From the NCBI RefSeq assembly GCF_011174775.1, contig NZ_JAANHS010000004.1, positions 186,001 to 250,000 on the forward strand: 64,000 bases of DNA. The letters run 5' to 3'. The number at the start of each line of letters is the position of its first letter. The first letter of the stretch is position 1. The translations under genes and the position numbers were made by a program. Below are positions 1 to 64,000 of the stretch, piece by piece. The stretch comes from Rhodobacter calidifons (GTDB taxonomy: Bacteria; Pseudomonadota; Alphaproteobacteria; Rhodobacterales; Rhodobacteraceae). The notes below the pieces were generated by a model. It was not told where the DNA came from. It saw only the letters and a program-made list of their open reading frames with translations, and did no database searches.

Positions 1-551
1 AGGTCGAGATCAAGGACCCGCGCGACGCCCGCGCGCTGAACATCGAGACGATCTATCAGACGCTGGCGCTGGCCGACAACCTGGATGCCGCCTCGAACCT
101 GTTTCTGGGGCGCGAGCTGGTGAACGCCTTCGGCTTCGTGGACGAATCGAAGATGGAGGCCGAGACGCGCAAGATCATGGGCCGTCTGAACCCGAACTTC
201 CGCAAGTTCAACGTGCCGGTCAGCGCCCTGTCGGGCGGTCAACGCCAGTCGGTCGCCATCGCCCGCGCGGTCTATTTCAATGCGAAGATCCTGATCATGG
301 ACGAACCGACCGCCGCGCTTGGTCCGCATGAGACGCAGATGGTGGCCGAGCTGATCCAGGAGCTGAAGGCCCAGGGTCTGGGCATCTTCCTGATCGAACA
401 CGACATCCACAACGTGATGAAGCTCTGCGACCGGGCGTCCGTGATGAAGAACGGCCAGCTGGTCGGCACGGTGAACGTGGACGAAGTCACCGACGACGAC
501 ATCCTGGGGATGATCATCCTGGGCAAGAAACCCCAGCATCTGGCCGCGTGA
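1..551 (+). CDS. xylG: D-xylose ABC transporter ATP-binding protein, C-terminal part (cut by window start)
   Basis: The reading frame is open from base 3 and gives the last 182 residues; the Walker A end lies before the window. Visible are the ABC signature [14 protein letters not shown], Walker [14 protein letters not shown] and the switch histidine in IFLIEHDIH. The protein would energise sugar uptake at the cytoplasmic face of the inner membrane. It appears to be a single-ABC-domain form ending shortly after the H-loop, as in alphaproteobacterial xylFHG systems. The xylose assignment rests on the overlapping xylB and xylA downstream, not on the ATPase itself; another pentose transporter is possible. 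Confidence 0.85.
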
Positions 552-1990
552 TGTATATCGGGCTTGATCTCGGCACATCGGGAATCAAGGGAATCCTGAT
601 CGGCGAGGACCAGCGGGTCCTTGCCGAGGCGACGGCCCCCCTGACCGTTCAGCGCCCCGCCGAAGGCTGGAGCGAGCAGGCGCCGTCCGAATGGATCAGC
701 GCGGCCGAAACGGTGTTCGACAAGCTGGCGCAGAAGGGTCTGGGCGGGGTGCGCGGGATCGGGCTTTCCGGCCACATGCATGGTGCCACGCTGCTGGATG
801 CCGCGGACGAGGTGCTGCGGCCCTGCATCCTGTGGAACGACACCCGGGCCCATGCCGAGGCCGCGGCCCTGGACGCCGACCCGAAGTTCCGGCGCCTGAC
901 GGGCAACATCGTCTTTCCGGGCTTCACCGCGCCCAAGCTGGTCTGGGTGCAAAGACACGAGCCGCAGGTCTGGGACCGGGTGGCGAAGGTCCTGTTGCCG
1001 AAGGATTACCTGCGGCTCTGGCTGACGGGTGAGCATGTCGGAGAAATGTCGGATGCGGCGGGGACGTCGTGGCTGGATACCGGCAGACGCGACTGGTCGG
1101 ACGAGTTGTTGGCCGCCACCGGCCTGACCCGGGCGCAGATGCCCCGTCTGGTCGAGGGAAGCCAGGTTTCAGGCACTTTGCGCGAAGCGCTGGCCAGCCG
1201 CTGGGGCCTGCCTAAGTCGGTCGTCGTGGCCGGGGGCGGTGGGGACAATGCCGCCTCGGGCGTGGGCGTCGGCGTGGTGCGCGCGGGCGAGGCCTTTGTC
1301 TCGCTTGGCACCTCGGGCGTGCTGTTCGCCGCGAATGACGGCTATCAGCCGGATCCGGCGACGGCGGTGCATACCTTCTGCCATGCCCTGCCGGACACCT
1401 GGCACCAGATGGGCGTGATCCTGGCCGCGACGGATGCGCTGAACTGGTATGCCCGGCTTCTGGGCACCGAGGCGGCGCGGCTTACCGGAGAGCTTGGCAG
1501 CACGCTACATGCACCGGGCAAGACGATCTTCCTGCCCTATCTGGGCGGCGAGCGGACGCCCCTGAACTCGGCCAGCGTGCGCGGGGCCTTCACCGGGCTG
1601 GAGCACGCGACCGACCGGCAGGCGGCCACCCGCGCGGTGTTGGAGGGCGTGACCTTTGCCATCCGCGACAGCCGCGACGCGCTGGCGGCCACCGGGACAA
1701 AGCTGGAGCATCTTCTGGCGGTCGGCGGCGGCTCGCGGTCGGACTACTGGCTGAAGCTGATCGCCACCGCGCTCGACTGCCCGGTGCAACTGCCCGTGGC
1801 GGGGGATTTCGGCGGGGCCTTCGGCGCGGCGCGGCTTGGCCTGATGGCCGCGACCGGGGCCGGGGCCGAGATCGCCACGCTGCCCCAGATTGCCCGCACC
1901 ATCGACCCCGATCCTTCCCTCAAGGACGCCTTCGACGCGGGACATCAACGGTTCCGCGCCGCCCAATCTGCCATCAAGGATCTGACATGA
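551..1990 (+). CDS. xylB: Xylulokinase (FGGY family)
   Basis: Phosphorylates D-xylulose to D-xylulose 5-phosphate, the second intracellular step of the isomerase pathway. The 479-residue protein has the FGGY-kinase N-terminal phosphate-binding motif [11 protein letters not shown], the xylulokinase-typical [11 protein letters not shown] and LWNDTR stretches, and the C-terminal [10 protein letters not shown] motif. I chose ATG 551, which shares its A with the stop of the transporter gene (TGATG); an in-frame GTG at 548 is the alternative. It overlaps xylA by four bases (ATGA), so translation of the three genes is probably coupled. Confidence 0.95.
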
Positions 1991-3288
1991 CCGACTTCTT
2001 CAGGGGCATCCCCGCCATCAAGTATGAAGGCCCTTCGTCCACCAACGAATTCGCCTTCCGCCACTACAACCCGGACGAAGTGGTCATGGGCAAGCGGCTG
2101 GAGGATCACCTCCGTTTCGCCGTGGCCTGGTGGCACAGCTTCGCCTGGCCGGGCGGCGACCCGTTCGGCGGGCAGACTTTCGAGCGCCCCTGGTTCGGCG
2201 ACGGCATGGCTTTGGCCAAGCTGAAGGCCGATGTGGCCTTCGAGATGTTCGATATCCTTGGCGTGCCCTTCTACTGCTTCCACGACGCGGATGTCCGCCC
2301 CGAGGGCGCGACCTTCGCCGAAAGCCTGAAGAACCTGAACGAGATCGCCGATTACCTGGGCGAGAAGCAGCAGACCCACAAGGCAAAGCTTCTGTGGGGC
2401 ACGGCCAACCTCTTCAGCCACCGCCGCTGGATGGCGGGCGCGGCCACCAACCCCGACCCGGACGTCTATGCCTATGCCGCCGCCACGGTGAAGGCGAACA
2501 TGGATGTGACGCACCGGCTGGGCGGGCAGAACTACGTCCTCTGGGGCGGGCGCGAGGGCTATGAGACGCTGCTGAACACCGATCTGAAGGCCGAGCGCGA
2601 CCACGCGGGCCGCTTCCTGCAACAGGTGGTGGAGTACAAGCACAAGATCGGCTTCAAGGGCACGATCCTGATCGAACCGAAGCCGCAGGAACCCTCGAAG
2701 CACCAGTACGATTATGACGTGGCCACGGTCTATGGCTTCCTGAAGGACTTCGGTCTGGAAAAGGAAGTGAAGGTCAACATCGAACAGGGCCACGCCATTC
2801 TGGCCGGCCACAGCTTCGAGCACGAGATCGCCCTGGCCGCCGCCTTGGGCATCTTCGGGTCGATCGACATGAACCGGAACGACTATCAGTCCGGCTGGGA
2901 CACCGACCAGTTCCCGAACAACCACGCCGAAAAGGCCCTGGCCTTCTACGAGATCCTCAAGGCGGGCGGCTACACCACCGGCGGTACCAATTTCGACGCG
3001 AAGATCCGGCGTCAGAGCCTCGACCCCGAGGACCTTATCCTCGCCCATGTCGGCGCGATGGACACCTGCGCCCGCGCGCTGAAATGTGCGGCGGCGCTGC
3101 TGGAGTCGGGCGAACTGGAGGCCGCGAGGGCCGAGCGTTATGCCGGCTGGAAGGACACCAAGGCCCAGGCGATGCTGAAGGGCAGCCTCGAGGACGCCGC
3201 CGCGCGGGTGACGGCCGAGAAGATCGAGCCGCAGCCGAAATCGGGCCGGCAAGAGCGGCTGGAGAACCTCTGGAACCGCTACGTCTGA
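1987..3288 (+). CDS. xylA: Xylose isomerase
   Basis: Interconverts D-xylose and D-xylulose in the cytoplasm using two divalent metals. The 433-residue length is typical of the longer (class II) isomerases. Recognisable are the catalytic-histidine region [13 protein letters not shown], the substrate/metal region [17 protein letters not shown] and the metal-binding stretch [20 protein letters not shown] 1987 overlaps the xylB stop (ATGA). It is the last gene of the xylose unit; two CCCGGG palindromes follow at once and may end or process the transcript. With xylB and the transporter it gives xylose uptake, isomerisation and phosphorylation into the pentose phosphate pathway. Confidence 0.96.
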
Positions 3289-3308
3289 CTGACGCGAAAG
3301 GAAACCCC

Positions 3309-3385
3309 GCCCCGGGCTTGACCCGGGGCCTCTTGCCGAACTGTCACCGTCTCTGACCGGAGAGGTCCCGGGTCAGGCCCGGGAC
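3309..3385. repeat. Paired CCCGGG palindromes forming a MITE/REP-like inverted repeat
   Basis: Two hairpins of one family lie in opposite orientation: stem GCCCCGGG / CCCGGGGC with loop CTTGA (3309-3329), and stem GTCCCGGG / CCCGGGAC with loop TCAGG (3365-3385). The two units, each followed inward by a CTCT/GAGA-type flank, can also pair with each other into one long imperfect hairpin of about 77 bp. Sequences of this CCCGGG-TCAAG-CCCGGG kind recur in alphaproteobacterial intergenic regions as I recall. It sits between xylA and the GH3 gene and could act as terminator or mRNA 3'-end stabiliser. Confidence 0.7.
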
Positions 3386-3414
3386 AGGGTCTGGACATAT
3401 GGACGGAGCCTGCC

Positions 3415-5082
3415 TTGAACCAGATCGACCGCATCCTTTCCGCCCCGCCATTCACCCTTGACGGGGCAGGGCGCGACTGGGTGCGGTCCACCCTTGGCGC
3501 GATGGACCGGGCGGCCAAGGTCCGGCAGTTGTTCGTCCATCTCTGCTTTGGCACCGGGGCAGAGGTCGTGGACCGCATCACCGCCCTCGCCCCCGCCGGG
3601 ATCACCAAATTCTTCGGCCCCGACGCCACGGCGGAACTCGACACCCTCGACGCCCTGCGCGCCGCTGCCCCCATCCCCTACCTTGTCAGCGCGGACCTCG
3701 AAGGCAGCCGGATGAGCCCCTCCTTCGGGACCGAGGTGCCGAACCCCCTGGCGCTTGCGGCGGTGGACGACGCGCAGGCCTCGGCCACCATCGCCCGGAT
3801 AATGGCCGAAGAGGCGCGCGCCGCAGGGATCAACTGGTCCTTCACGCCCGTCATCGACATCAACGCGCTGTTCCGGTCCCCCATCGTGGCGACTCGGGGG
3901 CTGGGGTCCGACCCCGACCGCATCCGTGCGCACGCCCTTGCGCATATCGCCGCGCTTCAGGCTCATGGCGTCGCCGCTACGGTCAAGCACTGGCCGGGAG
4001 AGGGGCACGACGACCGCGACCAGCACCTCTTGACGACGATCAACCCCCTGTCCATCGACGACTGGAACGCCACCCACGGCGCGCTTTACCGTGCCGCGAT
4101 CGAAACAGGGGTGATGGCGGTCATGTCCGCCCACATCGCCTTTCCGGCCTATGTCCTCGCCCATGACCCCGATGCGGGGCTCGAGGCCTGCCGCCCTGCC
4201 TCGGTCTCGGCCCTTCTCAACCGGGTGCTCCTGCGCGGCGAACTGGGGTTCAACGGCGTCATCGTCTCGGACGCAACGCCCATGGCCGGTTTCGGCGCCT
4301 GGGCACATCGCGACGAGATGCTGCCAGAGGTCGTCGCCTCGGGCTGCGACGTGATCCTGTTCTCGGACGAACCCGAGGCCGACATCGCCCGGATCGAGGC
4401 GGCGCTGCACGATGGGCGGATCACGCCCGAACGGCTGGACGAGGCACTGATCCGGGTTCTGGGGCTCAAGGCATGGCTGGGGCTGCACCGCGACGGCCGC
4501 GCCCCCGCCGACCGCGGCCGGCTGGCCCGGCCCGAGGATGCCGCGACCGCGCAAGCGATCACCGCCCGCGCGCCGACGCTGGTGAAGGATGTGCGGGGCC
4601 TCCTGCCCCTGTCCCCCGACCGCCACCGCCGCGTTCTGGTCTACACGACCGGCATCGTGACTCCCCTGCATGGCGACGGGATGCCGATGGCCTTCCCGGA
4701 CATGCTGCGCGCCGAAGGCTTCGAGGTCACGATCCATCGGCCCGGCGACCAGCTGGACCAGCGCGACTTCGATCTGGTGCTGTTCGTGATGGGCGAGGAA
4801 ACGCTTCTGACCCGGGGCCGCATCTTCCTGGACTGGAACCGGCTGACCGGAGGCATGCACGGCGCGATGCAGCGGCACTGGCATCAGGTGCCGACGGCGC
4901 TGATTTCCTTCGGCTATCCCTATTACCTCTACGACGCGCCCCGGATGCCCTGCGTGGTCAATGCCTATGCCACGATGGACACGATGCAGCGCGCCACGCT
5001 CGACTGCCTTCTGGGCCGCGCGCCGTTCCGCGGCACGAACCCGGTCGATCCCTTCTGCGGCCTGCCCGACGCCCGCTACTGA
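3415..5082 (+). CDS. Glycoside hydrolase family 3 protein (beta-N-acetylhexosaminidase-like)
   Basis: A 555-residue GH3 protein without a signal peptide, so probably cytoplasmic. The (beta/alpha)8 N-terminal domain contains KHWPGEGHDDRDQH, matching the NagZ-type KHFPGHG..D.H loop that carries the catalytic histidine, and GVIVSDATPM, carrying the expected nucleophile aspartate. Residues from about 360 onward form a C-terminal alpha/beta domain. The start is TTG at 3415, chosen because GGACGGAG lies just upstream and no ATG is in frame nearby. Substrate is unclear: sequence flavour points to N-acetylhexosaminidase, while the xylose neighbourhood would also allow a xylosidase. Confidence 0.8.
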   Translation: MNQIDRILSAPPFTLDGAGRDWVRSTLGAMDRAAKVRQLFVHLCFGTGAEVVDRITALAPAGITKFFGPDATAELDTLDALRAAAPIPYLVSADLEGSRMSPSFGTEVPNPLALAAVDDAQASATIARIMAEEARAAGINWSFTPVIDINALFRSPIVATRGLGSDPDRIRAHALAHIAALQAHGVAATVKHWPGEGHDDRDQHLLTTINPLSIDDWNATHGALYRAAIETGVMAVMSAHIAFPAYVLAHDPDAGLEACRPASVSALLNRVLLRGELGFNGVIVSDATPMAGFGAWAHRDEMLPEVVASGCDVILFSDEPEADIARIEAALHDGRITPERLDEALIRVLGLKAWLGLHRDGRAPADRGRLARPEDAATAQAITARAPTLVKDVRGLLPLSPDRHRRVLVYTTGIVTPLHGDGMPMAFPDMLRAEGFEVTIHRPGDQLDQRDFDLVLFVMGEETLLTRGRIFLDWNRLTGGMHGAMQRHWHQVPTALISFGYPYYLYDAPRMPCVVNAYATMDTMQRATLDCLLGRAPFRGTNPVDPFCGLPDARY

Positions 5083-5196
5083 TCTGACTGGGTCCGGCCG
5101 GAAATCGAGAAGAAGGACTTGCCGCTCTGCCGATTTTCCGGGCTTCCTGCCGCGAAGGCGGGGTGCAAGAGTGGCGCGGCAAGGAGGTAGGGCGGG

Positions 5197-6864
5197 ATGA
5201 TGCGGAACGGCGGGCAGCTACTGGTCGAATGTCTGATCGCGCTGGGGGCGCGGAAGGGCTTCGGCGTGCCGGGGGAAAGCTATCTGGCCGTCCTGGACGC
5301 GCTGCACGACACGGCGGGCAGGCTGGATTTCGTGCTGTGCCGGAACGAGGGCGGTGCGGCCTTCATGGCAGCGGCCTGGGGCAAGCTGACCGGGCAGCCG
5401 GGCCTGTGCTTCGTGACGCGCGGTCCGGGGGTGACCAATGCCTCGATCGGCATCCACACGGCGATGCAGGACAGCGCGCCGATGCTCGTTCTGGTCGGCC
5501 AGGTCGGCACCGACATGCGCGGGCGCGAGGCCTTCCAGGAACTCGACTACCGCGCGGTTTTCGGCACCATGGCGAAATGGGTGGTCGAGATCGACGATGC
5601 AAACCGCATCCCCGAGCTTCTCTCCCGCGCCTGGATCACCGCCACCACGGGCCGCCCCGGCCCCGTGGTCATCGCCCTGCCCGAGGACATGCTGTCCGGT
5701 CCCGCCTCGGCGCCGGCGCTGACCGGCCTCGCCCGCATTGCCGAGCCGGCGCCCGAACCGGCAGCCCTGGCCGAGGCGCTGGCGCTGCTGGCAGGCGCCG
5801 AACGACCCGCGATCCTGATCGGCGGCTGCAACTGGACCGAGGCCGGTCGGGCCGCCCTGCAAGGCTTTGCCGAGGCCTCCGACATCCCCGTGGTGGCGGC
5901 GCTGCGCTATCAGGACATGTTCGACAATCACTCGCCCTGTTACGCGGGCGACCTGGGTCTTGGCCTTGCGGCGGGGGTGCGCAAGACCATGACCGAGGCG
6001 GACGTGGTGCTGGCGCTCAACACCCGGTTCGGCGAGATCTCGACCGAAGGCTACACGCTGTTCCAGGTCCCGACCCCGCGGCAGAAGATCATCCATGTGC
6101 ATCCCTCGGCGGCCGAGATCGGCAAGGTCTATATCCCGATGCTCGGCATCCCCGCCGGGCCGAACGCCTTTGTCGCCGCCCTGACCCCGGTGCAGGGGCC
6201 CTGGGCCGACTGGCGCAAACGGGCGCGGGCGGATTACGAGGCGACTTTCGATCTGCCACCGCAGCCCTCTCCGGTGGACATGGGCGCGGTGACTGCCCAC
6301 CTGCGCGAGGTGCTGCCCGAGGATGCGATCCTGACCAACGGGGCGGGAAATTTCACGGTCTGGCCGAACAAGTTCTTCCGCTTCGGCCCCAAGGCGCGGC
6401 TTCTGGCCCCGCAGTCCGGCGCGATGGGCTATGGCATCCCCGCCGCCATCGCCGCCAAGGTCGCCTGCCCTGACCGCACCGTGGTCTGCTTTGCCGGGGA
6501 CGGCGATTTCCAGATGACCTGCCAGGAACTGGGCACCGCGATGCAGGCCGGGGCGCAGCCGATCGTCCTGATCCTGAACAACGGCACCTACGGCACGATC
6601 CGCGCGCATCAGGAACGCACCTACCCCGCACGGGTCTCGGGCACCGATCTGCACAACCCCGATTTCGTGATGCTGGCACAGGCCTACGGCTTCCACGCCG
6701 AACGGGTGGACCGCACCGCGGATTTCCCCGCCGCCTTCGCGCGCGCCCTGGCCAGCCCGACCGGCGCCGTCCTCGACCTTGCGATCTCGGCCGAGGCGCT
6801 GACCCCCCGGCAGACGCTGTCGCAGATGCGCGCCACAGCCCTTTCGGCGCGGGACCGGGGTTAG
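5197..6864 (+). CDS. Thiamine diphosphate-dependent enzyme, acetolactate synthase-like
   Basis: The 555-residue protein has the three-domain layout of the acetolactate synthase/pyruvate oxidase family. The catalytic glutamate is in RNEGGAAFMA near residue 50, and the ThDP/Mg site is the GDGDFQ ... LILNNGTYG pair near residues 430-465. A perfect Shine-Dalgarno AAGGAGG (5181-5187) is nine bases before ATG 5197. No regulatory small subunit (ilvH) is next to it, so a role in branched-chain amino acid synthesis is not indicated. Substrate cannot be told from sequence; a catabolic 2-oxo-acid enzyme is equally likely. The 114 bases before it hold nothing else that I recognise. Confidence 0.82.
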   Translation: MMRNGGQLLVECLIALGARKGFGVPGESYLAVLDALHDTAGRLDFVLCRNEGGAAFMAAAWGKLTGQPGLCFVTRGPGVTNASIGIHTAMQDSAPMLVLVGQVGTDMRGREAFQELDYRAVFGTMAKWVVEIDDANRIPELLSRAWITATTGRPGPVVIALPEDMLSGPASAPALTGLARIAEPAPEPAALAEALALLAGAERPAILIGGCNWTEAGRAALQGFAEASDIPVVAALRYQDMFDNHSPCYAGDLGLGLAAGVRKTMTEADVVLALNTRFGEISTEGYTLFQVPTPRQKIIHVHPSAAEIGKVYIPMLGIPAGPNAFVAALTPVQGPWADWRKRARADYEATFDLPPQPSPVDMGAVTAHLREVLPEDAILTNGAGNFTVWPNKFFRFGPKARLLAPQSGAMGYGIPAAIAAKVACPDRTVVCFAGDGDFQMTCQELGTAMQAGAQPIVLILNNGTYGTIRAHQERTYPARVSGTDLHNPDFVMLAQAYGFHAERVDRTADFPAAFARALASPTGAVLDLAISAEALTPRQTLSQMRATALSARDRG

Positions 6865-6939
6865 GACCGGCAGGCCCGTTGCGCTTTGCCCCGGCCGGGG
6901 CCAGACTGCCGCCGCCGGACCCCGACCGAAGAGGACCCG

Positions 6940-7491
6940 ATGACCGACCGACTGCACCGCGCGCTTGCCCTGATCGACCAGGCCAATGCCGCCGACCCGA
7001 AGGGCGAGGCCCTGGCCTATGGCGAACGGATGACGGCGGAACTGGCCCGGCTGGCGCCCAATGCCTCCGAAGTGCTGCGGATCGCCGCGCGCGGGCAGCA
7101 TGTCGAACGCTGGCTCCTGCCGCGGACGGATTATCCCGAAGGCAAGGCCGGCTATCTGGTCTGGCGGCGCGAACAGGCCCGAAGGCACGCGCTGCGGGTC
7201 GCCGGGATCATGGCCGAGGCAGGCTATGACCCCGCCGACTGCGACCGCGTGGGCGTCCTTCTGCGCAAGGAAGGTCTGAAGCGCGACGCCGAAGTGCAGC
7301 TGCTTGAGGACGTGATCTGCCTTGTCTTCCTGCGCTGGTATTTCGCCGATTTCGCCGCAAGGCACGACGAAGCCCAGGTGCTCGACATCGTGCAGAAGAC
7401 CGCCCGGAAGATGTCCAATGCGGCGCGGCTGCGGGCGCTGGACGAATTCGCACTGCCGCCCTCACTGGCCGAGGCGCTCCGCCCGAACTGA
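6940..7491 (+). CDS. DUF4202 family protein
   Basis: A 183-residue protein whose N-terminal half reads like the DUF4202 family: ALIDQANAADP, then ARGQHVERWLLPRTDYP, then AGYLVWRREQARRHA, rich in conserved His/Arg/Trp. Function of the family is not established; the histidine pattern suggests a metal-dependent fold but this is inference. I chose ATG 6940 (GAAGAGG just upstream) rather than an in-frame ATG at 6886, because the family begins near the ALIDQAN segment. Its last 30 bases overlap the convergent yihY-like gene on the other strand. Confidence 0.75.
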   Translation: MTDRLHRALALIDQANAADPKGEALAYGERMTAELARLAPNASEVLRIAARGQHVERWLLPRTDYPEGKAGYLVWRREQARRHALRVAGIMAEAGYDPADCDRVGVLLRKEGLKRDAEVQLLEDVICLVFLRWYFADFAARHDEAQVLDIVQKTARKMSNAARLRALDEFALPPSLAEALRPN

Positions 7492-8325
7492 CCTGCGGCG
7501 CATCCGCGCGTCCAGTTCGGCATTGATCGCCCCGCCCAGCAACACGGCCCAGACCGACAGATACAGCCACATCATCAGGATGATGACCGCCCCGATCGAG
7601 CCATAGATCGCGTTGTAGCTGTTGAAATTCGCCAGATAGACCGAAAACCCGATCGACACCCCGGCCCATGCCAGCGCGGCGACCAGCACGCCGACACTGA
7701 TCCAGGGGCTACGGAACCCGCCCGGCACGTTCGGACCGAAACGGTAGAGAATCGACAGGCAGGTCACCACCAGCAGGAACATCGCGCCCCAGGGCAGCAC
7801 CTTGGTCAGCCAGGCCGCGAAGGTGCCGAAGGTAACATAGCTCAGCAGGATCGGCACCACGACGACCGTCACCAGCGCCACGAACAGCGCGCCGATCAGT
7901 GCGCCGGTCAGCAGGAAATCCACCGCCCAGCCGCGCAGCCAGCCGCGCGGCGTGGACTTGTGCACCACGTCCAGCCCCGCGACCAGCGCCGAAACCCCGG
8001 CCCGTGCCGAATACAGCGCGATCAGCAAGGACAGAAGCGTCGTCCATTGCAGGGCCCGTCGCGGCGCGGTGATCAGCCCCATGACCTGATCGTGGATCAA
8101 TGCCCCCGCTTCAGGCGGCAGGAAACGTTCGGCCACTTCCAGATAGCCCTGGATGATGAGGGGATCGGCGAACATGCCCCAGACCGCAACGGCGGCCGCG
8201 AGGCCCGGAAACACCGCGAACATGGCAAAGAAGGCCACACCGGCGGCGATCAGGCCGAAATGCCCGTCGCCCACGCGCTGCCAGACGGCCACCACGAAAT
8301 CCCAGACCTGCCGAAGCTGCCTCAT
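7462..8325 (-). CDS. YihY/BrkB family inner-membrane protein
   Basis: A 287-residue polytopic protein with about six hydrophobic helices, including HFGLIAAGVAFFAMFAVFPGL near the start and the family-typical IYGSIGAVIILMMWLYLS near residue 245. The YihY/BrkB family (once misnamed ribonuclease BN) has no firmly proven molecular role; transport or envelope functions are proposed. It is convergent with the DUF4202 gene, overlapping it by 30 bases, and divergent from the aldo/keto reductase with 86 bases between starts. Confidence 0.88.
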   Translation of the reverse strand: MRQLRQVWDFVVAVWQRVGDGHFGLIAAGVAFFAMFAVFPGLAAAVAVWGMFADPLIIQGYLEVAERFLPPEAGALIHDQVMGLITAPRRALQWTTLLSLLIALYSARAGVSALVAGLDVVHKSTPRGWLRGWAVDFLLTGALIGALFVALVTVVVVPILLSYVTFGTFAAWLTKVLPWGAMFLLVVTCLSILYRFGPNVPGGFRSPWISVGVLVAALAWAGVSIGFSVYLANFNSYNAIYGSIGAVIILMMWLYLSVWAVLLGGAINAELDARMRRRSVRAERLGQ

Positions 8326-8411
8326 GCCGCCAGCATCCCCCGGAATCCGGCCCGGCGCAACTTGAAGCCGCCCCGACCCCGGCGCATGATAGCGCCAACA
8401 GGAGGATCCCG

Positions 8412-9437
8412 ATGACCTATGTCCCGAACCCCGACCGCTACGGTCGGATGATCTACAACCGCTGCGGCAGGTCCGGCCTGAAGCTGCCCGCGATCAGCCT
8501 CGGCCTCTGGCACAACTTCGGCCATGACACGCCACATGCCACGAAACAGGCGATCTGCCGCACTGCCTTCGACCTTGGCATCACCCATTTCGACCTCGCG
8601 AACAACTACGGCCCCCCGCCCGGCAGCGCCGAGGAAGCCTTCGGGGAACTCCTGCGCACCGATTTCCGTTCCCACCGGGATGAACTCATCATCTCTTCGA
8701 AGGCCGGCTACCTGATGTGGGACGGCCCCTACGGCGAATGGGGCAGCCGGAAATACCTGATCGCCTCCTGCGACCAGTCGCTGAAGCGGATGGGTCTCGA
8801 CTATGTGGACATCTTCTATTCCCACCGCTTCGACCCCGACACGCCGCTTGAGGAAACCATGGGCGCGCTGGACCACATCGTCCGCTCGGGCCGCGCGCAA
8901 TACATCGGGATCTCCAGCTACAATTCCCAGCGCACGCGCGAGGCGGTGGCAATCCTGAAGGATCTGGGCACGCCGCTCCTCATCCACCAGCCCAGCTACA
9001 ACATCCTGAACCGCTGGGTCGAAACCGACGGTCTGAAGGATACGCTGAAGGAACTTGGCGTCGGCTGCATCGCCTTCGTGCCGCTGGCGCAGGGCATCCT
9101 GACGAACAAGTATCTGAACGGCATCCCCGCCGGCAGCCGTGCGACGCAGGACAAGTCGCTGCATGCTTCCGTGGTGGAAAAGGCGCTGGGTTCGGTCCGC
9201 AAACTGAACGACATGGCCGCTGCCCGAGGCCAGACCCTCGCCCAGATGGCCATCGCCTGGGTCCTGCGGGACGGCGGCATCACCAGCGCGCTGATCGGCG
9301 CATCAAAGCCCGAGCAGGTCGTCGATTGCATCGGCGCGCTGGACAAGCTGGACTTCACCACCGAGGAACTGGCCGCGATCGATGCCATCTCGGAAGAGAA
9401 GGACATCAACCTCTGGGCCAGATCCTCCGAGGACTGA
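8412..9437 (+). CDS. mgrA: Aldo/keto reductase, L-glyceraldehyde 3-phosphate reductase type
   Basis: Cytosolic NAD(P)H-dependent carbonyl reductase of 341 residues. The catalytic tetrad is visible: Asp and Tyr in HFDLANNYGPPPGSAEEAFG, Lys in IISSKAGYLMW and His in FYSHRFD. The N-terminal YVPNPDRYGRMIYNRCGRSG and the whole layout match YghZ/MgrA, which reduces L-glyceraldehyde 3-phosphate and methylglyoxal. AGGAGG at 8400-8405 precedes ATG 8412. The gene symbol is by family resemblance only. A hairpin follows the stop. Confidence 0.82.
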   Translation: MTYVPNPDRYGRMIYNRCGRSGLKLPAISLGLWHNFGHDTPHATKQAICRTAFDLGITHFDLANNYGPPPGSAEEAFGELLRTDFRSHRDELIISSKAGYLMWDGPYGEWGSRKYLIASCDQSLKRMGLDYVDIFYSHRFDPDTPLEETMGALDHIVRSGRAQYIGISSYNSQRTREAVAILKDLGTPLLIHQPSYNILNRWVETDGLKDTLKELGVGCIAFVPLAQGILTNKYLNGIPAGSRATQDKSLHASVVEKALGSVRKLNDMAAARGQTLAQMAIAWVLRDGGITSALIGASKPEQVVDCIGALDKLDFTTEELAAIDAISEEKDINLWARSSED

Positions 9438-9454
9438 CGCCACTTCGACCACGC

Positions 9455-9484
9455 CGTGCTCTCGCCGGAAGCGAGAAGAGCACG
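9455..9484. terminator. Hairpin between convergent genes, possible bidirectional terminator
   Basis: CGTGCT-CTCGC (9455-9465) pairs with GCGAG and AGCACG (9471-9475, 9479-9484), leaving a three-base bulge. It lies between the 3' ends of the aldo/keto reductase and the phytase-like gene. There is no clear T-run on either side, so Rho-independent termination is uncertain. Confidence 0.4.
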
Positions 9485-9512
9485 ACGTGCTCGACGAGCA
9501 GTCCTCCAGGGC

Positions 9513-10862
9513 TTACTTCGCCGCCAGCAGCTCCGGCACCGACAACAGGATGAACTCGTTGTCCGCTGCGCGGTCCAGCGCCCGGCCCGAGGAGAAGGGC
9601 AGGTTGTTGTCCACCGCCACCATGATGTGGCTGTCATCGACCTTCATCACGTTCTCGATGGTGAAGAACGGGAAGGTGAAGACCCCCGCCGTGCCGCCTG
9701 CCGTCTCCAGCCGCGCCTTGCCGTCCGGGTCGGCGATGGTCATCAGGTCGACATGGCCCAGCCGCTTGGCAAAGCCCTCGGCGTCGATCTGCGCGGTGTC
9801 GATCAGAACCACGTTCTTCACCATCGCCGGGGCGGGAAAGCAGTCGGGCTTCGGGTCGCCTTCGCATTTCAGCGCCGGAACACCTTCGCCATTGTCGCGT
9901 TCGATCACCAGCGCGCGGGTCTCGTCGATGAAGTTGAAGTCGCCGATCGCGGTCGCCCCTTCGGCCAAGGCGAACTTGAAGCCCTGGCCGGTCCATTCGC
10001 CCTTGGCCGGGTCAAAGGCCAGCACGCGCAGGAAGGCGCCTTCGTCCGCGCCCTCGGCGTTCAGCAGCGGCTTCTCCAGCATCGCCCACAACAGGCCCGT
10101 GCCCGGTTGCAGGCCCATGCCCTCGTACCCGCCGGACCGCGGCACGGTCCAGTCCTTGCCCTTGACCGACAGCGCGCCGATGCCGGGGGTGTCGGGGCTT
10201 TTCAGCTGCGCGCCGTCCAGCATGGTCGGATAGACCGCCCGCACCACGCCGTCGAGGCCCGCGCGGATCAGCCGGGGGCCGAATTCGTCGCCGATCCAGA
10301 CCTCGTCGCCGACCAGCTGGATGCTTTCCAGATCGAAGTCGGCGCCGCTCAGATAACGGCTGTCGCTGCCCTCATAGGCGATGCGGAAGGGCACCTTGAA
10401 GTCGGGATCGCGCAGGAACACCGTCTCGCGCACCTCGACCGTGCCTGCGTCGAAATCCGGGTTCAGCTTGTGGAAGAACAGAAGCGCATCGGGGCTGTTC
10501 GCCTTGGACCCGAAGCCGTTGTCGGTCAGCGACAAAACGCTGCCATCCGCCGTCCGCTCCATCGCAAAGCCGGAAAAGCCCTGCAAGGGCTGGCCCCGGA
10601 AGGGCAGGCTGATGCCGGTCGGACGCTTGCCGTGGCTTGCACCCGTGTCGCCGGGCACAGTGCCGGGCTCCATCACCCGGGCCGCCCCGGTGAACTTGCC
10701 CGAAACCTGCGCATCCTTCGGCGCATCGGCCGGCGCGGGGATATAGCTTGCCGCGGGGATCAGCGCATGGCCGGCAAGTCTTGCGGGAAAGACGGTCTCG
10801 GCAGAAACCGGCGCGGCCAGTCCAAGCAGGACAGAGCAGAGCAGAAAGCGCTTCACGGTCAT
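9513..10862 (-). CDS. Exported protein of the phytase-like esterase family
   Basis: A 449-residue protein beginning with signal peptide MTVKRFLLCSVLLGLAAPVSA. The mature part resembles proteins annotated as esterase-like activity of phytase: a beta-propeller pattern with segments such as GFAMERTADGSVLSLTDNGFG and YEGMGLQPGTGLLWAMLEKP. Expected location is the periplasm. The start at 10862 is set by the signal peptide and GAGGAG upstream; longer in-frame extensions lack a signal peptide. Substrate unknown; phosphate-ester hydrolysis is a family expectation, not shown here. A hairpin overlaps the ribosome-binding site. Confidence 0.75.
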   Translation of the reverse strand: MTVKRFLLCSVLLGLAAPVSAETVFPARLAGHALIPAASYIPAPADAPKDAQVSGKFTGAARVMEPGTVPGDTGASHGKRPTGISLPFRGQPLQGFSGFAMERTADGSVLSLTDNGFGSKANSPDALLFFHKLNPDFDAGTVEVRETVFLRDPDFKVPFRIAYEGSDSRYLSGADFDLESIQLVGDEVWIGDEFGPRLIRAGLDGVVRAVYPTMLDGAQLKSPDTPGIGALSVKGKDWTVPRSGGYEGMGLQPGTGLLWAMLEKPLLNAEGADEGAFLRVLAFDPAKGEWTGQGFKFALAEGATAIGDFNFIDETRALVIERDNGEGVPALKCEGDPKPDCFPAPAMVKNVVLIDTAQIDAEGFAKRLGHVDLMTIADPDGKARLETAGGTAGVFTFPFFTIENVMKVDDSHIMVAVDNNLPFSSGRALDRAADNEFILLSVPELLAAK

Positions 10863-10864
10863 GT

Positions 10865-10950
10865 CGGGGTCTCCTCTGGAAAGATGACCCCGATCAGGTT
10901 TCACCGATCGGCGACTGCCGCATGAAGCCGAGGCAACATGCCGGTGAAAC
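10865..10950 (-). promoter_or_regulatory. Two-hairpin 5' leader overlapping the ribosome-binding site of the phytase-like gene
   Basis: In the mRNA sense, an outer stem GTTTCACCG / CGGTGAAAC (10950-10942 with 10906-10898) is followed five bases later by stem CGGGGTC / GACCCCG (10892-10886 with 10871-10865). The 14-base loop of the second stem holds most of the Shine-Dalgarno AGAGGAG, and the ATG begins two bases after the stem. Such a layout could control translation. It matches no riboswitch class I know. Confidence 0.45.
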
Positions 10951-10975
10951 TTTTGCCATGCAGCGTGACGGCCCA

Positions 10976-11004
10976 TGCGGCCCCCGGGCAGGCCGAGGGC
11001 CGCA
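10976..11004 (-). terminator. Hairpin after gltB
   Basis: TGCGGCCC (10976-10983) pairs with GGGCCGCA (10997-11004), an 8-bp GC-rich stem with a 13-base loop, starting five bases after the gltB stop codon. No T-run follows in the gltB direction, so it may be a 3'-end stabiliser or an attenuating structure and not a classical terminator. Confidence 0.45.
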
Positions 11005-11009
11005 GGTCG

Positions 11010-14000
11010 TCACTCCGCCGGAACCTTCGCCACCTCGTCCGACAGCGGATAGGGCAGGCGTTCCACCATCTCTTTCGGGCAGACCTGAAGGAAGTTCTGC
11101 CGCTCGCGGTCCCAGTTCGACAGGATCCGCTCGGCGATGCGGCTGCCGGTTTCCTCACGGTGCCGGGCGATCAGGCCCTTGAGCTGCATCTCCCAATGCG
11201 GATGCCCGACCGCGCAGGTCAGGATCGACTCCAGGTTCATGAAGTCCTCGGCCACGCCCTCGGGATCGTAGACATAGGCCATGCCGCCGGTCATCCCCGC
11301 CCCGAAGTTCGCGCCGATCCGGCCCAGGATCACCGCCACCCCGCCGGTCATGTATTCGCAGCCGTTCGACCCGCAGCCTTCAACGACCACATGCGCGCCC
11401 GAGTTGCGCACCGCGAACCGCTCTCCGGCGCGACCCGAGGCGAACAGGAACCCGTCCGTCGCGCCATACAGCACCGTGTTGCCGATGATCGTGTTCTCCT
11501 CGGCCTTCAAGGGCGAAGACATCATCGGCCGCACGGTGATCGTGCCGCCGGACAGGCCCTTGCCGACATAGTCGTTGGCGTCGCCCTGCACTTCCAGCTT
11601 GAGCCCCCGCACCGCGAAGGCCCCCAGCGACTGCCCGCAGGACCCCGTCAGCTTCACCGTCAGATGGTCGGGCTGCAAGGCGTTCCGCATCCCGAACTTC
11701 TTCACGATATGGCTCGACGCCCGCGTGCCGATGGTGCGGTGCGTGTTGCGCACCGCATAGGACAGCTGCATCTTCTCGCCCTCCTCGAAGAAGCGCGCGC
11801 CGTCGCGGATGATCTCGGCATCCAGCGTGTCAGGCACCGCATTCCGCGGCTTCGTCCGGTCATAGGTGATCGACCGCGCGCCATCCACGGTGATGAGCAG
11901 CGGGTTCAGGTCCAGATCGTCCAGGTTCGCGGCCCCCCGGCTGACCTGCGTCAGCAGGTCTGCCCGCCCGATGATCTCGTCCAGCGACCGCGCGCCGATC
12001 GACGCAAGGATCTCCCGCACTTCCTGAGCGTAGAAGGTGATCAGGTTCACCACCTTGTCCGCCGTGCCGGTGAACTTGGCGCGCAGGCGTTCGTCCTGAG
12101 TGCAGACGCCCACCGGGCAGGTGTTCGACTGGCACTGCCGCACCATGATGCAGCCCATGGCGATCAGCGCGGCGGTGCCGATGCCGTATTCCTCGGCCCC
12201 CATCATCGCCGCCATCACGATGTCGCGCCCCGTGCGCAACCCGCCATCGGTGCGCAGCGTCACCCGCTCGCGCAGGTTGTTCATCGCCAGCACCTGATGC
12301 GCCTCGGTCAGGCCCATTTCCCAGGGCAGACCGGCATATTTGATGCTGGTCGCAGGCGAAGCCCCCGTCCCGCCGTTGTGGCCCGAGATCAGGATCACGT
12401 CCGCCTTGGCCTTCGCCACCCCCGCCGCGATGGTGCCCACGCCGCTGGACGACACCAGCTTGACGCAGACCTTGGCACGCGGGTTGATCTGCTTCAGGTC
12501 GTAGATCAGCTGCGCCAGGTCCTCGATCGAATAGATATCGTGGTGCGGCGGGGGCGAGATCAGCGTCACCCCCGGCGTCGAATGGCGCAGCCGCGCGATC
12601 AGCGCCGTGACCTTCATCCCCGGCAGCTGGCCGCCCTCGCCGGGCTTGGCGCCCTGAGCCACCTTGATCTCCAGCTCTTCGCAGGCGTTCAGGTATTCCG
12701 CCGTCACGCCGAACCGGCCACTGGCCACCTGCTTGATCTTGGCGGACGGGTTGTCCCCGTTCGGCTCCGGCGTGAAATGCGCCGGGTCCTCGCCGCCTTC
12801 GCCGCTGTCGGACTTCGCCCCGATCCGGTTCATCGCCACGTTCAGCGTCTTGTGCGCCTCGGGGCTCAGCGCCCCCAGCGACATCCCCGGCGTGACGAAC
12901 CGCTTGCGGATCGAGGTGATGCTCTCCACCTCCTCGATCGGCACCGGCTTGCCCAGGGGCTTGATGTCCAGAAGGTCGCGCAGATGGATCGGGGGATTGG
13001 CCCGCATCGCGGCCGAATATTGCTTCCAGACGTCATAGGACGCCCGGTCGCAGGCCGATTGCAGCATGTGCATCGTCTGCGCTTCCCAGGCGTGCTTCTC
13101 GCCCGTGCGCCGCGCCTTGTAGAAGCCGCCGATGGGCAGCACGTCCGCGCCCCCCAGCCAGCCCTTGCGGTGCACTTCCTCCAGCTTCTGCTCGATGCCC
13201 GTCAGCCCGATGCCGCTGATGCGCGACTGCATGCCAGGGAAATACTCGGCCACCATGGCGCGGGACAGTCCCACGGCCTCGAAGTTCAGACCGCCGCGAT
13301 AGCTGGAGATCACCGAGATCCCCATCTTCGACATGATCTTCAGCAGGCCTGCGTCGATGGCATCGCGATAGCGCCGCATCGCCTCGGTCAGCGGGCCGTC
13401 GAGAAGGCCGCGCTCGATCCGGTCGGCGATGCTGTCCTGCGCGAGGTAAGGGTTCACCGTGGTCGCCCCGCAGCCGATCAGCACGGCAAAGTAATGCGGG
13501 TCGATGCATTCCGCCGACCGCACGTTGACCGAACAGAAGGTCCGCAGCCCCTTGCGCGTCAGCCAGCTGTGCACGGCACTGGTGGCCAGGATCATCGGCA
13601 TCCCCACCTTCTCCGGCCCCTGATGCTCGTCCGTCAGCACCAGCTGCCCGGCCCCCGAGCGCACCGCATCCTCGGCCTCGGCCCGGATCCGCTCCAGCCC
13701 CTGCCGCAGGTCGTCCAGCCCCTCGCCCACCGGGAAGGTGCAGTCGATGAAGGCGACCTGATCGCCGAAGCGTTCGACCATCACCTCGAACTCGCGGTTG
13801 GCGATGAAGGGGCTTTCCAGCACCAGGATTTCCGTCTGGCTGGAGCTTTCGTCCAGCACGTTCTTCAGGTTTCCGAACCGGGTCTTCAGCGACATCACCC
13901 GGCCTTCGCGCAAGCTGTCGATGGGCGGGTTCGTCACCTGGCTGAAGTTCTGCCGGAAGTAATGCGACAGCGGGCGATAGACCGACGACAGCACGGCGGG

Positions 14001-15548
14001 CGGCGTGTCATCGCCCATGCTGGCGACCATCTCCTTCCCGTCCTCGGCCATCGGAGCCAGAACCTGCTCCAGCTCCTCGATGGTGAACCCCGCCGCGATC
14101 TGCCGCTTGCGCAGCTCCGTCCCGGTAAAGGTCTGCGTCTCGGGCACGTCGCGCAAGAGGCTGTTGAGGTCCACGACCTTCTCGATCCACTCGCCATAGG
14201 GCAGGGCGGCGGCCAGTTTGTCCTTGATCTCGGTGTCGTGGTAAAGCCTGCCCTCCACCATATCGACCGCGATCATCTGGCCCGGCCCCAGCGCGCCCTT
14301 CTCGCGCACGGTGGTTTCATCGACCGGCACCATGCCGGCCTCGGACCCCGCGATCAGCATCCCGTCGCCCGTCACCACATAGCGCATCGGGCGCAGACCG
14401 TTGCGGTCCAGGCCCCCGCAGACCCAGCGCCCATCGGTCATCGCCAAGGCGGCAGGGCCGTCCCACGGCTCCATCACGCTGTTGCAGTAGGAATACATGT
14501 CCGCCCAGGCCTTGGGCATGTTCACCGTCTGCTTCGACCAGGCCTCGGGCACCAGCATCGTCTTGGCCATCGGCGCATTGCGCCCCGACCGCACCAGCAC
14601 CTCGAACACCGCATCCAATGCACCCGAGTCACTCGTCCCGCCCGGAATGATCGGCTTGATGTCCTCTGCCGCCTCGCCGAAGTTGTTCGACGCCATGCGG
14701 ATCTCGTGGGACTTCATCCAGTTGACATTGCCCTTCAGCGTGTTGATCTCGCCGTTGTGCGCCAGCATGCGGAACGGCTGCGCCAGCCACCACTGCGGGA
14801 AGGTGTTGGTGCTGTAGCGCTGGTGGTAGATCGCAAACGCGCTTTCAAACCGCTCGTCCATCAGGTCGGGGTAGAAGGTCGCCACCTGCTCGGCCAGCAT
14901 CATCCCCTTGTAGATGATGCTGCGGCAGGACAGCGAACAGAGGTAAAGCCCCGCGATACCCGCCGCCGTCGCCGCCTTCTCGATCCGGCGGCGGATGATG
15001 TAAAGCTCGCGCTCGAACTGTTCCTGGTCGATGTCCTTCTCGCAGCGGATCAGGATCTGCTCGATCTCGGGCCGCGTCGCGTTGGCCTTGTCGCCCAGAA
15101 CCGAGACATCCACCGGCACATGCCGCCAGCCATAGATGTAATGCCCCATCCGCAGGACCTCGGCCTCCACGATGGTCCGGCAGCGTTCCTGAGCGCCAAA
15201 GTCCGTCCGCGGCAGGAACACCTGCCCCACGGCGATCAGCTTGTTCACATCCGGCTCATGCCCGGTCCGGCGCACCACGTCATAGAAGAACCTGACCGGG
15301 ATCTGCACATGGATCCCCGCCCCGTCGCCGGTCTTGCCATCCGCATCCACCGCACCCCGATGCCAGACCGCCTTCAGCGCGTTGATCCCGTTCTCCACCA
15401 CCTTGCGGCTGGGCTTGCCGCTGATGGAAACCACCAGCCCCACGCCGCAGGACGAATGCTCATCCTCGGCCTTGTAAAGCCCGTTCGCATCCAGCCAGGC
15501 GCGCTTTTCCTCTTCGGCCCGAACCCAGGCGGCATCGTATTTGGTCAT
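11010..15548 (-). CDS. gltB: Glutamate synthase (NADPH) large chain
   Basis: Makes two glutamates from glutamine and 2-oxoglutarate, with electrons from the small chain. The 1512-residue protein starts with a propeptide; HSSCGVGLV places the glutaminase nucleophile at Cys34, exposed after cleavage. Further on are the FMN-domain stretch SGHNGGTGASP and the 3Fe-4S motif CIMVRQCQSNTCPVGVC, then the C-terminal beta-helix domain with repeated glycines. AAAGGAG lies six bases before ATG 15548, inside the last codons of the preceding unknown gene. In transcription order the unit is gltD, unknown exported protein, gltB, an unusual interruption of the gltBD pair. Confidence 0.97.
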   Translation of the reverse strand: MTKYDAAWVRAEEEKRAWLDANGLYKAEDEHSSCGVGLVVSISGKPSRKVVENGINALKAVWHRGAVDADGKTGDGAGIHVQIPVRFFYDVVRRTGHEPDVNKLIAVGQVFLPRTDFGAQERCRTIVEAEVLRMGHYIYGWRHVPVDVSVLGDKANATRPEIEQILIRCEKDIDQEQFERELYIIRRRIEKAATAAGIAGLYLCSLSCRSIIYKGMMLAEQVATFYPDLMDERFESAFAIYHQRYSTNTFPQWWLAQPFRMLAHNGEINTLKGNVNWMKSHEIRMASNNFGEAAEDIKPIIPGGTSDSGALDAVFEVLVRSGRNAPMAKTMLVPEAWSKQTVNMPKAWADMYSYCNSVMEPWDGPAALAMTDGRWVCGGLDRNGLRPMRYVVTGDGMLIAGSEAGMVPVDETTVREKGALGPGQMIAVDMVEGRLYHDTEIKDKLAAALPYGEWIEKVVDLNSLLRDVPETQTFTGTELRKRQIAAGFTIEELEQVLAPMAEDGKEMVASMGDDTPPAVLSSVYRPLSHYFRQNFSQVTNPPIDSLREGRVMSLKTRFGNLKNVLDESSSQTEILVLESPFIANREFEVMVERFGDQVAFIDCTFPVGEGLDDLRQGLERIRAEAEDAVRSGAGQLVLTDEHQGPEKVGMPMILATSAVHSWLTRKGLRTFCSVNVRSAECIDPHYFAVLIGCGATTVNPYLAQDSIADRIERGLLDGPLTEAMRRYRDAIDAGLLKIMSKMGISVISSYRGGLNFEAVGLSRAMVAEYFPGMQSRISGIGLTGIEQKLEEVHRKGWLGGADVLPIGGFYKARRTGEKHAWEAQTMHMLQSACDRASYDVWKQYSAAMRANPPIHLRDLLDIKPLGKPVPIEEVESITSIRKRFVTPGMSLGALSPEAHKTLNVAMNRIGAKSDSGEGGEDPAHFTPEPNGDNPSAKIKQVASGRFGVTAEYLNACEELEIKVAQGAKPGEGGQLPGMKVTALIARLRHSTPGVTLISPPPHHDIYSIEDLAQLIYDLKQINPRAKVCVKLVSSSGVGTIAAGVAKAKADVILISGHNGGTGASPATSIKYAGLPWEMGLTEAHQVLAMNNLRERVTLRTDGGLRTGRDIVMAAMMGAEEYGIGTAALIAMGCIMVRQCQSNTCPVGVCTQDERLRAKFTGTADKVVNLITFYAQEVREILASIGARSLDEIIGRADLLTQVSRGAANLDDLDLNPLLITVDGARSITYDRTKPRNAVPDTLDAEIIRDGARFFEEGEKMQLSYAVRNTHRTIGTRASSHIVKKFGMRNALQPDHLTVKLTGSCGQSLGAFAVRGLKLEVQGDANDYVGKGLSGGTITVRPMMSSPLKAEENTIIGNTVLYGATDGFLFASGRAGERFAVRNSGAHVVVEGCGSNGCEYMTGGVAVILGRIGANFGAGMTGGMAYVYDPEGVAEDFMNLESILTCAVGHPHWEMQLKGLIARHREETGSRIAERILSNWDRERQNFLQVCPKEMVERLPYPLSDEVAKVPAE

Positions 15549-15551
15549 GGC

Positions 15552-16265
15552 TTACTCCTTTTCGGTCACGGGCAGGGTGGCTGGCAGGATGGTCGCGGGC
15601 GCGCGGGCCGTCAGCGCGTCGCAGTCGTATTTCGGCTGGCGGGCAAGGAACCCCTCTTCGCCCGGGAAGATGAACTCCACCGGAGATCCGTCGATCGGCC
15701 GCCAGATGCCGTCGCCCAGGTCGGTCTCGCCGGGCCCGGCGAAGAACAGACGCCAGTCCGAGTGCATGTATTCGTTCCCGCGCGACCGGCGGATCAGCTT
15801 CCCCGAGCGGTCGTATTCCGCGAACTCGACTTCGGTCTCGCTCAGGGTGATCCCGTCGATCACCACGCTGCGGCCGGTCAGCCGGTCATAGCCCTCGGCC
15901 CGGCTGCCCGATCCGTCGGCTTTGGACAGGCTGAAGCTCCAGGTGTCCATGCCTTCTCCGATCAGTTCCGTCATGCTGGCCGGGTCCGCCGGGTCCGGGT
16001 CCAGCACCTGCATGATCGGGTCATAGCTTTCGACCCACTCGGCCTCGTGGTTGATGCGCGAATAGAAGAACGGACCTTCCTGATCCATGTCCACCCGCCA
16101 CTGATCCCCCGGCGCGTCGGCGCTGCACCGGTAATGGTGCGACACCCGGCAGGCCTTGGACTGCACGGTCATGAAGGCCTCGCAGCCTTCGGGCACCGTC
16201 CAGCTGGCGGCCAGCGCAGGCGCGGCCGGGACGGTCAGGCAGGCAAGGATCGCAATGGTCCGCAT
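15552..16265 (-). CDS. Exported protein of unknown function between gltD and gltB
   Basis: The 237-residue protein has a clear signal peptide (MRTIAILACLTVPAAPALAA). The mature protein has four cysteines, in PEGCEAF, SKACRVS, HYRCSAD and KYDCDAL, which could form two disulfides in the periplasm. I recognise no domain. The start at 16265 is set by the signal peptide and AAAGGTGA upstream. It ends three bases before the gltB start codon and supplies the gltB ribosome-binding site, so the two are probably translated from one message. A link to glutamate metabolism is suggested by position only. Confidence 0.7.
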   Translation of the reverse strand: MRTIAILACLTVPAAPALAASWTVPEGCEAFMTVQSKACRVSHHYRCSADAPGDQWRVDMDQEGPFFYSRINHEAEWVESYDPIMQVLDPDPADPASMTELIGEGMDTWSFSLSKADGSGSRAEGYDRLTGRSVVIDGITLSETEVEFAEYDRSGKLIRRSRGNEYMHSDWRLFFAGPGETDLGDGIWRPIDGSPVEFIFPGEEGFLARQPKYDCDALTARAPATILPATLPVTEKE

Positions 16266-16326
16266 CGCCGGTTCACCTTTCGGATGGGTCATCCATCCTG
16301 ACGTTTCTTGACATGTCCTGTCCTGG

Positions 16327-16392
16327 GGTCGGTCATCCGCGCCCGACGGATGCCAGACGCATGCCAGACGCATGCCAGACAGTTGACCGACC
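16327..16392 (-). repeat. Tandem 11-bp repeats enclosed by a 9-bp inverted repeat, gltD 3' region
   Basis: ATGCCAGACGC occurs at 16350-16360 and 16361-16371, and its first nine bases again at 16372-16380. A perfect inverted repeat GGTCGGTCA (16327-16335) / TGACCGACC (16384-16392) flanks this block. The element begins six bases after the gltD stop and ends about 60 bases before the start of the exported unknown protein. Three tandem copies without spacers exclude a CRISPR array. A role in mRNA processing or in setting gltD:gltB ratio is conceivable but not shown. Confidence 0.65.
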
Positions 16393-16397
16393 GTTCA

Positions 16398-17834
16398 TCA
16401 TTCCGCCGCCACCGCCCCGGTCTGGGCCAGATAGGACAGGATGGCCTCGGCCGCCTCGCGCCCGTCGCGGATCGCCCAGACCACCAGCGAGGCGCCGCGC
16501 ACGATGTCGCCCGCCGCATAGACGCCCGGCAGGCTGGTCGCATGGGTGCGGAAATCGGCCTTGATCGTGCCCCAGCGGGTCACCTTCAGCTCGGGCACGC
16601 CCCACAGCGTCGGCAGATCCTCCGGTTCGAAGCCCAGCGCCTGGATCACCAGGTCGGCGGGTTCCACATAATCCGCGCCCTCGATCACCTCCGGCGTCTG
16701 CCGCCCTGTCGCATCTGCCGGGCCAAGGCGCATCTTCTGCACGATCACGCCTTCGACCTCGGTGCCGCCGGTGAACCCTTTGGGGGCCGAAAGCCACACG
16801 AATTCAACGCCTTCTTCCTCGGCATTCGCCACTTCGCGCTGCGACCCCGGCATGTTTGCCCGGTCGCGGCGATAGAGGCACTTCACCGACAAGGCCCCCT
16901 GCCGGATCGCCGTGCGCACGCAGTCCATCGCCGTGTCGCCGCCGCCGATCACCACCACGCGCTTGCCCGCGGCGTTCAGCTCGCCGCTCTCGAACTCCGG
17001 CACATCGTCGCCAAAGCCCTTGCGGTTCGATACCGTCAGATAGTCCAGCGCCTTCACGATCCCCTTCGCCCCCACGCCCGGAGCCTCGATGTCCCGCGCC
17101 TTGTAGACTCCGGTTGCGATCAGCACCGCATCATGCCGGCCCCGGATCGCATCGAAGGAGATGTCCTCGCCGACATTGCAGTTCAGGACAAAGTTCACGC
17201 CCCCGTCCGCCAGCTGGGCATTCCGGCGTTCCACCACGTCCTTCTCCAGCTTGAAGCCGGGGATGCCATAGGTCAGCAACCCGCCCGCGCGGTCATAGCG
17301 GTCATAGACCGTGACCTGCACGCCCTGCCGTCGCAGCATATCCGCCGCCGCCAGCCCCCCCGGCCCCGCGCCGATGATGCCGACGCTTTCGGGGCGTTCG
17401 ACATGCGGGCGGATCGGTTTGACCCAACCTTCCTCCCATGCGGTGTCGGTGATGTATTTCTCCACCGCGCCGATGGTGACCGTGCCATGGCCCGACTGTT
17501 CGATCACGCAGTTGCCTTCGCAGAGCCGGTCCTGCGGGCAGATGCGGCCGCAGATTTCCGGGAAGGTGTTGGTGGCCTGGCTGATCTCGTAGGCCTCCTG
17601 CAACCGGCCCTCGGCGGTCATCTTCAGCCAGTCGGGGATGTTGTTGTGCAAGGGGCAATGCGACTGGCAATAGGGCACGCCGCACTGGCTGCACCGGCTG
17701 GCCTGCTCGGCGGCCTTGCGGTCGGCGTACTCGCGGTAAATCTCGTGGAAATCCTGTGCGCGCGAAGCTGCGTCACGTTTTTCAGGCATCTCTTTGCCGA
17801 CCGTGACAAACTTCAGCATCTTCTGCGTGGCCAT
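16398..17834 (-). CDS. gltD: Glutamate synthase (NADPH) small chain
   Basis: The 478-residue FAD/iron-sulfur protein passes electrons from NADPH to GltB. The N-terminal cysteines for the [4Fe-4S] clusters are in CSQCGVPYCQSHCP and CPQDRLCEGNC; the FAD site is GIIGAGPGGLAAADMLRRQG and the NADPH site VVIGGGDTAMDC. ATG 17834 has GAAAGG upstream; an in-frame GTG at 17849 is less likely. It is the first gene of the unit gltD / unknown / gltB and lies behind three palindromic operators. Confidence 0.96.
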   Translation of the reverse strand: MATQKMLKFVTVGKEMPEKRDAASRAQDFHEIYREYADRKAAEQASRCSQCGVPYCQSHCPLHNNIPDWLKMTAEGRLQEAYEISQATNTFPEICGRICPQDRLCEGNCVIEQSGHGTVTIGAVEKYITDTAWEEGWVKPIRPHVERPESVGIIGAGPGGLAAADMLRRQGVQVTVYDRYDRAGGLLTYGIPGFKLEKDVVERRNAQLADGGVNFVLNCNVGEDISFDAIRGRHDAVLIATGVYKARDIEAPGVGAKGIVKALDYLTVSNRKGFGDDVPEFESGELNAAGKRVVVIGGGDTAMDCVRTAIRQGALSVKCLYRRDRANMPGSQREVANAEEEGVEFVWLSAPKGFTGGTEVEGVIVQKMRLGPADATGRQTPEVIEGADYVEPADLVIQALGFEPEDLPTLWGVPELKVTRWGTIKADFRTHATSLPGVYAAGDIVRGASLVVWAIRDGREAAEAILSYLAQTGAVAAE

Positions 17835-17897
17835 GGCTGCGCCTTTCACCGGAATCCTTCGGACATGCTGGATAGCTTGGATCGCGGCGCAGTAAAA

Positions 17898-17986
17898 GTA
17901 AGTATTGCTGACCTATATGACGCTTTTCGGCCCGATGCGTCAGTAAAGCTGACAAATTTCTTCGATAATGGGTCAGTATAGCTGAC
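17898..17986 (-). promoter_or_regulatory. Three 15-bp palindromic operators upstream of gltD
   Basis: On the + strand the copies are GTAAGTATTGCTGAC (17898-17912), GTCAGTAAAGCTGAC (17939-17953) and GTCAGTATAGCTGAC (17972-17986). The consensus is GTCAG-N5-CTGAC. Start-to-start distances are 41 and 33 bp, roughly four and three helical turns. They sit in the 170-bp AT-richer gap between the SDR 3' end and gltD. The N5-spaced arms recall a dimeric regulator (LysR- or Lrp/AsnC-like spacing), but I cannot name it, and no regulator gene adjoins. Confidence 0.75.
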
Positions 17987-18004
17987 TTATATCCTGAAAA
18001 GCCT

Positions 18005-18745
18005 TCAGATATTGGCCCAACCGCCATCGATCACATGGGCAACTCCCGTGGTGTAGGAGGATTCGTCCGAGGCCAGATAGACCACCAGCGCGGCGATTTC
18101 CTCGGCCCGGGCCATGCGACCGATGGGCTGACGAGCCGTGAAGGCCGCCCGGGCAGCCTCATAGTCTCCGGTAGCGCGCAGCCTTTCCTCCAGCGAGGGG
18201 CTTTCCACGGTTCCGGGGCAGATCGCGTTGCAGCGGATGCCCCTGCCGACGAAATCGGCGGCGATGGATTTGGTCAGCCCGATCACCCCGGCCTTGGTCG
18301 CGCCATAGACAAAGCGGTTCGGCGCGGCGATCACCGACGAGGCGACCGAGGACATGTTGATGATCGACCCGCCGCCCCGTTCCAGCATCCCCGGCAAGAA
18401 GGCACGGCACATGCGGTACATCGCCGTCAGGTTCAGATCGACGCTGAAGGCCCACTGCTCCTCGTTGCAGTCCAGGATCGTCCCGTTGGCGACATAGCCC
18501 GCACAGTTGAACAGGACATCCACGGCACCCGCCGCAGCGACCGCCGCCGCGATGTCCTTCGGATCGCGGACGTTCAGAATCCGGGTCTCGATCCCCTCCG
18601 AGCGCAGCTCCTCCAGCGTCGCGGCATTGATGTCGGTGGCCAGAACCCGAGCCCCTTCCCGCGCCATGGCCAGCGCGCTTGCCCGCCCGATGCCCTGCCC
18701 GGCCGCCGTGACCAGCACCCTCTTGTCCTTCAACCGATCCGTCAC
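18005..18745 (-). CDS. SDR dehydrogenase, probable 2-keto-3-deoxy-L-fuconate dehydrogenase
   Basis: A 246-residue classical SDR: cofactor motif TAAGQGIGRASALA, Asp in ATDIN favouring NAD, NCAGY, catalytic Ser in NMSSVASSV and YGATK. It closely resembles the DHRS6/BDH2 group (LDVLFN, GTILDCNEEQW-like, CPGTVESPSL, YLASDESSYTTG), whose bacterial members oxidise 2-keto-3-deoxy-L-fuconate. The start is GTG 18745, with GGGGAGG upstream. It lies 48 bases after the L-fucose-dehydrogenase-like gene, consistent with successive steps of oxidative L-fucose breakdown. 3-hydroxybutyrate dehydrogenase is an alternative. Confidence 0.78.
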   Translation of the reverse strand: MTDRLKDKRVLVTAAGQGIGRASALAMAREGARVLATDINAATLEELRSEGIETRILNVRDPKDIAAAVAAAGAVDVLFNCAGYVANGTILDCNEEQWAFSVDLNLTAMYRMCRAFLPGMLERGGGSIINMSSVASSVIAAPNRFVYGATKAGVIGLTKSIAADFVGRGIRCNAICPGTVESPSLEERLRATGDYEAARAAFTARQPIGRMARAEEIAALVVYLASDESSYTTGVAHVIDGGWANI

Positions 18746-18793
18746 GACTCGCCTCCCCTCTGCTTGCGTCCCCGCCCCCGGCCAACCGCCGCG

Positions 18794-20128
<1,335 letters not shown>

Positions 20129-20470
20129 TTACTGATAGGCGGCTTCCTTGCCGAAGTGCTTGACCAGCAGGTAGTAGAACGCTGCACGGTACTTGTTGCG
20201 CTCGGACTTGCCATAGGTTTCGACGGCGGCGTTGATGCCTTCCATGAGTTTGGGGCTGTCGGCAAGGCCCAGCTTCTTCATCAGGAAATTCTTCTTGATC
20301 CGCTCCAGCTCCTCTGGGTCAGAGGCGGCGACGGTCTGGGCGTCGTTGTCGTAGATCGAAGGGCCGCAACCGATGGTGACTTTGGTCAGAAGAGCCATGT
20401 CCGGCGTCACCTTGCACTTGTTCTTCAGGTCATCGGCATACTTCGCGATGAGCTCGTCTCTCTTACCCAT
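20129..20470 (-). CDS. DUF2853 family protein
   Basis: A 113-residue soluble, Lys/Tyr-rich helical protein beginning MGKRDELIAKYADDLKNK and containing VTIGCGPSIYDNDAQTV, characteristic of DUF2853. No function is established for the family. It stands alone: ahcY is 141 bases upstream on the same strand and a hairpin follows. An AT-rich upstream segment around 20530 contains CGTTAACG, a possible half-site of a CtrA-like box but too incomplete to call. Confidence 0.85.
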   Translation of the reverse strand: MGKRDELIAKYADDLKNKCKVTPDMALLTKVTIGCGPSIYDNDAQTVAASDPEELERIKKNFLMKKLGLADSPKLMEGINAAVETYGKSERNKYRAAFYYLLVKHFGKEAAYQ

Positions 20471-20611
20471 GTTGTCCTCGTTCCTGTTACCTGTCCCGTT
20501 CCGCCTTGTCCGGGCGGAGACCGCAACAGCTTACGTTAACGAGACCAAACGGCAACGGGAAATCTCTGCCATGCTTCCCCGCTGGCGACCGAGGGGCCGA
20601 AAACCCGGGCT

Positions 20612-22012
20612 TCAGTAGCGATAGTGGTCCGACTTGAACGGGCCGTCCACATTGACGCCGATATAGTCAGCCTGGTCCTTCCGCAACTCGGTCAGCTTTG
20701 CGCCGATCTTCTTCAGATGCAGGCGGGCGACTTTCTCGTCCAGCTGTTTCGGCAGGATGTAGACGCCGGGAGCATAGTCCTTGCCCTTGGTCCAGAGCTC
20801 GATCTGCGCCAGCACCTGGTTGGTGAAGCTGGCGGACATGACGAAGGACGGATGGCCGGTCGCGTTGCCCAGGTTCAGAAGGCGGCCTTCCGACAGAAGG
20901 ATGATCCGGTTGCCCGAGGGCATCTCGATCATGTCCACCTGGTCCTTGATGTTCGTCCACTTGTGGTTCCGCAGGGCCGCGACCTGGATCTCGTTGTCGA
21001 AGTGGCCGATGTTGCCGACGATGGCCATGTCCTTCATCTCGCGCATGTGCTCGATGCGGATCACGTCCTTGTTGCCGGTGGTGGTGATGAAGATGTCGGC
21101 GGTCTTGACCTCATCCTCCAGCAGCGTGACCTCATAGCCGTCCATCGCGGCCTGAAGCGCGCAGATCGGGTCGATCTCGGTCACCTTCACGCGTGCGCCC
21201 GCGCCGCGCAGGGACGCAGCCGAGCCCTTGCCCACATCGCCGTAGCCGCAGACGACCGCGACCTTGCCGGCCATCATCGTGTCGGTGGCGCGGCGGATGC
21301 CGTCCACCAGGCTTTCCTTGCAGCCGTATTTGTTGTCGAACTTCGACTTCGTCACGCTGTCGTTGACGTTGATCGCCGGGAAGGGGAGGAGGCCCTTCTT
21401 GTGCAGCTCGTACAGACGGTGGACGCCGGTGGTGGTCTCCTCCGACACGCCGCGGATCGCATCGCGCTGTTTGGTGAACCAGCCGGGAGTCGCGGCCATG
21501 CGCTTCCTGATCTGGTTGAACAGGCAGACCTCTTCCTCGCTGGTCGGCACGGCGATCAGGTCGGTCTCGCCTGCCTCGACCCGCGCGCCGAGGAGGATGT
21601 AGAGCGTCGCATCCCCGCCGTCGTCGAGGATCATGTTGCAGGTCCCGCCCTCGCCGCCGAACTGGAAGATGCGGTCGGTGTAGTCCCAGTAATCCGCAAG
21701 CGTCTCGCCCTTGATCGCGAAGACCGGGGTGCCCGAGGCCGCGATGGCGGCGGCGGCGTGGTCCTGGGTCGAGAAGATGTTGCACGAGGCCCAGCGCACA
21801 TCGGCGCCCAGGGCCTTCAGCGTCTCGATCAGGACGCCGGTCTGGATCGTCATGTGCAGCGAGCCCGCAATCCTTGCGCCCTTCAGCGGCTGCGAGGCGC
21901 CGAATTCCTCGCGGCAGGCCATCAGGCCCGGCATCTCGGTTTCCGCAATGGTGAGTTCCTTGCGGCCGAAATCCGCCAGTGCGATGTCCTTGACGATGTA
22001 ATCCGATGCCAT
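20612..22012 (-). CDS. ahcY: Adenosylhomocysteinase (S-adenosyl-L-homocysteine hydrolase)
   Basis: Splits S-adenosylhomocysteine to adenosine and homocysteine, relieving product inhibition of methyltransferases. The 466-residue tetramer-type enzyme shows the NAD motif [27 protein letters not shown], and the conserved C-terminal SDHYRY that closes the neighbouring active site. ATG 22012 follows AAGGAG; the in-frame extension to 22096 is not conserved-looking. It is divergent from the HD-domain hydrolase with 75 bases between starts, too few for a SAH riboswitch. In Rhodobacter capsulatus ahcY lies near the reg locus, as here. Confidence 0.97.
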
Positions 22013-22048
22013 CCTGGCGCTCTCCTTGATCCTTGCTTGGGCGGGCAG

Positions 22049-22077
22049 ATAGCATCGAAACGGCAAACAGACAACAA
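22049..22077 (-). promoter_or_regulatory. Probable sigma-70 promoter of ahcY
   Basis: Read leftward, TTGTTG (22077-22072) and TGCTAT (22054-22049) are separated by 17 bases, a good -35/-10 pair. The -10 lies about 37 bases before the ahcY ATG. The same 75-bp interval must hold the promoter of the rightward HD gene. Confidence 0.45.
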
Positions 22078-22087
22078 AGGCCCGAAA

Positions 22088-22678
22088 ATGAAACAACCCC
22101 GCGCCTGGCAGAGGATGTTATCTGGCCGGCGTCTTGATCTGCTTGACCCTACGCCGGTCGATGTCGAGATCGAGGACATCGCGCATGGCCTGGCTTTCGT
22201 GGCGCGCTGGAACGGGCAGACCCGCGGAGACTGGCCCTATTCGGTGGCGGAACATTCGCTCCTGGTCGAAGAGATCTTCGTCCGCGCCAATCCGGGCATC
22301 TCGGCGAAGTGGCGGCTGGCGGCGGTGCTGCATGACGCGCCGGAATATGTGATCGGCGACATGATCAGCCCGGTCAAGGCGGCGGTCGGGCCGGGATACG
22401 GCGAGCTGGACCAGCGGCTGACGGCGGCGGTGCATCTGCGCTTTGGCCTGCCTGCGGTGCTGCCTTCGCCGATCAAGAAGGCGATCAAGGCGGCGGACAA
22501 GGTCTCGGCCTGGCTGGAAGCGGTGCGGATCGCGGGGTTCCGGGAGGCAGAGGCCGACAAGCTGTTCGGACGGCCCGCGCCGGAGCTGATCCACCGGCTG
22601 GAGATACGGCTTCGCCCGCCCGCAGAAGTGCGGGCGGACTATGTCTCGACCGTGGCAAGACTGCTTGCCGACTGCTGA
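22088..22678 (+). CDS. HD-domain phosphohydrolase (YfbR/5'-nucleotidase-like)
   Basis: A 196-residue protein with HD-superfamily metal ligands in [14 protein letters not shown] (His) and [15 protein letters not shown] (His-Asp, and a further Asp). It resembles the HD hydrolases related to YfbR deoxynucleotidase. The start ATG 22088 was preferred over far upstream in-frame starts, which would run antisense through ahcY. Divergent from ahcY, it may share its control region. Substrate is unproven. Confidence 0.8.
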
Positions 22679-22691
22679 CAGCGGCCGGGCA

Positions 22692-22850
22692 TCAGCGGCC
22701 CGTGCGGCGCAGATGGTCGGCGGTGTTCAGGCCCTCGATCTCCATGAACTCGCGCGGGCTGCGCCGGACTTCGCGGCGGGGCAGGTAGCGTTCGGTCCGC
22801 TGATCCATGCGGGCAGCGATCAGCAGGGCTTCGGCGAAGATATTCAACAT
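22692..22850 (-). CDS. Small DUF1127-like protein
   Basis: Fifty-two residues starting MLNIFAEALLIAARMDQRTE, with the arginine-rich tail EVRRSPREFMEIEGLNTADH resembling the DUF1127 (YjiS-like) pattern of R-E-L-x-D-I-G-I. AAGGAGAAAGG lies just upstream of ATG 22850. It is divergent from the LysR-type regulator with 97 bases between starts, the usual layout for a LysR target. DUF1127 proteins have been linked to RNA turnover and metabolic switching in alphaproteobacteria; here the family assignment is by pattern only. Confidence 0.65.
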   Translation of the reverse strand: MLNIFAEALLIAARMDQRTERYLPRREVRRSPREFMEIEGLNTADHLRRTGR

Positions 22851-22947
22851 GACCTTTCTCCTTTTCGGTTTTCGATGATTGCTTTTGCCATTTCCTGGGC
22901 CATGATGCGACTCAGGAAGTCTGCATAAATGTAAGTTTGGCTATCAT

Positions 22948-23817
22948 ATGATTGAATGGCACAACCTGCCCTCGCTGACCGCCCTTCGGGCGTTTGCGGC
23001 TACAGCAGAGCTGCGGAACTTCAGCCAGGCCGCGCGGGCGCTGAACGTCACCCATGCCGCCGTCGCCCAGCAAGTCCGCGGCCTGGAAGAGGCACTGGGC
23101 CGTCCGCTTGTCCAGCGTGAGGGGCGCGGTGTCAGCCTGACCACAGATGGCGAGCAACTTGCCGCCGCCTTGGCGGAAGGCTTCGGCGCGATGCAGCGGG
23201 GTCTGGAAGCGCTGCGGGTTGGAGAAGCCGACCGTCCGGTCCGCATCACCCTGACCGCCGCCTTCGCCACGCAGTGGCTGATGCCGCGGCTGAAGGATTT
23301 CTGGCAAAAGCACCCAGACATCGGCCTGTCGCTGCATCCCGACAGCAAGGTCGTCGATCTGCACCGCGAACGCATGGACGTGGGCATCCGCTATGGCAAC
23401 GGCAACTGGCCGGGTGTCGAGACGGAATATCTGACCTCGGCCCGGCTGGTGATCGCAGGCGCGCCCTCGCTGATCGGGAATCGCGACCCGACCATCGCGG
23501 ACATGGCCGGCATGGACTGGATCCTGTCGCGGAACTGGCCGGAACAGGATGCCTATCTGCGACAACTGGGACTGGACCCGGCGAAGCTTAGCAGCACGGA
23601 TATCAGCACCGAGGAACTGGCGTTGGCCGCCGCGCGGCAGGGATTGGGGCTGGTGGTGGAAAGCGTCGCCCTGATCGAGACCGACGTGGCCGAAGGCAGG
23701 TTGCGCATCGTGCACGAAAGCCGCGAAAAGCTGCCGGCCTATTTCATCGTGTCACTGCCCGGTCCAAAACGCGCAGCAGCCCGGGCATTTCTGAAATGGC
23801 TCAGATCCCTGGCCTAG
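22948..23817 (+). CDS. LysR-type transcriptional regulator, GcvA-like
   Basis: The 289-residue protein opens with the GcvA-type winged helix LPSLTALRAFAATAELRNFS and recognition region AARALNVTHAAVAQQVRGLE (about residues 8-65), followed by the effector domain with typical LTAAFATQWLMPRL and MDVGIRYGNGNWPG. ATG 22948. It stands divergent to the 52-aa DUF1127-like gene, its most probable target, and is convergent with hvrA (four bases between stops). Effector unknown. Confidence 0.9.
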   Translation: MIEWHNLPSLTALRAFAATAELRNFSQAARALNVTHAAVAQQVRGLEEALGRPLVQREGRGVSLTTDGEQLAAALAEGFGAMQRGLEALRVGEADRPVRITLTAAFATQWLMPRLKDFWQKHPDIGLSLHPDSKVVDLHRERMDVGIRYGNGNWPGVETEYLTSARLVIAGAPSLIGNRDPTIADMAGMDWILSRNWPEQDAYLRQLGLDPAKLSSTDISTEELALAAARQGLGLVVESVALIETDVAEGRLRIVHESREKLPAYFIVSLPGPKRAAARAFLKWLRSLA

Positions 23818-23821
23818 GCGA

Positions 23822-24136
23822 TCAGATCGCCATATCCTCGGGCTTCTTGCCCTTGGCCAGCGCCTCGGAAAACCAGCGCGGCTTGCGGCCCCGGCCCGAC
23901 CAGGTATCGGCGGGATTGGCGGGATTCGCATATTTCGCCACCGACGGAGAGCGTTTGCGACCCGTCGAAACGCCGGTCAATTCGGCCAGCGAAAAACCTC
24001 TCGCCTTTGCGATTTCATCAAGCTCGGCAAGCAGTTCCTTCTTGCGACGATCCTCGAATCCCGCAATCGCCTTTGCTACCTGAGATTGCAGATCCTTCAG
24101 CTCTTTCAAGGAAAGGCTATTCAAATCGACGTTCAA
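23822..24136 (-). CDS. hvrA: H-NS-like trans-acting regulator HvrA
   Basis: A 104-residue nucleoid protein: N-terminal oligomerising helix region LSLKELKDLQSQVAKAI and C-terminal DNA-binding motif TWSGRGRKPRWF. In R. capsulatus HvrA tunes light-harvesting/reaction-centre and nitrogen-fixation genes and follows regA, exactly as here. I place the start at TTG 24136, because GGGAG lies eight bases before it and the product then begins MNVDLNSLSLKEL as in homologues; GTG 24166 is the alternative. Confidence 0.88.
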   Translation of the reverse strand: MNVDLNSLSLKELKDLQSQVAKAIAGFEDRRKKELLAELDEIAKARGFSLAELTGVSTGRKRSPSVAKYANPANPADTWSGRGRKPRWFSEALAKGKKPEDMAI

Positions 24137-24205
24137 TGTCCGATCTCCCGTGGATAAGTCCCGCACTTGATAGGACGAATACCGGGCGCACGCAAGGAAA
24201 CCGCA

Positions 24206-24760
24206 CTATTTGGGGCTGCGCTTTGCCAGAATGCGCTGCAATGTGCGGCGGTGCATGGACAACCGACGCGCGGTTTCCGAGACATTTCGGTCGCACATCT
24301 CGTAGACCCGCTGGATGTGTTCCCAGCGCACACGATCCGCCGACATCGGGTTTTCCGGTGGTTCGGGCAGGGCACCGCCGCGGGCCAGAAGGGCTTTGGT
24401 CACGTCATTCGCATCCGCCGGTTTCGACAGATAGTCGATGGCCCCGATCTTGACCGCCGCAACCGCAGTTGCAATCGCCCCGTATCCGGTCAGCACCACC
24501 ACGCGGCAGGAGGGGCGGTTTTCGTGCAGGACCTCGATCACCTCAAGCCCGTTGCCGTCTTCAAGCCGCAGGTCCACAACGGCATAGGCCGGAGGTCGCG
24601 CCAGCGCCTTGGCACGACCTTCGGCCACGCTTTGCGCCGTTTCGGGCAGGAAGCCGCGTTTCTCCATCGCCTTGGCAAGCCGCTTCACGAAGGGCTCGTC
24701 ATCGTCGACCAGCAAGAGCGTGCGATCCGGGCCAAGCTCTGCGGCGAAGTCATCAGTCAT
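24206..24760 (-). CDS. regA: Response regulator RegA/PrrA
   Basis: Global redox response regulator of 184 residues. The acidic pocket is LLLVDDDEPF, the phosphoacceptor Asp63 is in AVVDLRLEDGNG, the conserved Thr in VVLTGYG and Lys in LSKPA. The Fis-like C-terminal helix-turn-helix NVSETARRLSMHRRTLQRIL is nearly invariant in this family. ATG 24760 is chosen over 24766 for spacing to AGGA and match to the known 184-residue length. It is co-transcribed after senC and before hvrA, and receives phosphate from RegB. Confidence 0.97.
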   Translation of the reverse strand: MTDDFAAELGPDRTLLLVDDDEPFVKRLAKAMEKRGFLPETAQSVAEGRAKALARPPAYAVVDLRLEDGNGLEVIEVLHENRPSCRVVVLTGYGAIATAVAAVKIGAIDYLSKPADANDVTKALLARGGALPEPPENPMSADRVRWEHIQRVYEMCDRNVSETARRLSMHRRTLQRILAKRSPK

Positions 24761-24783
24761 CGGCATTCCTGTATCGGTTTAGG

Positions 24784-25413
24784 TCATTTCATTGCAGCTT
24801 TGCCTGCCTCGACAAAACAGGCAACGCTTTCCGCCATCTGTTCGGATGTAATCTCGCGGCGGAAGAAATCCACAAAACCCGTTCCCGGCAACATCAGATA
24901 GGTGAAGGTCGAATGGTCAATCAGGTAGAATTCGTCACCGGTGTCGCGGCGCTTGTAGAAGGTCTTGTAAGCCTGCGAGGCCGCCCGGACCTGCTCGGCA
25001 CTTCCGGTCAGCGCCACCAGCTTGGGGTGCAGGTTCGTTTCGTAATCGGCAAGGGTTTCGGGCGTGTCGCGTTCGGGGTCGATCGAGATGAAGACCGGAG
25101 TCACGTCGATGCCGCGCTGGTCCAGAATGTCCACCGCCTCGACATTGCGCGACATGTCCAGCGGGCAGACATCGGGGCAGAAGGTATAGCCGAAATAGAC
25201 AAGCGACGGTTTCGTCAGCACCTCGGCATCCGTCACCGTCTGGCCGGCGCTGTTGACCAGAGTGAACGGCCCGCCGATCTCGCCGCCCGCGACCTGGCCC
25301 TGGCGGCACTGGGCAAAGGCGTCGGCCGGGCGGTCGGAGAGGACATACCAGGCCGATGCCCCCAGCAAGGCGGCAAGGGCCGCAGCAGCCACGGTTGCGT
25401 AAACTCTTGTCAT
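24784..25413 (-). CDS. senC: SCO1/SenC/PrrC-family copper protein
   Basis: A 209-residue, N-terminally anchored periplasmic protein (hydrophobic VYATVAAAALAALLGASAWY). Thioredoxin-like fold with copper-binding YTFCPDVCPLD and the distant ligand His in LIDHSTFTY. The family helps assemble the CuA/CuB centre of cytochrome oxidase and has been linked to RegB/PrrB signalling. ATG 25413 follows GGGAG. It is the first gene of senC-regA-hvrA and diverges from regB with 95 bases between chosen starts. Confidence 0.95.
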   Translation of the reverse strand: MTRVYATVAAAALAALLGASAWYVLSDRPADAFAQCRQGQVAGGEIGGPFTLVNSAGQTVTDAEVLTKPSLVYFGYTFCPDVCPLDMSRNVEAVDILDQRGIDVTPVFISIDPERDTPETLADYETNLHPKLVALTGSAEQVRAASQAYKTFYKRRDTGDEFYLIDHSTFTYLMLPGTGFVDFFRREITSEQMAESVACFVEAGKAAMK

Positions 25414-25508
25414 CTGCCTGTCTCCCAAGGATCAACGGGTCGCATTGATCTCAGATGGGTGCAGCCTTAACAATGGGCAATCCGCCGACAAGGACATCCA
25501 GTCACAGC

Positions 25509-26900
25509 ATGGCCAGCTTCACCACCGGCTTTCTACCCCGGGAGACCGGGACCAACTGGGTGCGCCTGAGAACGCTGATCCTCTTGCGCTGGATGGCGAT
25601 TGCGGGGCAGATCGCGGCGATCCTGGTCGCAAGCCAGATCTACGGGCTTGACCTGCCGCTTGGGCCCTGCGCCCTGGCGGTCGGGGCCTCGATCCTGGCA
25701 AACCTTGCCCTGGTCATGCTGTTCCCGGAAAGTCGCAGGCTGTCCGAGGCCGAAGCCTTCCTGACCCTGCTGTTCGATCTTGCCCAGCTTGGCATCCTGA
25801 TTGTTCTGACCGGCGGGCTGACCAACCCCTTCGCGATCCTGGTTCTGGCTCCGGTCACGATTTCGGCCAGTGTCCTGCGCCTGCGGTCCACCATCGCGCT
25901 TGGCGCGCTGGCGATCCTGATCGTGACTGCCGCACTGACCTGGCACCTGCCCCTGCGCTTTGCCGACGGGCGCGAACTGGTCATCCCTCCCCTGTTCGTC
26001 TTCGGCTTCTGGCTATCGATCGTGATCGGCATCCTGTTTCTGGGGCTCTATTCGCGCCGGGTGTCCAGCGAGATGCGGTCGATGTCCGAGGCGCTGCTGG
26101 CCACTCAGATGGCGCTGGCGCGCGAGCAGAAGCTGACCGACCTTGCCGGCGTTGTCGCCGCCGCCGCGCATGAGCTTGGCACGCCCCTGGCCACGATCAA
26201 GCTGGTCAGTGCCGAACTGATCGAGGAACTGGACGGCCAGCCCGAATTGCAGGAGGACGCCCGGCTGATCCGGGCGCAGGCCGACCGCTGCCGCGACATC
26301 CTGCGCGACATGGGGCGGGTCGGGAAGGACGACCGCTACCTGCGGCAGGCGCCGCTGTCCGCGGTCCTGCGCGAGGCGGCAGAGCCGCATCTTGGCCGCG
26401 GCAAGGAAGTGATCTTCACCTGCGGTCCTGTCCAGGACGGCAGCGACGAACAGCCAGCAATCCAGCGCCGGCCCGAGATCATCCATGGCCTGCGCAACCT
26501 GGTGCAGAATGCGGTCGATTTCGCCCGGTCGCGCGTCTGGATCGAGGGCGAATGGACCGCTCAACGGGTGATCGTCCGCATCACCGACGACGGCGACGGT
26601 TTTCCTGCCAGCGTCATCGGGCGGATCGGCGACCCCTTCGTGCGGGCGCGGCGCAGCGACCCGGAACGCGACCAGCGCCCGGGCTATGAAGGCATGGGCC
26701 TGGGGCTGTTCATCGCCAAGACCCTGCTGGAGCGATCGGGGGCAGAACTGTCCTTCGCCAATGCGACCGACCCTTTTCTCGCCCCGAAGGACCGCCCGGA
26801 GCGCTGTGGCGCGGTTGTCGAGGCGGTCTGGGATGCCGGCGACCTTGTCACCGCGCCCGCACCCGGCGGTCTGGGCGAAAACGCCCGCATCGACGGATGA
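25509..26900 (+). CDS. regB: Redox-sensing histidine kinase RegB/PrrB
   Basis: A 463-residue kinase with about six membrane helices at the N terminus, including the quinone-site heptad GGLTNPF, the H-box VVAAAAHELGTPLATIKL, the redox-active cysteine in DRCRDIL, and ATPase boxes NLVQNAV, DDGDGFP and GYEGMGLGLFIAK. ATG 25509 places 16 residues before WVRLRTLILLRWM, the same as in PrrB of R. sphaeroides; ATGs at 25455 and 25473 are in frame but have no better ribosome site. It phosphorylates RegA under reducing conditions to control photosynthesis, respiration and carbon/nitrogen fixation. Confidence 0.97.
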   Translation: MASFTTGFLPRETGTNWVRLRTLILLRWMAIAGQIAAILVASQIYGLDLPLGPCALAVGASILANLALVMLFPESRRLSEAEAFLTLLFDLAQLGILIVLTGGLTNPFAILVLAPVTISASVLRLRSTIALGALAILIVTAALTWHLPLRFADGRELVIPPLFVFGFWLSIVIGILFLGLYSRRVSSEMRSMSEALLATQMALAREQKLTDLAGVVAAAAHELGTPLATIKLVSAELIEELDGQPELQEDARLIRAQADRCRDILRDMGRVGKDDRYLRQAPLSAVLREAAEPHLGRGKEVIFTCGPVQDGSDEQPAIQRRPEIIHGLRNLVQNAVDFARSRVWIEGEWTAQRVIVRITDDGDGFPASVIGRIGDPFVRARRSDPERDQRPGYEGMGLGLFIAKTLLERSGAELSFANATDPFLAPKDRPERCGAVVEAVWDAGDLVTAPAPGGLGENARIDG

Positions 26901-26907
26901 GCCCGGA

Positions 26908-26923
26908 TTAACCGGCAATTAAC
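26908..26923 (+). promoter_or_regulatory. Perfect CtrA box upstream of the PAS-domain gene
   Basis: TTAA-CCGGCAA-TTAAC matches the CtrA consensus TTAA-N7-TTAAC at every fixed base. It lies 54 bases before ATG 26977 in the 76-bp gap after regB. A further TTAA follows at 26943. Confidence 0.7.
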
Positions 26924-26976
26924 CGTTCCCGTCTAGCTTTCGTTAAAGTTGTTTCCTTTTCAGGAGTCCTTGCGGA

Positions 26977-28548
26977 ATGGGCGATCTGGCGATGATCCTG
27001 GGCATGGTTCTTGCGGCCTTTCTGGTTGCCCTTTCCGCCCTCGTGCTGATGCAGGCCTGGCTTGACCGGCACCCGGCGCGCGTCGCCAGCATCTTCGACC
27101 TGGCCCCGTCGCAGGTTGCCTTCCTTTTTGACGGCGAGCGGCTGATCGACGCCTCGCCCGCCGCCCGGTCCCTGTTGCCGGAAGGCGAGGATACGCGAGC
27201 ATGGGGCAGGTTGATGGCGCGCTTTGGCCCGGATTTTCCCGGCCTGGCCGAGCGGCTGGCCAGCCTGCCGCGCAGTGGCCAGATCCGGATCGCCTCGCTG
27301 CCGACCACGGCCCCGCCGCTGGTCCTGAAGGCCGAGCTGCGCTCCGGCCTTCTGCATCTGGCGCTGGAGGCCGGCCAGACCGAAGCGTCGCCACATCAGC
27401 GGCCGGGCCAGAACGACGCGGCCACGGCGGCCGCGCTTCAGCAAGAGGTGCAGGCCCAGCGCGCAATCCTGTCGCGGGCGCCGGTTCTGATGTGGAAGGA
27501 GGCGGCCGACGGCGCGGTGATCTGGGCCAACCACGGTTACCTGATCCGCGCGGTCGAGCTGCTGCCGGACGGCGAGGATCTGTCCTGGCCCTTGCCGAAG
27601 CTGTTCGACACGGCAGCCGGCAGTTCGACCCGGTTGAAGTTGCAGATGCCCAGCGGCCCGGAATGGTTCGACCTGGTACGGCTGCCTGCTGGCGAGGAAC
27701 GGCTGTGCTATGCGATGGCGGCCGACAAGGCGGTGCAGGCCGAGACCGCCCTGCGCGAGTTCATGCAGACCCTGACCAAGACCTTCGCCGACCTGCCGAT
27801 CGGGCTGGCCATTTTCGACCGCTCACGCTGCCTTCAGATGTTCAACCCGGCCCTGACCGACCTGACAACGCTGCCGCCGGAAATGCTCATCGCCCGGCCC
27901 TCGCTGAACGCCTTCCTCGATGCGATGCGCGCCCGGTCGATGATCCCCGAGCCGCGCGACTATCGCAGCTGGCGCAAGCAGCTGGCGCGACTCGAGGAGG
28001 AGGCCAGCATGGGCATCTTCGAGGAAACCTGGAGCCTGCCGGGCGGCCAGACCTACCGCGTCATCGGCCGACCGCATCCGAACGGCGCGCTTGCCTTCAT
28101 GTTCGAGGACATCTCGACCGAGATGACGCAGACGCGCCGGTATCGGGCCGACCTGGAGCTGGGCCAGTCGGTGATCGACGCCGTGGAAGACGGGGTTGCG
28201 GTGTTCTCGCAGGGGGGGCAGCTGGTGATGTCCAACGCGGCCTATGCCCAGCTCTGGCAACACGATCCGCAGGTGCTTCTGTCCGAGGCCAGCATCACCA
28301 CGCTGTCCGACTGGTGGCGCGACCATTCCGCGCCGACGCTGCTGTGGGACGACGCCACCGATTTCGTGACCAGCGCCGGGGACCGGACGCCCTGGGAGGG
28401 CGATGTGCGCCTGCTGGACGGGCGGCTGATCTCGTGCCGTTTCCGGCCGCTGACCGGCGGCGCGACGCTGATCACCTTCCGCCACCAGGTCGCGGCGCCA
28501 TTGACCGCGGTTTCCGACAGCCGACTGCGCGAAGAGCTGATGGCCTGA
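26977..28548 (+). CDS. Membrane-anchored PAS-domain protein without kinase domain
   Basis: The 523-residue protein has one N-terminal membrane helix (about residues 5-26) and then PAS-like modules: one around 45-110, one around 160-250 (LMWKEAADGAVIWANHGYL), one around 265-380 (LPIGLAIFDRSRCLQMFNPA) and one around 390-500 (VEDGVAVFSQGGQLVMSN). No histidine kinase, GGDEF, EAL or HTH region is visible; it ends shortly after the last PAS. Start ATG 26977, with CAGGAG upstream at loose spacing. It may be a sensor or scaffold for a partner kinase. The CtrA box hints at cell-cycle/motility control. Confidence 0.75.
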   Translation: MGDLAMILGMVLAAFLVALSALVLMQAWLDRHPARVASIFDLAPSQVAFLFDGERLIDASPAARSLLPEGEDTRAWGRLMARFGPDFPGLAERLASLPRSGQIRIASLPTTAPPLVLKAELRSGLLHLALEAGQTEASPHQRPGQNDAATAAALQQEVQAQRAILSRAPVLMWKEAADGAVIWANHGYLIRAVELLPDGEDLSWPLPKLFDTAAGSSTRLKLQMPSGPEWFDLVRLPAGEERLCYAMAADKAVQAETALREFMQTLTKTFADLPIGLAIFDRSRCLQMFNPALTDLTTLPPEMLIARPSLNAFLDAMRARSMIPEPRDYRSWRKQLARLEEEASMGIFEETWSLPGGQTYRVIGRPHPNGALAFMFEDISTEMTQTRRYRADLELGQSVIDAVEDGVAVFSQGGQLVMSNAAYAQLWQHDPQVLLSEASITTLSDWWRDHSAPTLLWDDATDFVTSAGDRTPWEGDVRLLDGRLISCRFRPLTGGATLITFRHQVAAPLTAVSDSRLREELMA

Positions 28549-28585
28549 GCCTTGCGGCGGCGGGCGGGACCGCTAAAGTCGCGCC

Positions 28586-29056
28586 ATGTCCGCCGACACC
28601 GCCCCAGAACTGACCTTGGCCTTGCCCGATGCCGCCGCGACCGAGGCGCTTGGCCAAAGGCTGGCCGCGCTGTTGCAACCCGGCGACGTGGTGCTTCTGG
28701 AAGGCCCGATCGGCGCGGGGAAAAGCTGCCTCGCCCGTGCGCTGATCCGTGCCCGCATCGGCGAAGCCGAGGAGGTTCCCTCGCCCACCTTCACGCTGGT
28801 GCAGGTCTATCAGGACGCGGCGGGCGAGATCTGGCATGCCGATCTCTACCGCCTGACGCATCCGGACGAGGTCTGGGAACTGGGTCTGGATCAGGCCTTC
28901 GAGACGGCGGTCTGTCTGGTGGAATGGCCCGACCGGCTGGGCAGCCACCGTCCGGACGGGGCACTGACGATCCGGCTGGAGCCGCTGGGCGAAGGCCGCC
29001 GCGCCGTTTTCGGCGGCGGGCGTGCCGGTCTGGCCGGGGCGCTGCTGGATGGCTGA
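28586..29056 (+). CDS. tsaE: tRNA threonylcarbamoyladenosine biosynthesis ATPase TsaE
   Basis: A 156-residue P-loop protein, Walker A LEGPIGAGKSCLARALIR, then PSPTFTLVQVY and HADLYRL typical of TsaE (YjeE). It works with TsaB and TsaD in making t6A37 on ANN-decoding tRNAs. Its stop overlaps the next start in ATGGCTGA, implying coupled translation. In many alphaproteobacteria tsaE is followed by the phosphotransferase and nucleotidyltransferase genes seen here. Confidence 0.95.
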   Translation: MSADTAPELTLALPDAAATEALGQRLAALLQPGDVVLLEGPIGAGKSCLARALIRARIGEAEEVPSPTFTLVQVYQDAAGEIWHADLYRLTHPDEVWELGLDQAFETAVCLVEWPDRLGSHRPDGALTIRLEPLGEGRRAVFGGGRAGLAGALLDG

Positions 29057-30065
29057 CCGCGCTGCCGAACTGACGGCCTTCCTGCAACAGGCCGGCTGGG
29101 GCGCGGCCGAGCATCTGCATCTGGCAGGCGACGCGTCGGACCGGCGCTACACGCGGCTGCGGCTTGGCGCGGCGACCGCGGTCCTGATGGACAATCCACC
29201 CGGCGGTGTGGACGATCCGGTGGCCTTTTCTGCCATGGCCCGGCATCTCTGCGGACTTGGCCTTTCGGCGCCGCAGGTGCTGGCCGAGGATCTGCCGCGC
29301 GGCATCCTGCTGCTGGAAGACCTGGGCGACGACCTCTTCGCCCGCCTGATCGCCGCCGAGCCGTCCCGCGAAGCCGTCCTTTATGCCGCGGCGGTGGATG
29401 TGCTGGTGCATCTGCAATCCGCGCCGCCGCCCGTGGGCCTGCCCGACCTTTCGGCCGCCGACTTGGCGCAGGCCGCCGCCTTCGCGCTGGACTGGTACGC
29501 CCGCGCGGCAACCGGCGTCGGCCCTGACCCCCGGCAGTTCCTCGACGCGCTGACCCTTGTGCTGCGGGCCCATGCCGACGGCCCGCGCGTGCTGATCCTG
29601 CGCGACTTCCATGCCGAGAACCTGATATGGCTGCCGGGCCGCGCCGGCCTCGCGCGGGTGGGGCTGCTGGATTTCCAGCTCGGCCAACTCGGCCAGCCTG
29701 GCTATGACCTGGTCTCGCTGTTGCAGGACGCGCGGCGGGATGTCGGGCCAGGGACGGAAGCCGCGATGATCTCGCGCTTTGTTGCGGTCACGGGCGCGGA
29801 TCCTGAGGCCTTTGCGGCCCAGTATGCCGCATTGGGGGCGCAGCGGGCGCTGCGCATCCTGGGGGTCTTCGTGCGGCTGGCACTGGTCGCGGGCAAACCG
29901 GGCTATCTGCCGCTGATCCCGCGCGTCTGGGGCCAGTTGCAGCGGAACCTCGCGCATCCCGCCCTGGCCGATCTGCGCGCCGTCTGCGACCGGCTTCTGC
30001 CGCCGCCCACGCCCGAAACCCTGCACAGGATCCGCGCCGCATGTCCGCCTATCCCTTCCCGCTGA
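29049..30065 (+). CDS. amgK: Anomeric sugar kinase AmgK (MurNAc/GlcNAc kinase)
   Basis: A 338-residue aminoglycoside-phosphotransferase-fold kinase. GDASDRRYTRL near residue 32, catalytic loop LILRDFHAENLIWLPG and metal-site LLDFQLGQLG are visible. With MurU downstream it phosphorylates MurNAc at C1 in peptidoglycan recycling, a route that bypasses de novo UDP-MurNAc synthesis. ATG 29049 overlaps the tsaE stop by eight bases (ATGGCTGA). Confidence 0.88.
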   Translation: MADRAAELTAFLQQAGWGAAEHLHLAGDASDRRYTRLRLGAATAVLMDNPPGGVDDPVAFSAMARHLCGLGLSAPQVLAEDLPRGILLLEDLGDDLFARLIAAEPSREAVLYAAAVDVLVHLQSAPPPVGLPDLSAADLAQAAAFALDWYARAATGVGPDPRQFLDALTLVLRAHADGPRVLILRDFHAENLIWLPGRAGLARVGLLDFQLGQLGQPGYDLVSLLQDARRDVGPGTEAAMISRFVAVTGADPEAFAAQYAALGAQRALRILGVFVRLALVAGKPGYLPLIPRVWGQLQRNLAHPALADLRAVCDRLLPPPTPETLHRIRAACPPIPSR

Positions 30066-30745
30066 TGCTGTTCGCCGCGGGCTTCGGCACCCGGATGGGG
30101 GCGCTGACCGCCGACCGGCCGAAGCCGCTGATCCCGGTCGCGGGCCGCGCGCTGATCGACCATGCGCTTGATCTGGCAGAAGGGGCTGGCGTCGATCGTA
30201 TCGTCATCAACACCCATTACCGGGCCGAGCAGATGGCGGCCCATCTTGCCGGGCGCGGCGTGGCGATCAGCCACGAGGCCGGGCGGATCCTGGAAACCGG
30301 GGGCGGGCTGAAGGCCGCCTTGCCGCTTCTGGGCGCGGGGCCGGTGGCGGTGCTGAACAGCGACGGGATCTGGACCGGGCCGAACCCGCTGACAACGCTT
30401 GTCGCCGCCTGGGACGGCAGCCGGATGGAGGCGCTGCTCTTGCTGCTGCCAGTTGAGCGGGCGCGCGCCCATGGGTCGAAGGGGGACTTCCGGCTGGATG
30501 CGGAGGGCCGGCTGTCGCGCGGGCAGGGGGGTGAGGATCACGTCTATATCGGCGCGCAGATCCTGAGCCCCGACCGGATCCGGGCAATGCCCGACGAGGT
30601 CTTTTCCCTGAACCGGCCCTGGGATGCGATGATTGCCGCCGGTACCGCCTTCGGAGTCCTGCATCCCGGCGACTGGTGCGATGTCGGCCATCCCGCCGGT
30701 ATTGCCGAGGCCGAGGCCCTGCTGCAAGCTGCGCGCCATGGCTGA
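30041..30745 (+). CDS. murU: N-acetylmuramate 1-phosphate uridylyltransferase MurU
   Basis: A 234-residue nucleotidyltransferase with signature LFAAGFGTRMGALTADRPKP near the start, the family Asp in VLNSDGIW and the C-terminal DVGHPAGIAEAEAL. It activates MurNAc-1-P to UDP-MurNAc. It overlaps amgK by 25 bases and addB by eight (again ATGGCTGA), which supports AmgK-MurU acting together and makes a generic sugar-phosphate role less likely. Confidence 0.9.
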   Translation: MSAYPFPLMLFAAGFGTRMGALTADRPKPLIPVAGRALIDHALDLAEGAGVDRIVINTHYRAEQMAAHLAGRGVAISHEAGRILETGGGLKAALPLLGAGPVAVLNSDGIWTGPNPLTTLVAAWDGSRMEALLLLLPVERARAHGSKGDFRLDAEGRLSRGQGGEDHVYIGAQILSPDRIRAMPDEVFSLNRPWDAMIAAGTAFGVLHPGDWCDVGHPAGIAEAEALLQAARHG

Positions 30746-33635
30746 CCGCCCGCCCATCTTCGCCCTGCCGCCTGGCGCCGACTTCCCTGCCGAACTGGTG
30801 GCGGGGTTGCGGCAGCGCCTGTCCGGCCAGCCGCCCGAGGTCATGGCGAAGGTCACGCTGATCCTGAACACCCAGCGCATGCGGCGCCGGGTGACCGAGT
30901 GCCTTGTGACCCAAGGCGCAGTGTTCCTGCCGCGCCTCATGCTGGTGACGGAAGCTGCGCTGCTTTCCGACCTGCCCTTGCCGCGCCCGATCTCGCCCCT
31001 GCGGCGTCGGCTGGTGCTGTCGGTGCTTCTGGACCGTCTGCTGGCAACGGAAACGACGCATTTTCCGCGCGCGGCCCTCTATGACCTGGCCGACAGCCTG
31101 GCCGGGCTGATCGCCGAGATGCAGGGCGAAGGCGTCCCGCCCCAGCGTGTCGCCGCGCTGGATGTGGCGAACCATTCCGCCCATTGGGCACGAACGCAGG
31201 CCTTTCTGGGCATCGTGACCGAGGCCCTTGCGGCGGACGCTCCCGATGCCGAAACCAACCTGCGCCGCGCGGTCGAGGGCCTGCCCGAAACCTGGGCCCG
31301 GCGTCCTCTGCCGGGTCCGGTGATCCTGGCGGGCTCTACCGGGTCGCGCGGGACGACGGCGCTGTTGATGCAGGCCGTTGCCGGACATCCGCAGGGGGCC
31401 ATCGTCCTGCCCGGCCACGACTTCGACCTGCCCCACGAAGTCTGGGCGGGCATGGACGACGCGCTGACGGCCGAGGACCACCCGCAGTTCCGCACCCGCC
31501 GACTGATGGACCTCTTGGGCTTCGGGCCGCAGGATGTGCAGCCCTGGACCACGACACCGGCCCCGGATCCGGCGCGCAACCGGCTGATCTCGCTGGCCCT
31601 GCGCCCGGCGCCGGTCACCGACCAGTGGTTGTCCGAGGGGCCGAAGCTGGCCGACCTTCTGACCGCGACCGAAGGCCTGACGCTGGTCGAGGCGCCGACG
31701 CCGCGGGCCGAGGCCATGGCGATCGCCCTGATCCTGCGCGAGGCCGCCGAGGCGGGAAGGCGTGCCGCGCTGATCTCGCCCGACCGCAACCTGACGCGGC
31801 GCGTCACGGCGGCACTGGACCGCTGGGGTATCCGACCCGACGATTCCGCCGGCCGGCCACTGGCCCTGTCGGCGCCGGGGCGGATGCTGCGGCAGGTCGC
31901 GGCGCTGTTCGGCCAGCGCCTGACGGCGGATGCCCTGCTGGCGCTTCTGAAGCACCCGCTGGCCTTTTCCGGCGCCGACCGCGGGCAGCACCTGATCCTG
32001 ACACGAGAGTTCGAGCTGCATATCCGTCGCAATGGCCCGGCTTTTCCCACCGCCGAAAGTGTCCGCAACTGGGCCAAGGGGGCGCGTCTTGACCGGGCAG
32101 AGACATGGGCCGGAATCGTGGCGGACGTCCTTTGCGACCAGGAGGTCCAGGAACGCCTGCCCCTGACCGCGTTTGTCGCCCGGCACCTGAGCCTGACCGA
32201 ACGGCTGGCCGCAGGTTTCGACGCGGCGGGGGCTGGGGCGCTGTGGCTGAAGGAGGCGGGAGAAAAGGCGTTCGCGGTGATGCGCGAGCTTCAGGCCGAG
32301 GCCCAGGCGGCAGGCGACCTGACATCGGCCGACTATGCGGGGCTGATCCTGGGCCTTCTGAACCGCGAGGACGTGCGCGAAAGCGAGGGGCTGCATCCCG
32401 GCATCATGATCTGGGGCACGTTGGAGGCGCGGGCGCAGGGGGCGGAGCTGGTGATCCTGGGCGGGTTGAATGACGGCACATGGCCCGCGCAGCCGCCGGC
32501 CGACCCCTGGCTGAACCGCGCGATGCGCAAGGAGGTAGGGCTTCTGCTGCCCGAACGCCAGATCGGCCTGTCGGCGCATGACTGGCAGCAGGCGGTGGCC
32601 GCGCCGCGCGTCGTCCTCAGCCGGGCCAGACGCGGAGCCGAGGCGGAAACCGTGCCCTCGCGCTGGCTGAACCGGATGGTGAACCTGCTGGCTGGCCTGC
32701 CCGATCAGCGCGGTCCCGAGGCGCTGGCCGCGATGCGCGACCGCGGCGCGGGCTGGCTGCGCCTTGCCCAGGCCTTCGACACCGCTCCGCCTGTGGAGCC
32801 GGCCCGGCGCCCGTCGCCGCGTCCTCCGGTTCCGGTCCGCCCGCGTCAGCTGTCGGTGACGCAGATCAAGACCCTGATCCGCGACCCCTATGCGATCTAC
32901 GCCTGCCATGTGCTGAAACTGCAACCGCTGGACCCGCTGCGCCCCGAAGCCGACCCCCGCCTGCGCGGCACGGTGCTGCACGAGATCCTGGAGCGCTTCC
33001 TGAAACAGGGCGGAGGCGACCGCCAGACGTTTCTGGCTCTTGCCGAGACGGTGCTGGCGGACCGGGTCGCCTGGCCTCTGGCCCGGACGATCTGGCTTTC
33101 CCGTCTGGCCAAGGCGGCGGATGCCTTCCTTGACTACTCGTCCCGGACCGGTGGCGTGCCGGTGCTTCTGGAGGAAAAGGGCGCGCTGCGCCTGCCGGGG
33201 CTGGACTTCACCCTGACCGGCAAGCCCGACCGGATCGACCGGCTGGCGGACGGGCGGCTGATGCTGATCGACTACAAGACCGGCGCTCCGCCTTCGCCCA
33301 GGCAGCAGGAGCATTTCGACAAGCAGCTTCTGCTGCTGGCCGCCATGGCAGAAGGCGGCGCCTTCCGGGGCCTTGACCCGGCCGAGGTTGCCCGTGTCGC
33401 CTATGTCGGACTGAAGGCGCAGTTGATGGTCGAGGAAATCACCCTGGAACCCGGCCAGGTGGCCGATGTCTGGAAACGCTTCGGCGCGCTGATGGCCAGC
33501 TATGCCCGCCCAGGCCAGGGCTACACCGCCCGTCGAGCCCTGGAAAAGGCGGCCGACCCCGGCGACTACGACCATCTGTCCCGCTATGGCGAATGGGAGA
33601 TGACCGACGACCCCGTGCCCGAGGCTGTGGAATGA
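30738..33635 (+). CDS. addB: Double-strand break repair protein AddB
   Basis: The 965-residue partner of AddA in the alphaproteobacterial AddAB helicase-nuclease. The N-terminal part has a degenerate helicase layout (ILNTQRMRRRVTE); the C-terminal PD-(D/E)XK nuclease shows LRGTVLHEILERF and LIDYKTGAPPS. ATG 30738 overlaps murU; an upstream in-frame start would run inside murU. AddAB processes DNA ends and loads RecA. It overlaps addA in ATGA. Confidence 0.95.
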   Translation: MADRPPIFALPPGADFPAELVAGLRQRLSGQPPEVMAKVTLILNTQRMRRRVTECLVTQGAVFLPRLMLVTEAALLSDLPLPRPISPLRRRLVLSVLLDRLLATETTHFPRAALYDLADSLAGLIAEMQGEGVPPQRVAALDVANHSAHWARTQAFLGIVTEALAADAPDAETNLRRAVEGLPETWARRPLPGPVILAGSTGSRGTTALLMQAVAGHPQGAIVLPGHDFDLPHEVWAGMDDALTAEDHPQFRTRRLMDLLGFGPQDVQPWTTTPAPDPARNRLISLALRPAPVTDQWLSEGPKLADLLTATEGLTLVEAPTPRAEAMAIALILREAAEAGRRAALISPDRNLTRRVTAALDRWGIRPDDSAGRPLALSAPGRMLRQVAALFGQRLTADALLALLKHPLAFSGADRGQHLILTREFELHIRRNGPAFPTAESVRNWAKGARLDRAETWAGIVADVLCDQEVQERLPLTAFVARHLSLTERLAAGFDAAGAGALWLKEAGEKAFAVMRELQAEAQAAGDLTSADYAGLILGLLNREDVRESEGLHPGIMIWGTLEARAQGAELVILGGLNDGTWPAQPPADPWLNRAMRKEVGLLLPERQIGLSAHDWQQAVAAPRVVLSRARRGAEAETVPSRWLNRMVNLLAGLPDQRGPEALAAMRDRGAGWLRLAQAFDTAPPVEPARRPSPRPPVPVRPRQLSVTQIKTLIRDPYAIYACHVLKLQPLDPLRPEADPRLRGTVLHEILERFLKQGGGDRQTFLALAETVLADRVAWPLARTIWLSRLAKAADAFLDYSSRTGGVPVLLEEKGALRLPGLDFTLTGKPDRIDRLADGRLMLIDYKTGAPPSPRQQEHFDKQLLLLAAMAEGGAFRGLDPAEVARVAYVGLKAQLMVEEITLEPGQVADVWKRFGALMASYARPGQGYTARRALEKAADPGDYDHLSRYGEWEMTDDPVPEAVE

Positions 33636-36600
33636 CCGAAGCCTTCGCCCGCCAGATCGCTGCCGCCAACCCGCGGCGCAACACCTGGCTGTCGGCCAAT
33701 GCCGGTTCGGGCAAGACAAGGGTGCTGACCGACCGGGTGGCGCGGCTTCTGCTGAACGGGGTCGATCCGCAGCGCATCCTTTGCCTGACCTACACCAAGG
33801 CCGCCGCGACCGAGATGCAGAACCGGCTGTTCGAACGGCTGGGCGAATGGGCGATGCGGCCCGAAGCCGCGTTGCTGAAGAATCTGTCCGACCTGGGCGA
33901 AGGCGACCTGACCCCCGAACGTCTGGCGCGGGCCCGGCAGCTGTTCGCCCGCGCGATCGAAACGCCGGGCGGGCTGCGCATCCAGACCATCCACAGCTTC
34001 TGTGCCAGCCTCTTGCGCCGCTTTCCGCTGGAGGCCGGCGTCTCTCCGGGCTTTGTCGAGATGGAGGATCGCGCCGGGCGGCTGATGCGGGCCGAGATCG
34101 TCGAGGAAATGGCCGACGGTCCGCAGGCCCATGTCGTGCGGCGCTTGTCCGAGATCCAGGCCGACGAGGACTTCGGCAGTCTGGTCGAGGCCATCGTCTC
34201 CCGGCGCGCGCATTTCGATCCGCCGCTGGACCGACCCGGGGTGCTGCGCCTGTTCGGCCTGCCCGAGGGGGTGGACGACCGCCATCTTCTGTCGCTGGCG
34301 TTCAACGGGTCCGAGGACTGGCTGATCGCGCGAACCCTGCCTCTGTTCCGGCAGGGCAGCCAGACCATGCAGGACCTTGCCGCGGTGCTGGCCGCGCATG
34401 ACTGGCAGGCGCCGACGAAGGCAGCGCTTGAGGCGCTTTATGGAGCGCTGCTGAAGAAGGACGGCCAGCCGAACTTCGCCAAGGTGCCGACGGTGAAGGT
34501 CCGCACGGCCATGGGCGACATGCAGCATGACTTCGACGATTTCATGCAGCGTGTCGCAAATGCGCGGGATGCCGAGAAGGCGGTCGCGGCGGCGGAACGG
34601 ACGCTTGCGCTGCATGATTTCGCCGGTGTCTTCCTGAAGGAATATGCCGCGCGCAAGGCCGCGCGCGGCCTTCTGGACTTCGACGACCTGATCCGCCGCG
34701 CGCTGCAGCTTCTGAAGGATCCCTCGCTGGCGGCCTGGGTGCTGTATCGGCTGGATGGCGGGCTGGATCACATCCTGGTGGACGAGGCGCAGGATACCAG
34801 CCCCGACCAGTGGCAGCTGATCGAGGAACTGGCGGCGGAGCTGATCTCGGGCGAGGGATCGGCGACGCGGGACCGGACGCTGTTCGTCGTGGGCGACAAG
34901 AAGCAGTCGATCTATTCCTTCCAGGGCGCCGATGTCGCGGCCTTTGACCGGATGCGCAAACATTTCGGCGCGCGGCTGGCCGGGGGGGCCGGGCTGGACG
35001 ACCGCGTACTGGAACATTCCTTCCGGTCTTCGCCCGCGATCCTGAACGTGGTCGATGCCACCTTCACACCGGCGGAACAGGTCGCACTGGGCGGGGCGTC
35101 GCACCACATCGCCATCAGCCCGAACCTGGCCGGCCGGGTCGATGTCTGGCCGGTGCTGGAGAAGGCCGAAACCCCTGTACCCGGCCCCTGGGACGAACCG
35201 CTGGACATGCGCCACCCCGAGGACGCGCAGATCGTGCTGGCACAGCGGATCGCGCGCTGGATCAAGGAACAGCTGGACCAGGGCACGCAGATCCCGCAGG
35301 CCGCCCGCCTGGGCGGGCCGAGCGAACGCCCGGTGCGGCCCGGCGATTTCCTGATCCTCGTGCAGCGCCGGACCGGCGTCTTCCACGACATCATCCGCGC
35401 TTGCAAGGCGGCCGGTCTGCCCATCGCCGGGGCCGACCGCCTGCGGCTGGGCGGCGTGCTGGCGGTGCGCGACCTTTCGGCGCTTCTGGCCTTTCTGGAC
35501 ACGCCCGAGGACGACCTGTCGCTGGCCTGCGTGCTGCGCTCGCCGCTGTGCGGCTGGAGCGAGGCCGAGCTGTTCCGACTGGCCCAGCCCCGGCAGGGCT
35601 ATCTGTGGCAGGCCCTGCGTGCGCATCCGGATCATGCCGAAACGCGGGCCTTCCTGGACGACATGCGCGCCCAGGCCGATTTCCTGCGGCCCTATGACCT
35701 GATCGAGCGTGTCCTCAACCGCCACGACGGCCGCCGCAAGCTGGTCTCCCGGCTGGGTCCCGAGGCCGAGGACGGGATCGACGAGCTGCTCAGCCAGGCG
35801 CTGGCATACGAGACGGCCGAAGTCCCCAGCCTGACCGGCTTCCTGACCTGGATGGAAACCGACGATGTCGAGGTCAAGCGCCAGGCCGAGGGTGCCGGAG
35901 ATCTGATCCGGGTGATGACGGTGCACGGCGCCAAGGGTCTGGAAGCAGAGATCGTCATTCTGCCGGAATGTGCGGACTATTCGCCCCCGCAACGGGGACA
36001 GATCGAGGTGCATCCCACCGGCCCCGCGCTGTGGAAGATGAAAGAGGGGGAAAGCCCGGCCCTGCTGACCTCGCTGCGCCAGGATCGCGCCGAGCGCGAG
36101 GCGGCCGAGCGGCTGCGGCTTCTTTATGTCGCGATGACCCGGGCGCGCTGCTGGCTGGTGGCTGCGGGGGCGGGCAAGGTCACGCAGGACACGACCTGGC
36201 ACCGCCTGATCGCCGCCGGGGTCTCCGCGCTGGACCACGAGGAACTGGAGGGCGGCATCCTGCGGCACAGCCACGGTGCCTGGCCTGCCCCCTTGCGTCG
36301 CGACCCACCGCAGGTCGCCCTGCCCGCCTTGCCCGACTGGACCACCCGCCCCGCGGCCGAGCCTTTGCGGCCGGCGCCGGTGCTGTCGCCCTCGGACCTC
36401 GGCGGCCCCAAAGCGCTGCCGGCCGAGTCCGCCCGGGACGCCGAAGGGGCGAAACGTCGCGGCACCGCGCTGCACCTGCTTCTGGAGCGGCTGCCCGGCC
36501 TTGACCCCGCGACCTGGCCCGCCCATGCCGAAGCACTGATCGCCGAACCCGCCCAGTGCCAGGCGGTTCTGGACGAGGCCCGGGCCGTGCTGACCCATCC

Positions 36601-36937
36601 CGACCTTGTGGCCCTGTTCGGCCCCGACAGTCTGGCCGAAGTCGCGGTCGCAGCCCCCTGGCGGGGCCGTATCCTGGCGGGATCGGTCGATCGGCTGATC
36701 CTGTCCGCCGACCGGGCGCTGATCGTCGATTACAAGTCGAACGCGGTGATCCCCGACCGGGCCGAAGCCGTGCCGGAAGGCATCCTGCGTCAGCTGGGCG
36801 CCTATGCCCACATGGTCGGGCAGATCTACTCCGACCGCCGGATCGAGACGGCGATCCTCTGGACCCGGGCCCCGAGCCTGATGCGCGTCGATCCCGAAAT
36901 CGTGAGGCAGGCTCTGGACCGCACCACGATCCCTTGA
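33632..36937 (+). CDS. addA: Double-strand break repair helicase AddA
   Basis: A 1101-residue UvrD-family helicase with C-terminal nuclease. Walker A LSANAGSGKTRVLTDR (residues ~20-35), TYTKAAATEM, the DE-box VDEAQDTSPDQW, GDKKQSIYSFQGA, MTVHGAKGLEAEIV, RLRLLYVAMTRA, then nuclease residues RGTALHLLLERLP and LIVDYKSNAV. The start ATG 33632 lies in the ATGA overlap with addB. It is probably the last gene of the tsaE-to-addA run. Confidence 0.96.
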   Translation: MTEAFARQIAAANPRRNTWLSANAGSGKTRVLTDRVARLLLNGVDPQRILCLTYTKAAATEMQNRLFERLGEWAMRPEAALLKNLSDLGEGDLTPERLARARQLFARAIETPGGLRIQTIHSFCASLLRRFPLEAGVSPGFVEMEDRAGRLMRAEIVEEMADGPQAHVVRRLSEIQADEDFGSLVEAIVSRRAHFDPPLDRPGVLRLFGLPEGVDDRHLLSLAFNGSEDWLIARTLPLFRQGSQTMQDLAAVLAAHDWQAPTKAALEALYGALLKKDGQPNFAKVPTVKVRTAMGDMQHDFDDFMQRVANARDAEKAVAAAERTLALHDFAGVFLKEYAARKAARGLLDFDDLIRRALQLLKDPSLAAWVLYRLDGGLDHILVDEAQDTSPDQWQLIEELAAELISGEGSATRDRTLFVVGDKKQSIYSFQGADVAAFDRMRKHFGARLAGGAGLDDRVLEHSFRSSPAILNVVDATFTPAEQVALGGASHHIAISPNLAGRVDVWPVLEKAETPVPGPWDEPLDMRHPEDAQIVLAQRIARWIKEQLDQGTQIPQAARLGGPSERPVRPGDFLILVQRRTGVFHDIIRACKAAGLPIAGADRLRLGGVLAVRDLSALLAFLDTPEDDLSLACVLRSPLCGWSEAELFRLAQPRQGYLWQALRAHPDHAETRAFLDDMRAQADFLRPYDLIERVLNRHDGRRKLVSRLGPEAEDGIDELLSQALAYETAEVPSLTGFLTWMETDDVEVKRQAEGAGDLIRVMTVHGAKGLEAEIVILPECADYSPPQRGQIEVHPTGPALWKMKEGESPALLTSLRQDRAEREAAERLRLLYVAMTRARCWLVAAGAGKVTQDTTWHRLIAAGVSALDHEELEGGILRHSHGAWPAPLRRDPPQVALPALPDWTTRPAAEPLRPAPVLSPSDLGGPKALPAESARDAEGAKRRGTALHLLLERLPGLDPATWPAHAEALIAEPAQCQAVLDEARAVLTHPDLVALFGPDSLAEVAVAAPWRGRILAGSVDRLILSADRALIVDYKSNAVIPDRAEAVPEGILRQLGAYAHMVGQIYSDRRIETAILWTRAPSLMRVDPEIVRQALDRTTIP

Positions 36938-36994
36938 CCTTCGCTGCCCGCGTCCATACCCTGCTTATCCGATCAATCCCGCAGGAGAACGCTC

Positions 36995-37321
36995 ATGGGC
37001 GCCGCCACTGTCGCCGTCACCGACGCCACCTTCGATGCCGAAGTCCGCAAGTCGCCGGTTCCGGTCGTCGTGGATTTCTGGGCCGAATGGTGCGGCCCGT
37101 GCCGCCAGATCGGCCCTGCGCTGGAAGAGCTTGCCACCGAATATGCGGGCAAGGTCAAGATCGTGAAGGTCAACGTGGACGAGAACCCCGACAGCCCCGC
37201 CGCCCTTGGCGTGCGCGGCATCCCCGCGCTGTTCATGTTCAAGGATGGCCAGGTCGTGTCGAACAAGGTCGGCGCCGCGCCCAAGGCCGCGCTGGAAAAC
37301 TGGATCAAGTCGGCGATCTGA
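36995..37321 (+). CDS. trxA: Thioredoxin
   Basis: A 108-residue thioredoxin with active site [15 protein letters not shown] and cis-proline in [12 protein letters not shown]. Cytosolic dithiol reductant. AGGAG lies seven bases before ATG 36995. The 57-bp gap from addA holds an AT-richer stretch that may be its own promoter. A clear hairpin terminator follows. Confidence 0.96.
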
Positions 37322-37344
37322 TCGTCCTTGCGTTACACTGCCCG

Positions 37345-37372
37345 ACGCCCGGCCTTGCCAGAGGTCGGGCGT
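37345..37372 (+). terminator. Terminator after trxA
   Basis: ACGCCCGGCCT (37345-37355) pairs with AGGTCGGGCGT (37362-37372), eleven pairs with one G:U and a six-base loop, followed by TCTGCATTCT. It sits between the trxA stop and the bciA start. Confidence 0.6.
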
Positions 37373-37388
37373 TCTGCATTCTGGCACA

Positions 37389-38339
37389 ATGGCCAGTCTG
37401 AACGTCCTTCTCCTCGGCGGCACCGGCACGATCGGCCGCGCGACGGCGCGGGCCCTGCGGACCGACGGGCATCGGGTCACCGCGCTGATCCGGCCCGAGG
37501 CTGATGCCGCGCTGCTGCCCGGATGCACGATCCTGCGGGGGCAGGTCGAGCCCGCCGCGCTGGCACGCGCGATGGACGGGATGGACGCGGTAGTCTCCTG
37601 CCTCGCCTCGCGCACCGGCGCGCCGCAGGACGCCTGGGCCGTGGATCACGCCGGCAATTCCGCCGCACTGAAGGCCGCCGTCGCAGCGCGGGTCAGGCAA
37701 TTTATCCTCCTCTCGGCGATCTGCGTGCAAAAGCCGCTTCTGGAATTCCAGCGCGCCAAGCTGGCCTTCGAAGCCGAACTGCAAGCCGCGCCGCTGGACT
37801 GGACCATCGTGCGCCCGACCGCCTATTTCAAATCGCTCTCTGGCCAGGTCGCGCGCGTCGCCAGGGGGCAACCCTTCCTCGTCTTCGGCGACGGTCGCCT
37901 CACCGCCTGCAAGCCGATCTCGGACGCCGACCTTGGCCGCTATCTGAGCCTCAGCCTTACCGAGCCGTCCATGCGCAACCGCATCCTGCCCATCGGGGGC
38001 CCCGGCCCGGCGATCACGCCGCTGGACCAGGCCGCGATGCTGGAACGCCTCACCGGCCAGCCCGTCCGCATCCGCCACGTCCCCGTCGCGCTGATGCATG
38101 GGATCGTCGGCCTCCTCTCCGTTCTCGGCACCCTGTCGCCGCGCCTGAAGGCCAAGGCACAGCTGGCCCGCATCGGGCGCTACTATGCCACGCAATCGAT
38201 GCTGGTCTGGAACCCCGCCACACAATCCTACGACCCGGACGCCACACCCGCGTTCGGCAGGGACCGGCTGGAGGACCACTACGCCGCCATGCTGCGGGGC
38301 GAGGTGGCCGATGACCGCGGGGCGCATGCGATCTTCTGA
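37389..38339 (+). CDS. bciA: Divinyl (bacterio)chlorophyllide a 8-vinyl reductase, BciA type
   Basis: The 316-residue NAD(P)H-binding protein begins NVLLLGGTGTIGRATARALR and contains the BciA-characteristic RPTAYFKSLSGQV, PFLVFGDGRLTACKPISDADLGRY and NRILPIGGPGPAITP. It reduces the C8 vinyl group in (bacterio)chlorophyll synthesis. ATG 37389 was chosen as the start of the Rossmann fold. In Rhodobacter-type phototrophs bciA lies outside the photosynthesis gene cluster, as here. Its presence with regB/regA suggests a phototroph or a recent descendant of one. Confidence 0.85.
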   Translation: MASLNVLLLGGTGTIGRATARALRTDGHRVTALIRPEADAALLPGCTILRGQVEPAALARAMDGMDAVVSCLASRTGAPQDAWAVDHAGNSAALKAAVAARVRQFILLSAICVQKPLLEFQRAKLAFEAELQAAPLDWTIVRPTAYFKSLSGQVARVARGQPFLVFGDGRLTACKPISDADLGRYLSLSLTEPSMRNRILPIGGPGPAITPLDQAAMLERLTGQPVRIRHVPVALMHGIVGLLSVLGTLSPRLKAKAQLARIGRYYATQSMLVWNPATQSYDPDATPAFGRDRLEDHYAAMLRGEVADDRGAHAIF

Positions 38340-38512
38340 CCGACCCCCGCATCCGTTCTTTCATTCGCAACAGTTTTCCTGTATGGCCCCGCCATCTGAG
38401 ACGTGAGGCCCGCCCCCGGGGCACATGCAGAGGATGCAGGGGGAGGGGCGGCAATGGGGCCGCCAGATAACGGGGATGACGGCAGGGGCCGCATCTCCAG
38501 AGGAAACGATAC

Positions 38513-40654
38513 ATGTTCAATGTGACCAAGAAATCGATCCAGTGGGGCAGCGAGACGCTCACTCTGGAAACGGGGAAAGTTGCGCGCCAGGCCGATGGAT
38601 CGGTGATCGCGACGCTGGGCGAGACCCAGGTGATGGCCAACGTGACCTTTGCCAAGACGGCGAAGGAAGGGCAGGACTTCTTCCCCCTGACCGTTCACTA
38701 CCAGGAAAAATACTACGCAGCCGGCAAGATCCCCGGCGGCTTCTTCAAGCGCGAGGCGCGGCCCTCGGAAAAGGAGACGCTGGTCTCCCGGCTGATCGAC
38801 CGTCCGATCCGCCCGCTGTTCGTCGAAGGCTTCCGCAACGAAGTGCTGGTGATGTGCACCGTGCTGTCCTGCGACCTGGTGAATGACCCCGACATCGTGG
38901 CGATGATCGCGGCCTCGGCGGCGCTGACCGTCTCGGGCGTGCCGTTCCGCGGCCCGATCGGCGCGGCTCGGGTGGGCTTTGTCGATGGCCAGTATGTGCT
39001 GAACCCCTCGATGGACGACATGACGCAGCTGCGCATGAAGCCCGAACAGCGCCTTGACCTGGTTGTCGCGGGGACCAAGGACGCCGTTATGATGGTGGAA
39101 TCCGAAGCTTACGAGCTGACCGAAGAGGAAATGCTGGGCGCGGTCGTGTTCGGCCACGAACAGATGCAGCCGGTGATCGACCTCATCATCGACTTCGCCG
39201 AACATTCGGCCAAGGACCCCTTCGACTTCACCCCGCCGGACTATTCGGCGCTTTATGCCAAGGTGAAGCAGGCCGGTGAGGCCCAGATGCGCGCCGCCTT
39301 CGCGATCCGCGACAAGCAGGAACGCACCACTGCCATCGAGGCCGCGGTCGAGGCGATCAAGGCCGCGATGACCGAGGAAGACCGGGCCGATCCGAACCTT
39401 TATCCGGCGATCAAGCAGCTGGAGTCGGCGGTCCTGCGCGGCGACGTGGTGAAACACGGGCGCCGGATCGACGGCCGCGACACGAAAACCGTCCGCCCGA
39501 TCGTCTGCGAAACCGGCGTGTTGCCGCGCGCGCATGGCTCGGCCCTGTTCACCCGGGGTGAAACGCAAGCCCTGGTCGTCACCACGCTGGGCACCGGCGA
39601 GGACGAACAGATCATCGACGCCCTGAACGGCAACTACCGGTCGAACTTCCTGCTGCACTACAACTTCCCGCCCTATTCGGTCGGCGAAGTGGGTCGCGTG
39701 GGTTCGCCCGGCCGTCGTGAGATCGGCCACGGCAAGCTGGCCTGGCGGGCGCTTCAGGCGGTGCTGCCGGCGCCGACCGATTTCCCCTACACGATCCGCG
39801 TGGTGTCCGAGATCACCGAATCGAACGGCTCCTCCTCGATGGCCTCGGTCTGCGGCGGGTCGTTGTCGATGATGGACGCGGGCGTGCCGCTGAAGGCGCC
39901 GGTCGCGGGTGTGGCCATGGGTCTGGTGCTGGAAGAGGACGGCGACTGGGCGGTCCTGACCGACATCCTGGGCGACGAGGATCACCTTGGCGACATGGAC
40001 TTCAAGGTCGCGGGCACCGCGAACGGCATCACGTCCTTGCAGATGGACATCAAGGTGGCCGGGATCACCCCGGAGATCATGAAGCAGGCCCTGGCCCAGG
40101 CCAAGGACGGCCGTCTGCACATCCTGGGCGAGATGGCCAAGGCCATCAGCGCGCCGCAGGGTTTCAGCGAATACGCGCCGAAGATCGAGACGATGCAGAT
40201 CCCGACCGACAAGATCCGCGAAGTGATCGGCTCGGGCGGCAAGGTCATCCGCGAGATCGTCGAGGTCTCGGGCGCCAAGGTGGACATCAACGACGACGGC
40301 CAGATCAAGATCGCCTCGAACGATGCCGGTGCCATCAAGAAGGCTTACGACATGATCTGGTCGATCGTGGCCGAACCCGAAGAGGGCCAGATCTACACCG
40401 GCAAGGTGGTGAAACTGGTCGATTTCGGCGCCTTCGTGAACTTCTTCGGCAAGCGCGACGGTCTGGTGCATGTGTCCCAGATCGCCAACAAGCGCCTGAA
40501 CCACCCGAACGAGCTGCTGAAGGAAGGCCAGGAGGTCAAGGTCAAGCTTCTGGGCTTTGACGACCGCGGCAAGGTGCGACTGGGCATGAAGATGGTCGAT
40601 CAGGAGACCGGCGCGGAAATCACCGAGAAGAAGGAAGAAGCCGCCGAGGGCTGA
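38513..40654 (+). CDS. pnp: Polyribonucleotide nucleotidyltransferase (PNPase)
   Basis: 3'-to-5' phosphorolytic exoribonuclease of 713 residues: two RNase PH domains joined by a helical domain, a KH domain with [16 protein letters not shown], and an S1 domain ([18 protein letters not shown]). AGAGGAAACGATAC precedes ATG 38513. The 173-bp leader from the bciA stop has a GC-rich stretch with stem GGCGGC/GCCGCC (38447-38464). rpsO, the usual neighbour, is not next to it. Confidence 0.98.
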
Positions 40655-40677
40655 GCCCTTCGACCGGAGTGCAATCG

Positions 40678-40708
40678 AAGGCCCCGGCGCCAGGCGCCGG
40701 GGCCTTTT
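40678..40708 (+). terminator. Rho-independent terminator of pnp
   Basis: GGCCCCGGCGCC (40680-40691) and GGCGCCGGGGCC (40693-40704) form a perfect 12-bp stem around one base, followed by TTTT. It lies 25 bases after the pnp stop and is the strongest terminator in the window. Confidence 0.92.
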
Positions 40709-40819
40709 GCGTTCCGGCACACGCGTCCCGTTTCACATCGCGGTCACGTCGGCAATGCCCAGGTCGAAGGTTGCGCCGGGGAGGAACTACGGCAGCCGGC
40801 TGTCGGCGCAGCGCGCGCG

Positions 40820-41250
40820 GGTGGCACTTTGGGCGATGATGGCGTCCGCGCCCTGCACCTCGGCCTCGAACCGGATCGTCATCGCCGGCCAGCATTCGCC
40901 GCACCCCTCGCTGGCGCCGCGCATCGTGCAGGGCATCCGCGACAGCGCGGATCAGCTTTACGTCCTCCTGCGTCCAGCAAATCTGGACGAATGTTCCGGG
41001 TTGCTGCTGTCGCGGACGGCGGATCTGGCAATCGCCCGCAAACTGCCGGAAGAGGAAACCTTCCCCGGCGAATACTGGACAGCGTCACTCTCCGGTCCGA
41101 CCGGCTGATCGCCTTTCTGCGGCCGGACGGGCGCAGCTTTCAACCCGCGACAGGCCGCCGGAGCCCCTCTTGGTCGCCTGCCCGCCCGAGATCTTCTTCG
41201 GCGAGGTGATGTCCGGGCGCATCCTGCCCGGGCGGCAACCGGCGTGTCGC
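40820..41250 (+). pseudogene. Degenerate LysR-type regulator, effector-domain remnant
   Basis: Three successive frames give pieces of one LysR effector domain. Frame one ends with PSLAPRIVQGIRDS and then LLLSRTADLAIARKLPEE near 41050; frame two continues LRSDRLIAFLRPDG (to about 41140); frame three continues PLLVACPPEIFFGEVMSGRI (to about 41220). The DLAIA and SDRL-FLRPDG spacing is that of LysR proteins. No HTH region is found between the pnp terminator and this remnant, so the gene is truncated as well as frameshifted. The rest of the 613-bp gap shows nothing else. Confidence 0.5.
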
Positions 41251-41321
41251 ACCGGGATCCCGGTCCCGGATCGCAAGGCGCGCCATGCTGCTGACCGGGC
41301 ACCCGATGCCGGCTCCGGCAC

Positions 41322-42884
41322 TCAAGCAAAGCTGTCGATGGTCCGGATAGCCCCGTCCAGGGCCTTTCCCTCTTCGTCCTGAAGCGCCGCCTCGCGCAGG
41401 CGGCGGCACCAGTCGGCTGCATCCTTCCGGGCGGCTATGCGGGCCGTCGCGGCAAGCACCCGGTCGAACTTGGAATGGCCACGGGCATGGGTGTCCGAAT
41501 AGCCCTTGATCAGGCGGCGGCAGCGGATCAGTTCTACCGCAAGGTCATAGTTTCGCGCTACTTCGGACAGCGCGGTCTGAAGCCAGCGGTCCAGATGCGC
41601 CTGTTCCTGCGCGTGGCGCAGCGTGCGGCGGCGCCAACCTTTCAGGCCGCCAAGGATATGGAGGGTCAGGAAGGCGGGCAGACGGTCGGTCCGCAGCCGG
41701 CGCCCCCTGTCGAACCAGCGCGTCAGGCGGGCCATCCATTTTGGGTCCGCCTCCAGCCTCGCGCCCAGGCGGGCAGGAAACAGGCCGACGATCTCGGCCG
41801 CGCGGGGATGGAAGAACTCGGTCAGGTGCAGGACGTTGGCCTTGTTCACCCCCATCTCGCTGCGGATGCGATCGAATCGGCGGGCGCAGGTCTTGAGGTC
41901 GGCAACCCGGATTATGTCGTCATAAGCCATTGCATTGGCGATGTATTTCGCAGACTCGCGGGACAGTGCCCAGCCATTCGCCGCATCATCCTGCGCCAGC
42001 ACTCCGCCCAGACGGTCCAGATACTCCGCGCCATAGGCAGCATCCTGGAACTCCACCACCTTGCGCAGTCCGGGCAGCGCCAGTTCGGCCACAGGTGCAG
42101 GCAGGGCCGACGCGCGGGCCGCAAGCCTTTCCCATTCCGCGATCAGACGCGCGGGGCCCTGTGCCTTCGGCTCGGGCCTGGACTGCGCCGCAGGTGCAGC
42201 TTCAGACGCAGGGTTCGCAGCGACATCGAAGGCCTCTCCAAAGGCCCGCAGCGAGGCCTCCGCCCCCTTGCCACCGGCCTTGATCGCGGTCTCGAACGCC
42301 TCGCGCGGGAAGGGGAGCACCCCCGCCCCCGCCAGCGCGCCGAACAGCGAGGCCGAGATGACCGAGCCGCTCTGGATCGCCAGCGCGTCGAAGTCGGCGG
42401 CGATCACACGGCGCGCAGCGATCCCGGCTGCGGCCATCACCTCTTCGGACGAGGCGATGCCGTCGCCTGGCACCATCTTTTCCGACACCGCCAGCGCGCG
42501 GTGGGTCGAGGTGATGAGGGTGGTGCGGTCCGGCGTCACGAAGCCGCGGATGATCGCGCGCCCGGCCTCCATCATCTCGGCCGTGATCATGATGTCGACA
42601 TCGCCCGGGGCGGGCATGAGAGAGAAGACGGGGACAGGATCGCCGGGTCTCAGCGGGGCCATCTCCACATAATAGACCGTGGCCCCGGTGCGCTGCGACA
42701 CGCCCGCGACGCTGGTCGCCTGCGCGGCATAGCCCTGCGCGCGGGCCAGATCCTCGATCCAGCCGGTCAGCACGCCGCCCCCCTGCCCGCCGACCGCAAG
42801 GATCGCAAGCTTGATGATCCCCGACAGCCGCGGGTCCGTCTGCCTTGCGTCCGGTTCCAGGCCGATGGTTTCCCGAAGGGTCAT
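41322..42884 (-). CDS. iorB: Indolepyruvate oxidoreductase beta-subunit family protein with long C-terminal extension
   Basis: A 520-residue protein. The N-terminal ~200 residues are the gamma-type POR domain (LAILAVGGQGGGVLTGWIED, SVAGVSQRTGATVYY); the rest is a helical extension found in proteobacterial IorB-like proteins (I think DUF6537). With IorA it decarboxylates aryl-pyruvates from Trp/Phe/Tyr to acyl-CoA, reducing ferredoxin. ATG 42884 overlaps the iorA stop by four bases. Confidence 0.87.
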   Translation of the reverse strand: MTLRETIGLEPDARQTDPRLSGIIKLAILAVGGQGGGVLTGWIEDLARAQGYAAQATSVAGVSQRTGATVYYVEMAPLRPGDPVPVFSLMPAPGDVDIMITAEMMEAGRAIIRGFVTPDRTTLITSTHRALAVSEKMVPGDGIASSEEVMAAAGIAARRVIAADFDALAIQSGSVISASLFGALAGAGVLPFPREAFETAIKAGGKGAEASLRAFGEAFDVAANPASEAAPAAQSRPEPKAQGPARLIAEWERLAARASALPAPVAELALPGLRKVVEFQDAAYGAEYLDRLGGVLAQDDAANGWALSRESAKYIANAMAYDDIIRVADLKTCARRFDRIRSEMGVNKANVLHLTEFFHPRAAEIVGLFPARLGARLEADPKWMARLTRWFDRGRRLRTDRLPAFLTLHILGGLKGWRRRTLRHAQEQAHLDRWLQTALSEVARNYDLAVELIRCRRLIKGYSDTHARGHSKFDRVLAATARIAARKDAADWCRRLREAALQDEEGKALDGAIRTIDSFA

Positions 42885-45028
42885 GGCCTGACCTCGAACG
42901 TCAGCCGCCGCGCAGCGCGGCGGGATTGCAGCCAGCCGATCACGCGGGCACGAAAGGCAGCCATCCGCGCCTCCCATCTCGACGGGTTGTGCACCACGTC
43001 TGCGCGGTAGAACGACGGGCAGAGGACGGCGGCATCCGCCACCTCGCCACAGTTGCCGCAGCCGACGCAGCTTTGGTCGATCGACGCCACCGGGTCGTCG
43101 CGCAGGGGGTCGTCCAGTTTCTTCAACGACAGCGACGGGCAGCCCGACAGCCGGATGCAGGCATGGTCGCCGGTGCAGACATCCTCATCCACGCCAAACC
43201 GGGGGGCCTCGACCCGGCGGCCCTCCTCGATCGCCTTCTGGGCCAGAGGCTTCTCGCGCCGCTGCCTGTTCAACATGCATTCCGACGAGGCGACGATGAC
43301 CTTCGGGCCGGGCGTGTCGGTGGTCAGCGCCTCTCGCAGCACGTCGCGCATCCGGCCCACATCATAGGTGCGGTCCACCTGCCGCACCCAGTCGATGCCG
43401 ATACCCTTCAGCGCCTTGGCAATCGGATGTTTCGTCGCCTTGGTCGGGTTGTCCGCGCGGCTGGACATCACATCCTGCCCCCCCGTCGCGGCCGAGTAGT
43501 AGTTGTCCACGATCACCGCCACGCCGTCCGACCTGTTGAAGGCCATGTTGGTAAAGCTGGACGACAGCCCGTTGTGCCAGAACCCGCCGTCGCCGATGAT
43601 CGACACCGGGCGCCGTTCCCCACCCCCGTCGAAGGCGGCGTTGGCCGCGGGGCTAAGGCCATAGCCCATCGTGGCACCCCCCACCTCGAACGGAGGCAGC
43701 GCGCCGAACAGATGGCAGCCGATGTCCGCCGAGATCTGAAGCTTCCCCGTCTCCTTCTGCACCAGCTTGATCGCGGCGAAGATCGGGCGCTCCGGGCAGC
43801 CGGTGCAGAAACCGGGCGGGCGGATCGGGACGGTCCCGGTCAGGTCGGGGATCGCCGGGCGGTCCTCGTTCGGCGCGCGGACGAGGGCAGGCAGCATCTG
43901 CGGCGCGGCGTCCTTGAGGAAGGCCGCAATCCCGTCCAGCATCACCTGCCCGGTGTATTCCCCGGCCATCGGCAAGGGACCCTTGCCGCGCAGCTTGACG
44001 CTGGAACCAGCCCGGTAAAGGAAGGTGGACAGCTGTTGTTCGATGAACTCGGGCTGGCCCTCCTCGATCACGAGGACCTGGTCCTTGCCCGCGCAGAATT
44101 CCAGAAACTCGGACGAAATCAGCGGATAGGTGACGTTCAGGACGTAAAGCGGCACCTTGGTGTTGCCCCAGAGATCCGCCAGTCCCAACCGTTGCAGTGC
44201 GCGGATCACGCCGTTGTACATGCCGCCTTGCAGGACGATGCCGACCGGGGCGGTCTTCGGGCCGAACACCTCGTTCAACTGCCGCTCGCGGATGAACCTC
44301 TCGGCATTGGGCCAGCGGTTGCTGATCTTGTCCTGCTCATGCGCATAGGACATGGGCGGCAGCACAACCCGTGCGAAATCCGACTGCGGGTTCGACAGCG
44401 CGTCCCTGACCGAAAGCTTCGGGCGTTGGTTGTCGCGGGTCTGGAAGCTGCCGGTGACATGGCAGGACCGGATGCGGACTATCAGCATGACGGGGGTATT
44501 GGACGCCTCGGACAGCTCGAACCCGTCCTTCACCGCCTTGACGATGCTGGGCAGGTTGGGGCGCGGGTCCAGCAGCCAGAACTGCGACTTCATCGCAAAG
44601 GCGTGGCTGCGTTCCTGCATGATGCTGGAACCCTCGCCGTAATCCTCGCCCACGATGATGAGCGCCCCGCCGTTCACCCCGGAAGACGCGAGGTTCGCCA
44701 GCGCATCCGATGCCACGTTCACACCCACCGAGCCCTTGAAGGTGACCGCCCCCCGGATCGGGTAGTGGACGCTGGCCGCCAGCATCGCTGCCGCCGCGGC
44801 CTCGTTCGCGTTGGCCTCGAACCGGATGCCCAGCTCGGCCATCAGGTCCTCGGCATCGGCCAGCACGTCCATCAGGTGGCTGATCGGCGCGCCCTGATAG
44901 CCGCCGACGTAGCCCACGCCGTTTTCCAGAAGCGCCTTGGTGATCGCAAGGATGCCTTCGCCGGTGAAAGTGTCCCCCTCGCCCTTGCGCAGGTGTTCGA
45001 CTTCGGCCTTGAAGGAACGTTCGGCCAT
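42881..45028 (-). CDS. iorA: Indolepyruvate ferredoxin oxidoreductase alpha subunit
   Basis: A 715-residue enzyme subunit: pyrimidine-binding region with NANEAAAAAMLAAS near residue 55, ThDP site IIGDGGFWHNGLSS near 445, and a C-terminal ferredoxin-like segment with cysteines in CTGDHACIRLSGCPSL and CVGCGNCGEV. Its start codon comes one base after the marR stop codon, so marR-iorA-iorB is one operon. Confidence 0.93.
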   Translation of the reverse strand: MAERSFKAEVEHLRKGEGDTFTGEGILAITKALLENGVGYVGGYQGAPISHLMDVLADAEDLMAELGIRFEANANEAAAAAMLAASVHYPIRGAVTFKGSVGVNVASDALANLASSGVNGGALIIVGEDYGEGSSIMQERSHAFAMKSQFWLLDPRPNLPSIVKAVKDGFELSEASNTPVMLIVRIRSCHVTGSFQTRDNQRPKLSVRDALSNPQSDFARVVLPPMSYAHEQDKISNRWPNAERFIRERQLNEVFGPKTAPVGIVLQGGMYNGVIRALQRLGLADLWGNTKVPLYVLNVTYPLISSEFLEFCAGKDQVLVIEEGQPEFIEQQLSTFLYRAGSSVKLRGKGPLPMAGEYTGQVMLDGIAAFLKDAAPQMLPALVRAPNEDRPAIPDLTGTVPIRPPGFCTGCPERPIFAAIKLVQKETGKLQISADIGCHLFGALPPFEVGGATMGYGLSPAANAAFDGGGERRPVSIIGDGGFWHNGLSSSFTNMAFNRSDGVAVIVDNYYSAATGGQDVMSSRADNPTKATKHPIAKALKGIGIDWVRQVDRTYDVGRMRDVLREALTTDTPGPKVIVASSECMLNRQRREKPLAQKAIEEGRRVEAPRFGVDEDVCTGDHACIRLSGCPSLSLKKLDDPLRDDPVASIDQSCVGCGNCGEVADAAVLCPSFYRADVVHNPSRWEARMAAFRARVIGWLQSRRAARRLTFEVRP

Positions 45029-45029
45029 C

Positions 45030-45518
45030 TCAGCTCTCCTGCTTGCGGATGTTGGTCAGCATCTTCTGGAGCGTCCCCACGAAGGCGCGGCGTTCCTCGG
45101 CCCCGATGCCTCGGAACATGCGCTCCTGCGCTTCGGCCATGCGGGGCCAGAGCGTCTCGAAAAGCGCGCGTCCCGCGTCGGTGATATGGACCCGCGTCGC
45201 GCGGCTGTCCGCCTGATCCGTCTCGCGCCGGATCAGACCGTCGGCAGCCAACTGGTCAAGCGCACGCGACAGGGTGGACTGTTCGACCACCGAATAGACC
45301 GCCAGTTCCCGGATCAGCGGCCCCTCGATCACCGACAGCACCGCCAGCGCCCGCATCTTCGGCGTCGTCAGGCCCAGCCCTGCCATCTCGTCGCGCAGGG
45401 AGGCGTTGTAGCGCCCCATGATCCGGTTCATCAGATAGGGCGCATAATTGGTGAGCCCGATCTCTCCCAGCCGGGGCAGGGCTTCGGGTGGCTTCTCCGG
45501 GGGGGACGGATCGGTCAT
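45030..45518 (-). CDS. MarR family transcriptional regulator
   Basis: A 162-residue winged-helix protein: LTTPKMRALAVLSVIEGPLI, the recognition helix ELAVYSVVEQSTLSRALDQL and the wing region RRETDQADSRATRVHITDAG. ATG 45518 is preferred; the in-frame extension to 45620 reads as non-coding. First gene of marR-iorA-iorB, so the likely local regulator of aryl-pyruvate breakdown. Confidence 0.9.
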   Translation of the reverse strand: MTDPSPPEKPPEALPRLGEIGLTNYAPYLMNRIMGRYNASLRDEMAGLGLTTPKMRALAVLSVIEGPLIRELAVYSVVEQSTLSRALDQLAADGLIRRETDQADSRATRVHITDAGRALFETLWPRMAEAQERMFRGIGAEERRAFVGTLQKMLTNIRKQES

Positions 45519-45607
45519 GCGCCCAGACCTTCCGCCGCAAGGAGGCCTGACCCGCCAACGCGATTGCCTCTGCCGCGAGTCACGCCCCGCTTGCGGCCGC
45601 CGGTGAC

Positions 45608-45820
45608 CAAGAGCGCCCAAGCCGGCGATGCCATGCGCAAAGCCCCGGCCGGAGCCACCACGTCATGCCCGCGACCGGGAAGCGTGATCGTGTCGGTCCG
45701 GCCGCGGCCGTCGCGGACAGCCTCACGTCGCGGGGACAGACTGCGGTCACCCGGGGGTGGCTTGGCTCCGGCGACTAGCGCGTTGATCCCGCAGCCGATG
45801 ATGACGCGATCCGGTCGCAT
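45608..45820 (-). pseudogene. N-terminal remnant of a phytoene-desaturase-like NAD(P)/FAD oxidoreductase
   Basis: Read leftward the frame gives RVIIGCGINALVAGA, a dinucleotide-binding start, then a short unmatched stretch and TITLPGRGHDVVAPAGALRM, ASPAWALL. This order matches the first ~75 residues of FAD oxidoreductases of the carotenoid-isomerase type (IIGSGINALV ... LPGFTHDV ... TSPAY), with the segment between them shortened. The rest of a ~500-residue protein is missing. It fills the gap between the cyclase gene and marR. Confidence 0.5.
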
Positions 45821-45821
45821 C

Positions 45822-46613
45822 CTACCCGCGTGGAACCAGCGCCAGCGCGCGGATCGGCGAGCCGGTGCCCCGGCTGATCTTCAGAGGCGCGGCAATCAGG
45901 ATCGCCCCCTTGGGCGGCAGCTTGTCCAGGTTGGCCAGTGACGCCAGACCGAAGCAGTTGTTCTTGTGCAGAAGATTGTGCGCCGGGTACGGCGGATCCA
46001 TCCCGCCGGCCTGGCCCGCATCGGTCCCGATGCACTGGCTGCCCCAGCCGACGATGCCCTTCTGCAACAGATACCGGATCACCTCGGCGGTCGGCCCCGG
46101 CGTGTGCGGCCCGGTTTCGTCGGCGTTCAAGAACAGGCCCTCGTCATGCGCCCGCCTGTCCCAGTCAGACCGCAGCACCACCCATTCGTCCTTGCCGATG
46201 GCGCCGTGCTTCGCCTCCCAGTCCGTCACATGGTCGATGGTCAGCAGGAAATCCGGGTCCGCCGCGCATTCGGCGCTGAAATCCAGCACGTTGACCGGGG
46301 CCACCAGTCGCTGCACGTCCAGCGTGTCGGTATAGCCGTCCGGATAGTCTTTCCCGGTGATCCAGTGATGCGGCGCGTCGAAATGCGTGCCGGAGTGCTC
46401 CCCCAGCTCCAGCCAGTTCCACGCCCAGAACGGCCCGTCCTTGTCGTACTCGCTGATCCGATGGATCCTGATCGGCGGAGTGTCCCTGGCGAAATCCGGC
46501 GGCAGTTTCAGAAGCGGCGTCTCCGGCCCCAGCACACCCGAGCAATCCACCACCTCGATCCCGCCCGAAGCGATCATCCCCGCCAGCGCGTGCAGCACGT
46601 GTGCTGAAGTCAT
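45822..46613 (-). CDS. Cyclase-family hydrolase (kynurenine formamidase-like)
   Basis: The 263-residue protein has the metal-binding signature HSGTHFDAPHHW around residue 72 that defines the cyclase/KynB family, plus VVLRSDWDRRAHD and HNLLHKNNCFGLASLANLDK. Members hydrolyse N-formylkynurenine or cyclic amides/isatin. Beside an indolepyruvate oxidoreductase operon a role in tryptophan/indole breakdown is attractive but is inference. Cytoplasmic; no signal peptide. Confidence 0.82.
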   Translation of the reverse strand: MTSAHVLHALAGMIASGGIEVVDCSGVLGPETPLLKLPPDFARDTPPIRIHRISEYDKDGPFWAWNWLELGEHSGTHFDAPHHWITGKDYPDGYTDTLDVQRLVAPVNVLDFSAECAADPDFLLTIDHVTDWEAKHGAIGKDEWVVLRSDWDRRAHDEGLFLNADETGPHTPGPTAEVIRYLLQKGIVGWGSQCIGTDAGQAGGMDPPYPAHNLLHKNNCFGLASLANLDKLPPKGAILIAAPLKISRGTGSPIRALALVPRG

Positions 46614-47050
46614 CTAGCTCTCCCCGTTGGCCCGGAAAACCGGCAAGAGGCGTCGGATGCTTCCGGTCGGCAGAAGTGATGCTAGGCAGTAATGGATGCA
46701 TCTGCAAACAATCTGGTGCCCACTCGACTTGAAAACCTGGACCGGCCCCGCTTCGCTGCGTTTCCAGACGGCAGTTTGGCGGATGGCGCGACCGTGGACG
46801 ATGAGACGCCAGGCGCTTCAGGCACGGATCCCCCGTGTCTCCTCGGTCTTACCGCACTCGGCCTTGCTTCTGTGCGTTTGCAGGTTTTTTTCGATTGTTT
46901 GCAGGCCAGCAGCCAGGTTGGCCCCGATGGTCCGGCCCCCGTCGTGCTCGCTCTGCGCCGGGATCCCCGCCCGCCAGAGCCTGAAGCCCCTTGGCCGGTA
47001 CGCCGACAGGCCCGACCGCGGCAGAGGCGATCGGGCCTTCCGATGCCCGG
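46614..47050. other. 437-bp stretch without a confident gene
   Basis: Open frames on the + strand (46692-47081 and 46696-47091) have no recognisable domain, and the start regions lack a good ribosome site. It contains a T-rich patch (46884-46900) and, at 47009-47037, the stem GGCCCGA/TCGGGCC just beyond the peroxiredoxin stop, possibly its 3' hairpin. I see no tRNA or IS end. Confidence 0.4.
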
Positions 47051-47707
47051 TCAGGCCGGCGCCTTGGCAAAGCGCAGGTAGGGCAGCTTGATGTCCAACT
47101 CGCCGAACCGCTCCTTCGCCTGATCGTCAGTCAGCGCCAGCGCCACGATCACATCCTGCCCCGGCACCCAGTTGGCGGGCGTCGCCAGCGGCACGCCGTC
47201 AGTCTTCTGCACCGCATCGAGCGCCCGCAGGATCTCTGCGAAGTTGCGCCCGATCGACATGGGGTAGGTCATCGACAGGCGGATCTTCTTGTCCGGCCCC
47301 ACGATGTACACCGTCCGCACGGTCGCCGAGTTCGCGGGCGTCCGCCCCTCGGTCGGCAGGTAGTAGTCGGCCGGCAGCATGTCATAGGCCTTGGCCACCG
47401 TCAGGCTGGTGTCGTCGATGATCGGGAAATCGGCGGGGGCGCCGCCGAAGGTCTCGATGTCGCGCTTCCACTTCTCGTGGTCCTGCACGCTGTCCACCGA
47501 GACGCCGATCACCTTGGTGTTGCGCTTCTTCCACTCTGCCGCCAATTGCGCCACGGCGGCGAATTCCGTGGTGCAGACCGGGGTGAAGTCGCGCGGATGG
47601 CTGAAGATGATGCCGTAGCTGTCGCCCAGCCACTCGTGGAACCGGATCGTCCCGGCGGTGGACTCGGCGGTGAAGTCGGGGGCGATGTCGTTGATGCGGA
47701 CGGCCAT
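47051..47707 (-). CDS. 1-Cys peroxiredoxin (Prx6 type)
   Basis: A 218-residue peroxidase of the AhpC/TSA superfamily. The peroxidatic cysteine is in SHPRDFTPVCTTEFAA; the long C-terminal Prx domain (RTVYIVGPDKKIRLSMTYP, NWVPGQDVIV) is typical of the Prx6 class, and there is no resolving cysteine. Reduces hydrogen peroxide and organic peroxides in the cytosol. ATG 47707 follows GAGG; the extension to 47815 is not family-like. Confidence 0.93.
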   Translation of the reverse strand: MAVRINDIAPDFTAESTAGTIRFHEWLGDSYGIIFSHPRDFTPVCTTEFAAVAQLAAEWKKRNTKVIGVSVDSVQDHEKWKRDIETFGGAPADFPIIDDTSLTVAKAYDMLPADYYLPTEGRTPANSATVRTVYIVGPDKKIRLSMTYPMSIGRNFAEILRALDAVQKTDGVPLATPANWVPGQDVIVALALTDDQAKERFGELDIKLPYLRFAKAPA

Positions 47708-47817
47708 GAGAACCTCGTTTGGCTTGGAATCCTGTCTGAAGGGCAAGATAGGCGAAACGGAACAGAGTTTCATCCCCCCGCAGGTCATGGCAAAGGAATA
47801 GGAAAAACCTTCCATGA

Positions 47818-47852
47818 GGGTGGCTCAGGGGATCAGGTTTGTTCTGCCACCC
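47818..47852 (-). terminator. Hairpin after the two-TM unknown gene
   Basis: GGGTGGC (47818-47824) pairs with GCCACCC (47846-47852). Read leftward it directly follows the stop of the 341-aa gene and is followed within 20 bases by a GGTTTTTCC tract. Confidence 0.42.
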
Positions 47853-47856
47853 GACC

Positions 47857-48882
47857 CTAGTCGAAGGTGCCTGTCACCCGCCCGAACAGCATGAAGGCCC
47901 GCGCAGTGCGGGTATCGGCCAGTTCGGCCAGCTCGGCATCCGTCGCATTCGGCTCGAAGGCGGCCACGGTCTTGTCGAAGGCGCGCAGGAAATGGTGCGC
48001 GGCGTCGCGGAACACCGGGTCCGACTTCATCCGAGCGGCCGTCAAGGCCAGCGCCGACCGGTCGCGGATGCCCCCAAGCGCGGCGATGGACCTGCCCCGC
48101 TCGCCTGCGGCAAAGCGCCGCCAAAGCTCGGGATGGCACATGTCCGGCTTCAGGTCGTCCATATAGATGCCGTCCTGGCTGAGCAGCGTCAGAACATCCT
48201 GCGCCGCCCGGATCAGCTTGGCCGAGGTGCGGTCCTCCAGCGCCAGCCGCAGGGCGCGAAAGCCCTCCTTGTCCTCGGGCGTTTCCGGGAATTGCAGCGC
48301 CCGGATGAAATGCGCCACCGACAGTGGCGGGCGGAAATCCTCGGCCGGGGTGCCCAGCGCCAGCGTCGGCTGCTCGACCGCGGGCTCGGGCCGGGGCTGC
48401 ACCAGCGCCGCCTTGCGGTCGGCCGAGGGCACCACATGCGCCGCGTCCCGGCGCGAGGTGAAGCTGGCCGGCGCCGTCTCCGCCTGCCTGGTCGGGGCGG
48501 CGATATCGTCGACTCTCCGCTCTGCCGACGGCCTCAAGCCCGGGGTCTGCGCCTGCACCTGGCTGGACCGCATGGCTTCGATCGTGGCCTGCAACCGCTT
48601 GGCCTCGGCCCGCAGCTCGCGCACCGACCGCAGCGTGATGACCACCGCCCAGATCAAGGCGATGGGCAGGACGACCATCAAGAGGGTCATGAGAACGCCC
48701 AGCGCCCGCGACTCGCTTCCCGGCGGGGTGATCAGCACATAGACCAGGATCAGGACGACCCAGACGACGCTCAGCGCGATGCCGCCGATCTCCAGCCCGC
48801 GGTTCGGGCGGTCGTTCAGATGCGCCAGCGGGCCAGAGCCAAGTCCGTTGTCACCTCTGCGCGGTTCGATCACCGGCTTCAC
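47857..48882 (-). CDS. Unknown membrane protein with two helices and a cytoplasmic domain
   Basis: The 341-residue protein has two adjacent membrane helices (about 31-54 and 62-86: LSVVWVVLILVYVLI and LMTLLMVVLPIALIWAVVI), then a helical/charged linker rich in Ala/Pro (about 90-180) and a C-terminal helical domain (SVAHFIRALQFPETPEDKEG onward). I recognise no family beyond its looking like a conserved Rhodobacteraceae protein. It follows greA on the same strand with 18 bases between, so co-transcription is likely. Confidence 0.7.
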   Translation of the reverse strand: MKPVIEPRRGDNGLGSGPLAHLNDRPNRGLEIGGIALSVVWVVLILVYVLITPPGSESRALGVLMTLLMVVLPIALIWAVVITLRSVRELRAEAKRLQATIEAMRSSQVQAQTPGLRPSAERRVDDIAAPTRQAETAPASFTSRRDAAHVVPSADRKAALVQPRPEPAVEQPTLALGTPAEDFRPPLSVAHFIRALQFPETPEDKEGFRALRLALEDRTSAKLIRAAQDVLTLLSQDGIYMDDLKPDMCHPELWRRFAAGERGRSIAALGGIRDRSALALTAARMKSDPVFRDAAHHFLRAFDKTVAAFEPNATDAELAELADTRTARAFMLFGRVTGTFD

Positions 48883-48900
48883 CTCGGTGCCATCCCCGGA

Positions 48901-49371
48901 TCAAATATAGCGGATCGACAGGATTTCGTAGGACCGGGTTCCGCCCGGGGTCTTGACCTCGACCGTATCCCCTTCTTCCTTGCCGATCAGCGCCCGCGCC
49001 AGCGGCGAGCGCATGTTCAGAAGCCCGTTCTCGATATCGGCCTCGACCTCGCCGACGATCTGGTAGGTCTTTTCCTCGTCCGTCTCTTCATCCACCAGCG
49101 TGACCGTCGCGCCGAACTTGATCGGCCCCGACATCTTTGACGGGTCGATCACATCGGCCAGTGACAGGATGCCTTCCAGCTCCTTGATCCGGCCCTCGAT
49201 GAAGCCCTGCTTTTCGCGGGCGGCGTGGTATTCGGCATTTTCCGACAGGTCGCCATGTTCGCGCGCTTCGGCGATGTCCCGGATGATGGCCGGACGATCC
49301 ACCGTCTTCAGCTGCTTGAGTTCCGCATCCAGCGCGTCGAAACCGCGCCGGGTCATCGGGATCTTTTCCAT
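48901..49371 (-). CDS. greA: Transcription elongation factor GreA
   Basis: Stimulates transcript cleavage by stalled RNA polymerase. The 156-residue protein has the N-terminal coiled coil with the acidic tip ([20 protein letters not shown]) and the C-terminal FKBP-like domain ending [21 protein letters not shown] 49371 gives the usual [10 protein letters not shown] start and good spacing to GTGGA; ATG 49377 is also in frame. The 279 bases before it, up to etfQO, hold its promoter and no gene I can support. Confidence 0.97.
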
Positions 49372-49650
49372 CGACATTCCACAGTAAAAGAAGAAGTCAC
49401 GGATCGGGGCACGATCCATGACTTCGGTCCAGGCTGGCTTCACCTCACCCGATGAAGCCCTGAATTGCAAGGGGGGATGCCGCGGACAGGCGGTGTCCGG
49501 TCGGCGGGAAGACAGAAAGTTTCGCGCGGCAATGTGCCTCTGGCGTGATGTTGCGTCACGGTTGACCTCGGGTCGCGCCTGCGGCAACAGGGAAGCCGCG
49601 AAAAGCCAGCGTTTCAGGGCAGGGTGGGGCCGCCCGGGGAAGGACAAGCG

Positions 49651-51297
49651 ATGACCGCAATTCAGCGCGAGAAGATGGACTATGACGTGGTGATCGTCGG
49701 CGCGGGGCCTGCGGGCCTGTCGGCGGCGATCCGGCTGAAACAGCTGGACCCGGAACGCTCGGTCGTCGTGCTGGAAAAGGGATCCGAGGTCGGCGCGCAT
49801 ATCCTGTCGGGCGCGGTGCTGGACCCCTCGGGCCTGGATGCCCTGCTGCCCGACTGGCGCAACATGGACGCGCCGATCAAGGTTCCGGTCAGGGAGGACA
49901 ACTTCTATCTCCTCGGCCCCGCTGGTCAGGTCCGCATCCCGAACTGGCCGATGCCGCCGCTGATGTCGAACCACGGCAATTACATCGTCTCGATGGCGAA
50001 CGTCTGCCGCTGGATGGCCGGCGTGGCCGAGGGGCTGGGCGTGGAGATCTTCCCCGGTATGGCCTGTTCGGAACTGGTGTTCGAGGATGACAAGGTCGTC
50101 GGCGTCGTCGCCGGCGAATTCGGCCGCGACCCCGAAACCCGCCAACCGGGGCCCTCCTACGAACCCGGAATGGAGCTGCGCGGCAAGTATGTCTTCCTCT
50201 CCGAAGGCGTCCGCGGCAGCCTCGCCAAGCAGGTGATCGAGAAATACGACCTGTCCAAAGGCCATTGCCCGCAGAAATTCGGCCTCGGCATGAAGGAAAT
50301 CTGGGAGATCGACCCCGCGAAGCACCGCGAGGGCACCGTCACCCACACGATGGGCTGGCCCCTGGGCAAGAACGCGGGCGGCGGGTCCTTCATCTATCAC
50401 CTTGAGAACAATCAGGTCTATGTCGGCTTCGTCGTCCACCTGAACTACGAAAACCCCCACCTCTACCCCTACATGGAGTTCCAGCGCTTCAAGCACCACC
50501 CGATGGTGGCGGACCTGCTCAAGGGCGGCAAACGCGTCGCCTACGGCGCCCGCGCGATCTCCGAGGGCGGCTGGCAGTCGATCCCGAAGATGGTCGCCCC
50601 CGGCGTGGCGCTTCTGGGCTGCTCGGCGGGGCTCGTGAACGTCCCCCGCATCAAGGGCAACCACAACGCCATGCTCTCGGGCAAGGCCGCGGCCGAGGCC
50701 GCGCACGCCGCCATCACCGCGGGCCGCGCGCAGGACGAATTGACCGCCTACGAGACCGAGGTCCGCACCGGCGCCATCGGGAAAGATCTGAAAAAGGTGC
50801 GCAACGTCAAACCCTTGTGGTCGCGCTTTGGCCTGACCGCCAGCCTGGTGGGCGGCGGCCTCGACATGTGGCTCAACACCATCGGCCTCACAGCCTTCGG
50901 CACGCTGCGCCATGGCAAGACCGACGCCGCCGCCACCGGCCTTGCCAAGGACCACAAGCCGATCGACTACCCCAAACCCGACGGAAAGCTCTCGTTCGAC
51001 CGGCTCACGAACGTCGCCTTCTCCTTCACCAACCATGACGAGAACCAGCCCGCCCACCTCGTCCTGAAGGACCCGTCCATCCCCATCGCCGTCAACCTGC
51101 CGAAATATGCCGAACCTGCCCAGCGCTACTGCCCGGCAGGGGTCTATGAGGTGCTGGGCGAGGGCGCCGACGCCACCTTCCGGATCAACTTCCAGAACTG
51201 CGTCCACTGCAAGACCTGCGACATCAAGGACCCCTCGCAGAACATCACCTGGACCACGCCCATGGGCGGCGGCGGGCCGAACTACCCCAACATGTGA
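49651..51297 (+). CDS. Electron transfer flavoprotein-ubiquinone oxidoreductase
   Basis: A 548-residue iron-sulfur flavoprotein that passes electrons from ETF (fatty and amino acid oxidation) to ubiquinone. FAD site [17 protein letters not shown] at residue ~12; membrane-surface ubiquinone region in the middle ([20 protein letters not shown]); C-terminal [4Fe-4S] cysteines YCPAGVYEV and [19 protein letters not shown] lies six bases before ATG 49651. Eukaryotic homologue: ETFDH. Confidence 0.96.
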
Positions 51298-51425
51298 CGC
51301 CGTCCGGGGCGCGTTTCACGAAAGGTTGTCCGGATCCTGCGCGCCCAATCGCAAGGTCGGGTCTCGCAACATTGCCTGGCCGCCGCGGCCGGGCTACCTT
51401 CAGCGCGACCGTCGAGGAGAGGCCC

Positions 51426-53153
51426 ATGCGTTCCGTGATTACCCGCACCTTGTGCGCCCTTGTGCTTGCGGCGGCTCTGGGCGCACCTCTTCAAGCCGAG
51501 GACGACATCAACTCCGGCGCCTATCTCGCGGCTCGGATCGCCGAACGCGAGAACGATTTCCGCGCCGCCTTTGGCTGGTATGCCCAGGCGATGGCTTCCG
51601 ATCCAGGCAATCCGGCGCTTCTTGACGGGGCCATCCTGGCCGGCATCGGCAGCGGAGACATTGTTCCGACCATCGAACTGGCGGCAATCCGGCGCGATCT
51701 CGGCAAGGACCGGGGCATCGACCGCAGCCAGCTTGCCGATCTGGTTCTCCTCGCCGACGAGGCACAGCGCGAGGACTATGCCGCGATCCAGGCAGAGGCC
51801 GCCGCGGGCCGCGATGTCGGGGACCTTGCCAACCAGCTAGTCCTCGCCTGGGCGAAAGTCGGCGACGGCAGGATGTCCGAGGCGCTCGAGGCCTTCGATA
51901 CGGTCGCAAAGAGGGAAGGTTACGAGGCGTTCGGCTATTACCACAAGGCCCTGGCCCTTGCCTCGGTCGGCGATTTCGAAGGCGCGGACGAGATCCTGTC
52001 CGGCAAGGCCGCCGGCCCGATCGTGGTGATGCGGCGCGGCGTCTTTGCCCATGTGCAGATCCTCAGTCAGCTGGAACGCAACCAGGATGCGCTGGCCCTG
52101 CTTGACCGCAGCTTCGGTCCCGGGCCGGATCCGCTGGTCGATCCCATCCGCCGCCGCCTTCAGGCCGGTGAGCCGCTTCCCTTCGATACGGTCCGAAATG
52201 CGCGCGACGGCATCGCCGAGGTGTTCTTCTCGATCTCCACCGCGCTGCAAGGCGGCGCCGATCCGGTCTACACGCTGCTTCACCTCCACGTCGCCGGATA
52301 TCTGCGGCCCGATCACAGCGATGCGCTTCTGATGACCGCCGACGTGCTGACGGACCTGCGTCAATACGATCTTGCCGCCGAAACCTATGCACGGTTCCGG
52401 CCCGAGGATCCGGCCTTCGTCACCGCGGAAATCGGCCGGGCAGGCGCGTTGCGGTCGCAGGGCAAGGCCGACGCGGCGATCGAGGCGCTTCGGACGCTGG
52501 CCCGGGCGCATGGCGACCTGGTCGGCGTGCAGTTCGCCTTGGGCGACATGCTGCGCGGACAGGAACGGTTTGCCGAGGCCGTGGCCGCCTATTCCTCGGC
52601 CATCGAACTTGCATCAGCGGCCGGCAAGCAGGACTGGGTGCTCTACTTCTACCGCGGCATCTGCCATGAGCAGTCGCAGAACTGGGCGCTCGCCGAGGCC
52701 GACTTCCGCCGCGCGCTGGAGCTGAACCCGACCCAGCCGCAGGTGCTGAACTACCTCGGCTACGGGCTGGTCGACCGGGGCGAGAAACTGGACGAGGCCC
52801 TTGGCATGATCGAGAAGGCCGTCGCGGGCGATCCCAAGCAGGGCTACATCATCGACAGCCTGGCCTGGGCGCTATTCAAGCTGGGCCGCTATGCCGAGGC
52901 GCTGGAACCGATGGAAAGGGCGTCGCTGCTTGAACCCGTGGATCCGATCGTCACCGACCACCTGGGCGATGTCTACTGGATGAACAACCGCAAGCTCGAG
53001 GCGCGGTTCCAGTGGCGCCGCGCCCTGTCGTTCAACCCGACCGAAAAGGACAAGGCGCGCATCCTACGCAAGCTCGAGGTCGGTCTGGACGCGGTGATGG
53101 CGGCCGAGGGCACGGCCCCGGCCCCGGTCAAGGCCGCCGAGAATGGCAATTGA
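51426..53153 (+). CDS. Exported tetratricopeptide-repeat protein
   Basis: A 575-residue protein with signal peptide (RTLCALVLAAALGAPLQAED), then TPR units across the whole length, clearest at LAEADFRRALELNPTQPQVL, LNYLGYGLVDRGEKLDEALG and LAWALFKLGRYAEALEPMER. Probably periplasmic or lipid-free outer-membrane-associated scaffold. GAGGAGAGG precedes ATG 51426. It overlaps ispE by eleven bases; the etfQO-TPR-ispE order is common in Rhodobacteraceae as far as I recall. Confidence 0.85.
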   Translation: MRSVITRTLCALVLAAALGAPLQAEDDINSGAYLAARIAERENDFRAAFGWYAQAMASDPGNPALLDGAILAGIGSGDIVPTIELAAIRRDLGKDRGIDRSQLADLVLLADEAQREDYAAIQAEAAAGRDVGDLANQLVLAWAKVGDGRMSEALEAFDTVAKREGYEAFGYYHKALALASVGDFEGADEILSGKAAGPIVVMRRGVFAHVQILSQLERNQDALALLDRSFGPGPDPLVDPIRRRLQAGEPLPFDTVRNARDGIAEVFFSISTALQGGADPVYTLLHLHVAGYLRPDHSDALLMTADVLTDLRQYDLAAETYARFRPEDPAFVTAEIGRAGALRSQGKADAAIEALRTLARAHGDLVGVQFALGDMLRGQERFAEAVAAYSSAIELASAAGKQDWVLYFYRGICHEQSQNWALAEADFRRALELNPTQPQVLNYLGYGLVDRGEKLDEALGMIEKAVAGDPKQGYIIDSLAWALFKLGRYAEALEPMERASLLEPVDPIVTDHLGDVYWMNNRKLEARFQWRRALSFNPTEKDKARILRKLEVGLDAVMAAEGTAPAPVKAAENGN

Positions 53154-53994
53154 GGCGGTCAGCGAAGCGGCGCCCGCCAAGCTGAACCTCTGCCTGCATG
53201 TGACCGGACGGCGGGTCGACGGCTATCACTTGCTCGACAGTCTGGTCGTCTTCGCCGATATCGCCGACCGTGTATTTGCCTCCCCCGCCCGCGGCCTCTC
53301 GCTGGTCGTGGCCGGGCCCGAGGGGGCGGGACTTCGGGCCGACGACGACAATCTGGTTCTGCGCGCCGCCCGCTGCATGGGGATCACGGATGCCGCGCTG
53401 GTGCTGGACAAGCAGCTTCCCATCGCCTCGGGGGTCGGCGGCGGCTCGGCAGATGCGGCGGCGACCCTGCGTGCGCTGGTCCGGCTGACCGGACGGCCGC
53501 TGCCGGACTTGCCGGAGGTGCTGCGGCTGGGTGCCGATGTGCCGGTCTGCCTCGCCTCCCGACCGGCCCGGATGACCGGGATAGGCGATCACCTGGCACC
53601 GCTGCCCCCCTTGCCAAGCATGGGCTGCCTTTTGGTCAACCCGCGTCTGCCGGTTCCGACCCCACAGGTGTTTGCGGCACTTGACCGGCACGGGAACGGG
53701 CCGCTGCCCGACCTGCCCGAGACCGCGCTGGCCAGTGCCGCGACCTTCGCCGACTGGCTTGCGGCAAACAGCCGCAACGACCTTGTGCGTCCGGCCCGCA
53801 CTGTCGCACCTGTGCTGGCCGATGTGCAGGCGGCGCTGGACAGCACGCCCGGCTGCCTCTTTTCCCGGATGTCGGGATCGGGCGGAACGCATTTCGGTCT
53901 CTTTGCCACCCCCGAGTCTGCTGCGGCCGCCGCCACGCACATCCGTGAGGCCCATCCGTACTGGTGGACGGCCGCCGGACGCATCCTCGACTGA
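53143..53994 (+). CDS. ispE: 4-diphosphocytidyl-2-C-methyl-D-erythritol kinase
   Basis: GHMP kinase of the MEP isoprenoid pathway, 283 residues. AAPAKLNLCLHVTGRRVDGYH holds the catalytic Lys region, LPIASGVGGGSADAAATLRA the ATP-binding glycine loop, and SRMSGSGGTHFGLF the third GHMP motif. Makes precursors for quinones, carotenoids and bacteriochlorophyll side chains. Its start lies inside the TPR gene. Confidence 0.95.
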   Translation: MAIEAVSEAAPAKLNLCLHVTGRRVDGYHLLDSLVVFADIADRVFASPARGLSLVVAGPEGAGLRADDDNLVLRAARCMGITDAALVLDKQLPIASGVGGGSADAAATLRALVRLTGRPLPDLPEVLRLGADVPVCLASRPARMTGIGDHLAPLPPLPSMGCLLVNPRLPVPTPQVFAALDRHGNGPLPDLPETALASAATFADWLAANSRNDLVRPARTVAPVLADVQAALDSTPGCLFSRMSGSGGTHFGLFATPESAAAAATHIREAHPYWWTAAGRILD

Positions 53995-54167
53995 CCCCTG
54001 TTCCGGCAGGCTGTCATGCCCCGCATGTGACGCGGCGCCGGTCACTGCCCCGGTGCCTGCCGACTGCAAGAAGACAAAGACCATGGGTGCCGGAGAAAAC
54101 GGCGCGACATTGCGATGTCGGTATGGTTTCCGGGAAGCGTTCCAACCTTACCGTTTCACGGATCCCT

Positions 54168-54908
54168 TCAGAAATAACTTCGGACCAGGGCCCCCGAAAT
54201 CAATGCCCAGCCGTCTGCCACCACGAAGAAGACCAGCTTGAACGGCAGCGAGACGACCGCAGGCGGCACCATCATCATGCCCATCGACATCAGGATTGCC
54301 GCCACAACCAGATCGATGATCAGGAAGGGCAGGTAGATCATGAAGCCGATCTCGAACGCGCGCTGGATCTCGGACAGGAGGAACGCGGGCACCAGAAGCG
54401 ACAGCGGCGCCTCGGCTGGCGCGGCGACCGGCGCGCCCACCCGTAGGTCCTGGAGGGTCTGCAATGTCTCCGGATCGACCCTGAGGGCCATGAAGGCGCG
54501 GAACGGAGCAATCGCCGCTTGCAGCCCCGGACCGATCTCCATCGTTCCGTTGGTCATCGGCTCGATCCCCTTGACCCAGGCCTCGGTAAAGACCGGATCC
54601 ATGACGAACCAGGTCAGGAACATGGCCAGGCTGATGATCAGCATGTTCGGCGGCGCCTGCTGCAGGCCGATGGCCTGGCGCAGGATCGACAGGACGGTGA
54701 CGATGAAGGGAAAACAGGTCACCATCACCGCCAGCCCTGGCAGGATCGACAGGACCGTGATGAGCAGCAGAAGCTGGACAGACCGGAGCGACAGCGTCTC
54801 CCCCCCGGCTCCGCCAAGGTCGATCGAGATCTGTTGGGCAAGCGCCGGTCCCGCAATCAGGCCAAGACAGATGGCCAGGGCTGGAACCAGGCCGGCGGAA
54901 AGCCTCAC
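54168..54908 (-). CDS. fliP: Flagellar export protein FliP
   Basis: A 246-residue core component of the flagellar type III export gate. Signal peptide (LVPALAICLGLIAGPALA), then four membrane helices; conserved LSILPGLAVMVTCFPFIVTV, PNMLIISLAMFLTWFVM and FEIGFMIYLPFLIIDLVVA. The start is GTG 54908, which overlaps the fliN stop as GTGA. Last gene of the leftward unit fliF-fliH-fliN-fliP. The 173 bases between the ispE and fliP 3' ends hold only GC-rich inverted repeats (around 54004-54062). Confidence 0.95.
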   Translation of the reverse strand: MRLSAGLVPALAICLGLIAGPALAQQISIDLGGAGGETLSLRSVQLLLLITVLSILPGLAVMVTCFPFIVTVLSILRQAIGLQQAPPNMLIISLAMFLTWFVMDPVFTEAWVKGIEPMTNGTMEIGPGLQAAIAPFRAFMALRVDPETLQTLQDLRVGAPVAAPAEAPLSLLVPAFLLSEIQRAFEIGFMIYLPFLIIDLVVAAILMSMGMMMVPPAVVSLPFKLVFFVVADGWALISGALVRSYF

Positions 54909-55174
54909 AGCCCGCCCCGCAGATTGGCAACCTCGGTCAGACGGACTGCCAGCTGCCCGGCATGGTCGCCTTCCAGCTCGGTCAGCTCGCCCCTGGCAAT
55001 AAGCCGGTCGCCCACAAAGAGCTCGACCGGATCGTCCACCCGGCGGTCGAGTTGCAGCACGGCGTCCTTCGACAGCCGCAGGAGGTCGCGCACAAGAGGT
55101 CGTGCGCGGCCGACCGAGATCGTGACTTCGATCGGGACCTGGCTGAACGGGTTCGTGTCGGCGATGTCGTCCAT
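54905..55174 (-). CDS. fliN: Flagellar motor switch protein FliN
   Basis: Eighty-nine residues, a single SpoA/FliN domain: VPIEVTISVGRARPLVRDLLRL and VELFVGDRLIARGELTELEG. C-ring component for torque and switching. GAGGA precedes ATG 55174. The glycine-valine-rich end expected of FliN is present (LAVRLTEV). Confidence 0.9.
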   Translation of the reverse strand: MDDIADTNPFSQVPIEVTISVGRARPLVRDLLRLSKDAVLQLDRRVDDPVELFVGDRLIARGELTELEGDHAGQLAVRLTEVANLRGGL

Positions 55175-55182
55175 GGTGTTCC

Positions 55183-55764
55183 TCAGGTGTTGAGGGTGAA
55201 GAAGGCGCGGACCGCGGCTGCGATCTCGGCGGTGACCTGGGACAGGTCAACCTTGGTCTCGGAAGTTCCGAAGCGGATGTAGACCTGGCCCTCGGGCAGC
55301 GAGGGTTCTTCCTCGATCACCATCGGCAGGCCGGTTGCCTCGGCCACCAGATCCTCGACCTGGGAACGAACCGCCGGATTGAGCACGAGAGTCAGCGGCG
55401 TATCGGCCAGATCTGCGGCAATCGGGCTCAGCGCTTCCAGCACCGTCGGGGCCAGCGCCGCGCGAGCTACCTCCGGCAGGAGCCGGTTGATCATCTCGAG
55501 CATCAGCGGCCGGATGGATTGCAGAACATGGCTGCGGGCGTCCTGGAACGTGAAAGCCAGGCTTTGCAGGTTCCGTGCCAGATCTGCCCGCAGTCGTGCC
55601 TGGTCTCCTTGTTGCGCGGCGACAGCATCGTCCCATCCGGCGGTGTACCCCTGTTCGAACCCGGCAACCTTGGCCTCTTCCACCGCCGTCACCTCGACCA
55701 GCGGTTGCAGCGTGCCGTCGCCGGGCGAAGCGGTGTCGAACACTTCCAGTCGCAGGGCGGGCAT
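55183..55764 (-). CDS. fliH: FliH-like flagellar export regulator
   Basis: A 193-residue protein with an N-terminal helical region (KVAGFEQGYTAGWDDAVAAQ, the GxxxG-like FliH repeat region) and a C-terminal domain like FliH/YscL/V-ATPase E. It would bind the FliI ATPase, which is not in the window. It begins in the ATGA overlap with fliF and ends eight bases before fliN. Sequence conservation of FliH is low, so the call leans on position. Confidence 0.7.
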   Translation of the reverse strand: MPALRLEVFDTASPGDGTLQPLVEVTAVEEAKVAGFEQGYTAGWDDAVAAQQGDQARLRADLARNLQSLAFTFQDARSHVLQSIRPLMLEMINRLLPEVARAALAPTVLEALSPIAADLADTPLTLVLNPAVRSQVEDLVAEATGLPMVIEEEPSLPEGQVYIRFGTSETKVDLSQVTAEIAAAVRAFFTLNT

Positions 55765-57374
55765 CAGGCATGCTCCTCGTCATGTTCCATCCAGCCGCGC
55801 AGGATCTCGATCGATTCGGTCTGCCGTTGCTCGATCAGACGGCGGAGCCGTGTTGCGGGATCCTCCGCGCTGTCATCGCCGCCGAAATCGCCGAAGCTCT
55901 CGCCCCGGCTGCCGGCAAGGGCGCCGTAGTCCAGCCCGTCATCAACCTCACCCGTCAGCGCCATCCCCTCGGCCGTCGAAACCGGCGGCAGGGCAAGCGG
56001 AGGCTCGGACACCGGAAGAGCCGGGCGGTTTGCCGAGGAAAGCACCGGGCGGATCACGAAAAGCCCAAGCACAAGCGCCACAAGCGCAAGCACCGCCGTC
56101 TGGATCATCGTCATCACGTCGATCTGCCCGAATGGAGGAAGGATGCTTGCCGATGCCTCGGTTCCGGGGGGAAGCGGAAGTTCCTGGAACTCCAGCGACT
56201 TCAGCGTCAGGACATCCCCTCGCGCCTCGTCCAGTCCCACGGCCGAGGCGACCAGTTCGCGCAGGGCGGACAGTTCTTCCTCGGACCGGGGGGCCCAGCT
56301 GCGGGTACCGTCGGCCTGCGTTGTCACCACGCCATCCACCATCACCGCCACGGTCATCCGGCGGATGGCGCCCGGATTACGCAGGATCTCGCGCTGGGTT
56401 TCCGACACTTCGTAATTCACCCGTTCCCGGGTTTCGGAGCTCTGGCTCTTGCCTTGCCCCCCCGCAGTCGCATCGCCTTCCGGCAGGTTCGAGGCAACCG
56501 TCACCGCCCCGCCCGGCTCGGTGCTTGTGCCGCTCCGCTCTTCGGTTTCCAAGGATATGGCGACCCGACCCTGAGGGTCGAACTTGCGTTCGGTGATCGA
56601 TTCACGGTCGGAGTTGAGCTCGATCGCGACTTCGACGATCGCCTTTCCCGGCCCGACGCGAGCCGAAAGCAGGCGTTCCACATTGCCCTTGATGACGGCG
56701 GCACGGTCGTCTGCATTTCCGGTTTCGATGCCCTGCACGTCGCCAGCGCCGATGAGACCGGCGACAGTATCGATGATCTGTACCGCGTCCGGAGTCATCC
56801 CCGCGACGGCGCTGGCCACGAGATGCCTGATCGCCCGCGCCTGCCCCTCGTCCAGACGTCCGGAAGCGGTGGTGAGTGTCACCGAGGCCGTCGGCTTGCC
56901 ATCCGGACGGAAGGTGCGGGTCGGGGCACTCGCGATATGGACACGCGCTGCCCTGACCTGCGGCATGGCAAGCAGGGTGCGGGCGATCTCGCCTTCCTTG
57001 GCGCGCCAGTAGGCCGCATCGAACATCTGCGACGTGGTGCCGAAGCCGGACAGCGAGTCCAGAAGCTCATAGCCGCCACCACCGGCCGCGGGCAGCCCGT
57101 CTGCGGCGAGGGCCATGCGCAGCCCGTCGCGTTGACCGACATCCACAAGGATCGAATCGCCCCTGATCTCGTAGGCCACGCCCTGCTGGTCGAGAGCCGC
57201 CACAACCTCGCCGGCGGCCGCAGGTTCAAGCCCCGCGTAAAGCAGCCCCATCTCGGGCCGACCCGCCATGCGGCTCAGCGCCAGCACGGCCGCAAACATG
57301 GCCAGCGTCGCGCCCAGGATGATGATCCGGCGGCGCAGGTCAAGCGAGGTCCAGATGGCGATCAGGTTCTGCAA
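55764..57374 (-). CDS. fliF: Flagellar MS-ring protein FliF
   Basis: A 536-residue inner-membrane ring protein: N-terminal membrane helix (LGATLAMFAAVLALSRM), ring-building motifs (MGLLYAGLEPAAAGEVVAAL, ALAADGLPAAGGGGYELLD), periplasmic region, second membrane helix (VLALVALVLGLFVIRPVL) and a cytoplasmic tail that binds FliG. Divergent from fliL with 116 bases between starts and a CtrA-like site between. Confidence 0.96.
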   Translation of the reverse strand: MQNLIAIWTSLDLRRRIIILGATLAMFAAVLALSRMAGRPEMGLLYAGLEPAAAGEVVAALDQQGVAYEIRGDSILVDVGQRDGLRMALAADGLPAAGGGGYELLDSLSGFGTTSQMFDAAYWRAKEGEIARTLLAMPQVRAARVHIASAPTRTFRPDGKPTASVTLTTASGRLDEGQARAIRHLVASAVAGMTPDAVQIIDTVAGLIGAGDVQGIETGNADDRAAVIKGNVERLLSARVGPGKAIVEVAIELNSDRESITERKFDPQGRVAISLETEERSGTSTEPGGAVTVASNLPEGDATAGGQGKSQSSETRERVNYEVSETQREILRNPGAIRRMTVAVMVDGVVTTQADGTRSWAPRSEEELSALRELVASAVGLDEARGDVLTLKSLEFQELPLPPGTEASASILPPFGQIDVMTMIQTAVLALVALVLGLFVIRPVLSSANRPALPVSEPPLALPPVSTAEGMALTGEVDDGLDYGALAGSRGESFGDFGGDDSAEDPATRLRRLIEQRQTESIEILRGWMEHDEEHA

Positions 57375-57427
57375 GTCGATTCTCCTGCTCCGGCGTTCTG
57401 CCGTGGCTCACGTTTGATCGGTTGGCC

Positions 57428-57442
57428 TTAACAATCGGTTAG
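57428..57442. promoter_or_regulatory. CtrA-like site between fliF and fliL
   Basis: TTAA-CAATCGG-TTAG differs from TTAA-N7-TTAAC at the last two bases; read the other way it is CTAA-N7-TTAA. It lies 54 bases before fliF and 49 bases before fliL, suited to control both directions. Confidence 0.55.
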
Positions 57443-57490
57443 TGACCTTTGATCTATCTTCGTTCGCATCCCGAAGTGGAGGTGAAGATC

Positions 57491-57970
57491 ATGGCAACGG
57501 CAGAAGCCACACTGGAAGAGCCGCCGAAGAAGCGGTCGAAGAAGCCGCTTCTGATCGGCCTCGTACTGGCGCTCGTCCTTGGCGGTGGCGGCTTTTACGC
57601 CACGTTTTCAGGCCTGCTTCTGGGCAGCAGCGGCCACCCGCCGGCCAAGCACGGACCCGGCCCGTTAACCGGGATCGACTTCGTTCCGCTGCCGACGATC
57701 GTCATCTCGCTGGGCCCCGATTCGGGAAGCGATCACCTGCGTTTCACCGCCCAGCTCGAGGTGGTGGACCAAGCAGCGGCGGATGTCGCCAAGTTGTCAC
57801 CCCGGATCCTTGACGTGATCAACAGCTATCTGCGCGCGATCGATACCGCATCGATCGAAAATCCGCAGGCGATGGCACGGCTCAGGTCGCAGATGCTGCG
57901 CCGCATCCAGGTCGTCTCCGGCGAGGGTCGGGTGCGCGACCTTCTGATCACCGAATTCGTTCTGAACTGA
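57491..57970 (+). CDS. fliL: Flagellar basal body-associated protein FliL
   Basis: A 159-residue single-pass membrane protein: charged start (PPKKRSKK), helix LLIGLVLALVLGGGGFYATF, then a stomatin-like periplasmic domain (VPLPTIVISLG ... LLITEFVLN). Surrounds the stator and supports torque. GGAGG lies eight bases before ATG 57491; the in-frame ATT/ATG further up lacks a site. First gene of the rightward flagellar unit. Confidence 0.92.
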   Translation: MATAEATLEEPPKKRSKKPLLIGLVLALVLGGGGFYATFSGLLLGSSGHPPAKHGPGPLTGIDFVPLPTIVISLGPDSGSDHLRFTAQLEVVDQAAADVAKLSPRILDVINSYLRAIDTASIENPQAMARLRSQMLRRIQVVSGEGRVRDLLITEFVLN

Positions 57971-57981
57971 GGCCGGAACCC

Positions 57982-58380
57982 ATGGACCTGATCTCGGATA
58001 TCCTCCTTGTGGCCGGCTCCTTCGGGGCTGCCATCTACTGCTACGTCCTCTCGAACCGCCTGAAGCGCTTCACGACACTCGAATCCGGGATGGGCGGAGC
58101 AATTGCCGTCCTGTCCGCCGAGGTCGACGACATGACGGTCGCGCTCGAGAGGGCGCGCGGGGCGGCCAATGGCTCCGCCGAAAGCCTTGAGGCCCTGACG
58201 ACCCGCGGAGAGGCGGTCGCCCGCAAGCTGGAACTTCTGGTCGCCTCCCTGCACGATCTGCCCGACGGCGACCCTGCCGCCCAACCGGCCTCTGGCGCTG
58301 ACCCGTCGCCGGAGACAGAGCGCCGCCTGCGCGTGGTGCGCCGCCGCACGCCGCGCACGTCGCTTGAGGCCGCAGAATGA
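57982..58380 (+). CDS. Unknown small membrane protein in flagellar operon
   Basis: A 132-residue protein with an N-terminal membrane helix (MDLISDILLVAGSFGAAIYC) followed by a coiled-coil-like segment (AVLSAEVDDMTVALERARGA, through about residue 95) and a basic, Arg-rich C terminus. No family recognised. It is 11 bases after fliL and overlaps the motE-like gene by four bases (ATGA), so it is part of the operon and may be a motor or export accessory. Confidence 0.75.
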   Translation: MDLISDILLVAGSFGAAIYCYVLSNRLKRFTTLESGMGGAIAVLSAEVDDMTVALERARGAANGSAESLEALTTRGEAVARKLELLVASLHDLPDGDPAAQPASGADPSPETERRLRVVRRRTPRTSLEAAE

Positions 58381-58940
58381 GCCGCCGTCTGGGACGTGGC
58401 GCGTTGTTCGTCGTGGCGATGCTGTTTGCATCGTCTGGCGCCCTGCGCCTTGGATCGGGGATCGGTTCCGCCCTCGCAAAGTCGGAACCTTCAGGCGAAA
58501 TGGCTCCGATGGTTGGGGATGCCGCCCGGTGCGACATGCCCAGTGCACTTGCCCAGGCTCTTGCACTTCGCGAAGAACGCGTTGCCGCACAGGAGGCCGC
58601 ACTCAAGGATCGGCTGGCCGCACTTGCACTTGCCGATGCGGCAATCACCCGGCGCCTTGAAGAGCTTCGATCCGTCGAAGAGGAGCTGAAGGCGACGCTC
58701 GCCCTGGCTGATGGCGCGGCCGAGGAGGATATCCAGAAGCTCACGGCGGTATACCAGGCGATGAAGCCGAAGGATGCGGCCGCACTGTTCGAAACCATGT
58801 CCCCCGAATTCGCCGCCGGCTTCCTTGGCCGGATGCCGCCCGAGTCCGCGGCCGCCATCCTGTCGGGAATGTCAGCCGAAGCCGCCTATGGCGTAAGCGT
58901 CATCGTGGCCGGGCGCAATGCAAGCGTCCCCAAGAACTAG
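58377..58940 (+). CDS. motE: MotE-like flagellar/periplasmic chaperone
   Basis: A 187-residue protein with N-terminal membrane/signal segment (ALFVVAMLFASSGALRLGSG), a long coiled coil (about residues 65-115) and the MgtE-N-like tail typical of MotE: VYQAMKPKDAAALFETMSPE and FLGRMPPESAAAILSGMS. In Sinorhizobium meliloti MotE is a specific chaperone of periplasmic MotC. ATGA overlap with the preceding gene. The stop is followed by 68 bases with a TTAACC half-site before motA. Confidence 0.82.
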   Translation: MSRRLGRGALFVVAMLFASSGALRLGSGIGSALAKSEPSGEMAPMVGDAARCDMPSALAQALALREERVAAQEAALKDRLAALALADAAITRRLEELRSVEEELKATLALADGAAEEDIQKLTAVYQAMKPKDAAALFETMSPEFAAGFLGRMPPESAAAILSGMSAEAAYGVSVIVAGRNASVPKN

Positions 58941-59008
58941 CTGCCGCTCAGAGAGTGTTAACCGGGCGGACCGATACTTTCCGCTGAAACTGCGAACAGG
59001 ACCTTCCC

Positions 59009-59878
59009 ATGCTCGGCTTCGTCGGCATCGCCGTTATCCTCGTCATGGTGTTTGGCGGCTATGTGATGGCCGGCGGCAAGATGGGCATCATCCTCAAGGC
59101 CCTGCCATTCGAGATGATCATGATCGGCGGGGCCGCGATCGGGGCCTTCCTGATCTCGAATGACATGTCTGGCGTGAAGCAGACGATGAAGGACATCGGC
59201 AAGGTCTTCAAGGGCCCGAAATGGAAGCCGGAGGATTACCGCGACCTTCTGTGCCTCCTGTTCGAGCTGATCCGCCTGGCCCGTGCCAACCCGGTCGCGC
59301 TGGAGGAGCATATCGAGTCCCCGGAGACCTCGGCCATCATCGGAAAATACCCGCGCATCCAGCATGACCATGAGGCGATGGATCTCATCTGCGACACGCT
59401 GCGGGCGGCCTCGATGAACTACGACGATCCGCATCAGGTGGAAGAGGTTCTGGACAAGCGGATGGAAGCCACGCTGAGCCATGCAATGCACTCCAGCCAT
59501 GCCTTGCAGACCGTGGCAGATGGCTTGCCGGCTCTCGGCATCGTTGCGGCCGTGCTTGGCGTGATCAAGACCATGGGGGCGATCGATCAGCCTCCCGAGG
59601 TCTTGGGCAAGATGATCGGCGGTGCCCTGGTCGGGACCTTCCTCGGCGTCTTTCTGGCCTACGGCCTGATGGGTCCATTCGCGGCACGGGTGAAAACGGT
59701 GGTCGAGGAGGACATCCACTTCTATCAACTGATCCGCGAGGTCCTGATTGCGAACCTGCACCGGCATCCGGCCAATATCTGCATCGAGGTCGGACGCCAG
59801 AACACGCCGCACCATGTCCGGCCCGGCTTCAGCGATCTCGAGGAGGCCATGCGGAACCTGAAGCAGGAGGCCGCATGA
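59009..59878 (+). CDS. motA: Flagellar motor stator protein MotA
   Basis: A 289-residue proton-channel stator subunit with four membrane helices: LGFVGIAVILVMVFGGYVMA, LKALPFEMIMIGGAAIGAFL, VADGLPALGIVAAVLGVIKT and GALVGTFLGVFLAYGLMGPF, and the cytoplasmic loop with conserved Arg/Glu (LIRLARANPVALEEHIESP). ATG 59009. No motB follows; the next gene overlaps by four bases and encodes an unknown exported protein. motB must lie elsewhere. Confidence 0.95.
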   Translation: MLGFVGIAVILVMVFGGYVMAGGKMGIILKALPFEMIMIGGAAIGAFLISNDMSGVKQTMKDIGKVFKGPKWKPEDYRDLLCLLFELIRLARANPVALEEHIESPETSAIIGKYPRIQHDHEAMDLICDTLRAASMNYDDPHQVEEVLDKRMEATLSHAMHSSHALQTVADGLPALGIVAAVLGVIKTMGAIDQPPEVLGKMIGGALVGTFLGVFLAYGLMGPFAARVKTVVEEDIHFYQLIREVLIANLHRHPANICIEVGRQNTPHHVRPGFSDLEEAMRNLKQEAA

Positions 59879-62046
59879 TTCGCCCGGCGCTGATCCTGTT
59901 GAGCCTTGCCGCGCCTGCGGCGGGCGAAACGGCCCGGGTCTATTCCGGCGAACACGGAGACTTCACCCGCCTTGTGATCGAGCTTCCGAACGGGTCCGAC
60001 TGGCTGCTTGGGCGCACCGAGGATGGATATGCGTTCGCCACGAAGGATGCAGCGCAGCCGGACTACGATCTTGCGGGGGTCTGGCGGCGCATCTCGCGTG
60101 CGCGCGCTTCCGCGATCCTCAAGGATCCGGGCACCGGCGCACTTCGCCTGAGCCTGGGCTGCGACTGCCACATCACTCCGTTCGAATTTCGTCCCGGTGT
60201 CGTCGTTCTGGACATCCGGCCCGGAGCGGCCCCGAAAGGATCGGAGTTCGAGGTCGCGTTTGACGGCCAGAGAAAGGGCGCGGCTGAATCGGATCAACCG
60301 CAGCCGGCTGGTGGACCCGTGCAAGACTACACCTGGCTTGACACCCGCGCCACGACGACCGTCCCCAATCACACGCCGTCACCGTTGCCACTGCCGCTTG
60401 CGACGGGTGGGGTCTCACTGGAACCTCTCCGAAATGAACTTCTCGAGCAGCTGGCGCGCGGCGCGGCGGAGGGAATTGTCGATCTGGGGCTGCCGGCCAA
60501 GGCATCGGGAAAGACGCAGGCCGCGTCAGAGGATCTGCCGTGGTCCGGCATCCGCATCGGCGAGCAGCCTGGCCTCGCCACCAGGTTGCCCAACCCCTTT
60601 GAGAATGAACGAGAATCCGACCCTGCCTGCACGCCTGAGCCCCTTCTGGACATTGCCGCCTGGGGGGAGGCGCTTTCGCCGCTGGACATCCTGGCTTCGG
60701 CAAGATCGGGATTGCATGGCGAGTTCGATATTGCCGACCCGGATGCTGTCCTGCGCTCGGTCCGTCTGCATCTTCACCTTGGCTTCGGCGCAGAGGCCAT
60801 TCAGATGACAGAACTTGTCAGCGATGCGGCTGAAGCCGAGCCGTTGTCCATCTACAAGTCGATGGGTCGTATCATCGACGGCGAACCCGATCCTGCGACG
60901 CCCTTCGCGGGAATGCTGGACTGCGATGGACCGGCGGCCCTCTGGGCCGCTCTTGCCCGGGATCGGCTGCCACGAGGGCCCGGCGTAAACCGGGCGGCCA
61001 TCCTGCGCGCGTTCCAGTCCCTGCCGTCGCATTTGCGCAGTCATCTCGGAAGCGGACTTGCCGACCGCTTCCTTGCGATCGACGACGCCGACGCTGCCAG
61101 GATGATCCGCGATGCGATGTCTCGGGCACCGCAGGTCGAGGCAAAGACGATTGCCCTGCTGGACGCGTCGAACAGCCTGCACCGTGGCGACATCGAAGCT
61201 GCCAGACGCCACGCCGCCGAGGCCGTGGCTCTGGACGGAAATCAGGCGACCAGCCTTGTGACGCTTGTCGAGGCGCATTTCCAGGACCAGAAACCGCTGG
61301 CCGCAGAGATACCCGAGACATTGCGCGCGCTTCGGGGTGAGATCGGGGCCTCGGAACTGGGCGCGAAGGTCGACCGCGCCATTGTCCTGTCCCTGGCCCT
61401 GTCGGGTCAGATGGACGCGGCTTTCAGCTCTGGGGAAGCAGTGGGCAAGGTGCTTGCGGATCTTTGGAATGTTGCAGCGTCGCGCGCGGACGATGATTCG
61501 TTTCTGCGCCACGCGGTTCTGCCGACAGGCAACCAGCCCCCGGCACTTCCCCAGGATCTTGCCTTGAACATCGCTGTTCGCCTGCTGGATCTCGGGTTTC
61601 CTGATGCTGCCCTTGCCTGGATCGGGCCGGTGTCAACTAGGGACACCGCGAGCCGCAGGTTAGCCGCGGCGCGCGCGCAGCTCGGACGGGGTGACGCACG
61701 CGCCGCACTTCAGCTTCTGGAAGGATTGAACGGTGCTGAAAGCGAGTCGGTCCGTGCCGCCGCTCTTTTTCAGCTGGATGACCTTCCACAGGCAGCATCC
61801 GCATTGCGGGCAGCGCGAAGACCGGACGACGCGATCCGGGTCGAACTTTGGCAGGGCAAGGATCCCGCCACCGAGTCGGACGTGTCGTCCGTCTGGAAGG
61901 ACCCGGCCCTGTCACCTTCGGCCAGTGCGCCGGCTGGCGAGACCGGATTGCTTGGCCGCGCCGCAACAAGCGTGGACGCCAGCATGGCCGCGCGCGCTGC
62001 CGTCGAGACCTTGCTTCGCTCAGTGCCTCAGCCGTCGGGCAACTGA
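59875..62046 (+). CDS. Large exported protein of unknown function in flagellar operon (MotC candidate)
   Basis: The 723-residue protein starts with a short signal peptide (PALILLSLAAPAAGE). Residues ~20-120 form a beta-rich domain (RVYSGEHGDFTRLVIELPNG, an AMIN-like pattern). From ~250 to the end it is alpha-helical with TPR-like units (e.g. NSLHRGDIEAARRHAAEAVA, RLAAARAQLGRGDARAALQL). ATGA overlap with motA. Its place next to motA and a MotE-like chaperone, periplasmic export and helical repeats make it a candidate functional counterpart of rhizobial MotC; sequence alone does not prove this. Confidence 0.75.
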   Translation: MIRPALILLSLAAPAAGETARVYSGEHGDFTRLVIELPNGSDWLLGRTEDGYAFATKDAAQPDYDLAGVWRRISRARASAILKDPGTGALRLSLGCDCHITPFEFRPGVVVLDIRPGAAPKGSEFEVAFDGQRKGAAESDQPQPAGGPVQDYTWLDTRATTTVPNHTPSPLPLPLATGGVSLEPLRNELLEQLARGAAEGIVDLGLPAKASGKTQAASEDLPWSGIRIGEQPGLATRLPNPFENERESDPACTPEPLLDIAAWGEALSPLDILASARSGLHGEFDIADPDAVLRSVRLHLHLGFGAEAIQMTELVSDAAEAEPLSIYKSMGRIIDGEPDPATPFAGMLDCDGPAALWAALARDRLPRGPGVNRAAILRAFQSLPSHLRSHLGSGLADRFLAIDDADAARMIRDAMSRAPQVEAKTIALLDASNSLHRGDIEAARRHAAEAVALDGNQATSLVTLVEAHFQDQKPLAAEIPETLRALRGEIGASELGAKVDRAIVLSLALSGQMDAAFSSGEAVGKVLADLWNVAASRADDDSFLRHAVLPTGNQPPALPQDLALNIAVRLLDLGFPDAALAWIGPVSTRDTASRRLAAARAQLGRGDARAALQLLEGLNGAESESVRAAALFQLDDLPQAASALRAARRPDDAIRVELWQGKDPATESDVSSVWKDPALSPSASAPAGETGLLGRAATSVDASMAARAAVETLLRSVPQPSGN

Positions 62047-62051
62047 CGTTG

Positions 62052-62067
62052 CTAACGAACCATAAAC
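62052..62067 (+). promoter_or_regulatory. Weak CtrA-like site before the transglycosylase gene
   Basis: CTAA-CGAACCA-TAAAC matches seven of nine fixed CtrA bases. It lies in the 90-bp gap between the 723-aa gene and the transglycosylase gene. Confidence 0.35.
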
Positions 62068-62136
62068 CATTGCCCGATAGGGTCTTTTCCAACTCGGGCA
62101 GGATGCCCGCACCGCCATGCGCGAAACAGGACGATG

Positions 62137-62808
62137 ATGCCTTTCCGTCGACAGTCTGTTGTCAAGTTGTTCCTGACGCTGACCGTTCCGGTACTGATCT
62201 CCGGTCCTGGGCGATCCATGGGCAATCCCGCCGAACTCTGTCGCGAGGCGGCGCACCAGGCGGCGAAGCGGACCGGGGTGCCCTATGCGGTTCTTCTGGC
62301 CGTCACGACGCTGGAAAGCGGACGCAACAATCAACCCTGGCCCTGGGCCGTGAACTTCGGCGGGAACGGACAGTGGTTCGACAGCCCGGGTGAGGCTGCG
62401 GCAAGCGTCCGTCAAGCACTGCTTGACGGCGCAACGAATATCGACCTCGGCTGTTTCCAGCTGAACTATCGCTGGCATGCGTCAGCCTTCGCTTCACTTG
62501 AAGACATGCTGGATCCGCTTCAGAACGCCCGTTACGCGGCAGAGTTCCTTGCGCAGCATTACGCACGAACCGGAGACTGGGCGCTGGCAGCGGCGGCCTA
62601 CCATTCGGCCACGCCAGAGCATGCCCGGGTCTATCAGGCAAGGTTCGAGGCGACCTATGCGCGCGTTTCACCGGACGATCCGCGGGTCGCCGTCACCGCA
62701 AAGGAACGAAAGAACAGCTTTCCGCTGCTGCTTGCAGGAACCGCGGGTCGGAACGGCTCGTTGTTTTCCTCGACCGACCGTCTCCGTCCATTGATCGGGG
62801 GCCCGTGA
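62137..62808 (+). CDS. Flagellar lytic transglycosylase (SltF-like)
   Basis: A 223-residue exported SLT-domain muramidase. Signal segment (LFLTLTVPVLISG), catalytic Glu in AVTTLESGRNN, glycan-binding NIDLGCFQLNYRWH and AAAAYHSATPEHARVY. R. sphaeroides SltF is a comparable Sec-exported enzyme that opens peptidoglycan for the rod. ATG 62137 is chosen (AGGA at five-base spacing); 62134 is also in frame. It ends one base before the flhA start. Confidence 0.85.
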   Translation: MPFRRQSVVKLFLTLTVPVLISGPGRSMGNPAELCREAAHQAAKRTGVPYAVLLAVTTLESGRNNQPWPWAVNFGGNGQWFDSPGEAAASVRQALLDGATNIDLGCFQLNYRWHASAFASLEDMLDPLQNARYAAEFLAQHYARTGDWALAAAAYHSATPEHARVYQARFEATYARVSPDDPRVAVTAKERKNSFPLLLAGTAGRNGSLFSSTDRLRPLIGGP

Positions 62809-62809
62809 G

Positions 62810-64000
62810 ATGGGCCTGGACTTCTCCCTCCAATCACTGCTCCGCCCTACGATCCTGCTGGCGATCGGACTGATGGCCGTCATTGTCATGATGATCCTTC
62901 CGGTGCCGTCATGGCTTCTGGACATCGGTCTGGCGCTTTCGTTTGCCCTGGCGATCCTGATGCTGACGGTAACCCTGTTCATCGACCGCCCGCTGGATTT
63001 CTCGGCCTTCCCGACCATCCTTCTCGCCTCCCTGCTGCTGCGGCTGGCGCTGAACGTCTCTTCCACCAAGCTCATCATCGGCCAGGGTCACACCGGAACC
63101 GATGCCGCCGGTCATGTGATCGAGGGCTTTGCCCAGTTCATCATGGGGGGCGATCTGATCCTTGGCCTGGTGATCTTCATCGTTCTTCTGATCGTGAACT
63201 TCATCGTCATCACCAAGGGCGCAGGCCGCATGGCCGAGGTGGGTGCCCGTTTCGCCCTGGACGGGATGCCGGGACGGCAGCTGGCCATCGATGCAGACAT
63301 GTCGGCCGGGGCGATCGATCACGCCGAAGCAAAGCAGCGCCGGGAACAGGAGCTTGCCGAGACGACCTTCTTCGGCTCGCTCGACGGTGCATCGAAATTC
63401 GTGAAGGGCGACGCGATTGCCGGCCTGTTGATCACCACGCTCAACATCATCATGGGGCTGGTCGTCGGAATCTTCATCCATGGTGTCGACGCGAGGACTG
63501 CGATCGAAACCTACACCATCCTGACCGTCGGAGATGGCCTGGTCAGCCAGATACCGGCCGTCATCATCTCGGTCGCGGCAGCCCTTCTGCTCGCGAAGGG
63601 CAGTCAGAAAGGGGCGGCAGATGTGTCGTTCTTCGCACAACTCGGCCGGTATCCCGGGGCTTTGGGCACGGTCGCGGCCTTGATGGCGCTTTTCGCGCTG
63701 GTCCCGGGCATGCCCTTTGTGCCCTTCATGCTGGCGGCCATCGCCCTTGGTGCCGTCGCCTATTTCCGATCCCAGCCGGAACCGAGATCAGAAGCGACCG
63801 ATTTGCAGACGCTCGAGGCACCCAGACCAAAATCGCTGGGCGATCTGCTGGACTTCGATGAAATCCACATCGAGTTCGCCCCGAATCTCGTGGCGATGGT
63901 TCTTGATCCGGCCACGGGGCTGGACAGCCGCATTGCCAACATGCGGAACCATGTGGCCACGTCCTTCGGCCTGATCCTTCCCGAAATCCGCCTGACCGAC
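62810..64000 (+). CDS. flhA: Flagellar export protein FlhA (cut by window end)
   Basis: The first 397 residues of the export-gate protein, open at the window end. Seven to eight membrane helices, the FHIPEP-region RPLDFSAFPTILLASLLL and RLALNVSSTKLIIGQG, the conserved cytoplasmic loop with GARFALDGMPGRQLAIDADM, and VGDGLVSQIPAVIISVAAAL. The cytoplasmic nonamer-ring domain starts near residue 335 and is truncated. ATG 62810 follows GTGAG with one base after the preceding stop. Confidence 0.96.
   Translation, partial: MGLDFSLQSLLRPTILLAIGLMAVIVMMILPVPSWLLDIGLALSFALAILMLTVTLFIDRPLDFSAFPTILLASLLLRLALNVSSTKLIIGQGHTGTDAAGHVIEGFAQFIMGGDLILGLVIFIVLLIVNFIVITKGAGRMAEVGARFALDGMPGRQLAIDADMSAGAIDHAEAKQRREQELAETTFFGSLDGASKFVKGDAIAGLLITTLNIIMGLVVGIFIHGVDARTAIETYTILTVGDGLVSQIPAVIISVAAALLLAKGSQKGAADVSFFAQLGRYPGALGTVAALMALFALVPGMPFVPFMLAAIALGAVAYFRSQPEPRSEATDLQTLEAPRPKSLGDLLDFDEIHIEFAPNLVAMVLDPATGLDSRIANMRNHVATSFGLILPEIRLTD

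Follow-up and report, generated by a model that had tools for sequence, protein, structure and literature searches.

The closest described counterpart of the protein studied here is MotK of Cereibacter sphaeroides (RSWS8N_12065, Q3IY86), which Velez-Gonzalez et al. 2024 (PMC10954123) describe as a protein of 652 aa with a signal peptide, an AmiC-AMIN-like part of eight strands and then TPR-like helices, encoded in the order fliL2-pflI-motE-motA2-motK. According to that report, mutants in motK or motE carry filaments that do not rotate and the cells do not swim; both products are periplasmic and bind each other and MotB2, and the polar foci of MotK require MotA2 and MotB2. MotE is severely reduced in the absence of MotK, whereas MotK is still detected in the absence of MotE (PMC10954123).

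Other systems have been described that resemble this one to different degrees. The C. crescentus gene fssB (CC_2058) encodes a protein with a Sec signal and TPRs, and its deletion paralyses the flagellum as deletion of motB does (PMC7885107); an AMIN-like start has been attributed to this protein (PMC10954123), and it has been proposed to be a distant MotK homolog. The MotC protein of Sinorhizobium meliloti is, by its description, also a periplasmic TPR partner of MotE, but it lacks an AMIN domain and its own level depends on MotE (PMC13023049). In C. jejuni, PflA consists of a beta-sandwich, an unstructured linker and a superhelix of 16 TPRs that forms spokes at the proximal disk (PMC12222027). 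A 2025 preprint (PMC11870540) proposed, on structure, that PflA homologs exist in Alphaproteobacteria, and MotK, MotC and CC_2058 have been placed together with PflA on the same kind of evidence (PMC11870540, PMC13023049).

The DNA analysed here (the window) is a stretch of 64,000 nucleotides of Rhodobacter calidifons. Close to its right end there is a run of genes on the forward strand, where the neighbours were named from their Pfam or NCBIfam matches and the 723-aa product under study is called X:

57428..57442, + strand: candidate CtrA-like box TTAACAATCGGTTAG, agreeing with the consensus at 7 of 8 bases, within the 74 bases that separate fliF from fliL
57449..57970, + strand: fliL (Pfam FliL, E 2.8e-15)
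57982..58380, + strand: pflI-like gene, weak (DUF6468, E 3.7e-4, under its curated cut-off)
58377..58940, + strand: motE of the E-ring type (MgtE_N domain, E 1.6e-6)
59009..59878, + strand: motA (TIGR03818 MotA1, 361.5 bits against a cut-off of 303.8)
59875..62046, + strand: X, 723 aa, probable motK ortholog (from ORF, homologs, synteny and model)
62134..62808, + strand: lytic transglycosylase in the sltF position (SLT, E 4e-9; order as in P. inhibens)
62810..64000, + strand: flhA, which ends at the window edge (FHIPEP, E 8.8e-146)

The run thus reads fliL-pflI-motE-motA-X-slt-flhA, and its first five genes match the published order fliL-pflI-motE-motA-motK. X starts with ATG and shares four bases with the motA-like ORF. 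A preliminary description of this DNA, made from the sequence alone, had pointed to the tight motE-motA-X arrangement with its 4-base overlap and to the lack of a motB, and the ORF coordinates bear out both points: X lies in the stator gene run, and motB is absent from the fliL-flhA run of the window. The whole genome contains a single MotB_plug match, on another contig (C22), where the MotB gene heads a string of FlgE/F/G-type, FlgK, Flagellin_C and FlgI genes (hook, P-ring). X itself has no NCBIfam match and its best Pfam match has an E of 0.15. Its N-terminus is hydrophobic by eye, in keeping with a putative signal peptide, and the same holds, also by eye, across the 30 homolog starts printed. 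The product of the neighbouring motE carries Cys52, close to where published MotE has its disulfide cysteine, and a Cys was found within the first 80 residues in 68 of the 78 MotE relatives read.

As to the box ahead of fliL, we take TTAA-N7-TTAA to be the CtrA consensus. Two sites at one mismatch or less from it, one of them this box, were found in the 64-kb window against 0.58 expected, but the number of sites alone means little because at least two such sites were also reached in 14 of 100 shuffles. The position of the candidate box is in line with the CtrA site published upstream of fliL2 in C. sphaeroides (PMC10954123).

The likeness between X and MotK goes beyond gene order. One of the genomes searched (G094, locus L010) encodes, at the place of X, a protein of 652 aa, equal to the published length of MotK, and 229 of the 641 aligned residues (36%) are identical between both proteins (E 2.1e-72). 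This genome is probably that of C. sphaeroides, judging from the length of this protein, from its MotE and from the proline-rich stretches. The MotE of G094, read without its first residues, has a Cys at position 49 if the protein is 185 aa long, which would correspond to the published mature Cys20 with 29 residues ahead of the mature start. The published proline-rich stretches of MotK (111-127 and 554-570) contain 7 and 8 Pro of 17 residues in the G094 protein in mature numbering, for which 24 residues were removed on the assumption that this is what the paper means, and 3 and 0 Pro of 17 by precursor numbering. Similarly, 231 of 664 aligned residues are identical between X and the protein of Cereibacter ovatus (L104), and the nearest named relative of X, among the best 80 of 338 loci, is that of Tabrizicola flagellatus, with 64% identity. 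X shares with MotK the gene order with motE in the run, sequence similarity, a signal-like N-terminus, an AMIN-like N-terminal fold and a TPR-like body; it differs in length (723 against 652 aa) and, as measured through G094, in about two thirds of the aligned residues. We consider it very probable that X is the MotK ortholog and, with it, a scaffold or spoke of the stator. X is a real find, but of a kind of protein that is already known and named, so that the term "unknown" of the preliminary description has to be given up.

The model of X obtained with AlphaFold2 from a 29-row alignment (mean pLDDT 80.6, pTM 0.57) divides the protein into the following parts:

59929..60222, + strand: AMIN-like beta-sandwich at the N-terminus (residues 19-116), in which C96 and C98 are nearly invariant (model, alignment)
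60223..60651, + strand: linker (residues 117-259), mostly disordered, with one helix at 183-198 (model)
60652..61854, + strand: TPR-like helical-repeat body (residues 260-660), with invariant C350 (model, alignment)
61948..62022, + strand: C-terminal helix (residues 692-716) (model)

The beta-rich start and the helical-repeat body that had been predicted from the letters are therefore present in the model, as strands at 19-116 and helices at 260-660. Among the 29 homologs aligned, C252 (just ahead of the TPR-like body), C350, W263 and R32 never vary, nor do 15 other positions, and the conservation of the cysteines suggests disulfides.

When the whole model was compared with the PDB by Foldseek, the first of 1394 matches was chain K of 9hmf, the motor scaffold of C. 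jejuni (E 1.7e-5), with low TM-scores (0.16 and 0.15); chain L of the same entry ranked 42nd, and the other matches listed (50 of the 1394) were mostly TPR, PPR and similar solenoids. Chain K is probably PflA, since its 773 residues fit PflA from residue 16 onwards if that protein is 788 residues long, as we take it to be. The model of X shares with PflA the succession of beta-sandwich, linker and TPR superhelix; on the other hand, the fold score is weak, and in PflA the beta-sandwich and the linker bind PflB (PMC12222027).

The AMIN slice of the model (pLDDT 96) gave as first and second fold matches 4aqz, the B2 domain of PilQ (E 1.9e-3), and 4av2, also PilQ, with AmiC (4bin) in the 23rd place and small heat-shock folds ranking in between; no fold match of the slice was better than E 0.001. 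The B2 domain of PilQ is, we assume, of the AMIN kind. Pfam AMIN-like was matched by 7 of the 29 homologs and AMIN by one of them (best E about 1e-3), X itself being unmatched by both. A PDB search with the sequence of X gave four matches at E 0.052 or worse, and with its alignment weak coatomer and TPR matches, the best at E 0.0013. A reading of X as an amidase or a secretin was discarded because only the N-terminal part fits and the remainder is TPR-like.

The distribution of X in the order follows that of MotA. A single-sequence search at E <= 1e-3 detected relatives of X in 93 of 121 genomes of Rhodobacterales, all of them contained in the 106 whose MotA exceeds the NCBIfam cut-off. When the 13 remaining MotA-positive genomes were searched by profile, two partial matches just downstream of motA were added (G053 and G110), which raises the count to 95 of 106. 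The last 11 gave no X even by profile, and these genomes may have other flagellar types. Relatives occurring mostly in non-flagellated genomes, a distribution that the preliminary description had named as contrary to its proposal, were not observed: the single-sequence search found X in none of the 15 MotA-negative genomes of the order, and the profile gave in one of them (G010) a weak partial match of 87 TPR positions in a 492-aa ORF (E 7.9e-5).

A search of genome contigs with X as single sequence returned no relative, and with the alignment it returned 338, the best 80 of which were kept as named loci. In all of these 80, motA lies upstream of the X relative; the distance between the BLAST ends is no more than 250 bases in 79 of them and 363 bases in L088. 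Nearby, motE was found in 79 of the 80 loci, fliL in 78, pflI in 78, flhA in 60 and slt in 58, some of the loci ending early at contig ends. The overlap with motA, read in 30 loci, was of 4 bases in 25, 1 base in 3 and 0 bases in 2, a count that leans to 4 because the start codon nearest that overlap was scored. The position of X in the motA run is not due to chance, since 93 of the 121 Rhodobacterales genomes encode a relative and motA is upstream in 80 of 80 loci. A search of plasmids with X gave one match, in Paroceanicella profunda, with 26% covered.

This pattern bears on the idea that X could be a periplasmic TPR protein devoted to the upkeep of the envelope or the peptidoglycan and merely encoded in the same operon. 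The AMIN fold is indeed known also from AmiC and PilQ; however, X co-occurs with MotA and is nearly absent without it, its place after motA is fixed, and presence in many non-flagellated genomes was not seen among the 15 MotA-negative ones. We find this idea hardly credible beside that of X as MotK.

Outside the order, the profile of X was searched in 240 genomes of Alphaproteobacteria, including three from the family of the window. It matched 80 (78 outside the family and 2 within), though many of these matches cover the N-terminal AMIN part only, and some fall in ORFs of roughly 400 aa, probably amidases. For the 25 genomes with the best matches outside the family, loci were fetched from 20 (all but G246, G212, G135, G178 and G324), and motE and/or fliL were found nearby in 19 of the 20 by tblastn at E 1e-2 (motE in 18, fliL in 17). 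Among the 25 best genomes, 23 have motE a short way off on the contig of the match, the exceptions being G234 and G246, with G135 counted through its second-best match. The large ORFs measured at this level have 978-1354 aa. When 23 distant proteins were scored against the X profile, 22 ranked higher than any shuffled copy (the worst E of the real ones was 8e-8, the best of the shuffled ones 1.3). Both these scores and those of the profile comparison given below are partly by construction because most of the class-level proteins had been picked with the same profile; L221, L222, L213 and L214 had not. L222 gave no match to the profile, and neither did a repeat-rich control ORF of the window (51294-53153). 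With L221 as the sole target, BLAST of X gave no significant match (E 0.13), whereas the profile comparison was significant.

The number of AMIN parts varies among these proteins. Two matches to this part were present in 9 of the 19 class-level proteins examined, although for four of these proteins (L150, L157, L158 and L162) one of the two matches is short, about 45-60 positions, and takes in the signal peptide. A hypothetical protein of 831 aa that aligns to profile positions 7-642 is encoded directly before motA-motB on plasmid AZO_p5 of Azospirillum lipoferum; a plasmid search with a class-level protein gave six distant matches. Two MotB-like genes precede the big gene in 12 of the 20 class loci, seven of which were used to build the MotB-like models, and in the other 8 none was found. 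Both members of the seven pairs scanned match MotB_plug, the first one under the curated cut-off in four. We found no published report of such a pair in a limited check of the literature that included PMC11870540, and these MotB-like pairs may be new.

At the other extreme there is a 584-aa protein of another family that has no recognisable AMIN part and overlaps by four bases a motA-like ORF (motA by eye). Relatives of it occur in 11 of 60 genomes from the same order. An alignment of these relatives gave a P of 97.1 against the profile of X, compared with 0.2 for shuffled columns, and both invariant Cys of X align to Cys in it. This bears on the proposal, made in the preliminary description, that X is the counterpart of rhizobial MotC and the client of MotE as a chaperone. 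The AMIN-less protein beside a motA-like gene speaks for such orthology, as does a 2026 review (PMC13023049) that treats MotC and MotK as homologous on the grounds of their fold, both being partners of MotE. However, MotC has no AMIN domain according to that review, whereas X has a beta-sandwich, and in C. sphaeroides it is MotE whose stability depends on its partner (PMC10954123), so that "client" gives the wrong direction for this group. By eye, we recognised no motC in the ORFs around MotB (16 stretches) or after MotB (30 loci), which is no proof of absence. In G158, a genome where flgA-, flgG- and flgH-like ORFs (named by eye) surround the motE match as in rhizobia, the ORF after motB is FliL-like; motB was found in 1 of 10 genomes of its order. 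We regard orthology with MotC under a chaperoning MotE as unlikely. What stands of the proposal is its substance, a periplasmic partner of MotE at the Rhodobacter-type stator, as published for MotK, and the interpretation as a whole is partly supported.

Identification with MotK also connects X with a study of Phaeobacter inhibens, in which a screen revealed four conserved proteins essential for motility, CP1-4 (PMC12363192). The CP4 gene (PGA1_c35690) occupies the same place as X, between motA and sltF-flhA, and those of CP2 and CP3 lie between fliF and motA. From gene position, CP4 would be MotK and CP3 would be MotE, names that do not appear in that article. Insertions in CP4 made cells immotile and the mutant exported fewer flagellar proteins, while no flagella were seen in the CP2 and CP3 mutants (PMC12363192), which together hints at a role in assembly in P. 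inhibens. One could thus think of X as an assembly factor at the export, rod or hook stage instead of a stator scaffold, with the reduced exoproteome of the CP4 mutant and the lytic transglycosylase and flhA that come after X in its favour. Yet FliC, FlgK and FlgE are still exported by the CP4 mutant (PMC12363192), and the motK mutants of C. sphaeroides and fssB mutants of C. crescentus make filaments that do not rotate (PMC10954123, PMC7885107); we judge an assembly factor very unlikely. CP1-4 were also said to be confined to fla1-type clusters of Rhodobacterales, with none outside the order (PMC12363192). For CP4, the class-wide profile matches argue against such a limit.

On the basis of the motK and motE data of C. 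sphaeroides and of the fssB data of C. crescentus, we hold that X probably acts as a stator spoke or recruiter between the MotE ring and MotB. The product would be exported to the periplasm, where the TPR superhelix of MotK would form a spoke from the MotE ring (E-ring) round the MS-ring to the periplasmic part of MotB. The AMIN domain, on its flexible linker, would hold the outer end in place, with peptidoglycan as its most likely point of attachment, an anchorage that we find plausible. MotK would in this way keep MotA/MotB at the rotor and favour the engaged, open stator, and without it the flagellum would be assembled but would not turn. We infer that the findings in C. sphaeroides would hold in R. 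calidifons too, and that the geometry would be that of a spoke.

From comparisons of sequence, the relatives with no, one and two AMIN parts near motE, fliL or motA across Alphaproteobacteria are possibly new. A broader proposal, which we put forward tentatively and with more doubt than confidence, is that MotK could be the Rhodobacterales form of a class-wide spoke of the PflA type, whose anchor would, depending on the lineage, have two AMIN modules, one or none, with the same MotE partner throughout. The count of these modules, together with the two MotB-like proteins that many lineages encode just upstream, would set the distance of the stators from the rotor and the firmness of their hold. 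If this is true, the number of AMIN modules and the additional MotB-like proteins would be a route to different torque. At the level of the family, X, which has no significant match in NCBIfam or Pfam, gains a name and a role that has been tested in C. sphaeroides, and CP4 of Phaeobacter is tied to MotK by gene order. The profile points to relatives beside motE, fliL or motA far outside Rhodobacterales, and the sequence link, together with the variation in AMIN parts and the MotB-like pairs, would make the E-ring and spoke model testable in many more species.

Two tandem MotB-like genes precede the MotK-like gene, a relative of the gene for the proposed periplasmic stator scaffold MotK, in 12 of the 20 loci fetched from Alphaproteobacteria outside the family of the window.

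L147, L148, L150, L152, L156, L157, L158, L160, L161, L162, L165 and L166: tandem MotB-like pair, upstream of the MotK-like gene

The MotB_plug match was present in both members of all the pairs scanned (7/7), and in these seven pairs the second member additionally presented an OmpA match. No motA was found by tblastn in the 12 loci. Also upstream of the MotK-like gene, L150 has a CheZ match and L165 a response regulator.

The MotK-like proteins of L221, a locus from another family, and of L224-L234, relatives within its order, have 568-596 aa, and the AMIN part (the N-terminal beta-sandwich) of the window ortholog was unmatched in them. In L221, the motA-like ORF and the MotK-like gene overlap by four bases.

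L221:16947-18701: MotK-like gene

In Cereibacter ovatus (L104:1-5094) the gene order is motA-motK-slt-flhA; no fliL, pflI or motE was recognisable over the preceding 5 kb.

Elsewhere in the window, an ORF of 1787 aa (10938-16301), with no Pfam match at E 1e-3, is overlapped by a long ORF on the opposite strand; either is a candidate gene. A perfect TTAA-N7-TTAA match (26908-26922) lies between two ORFs, one for a histidine kinase (ending at 26900) and one with a PAS domain (starting at 26977).
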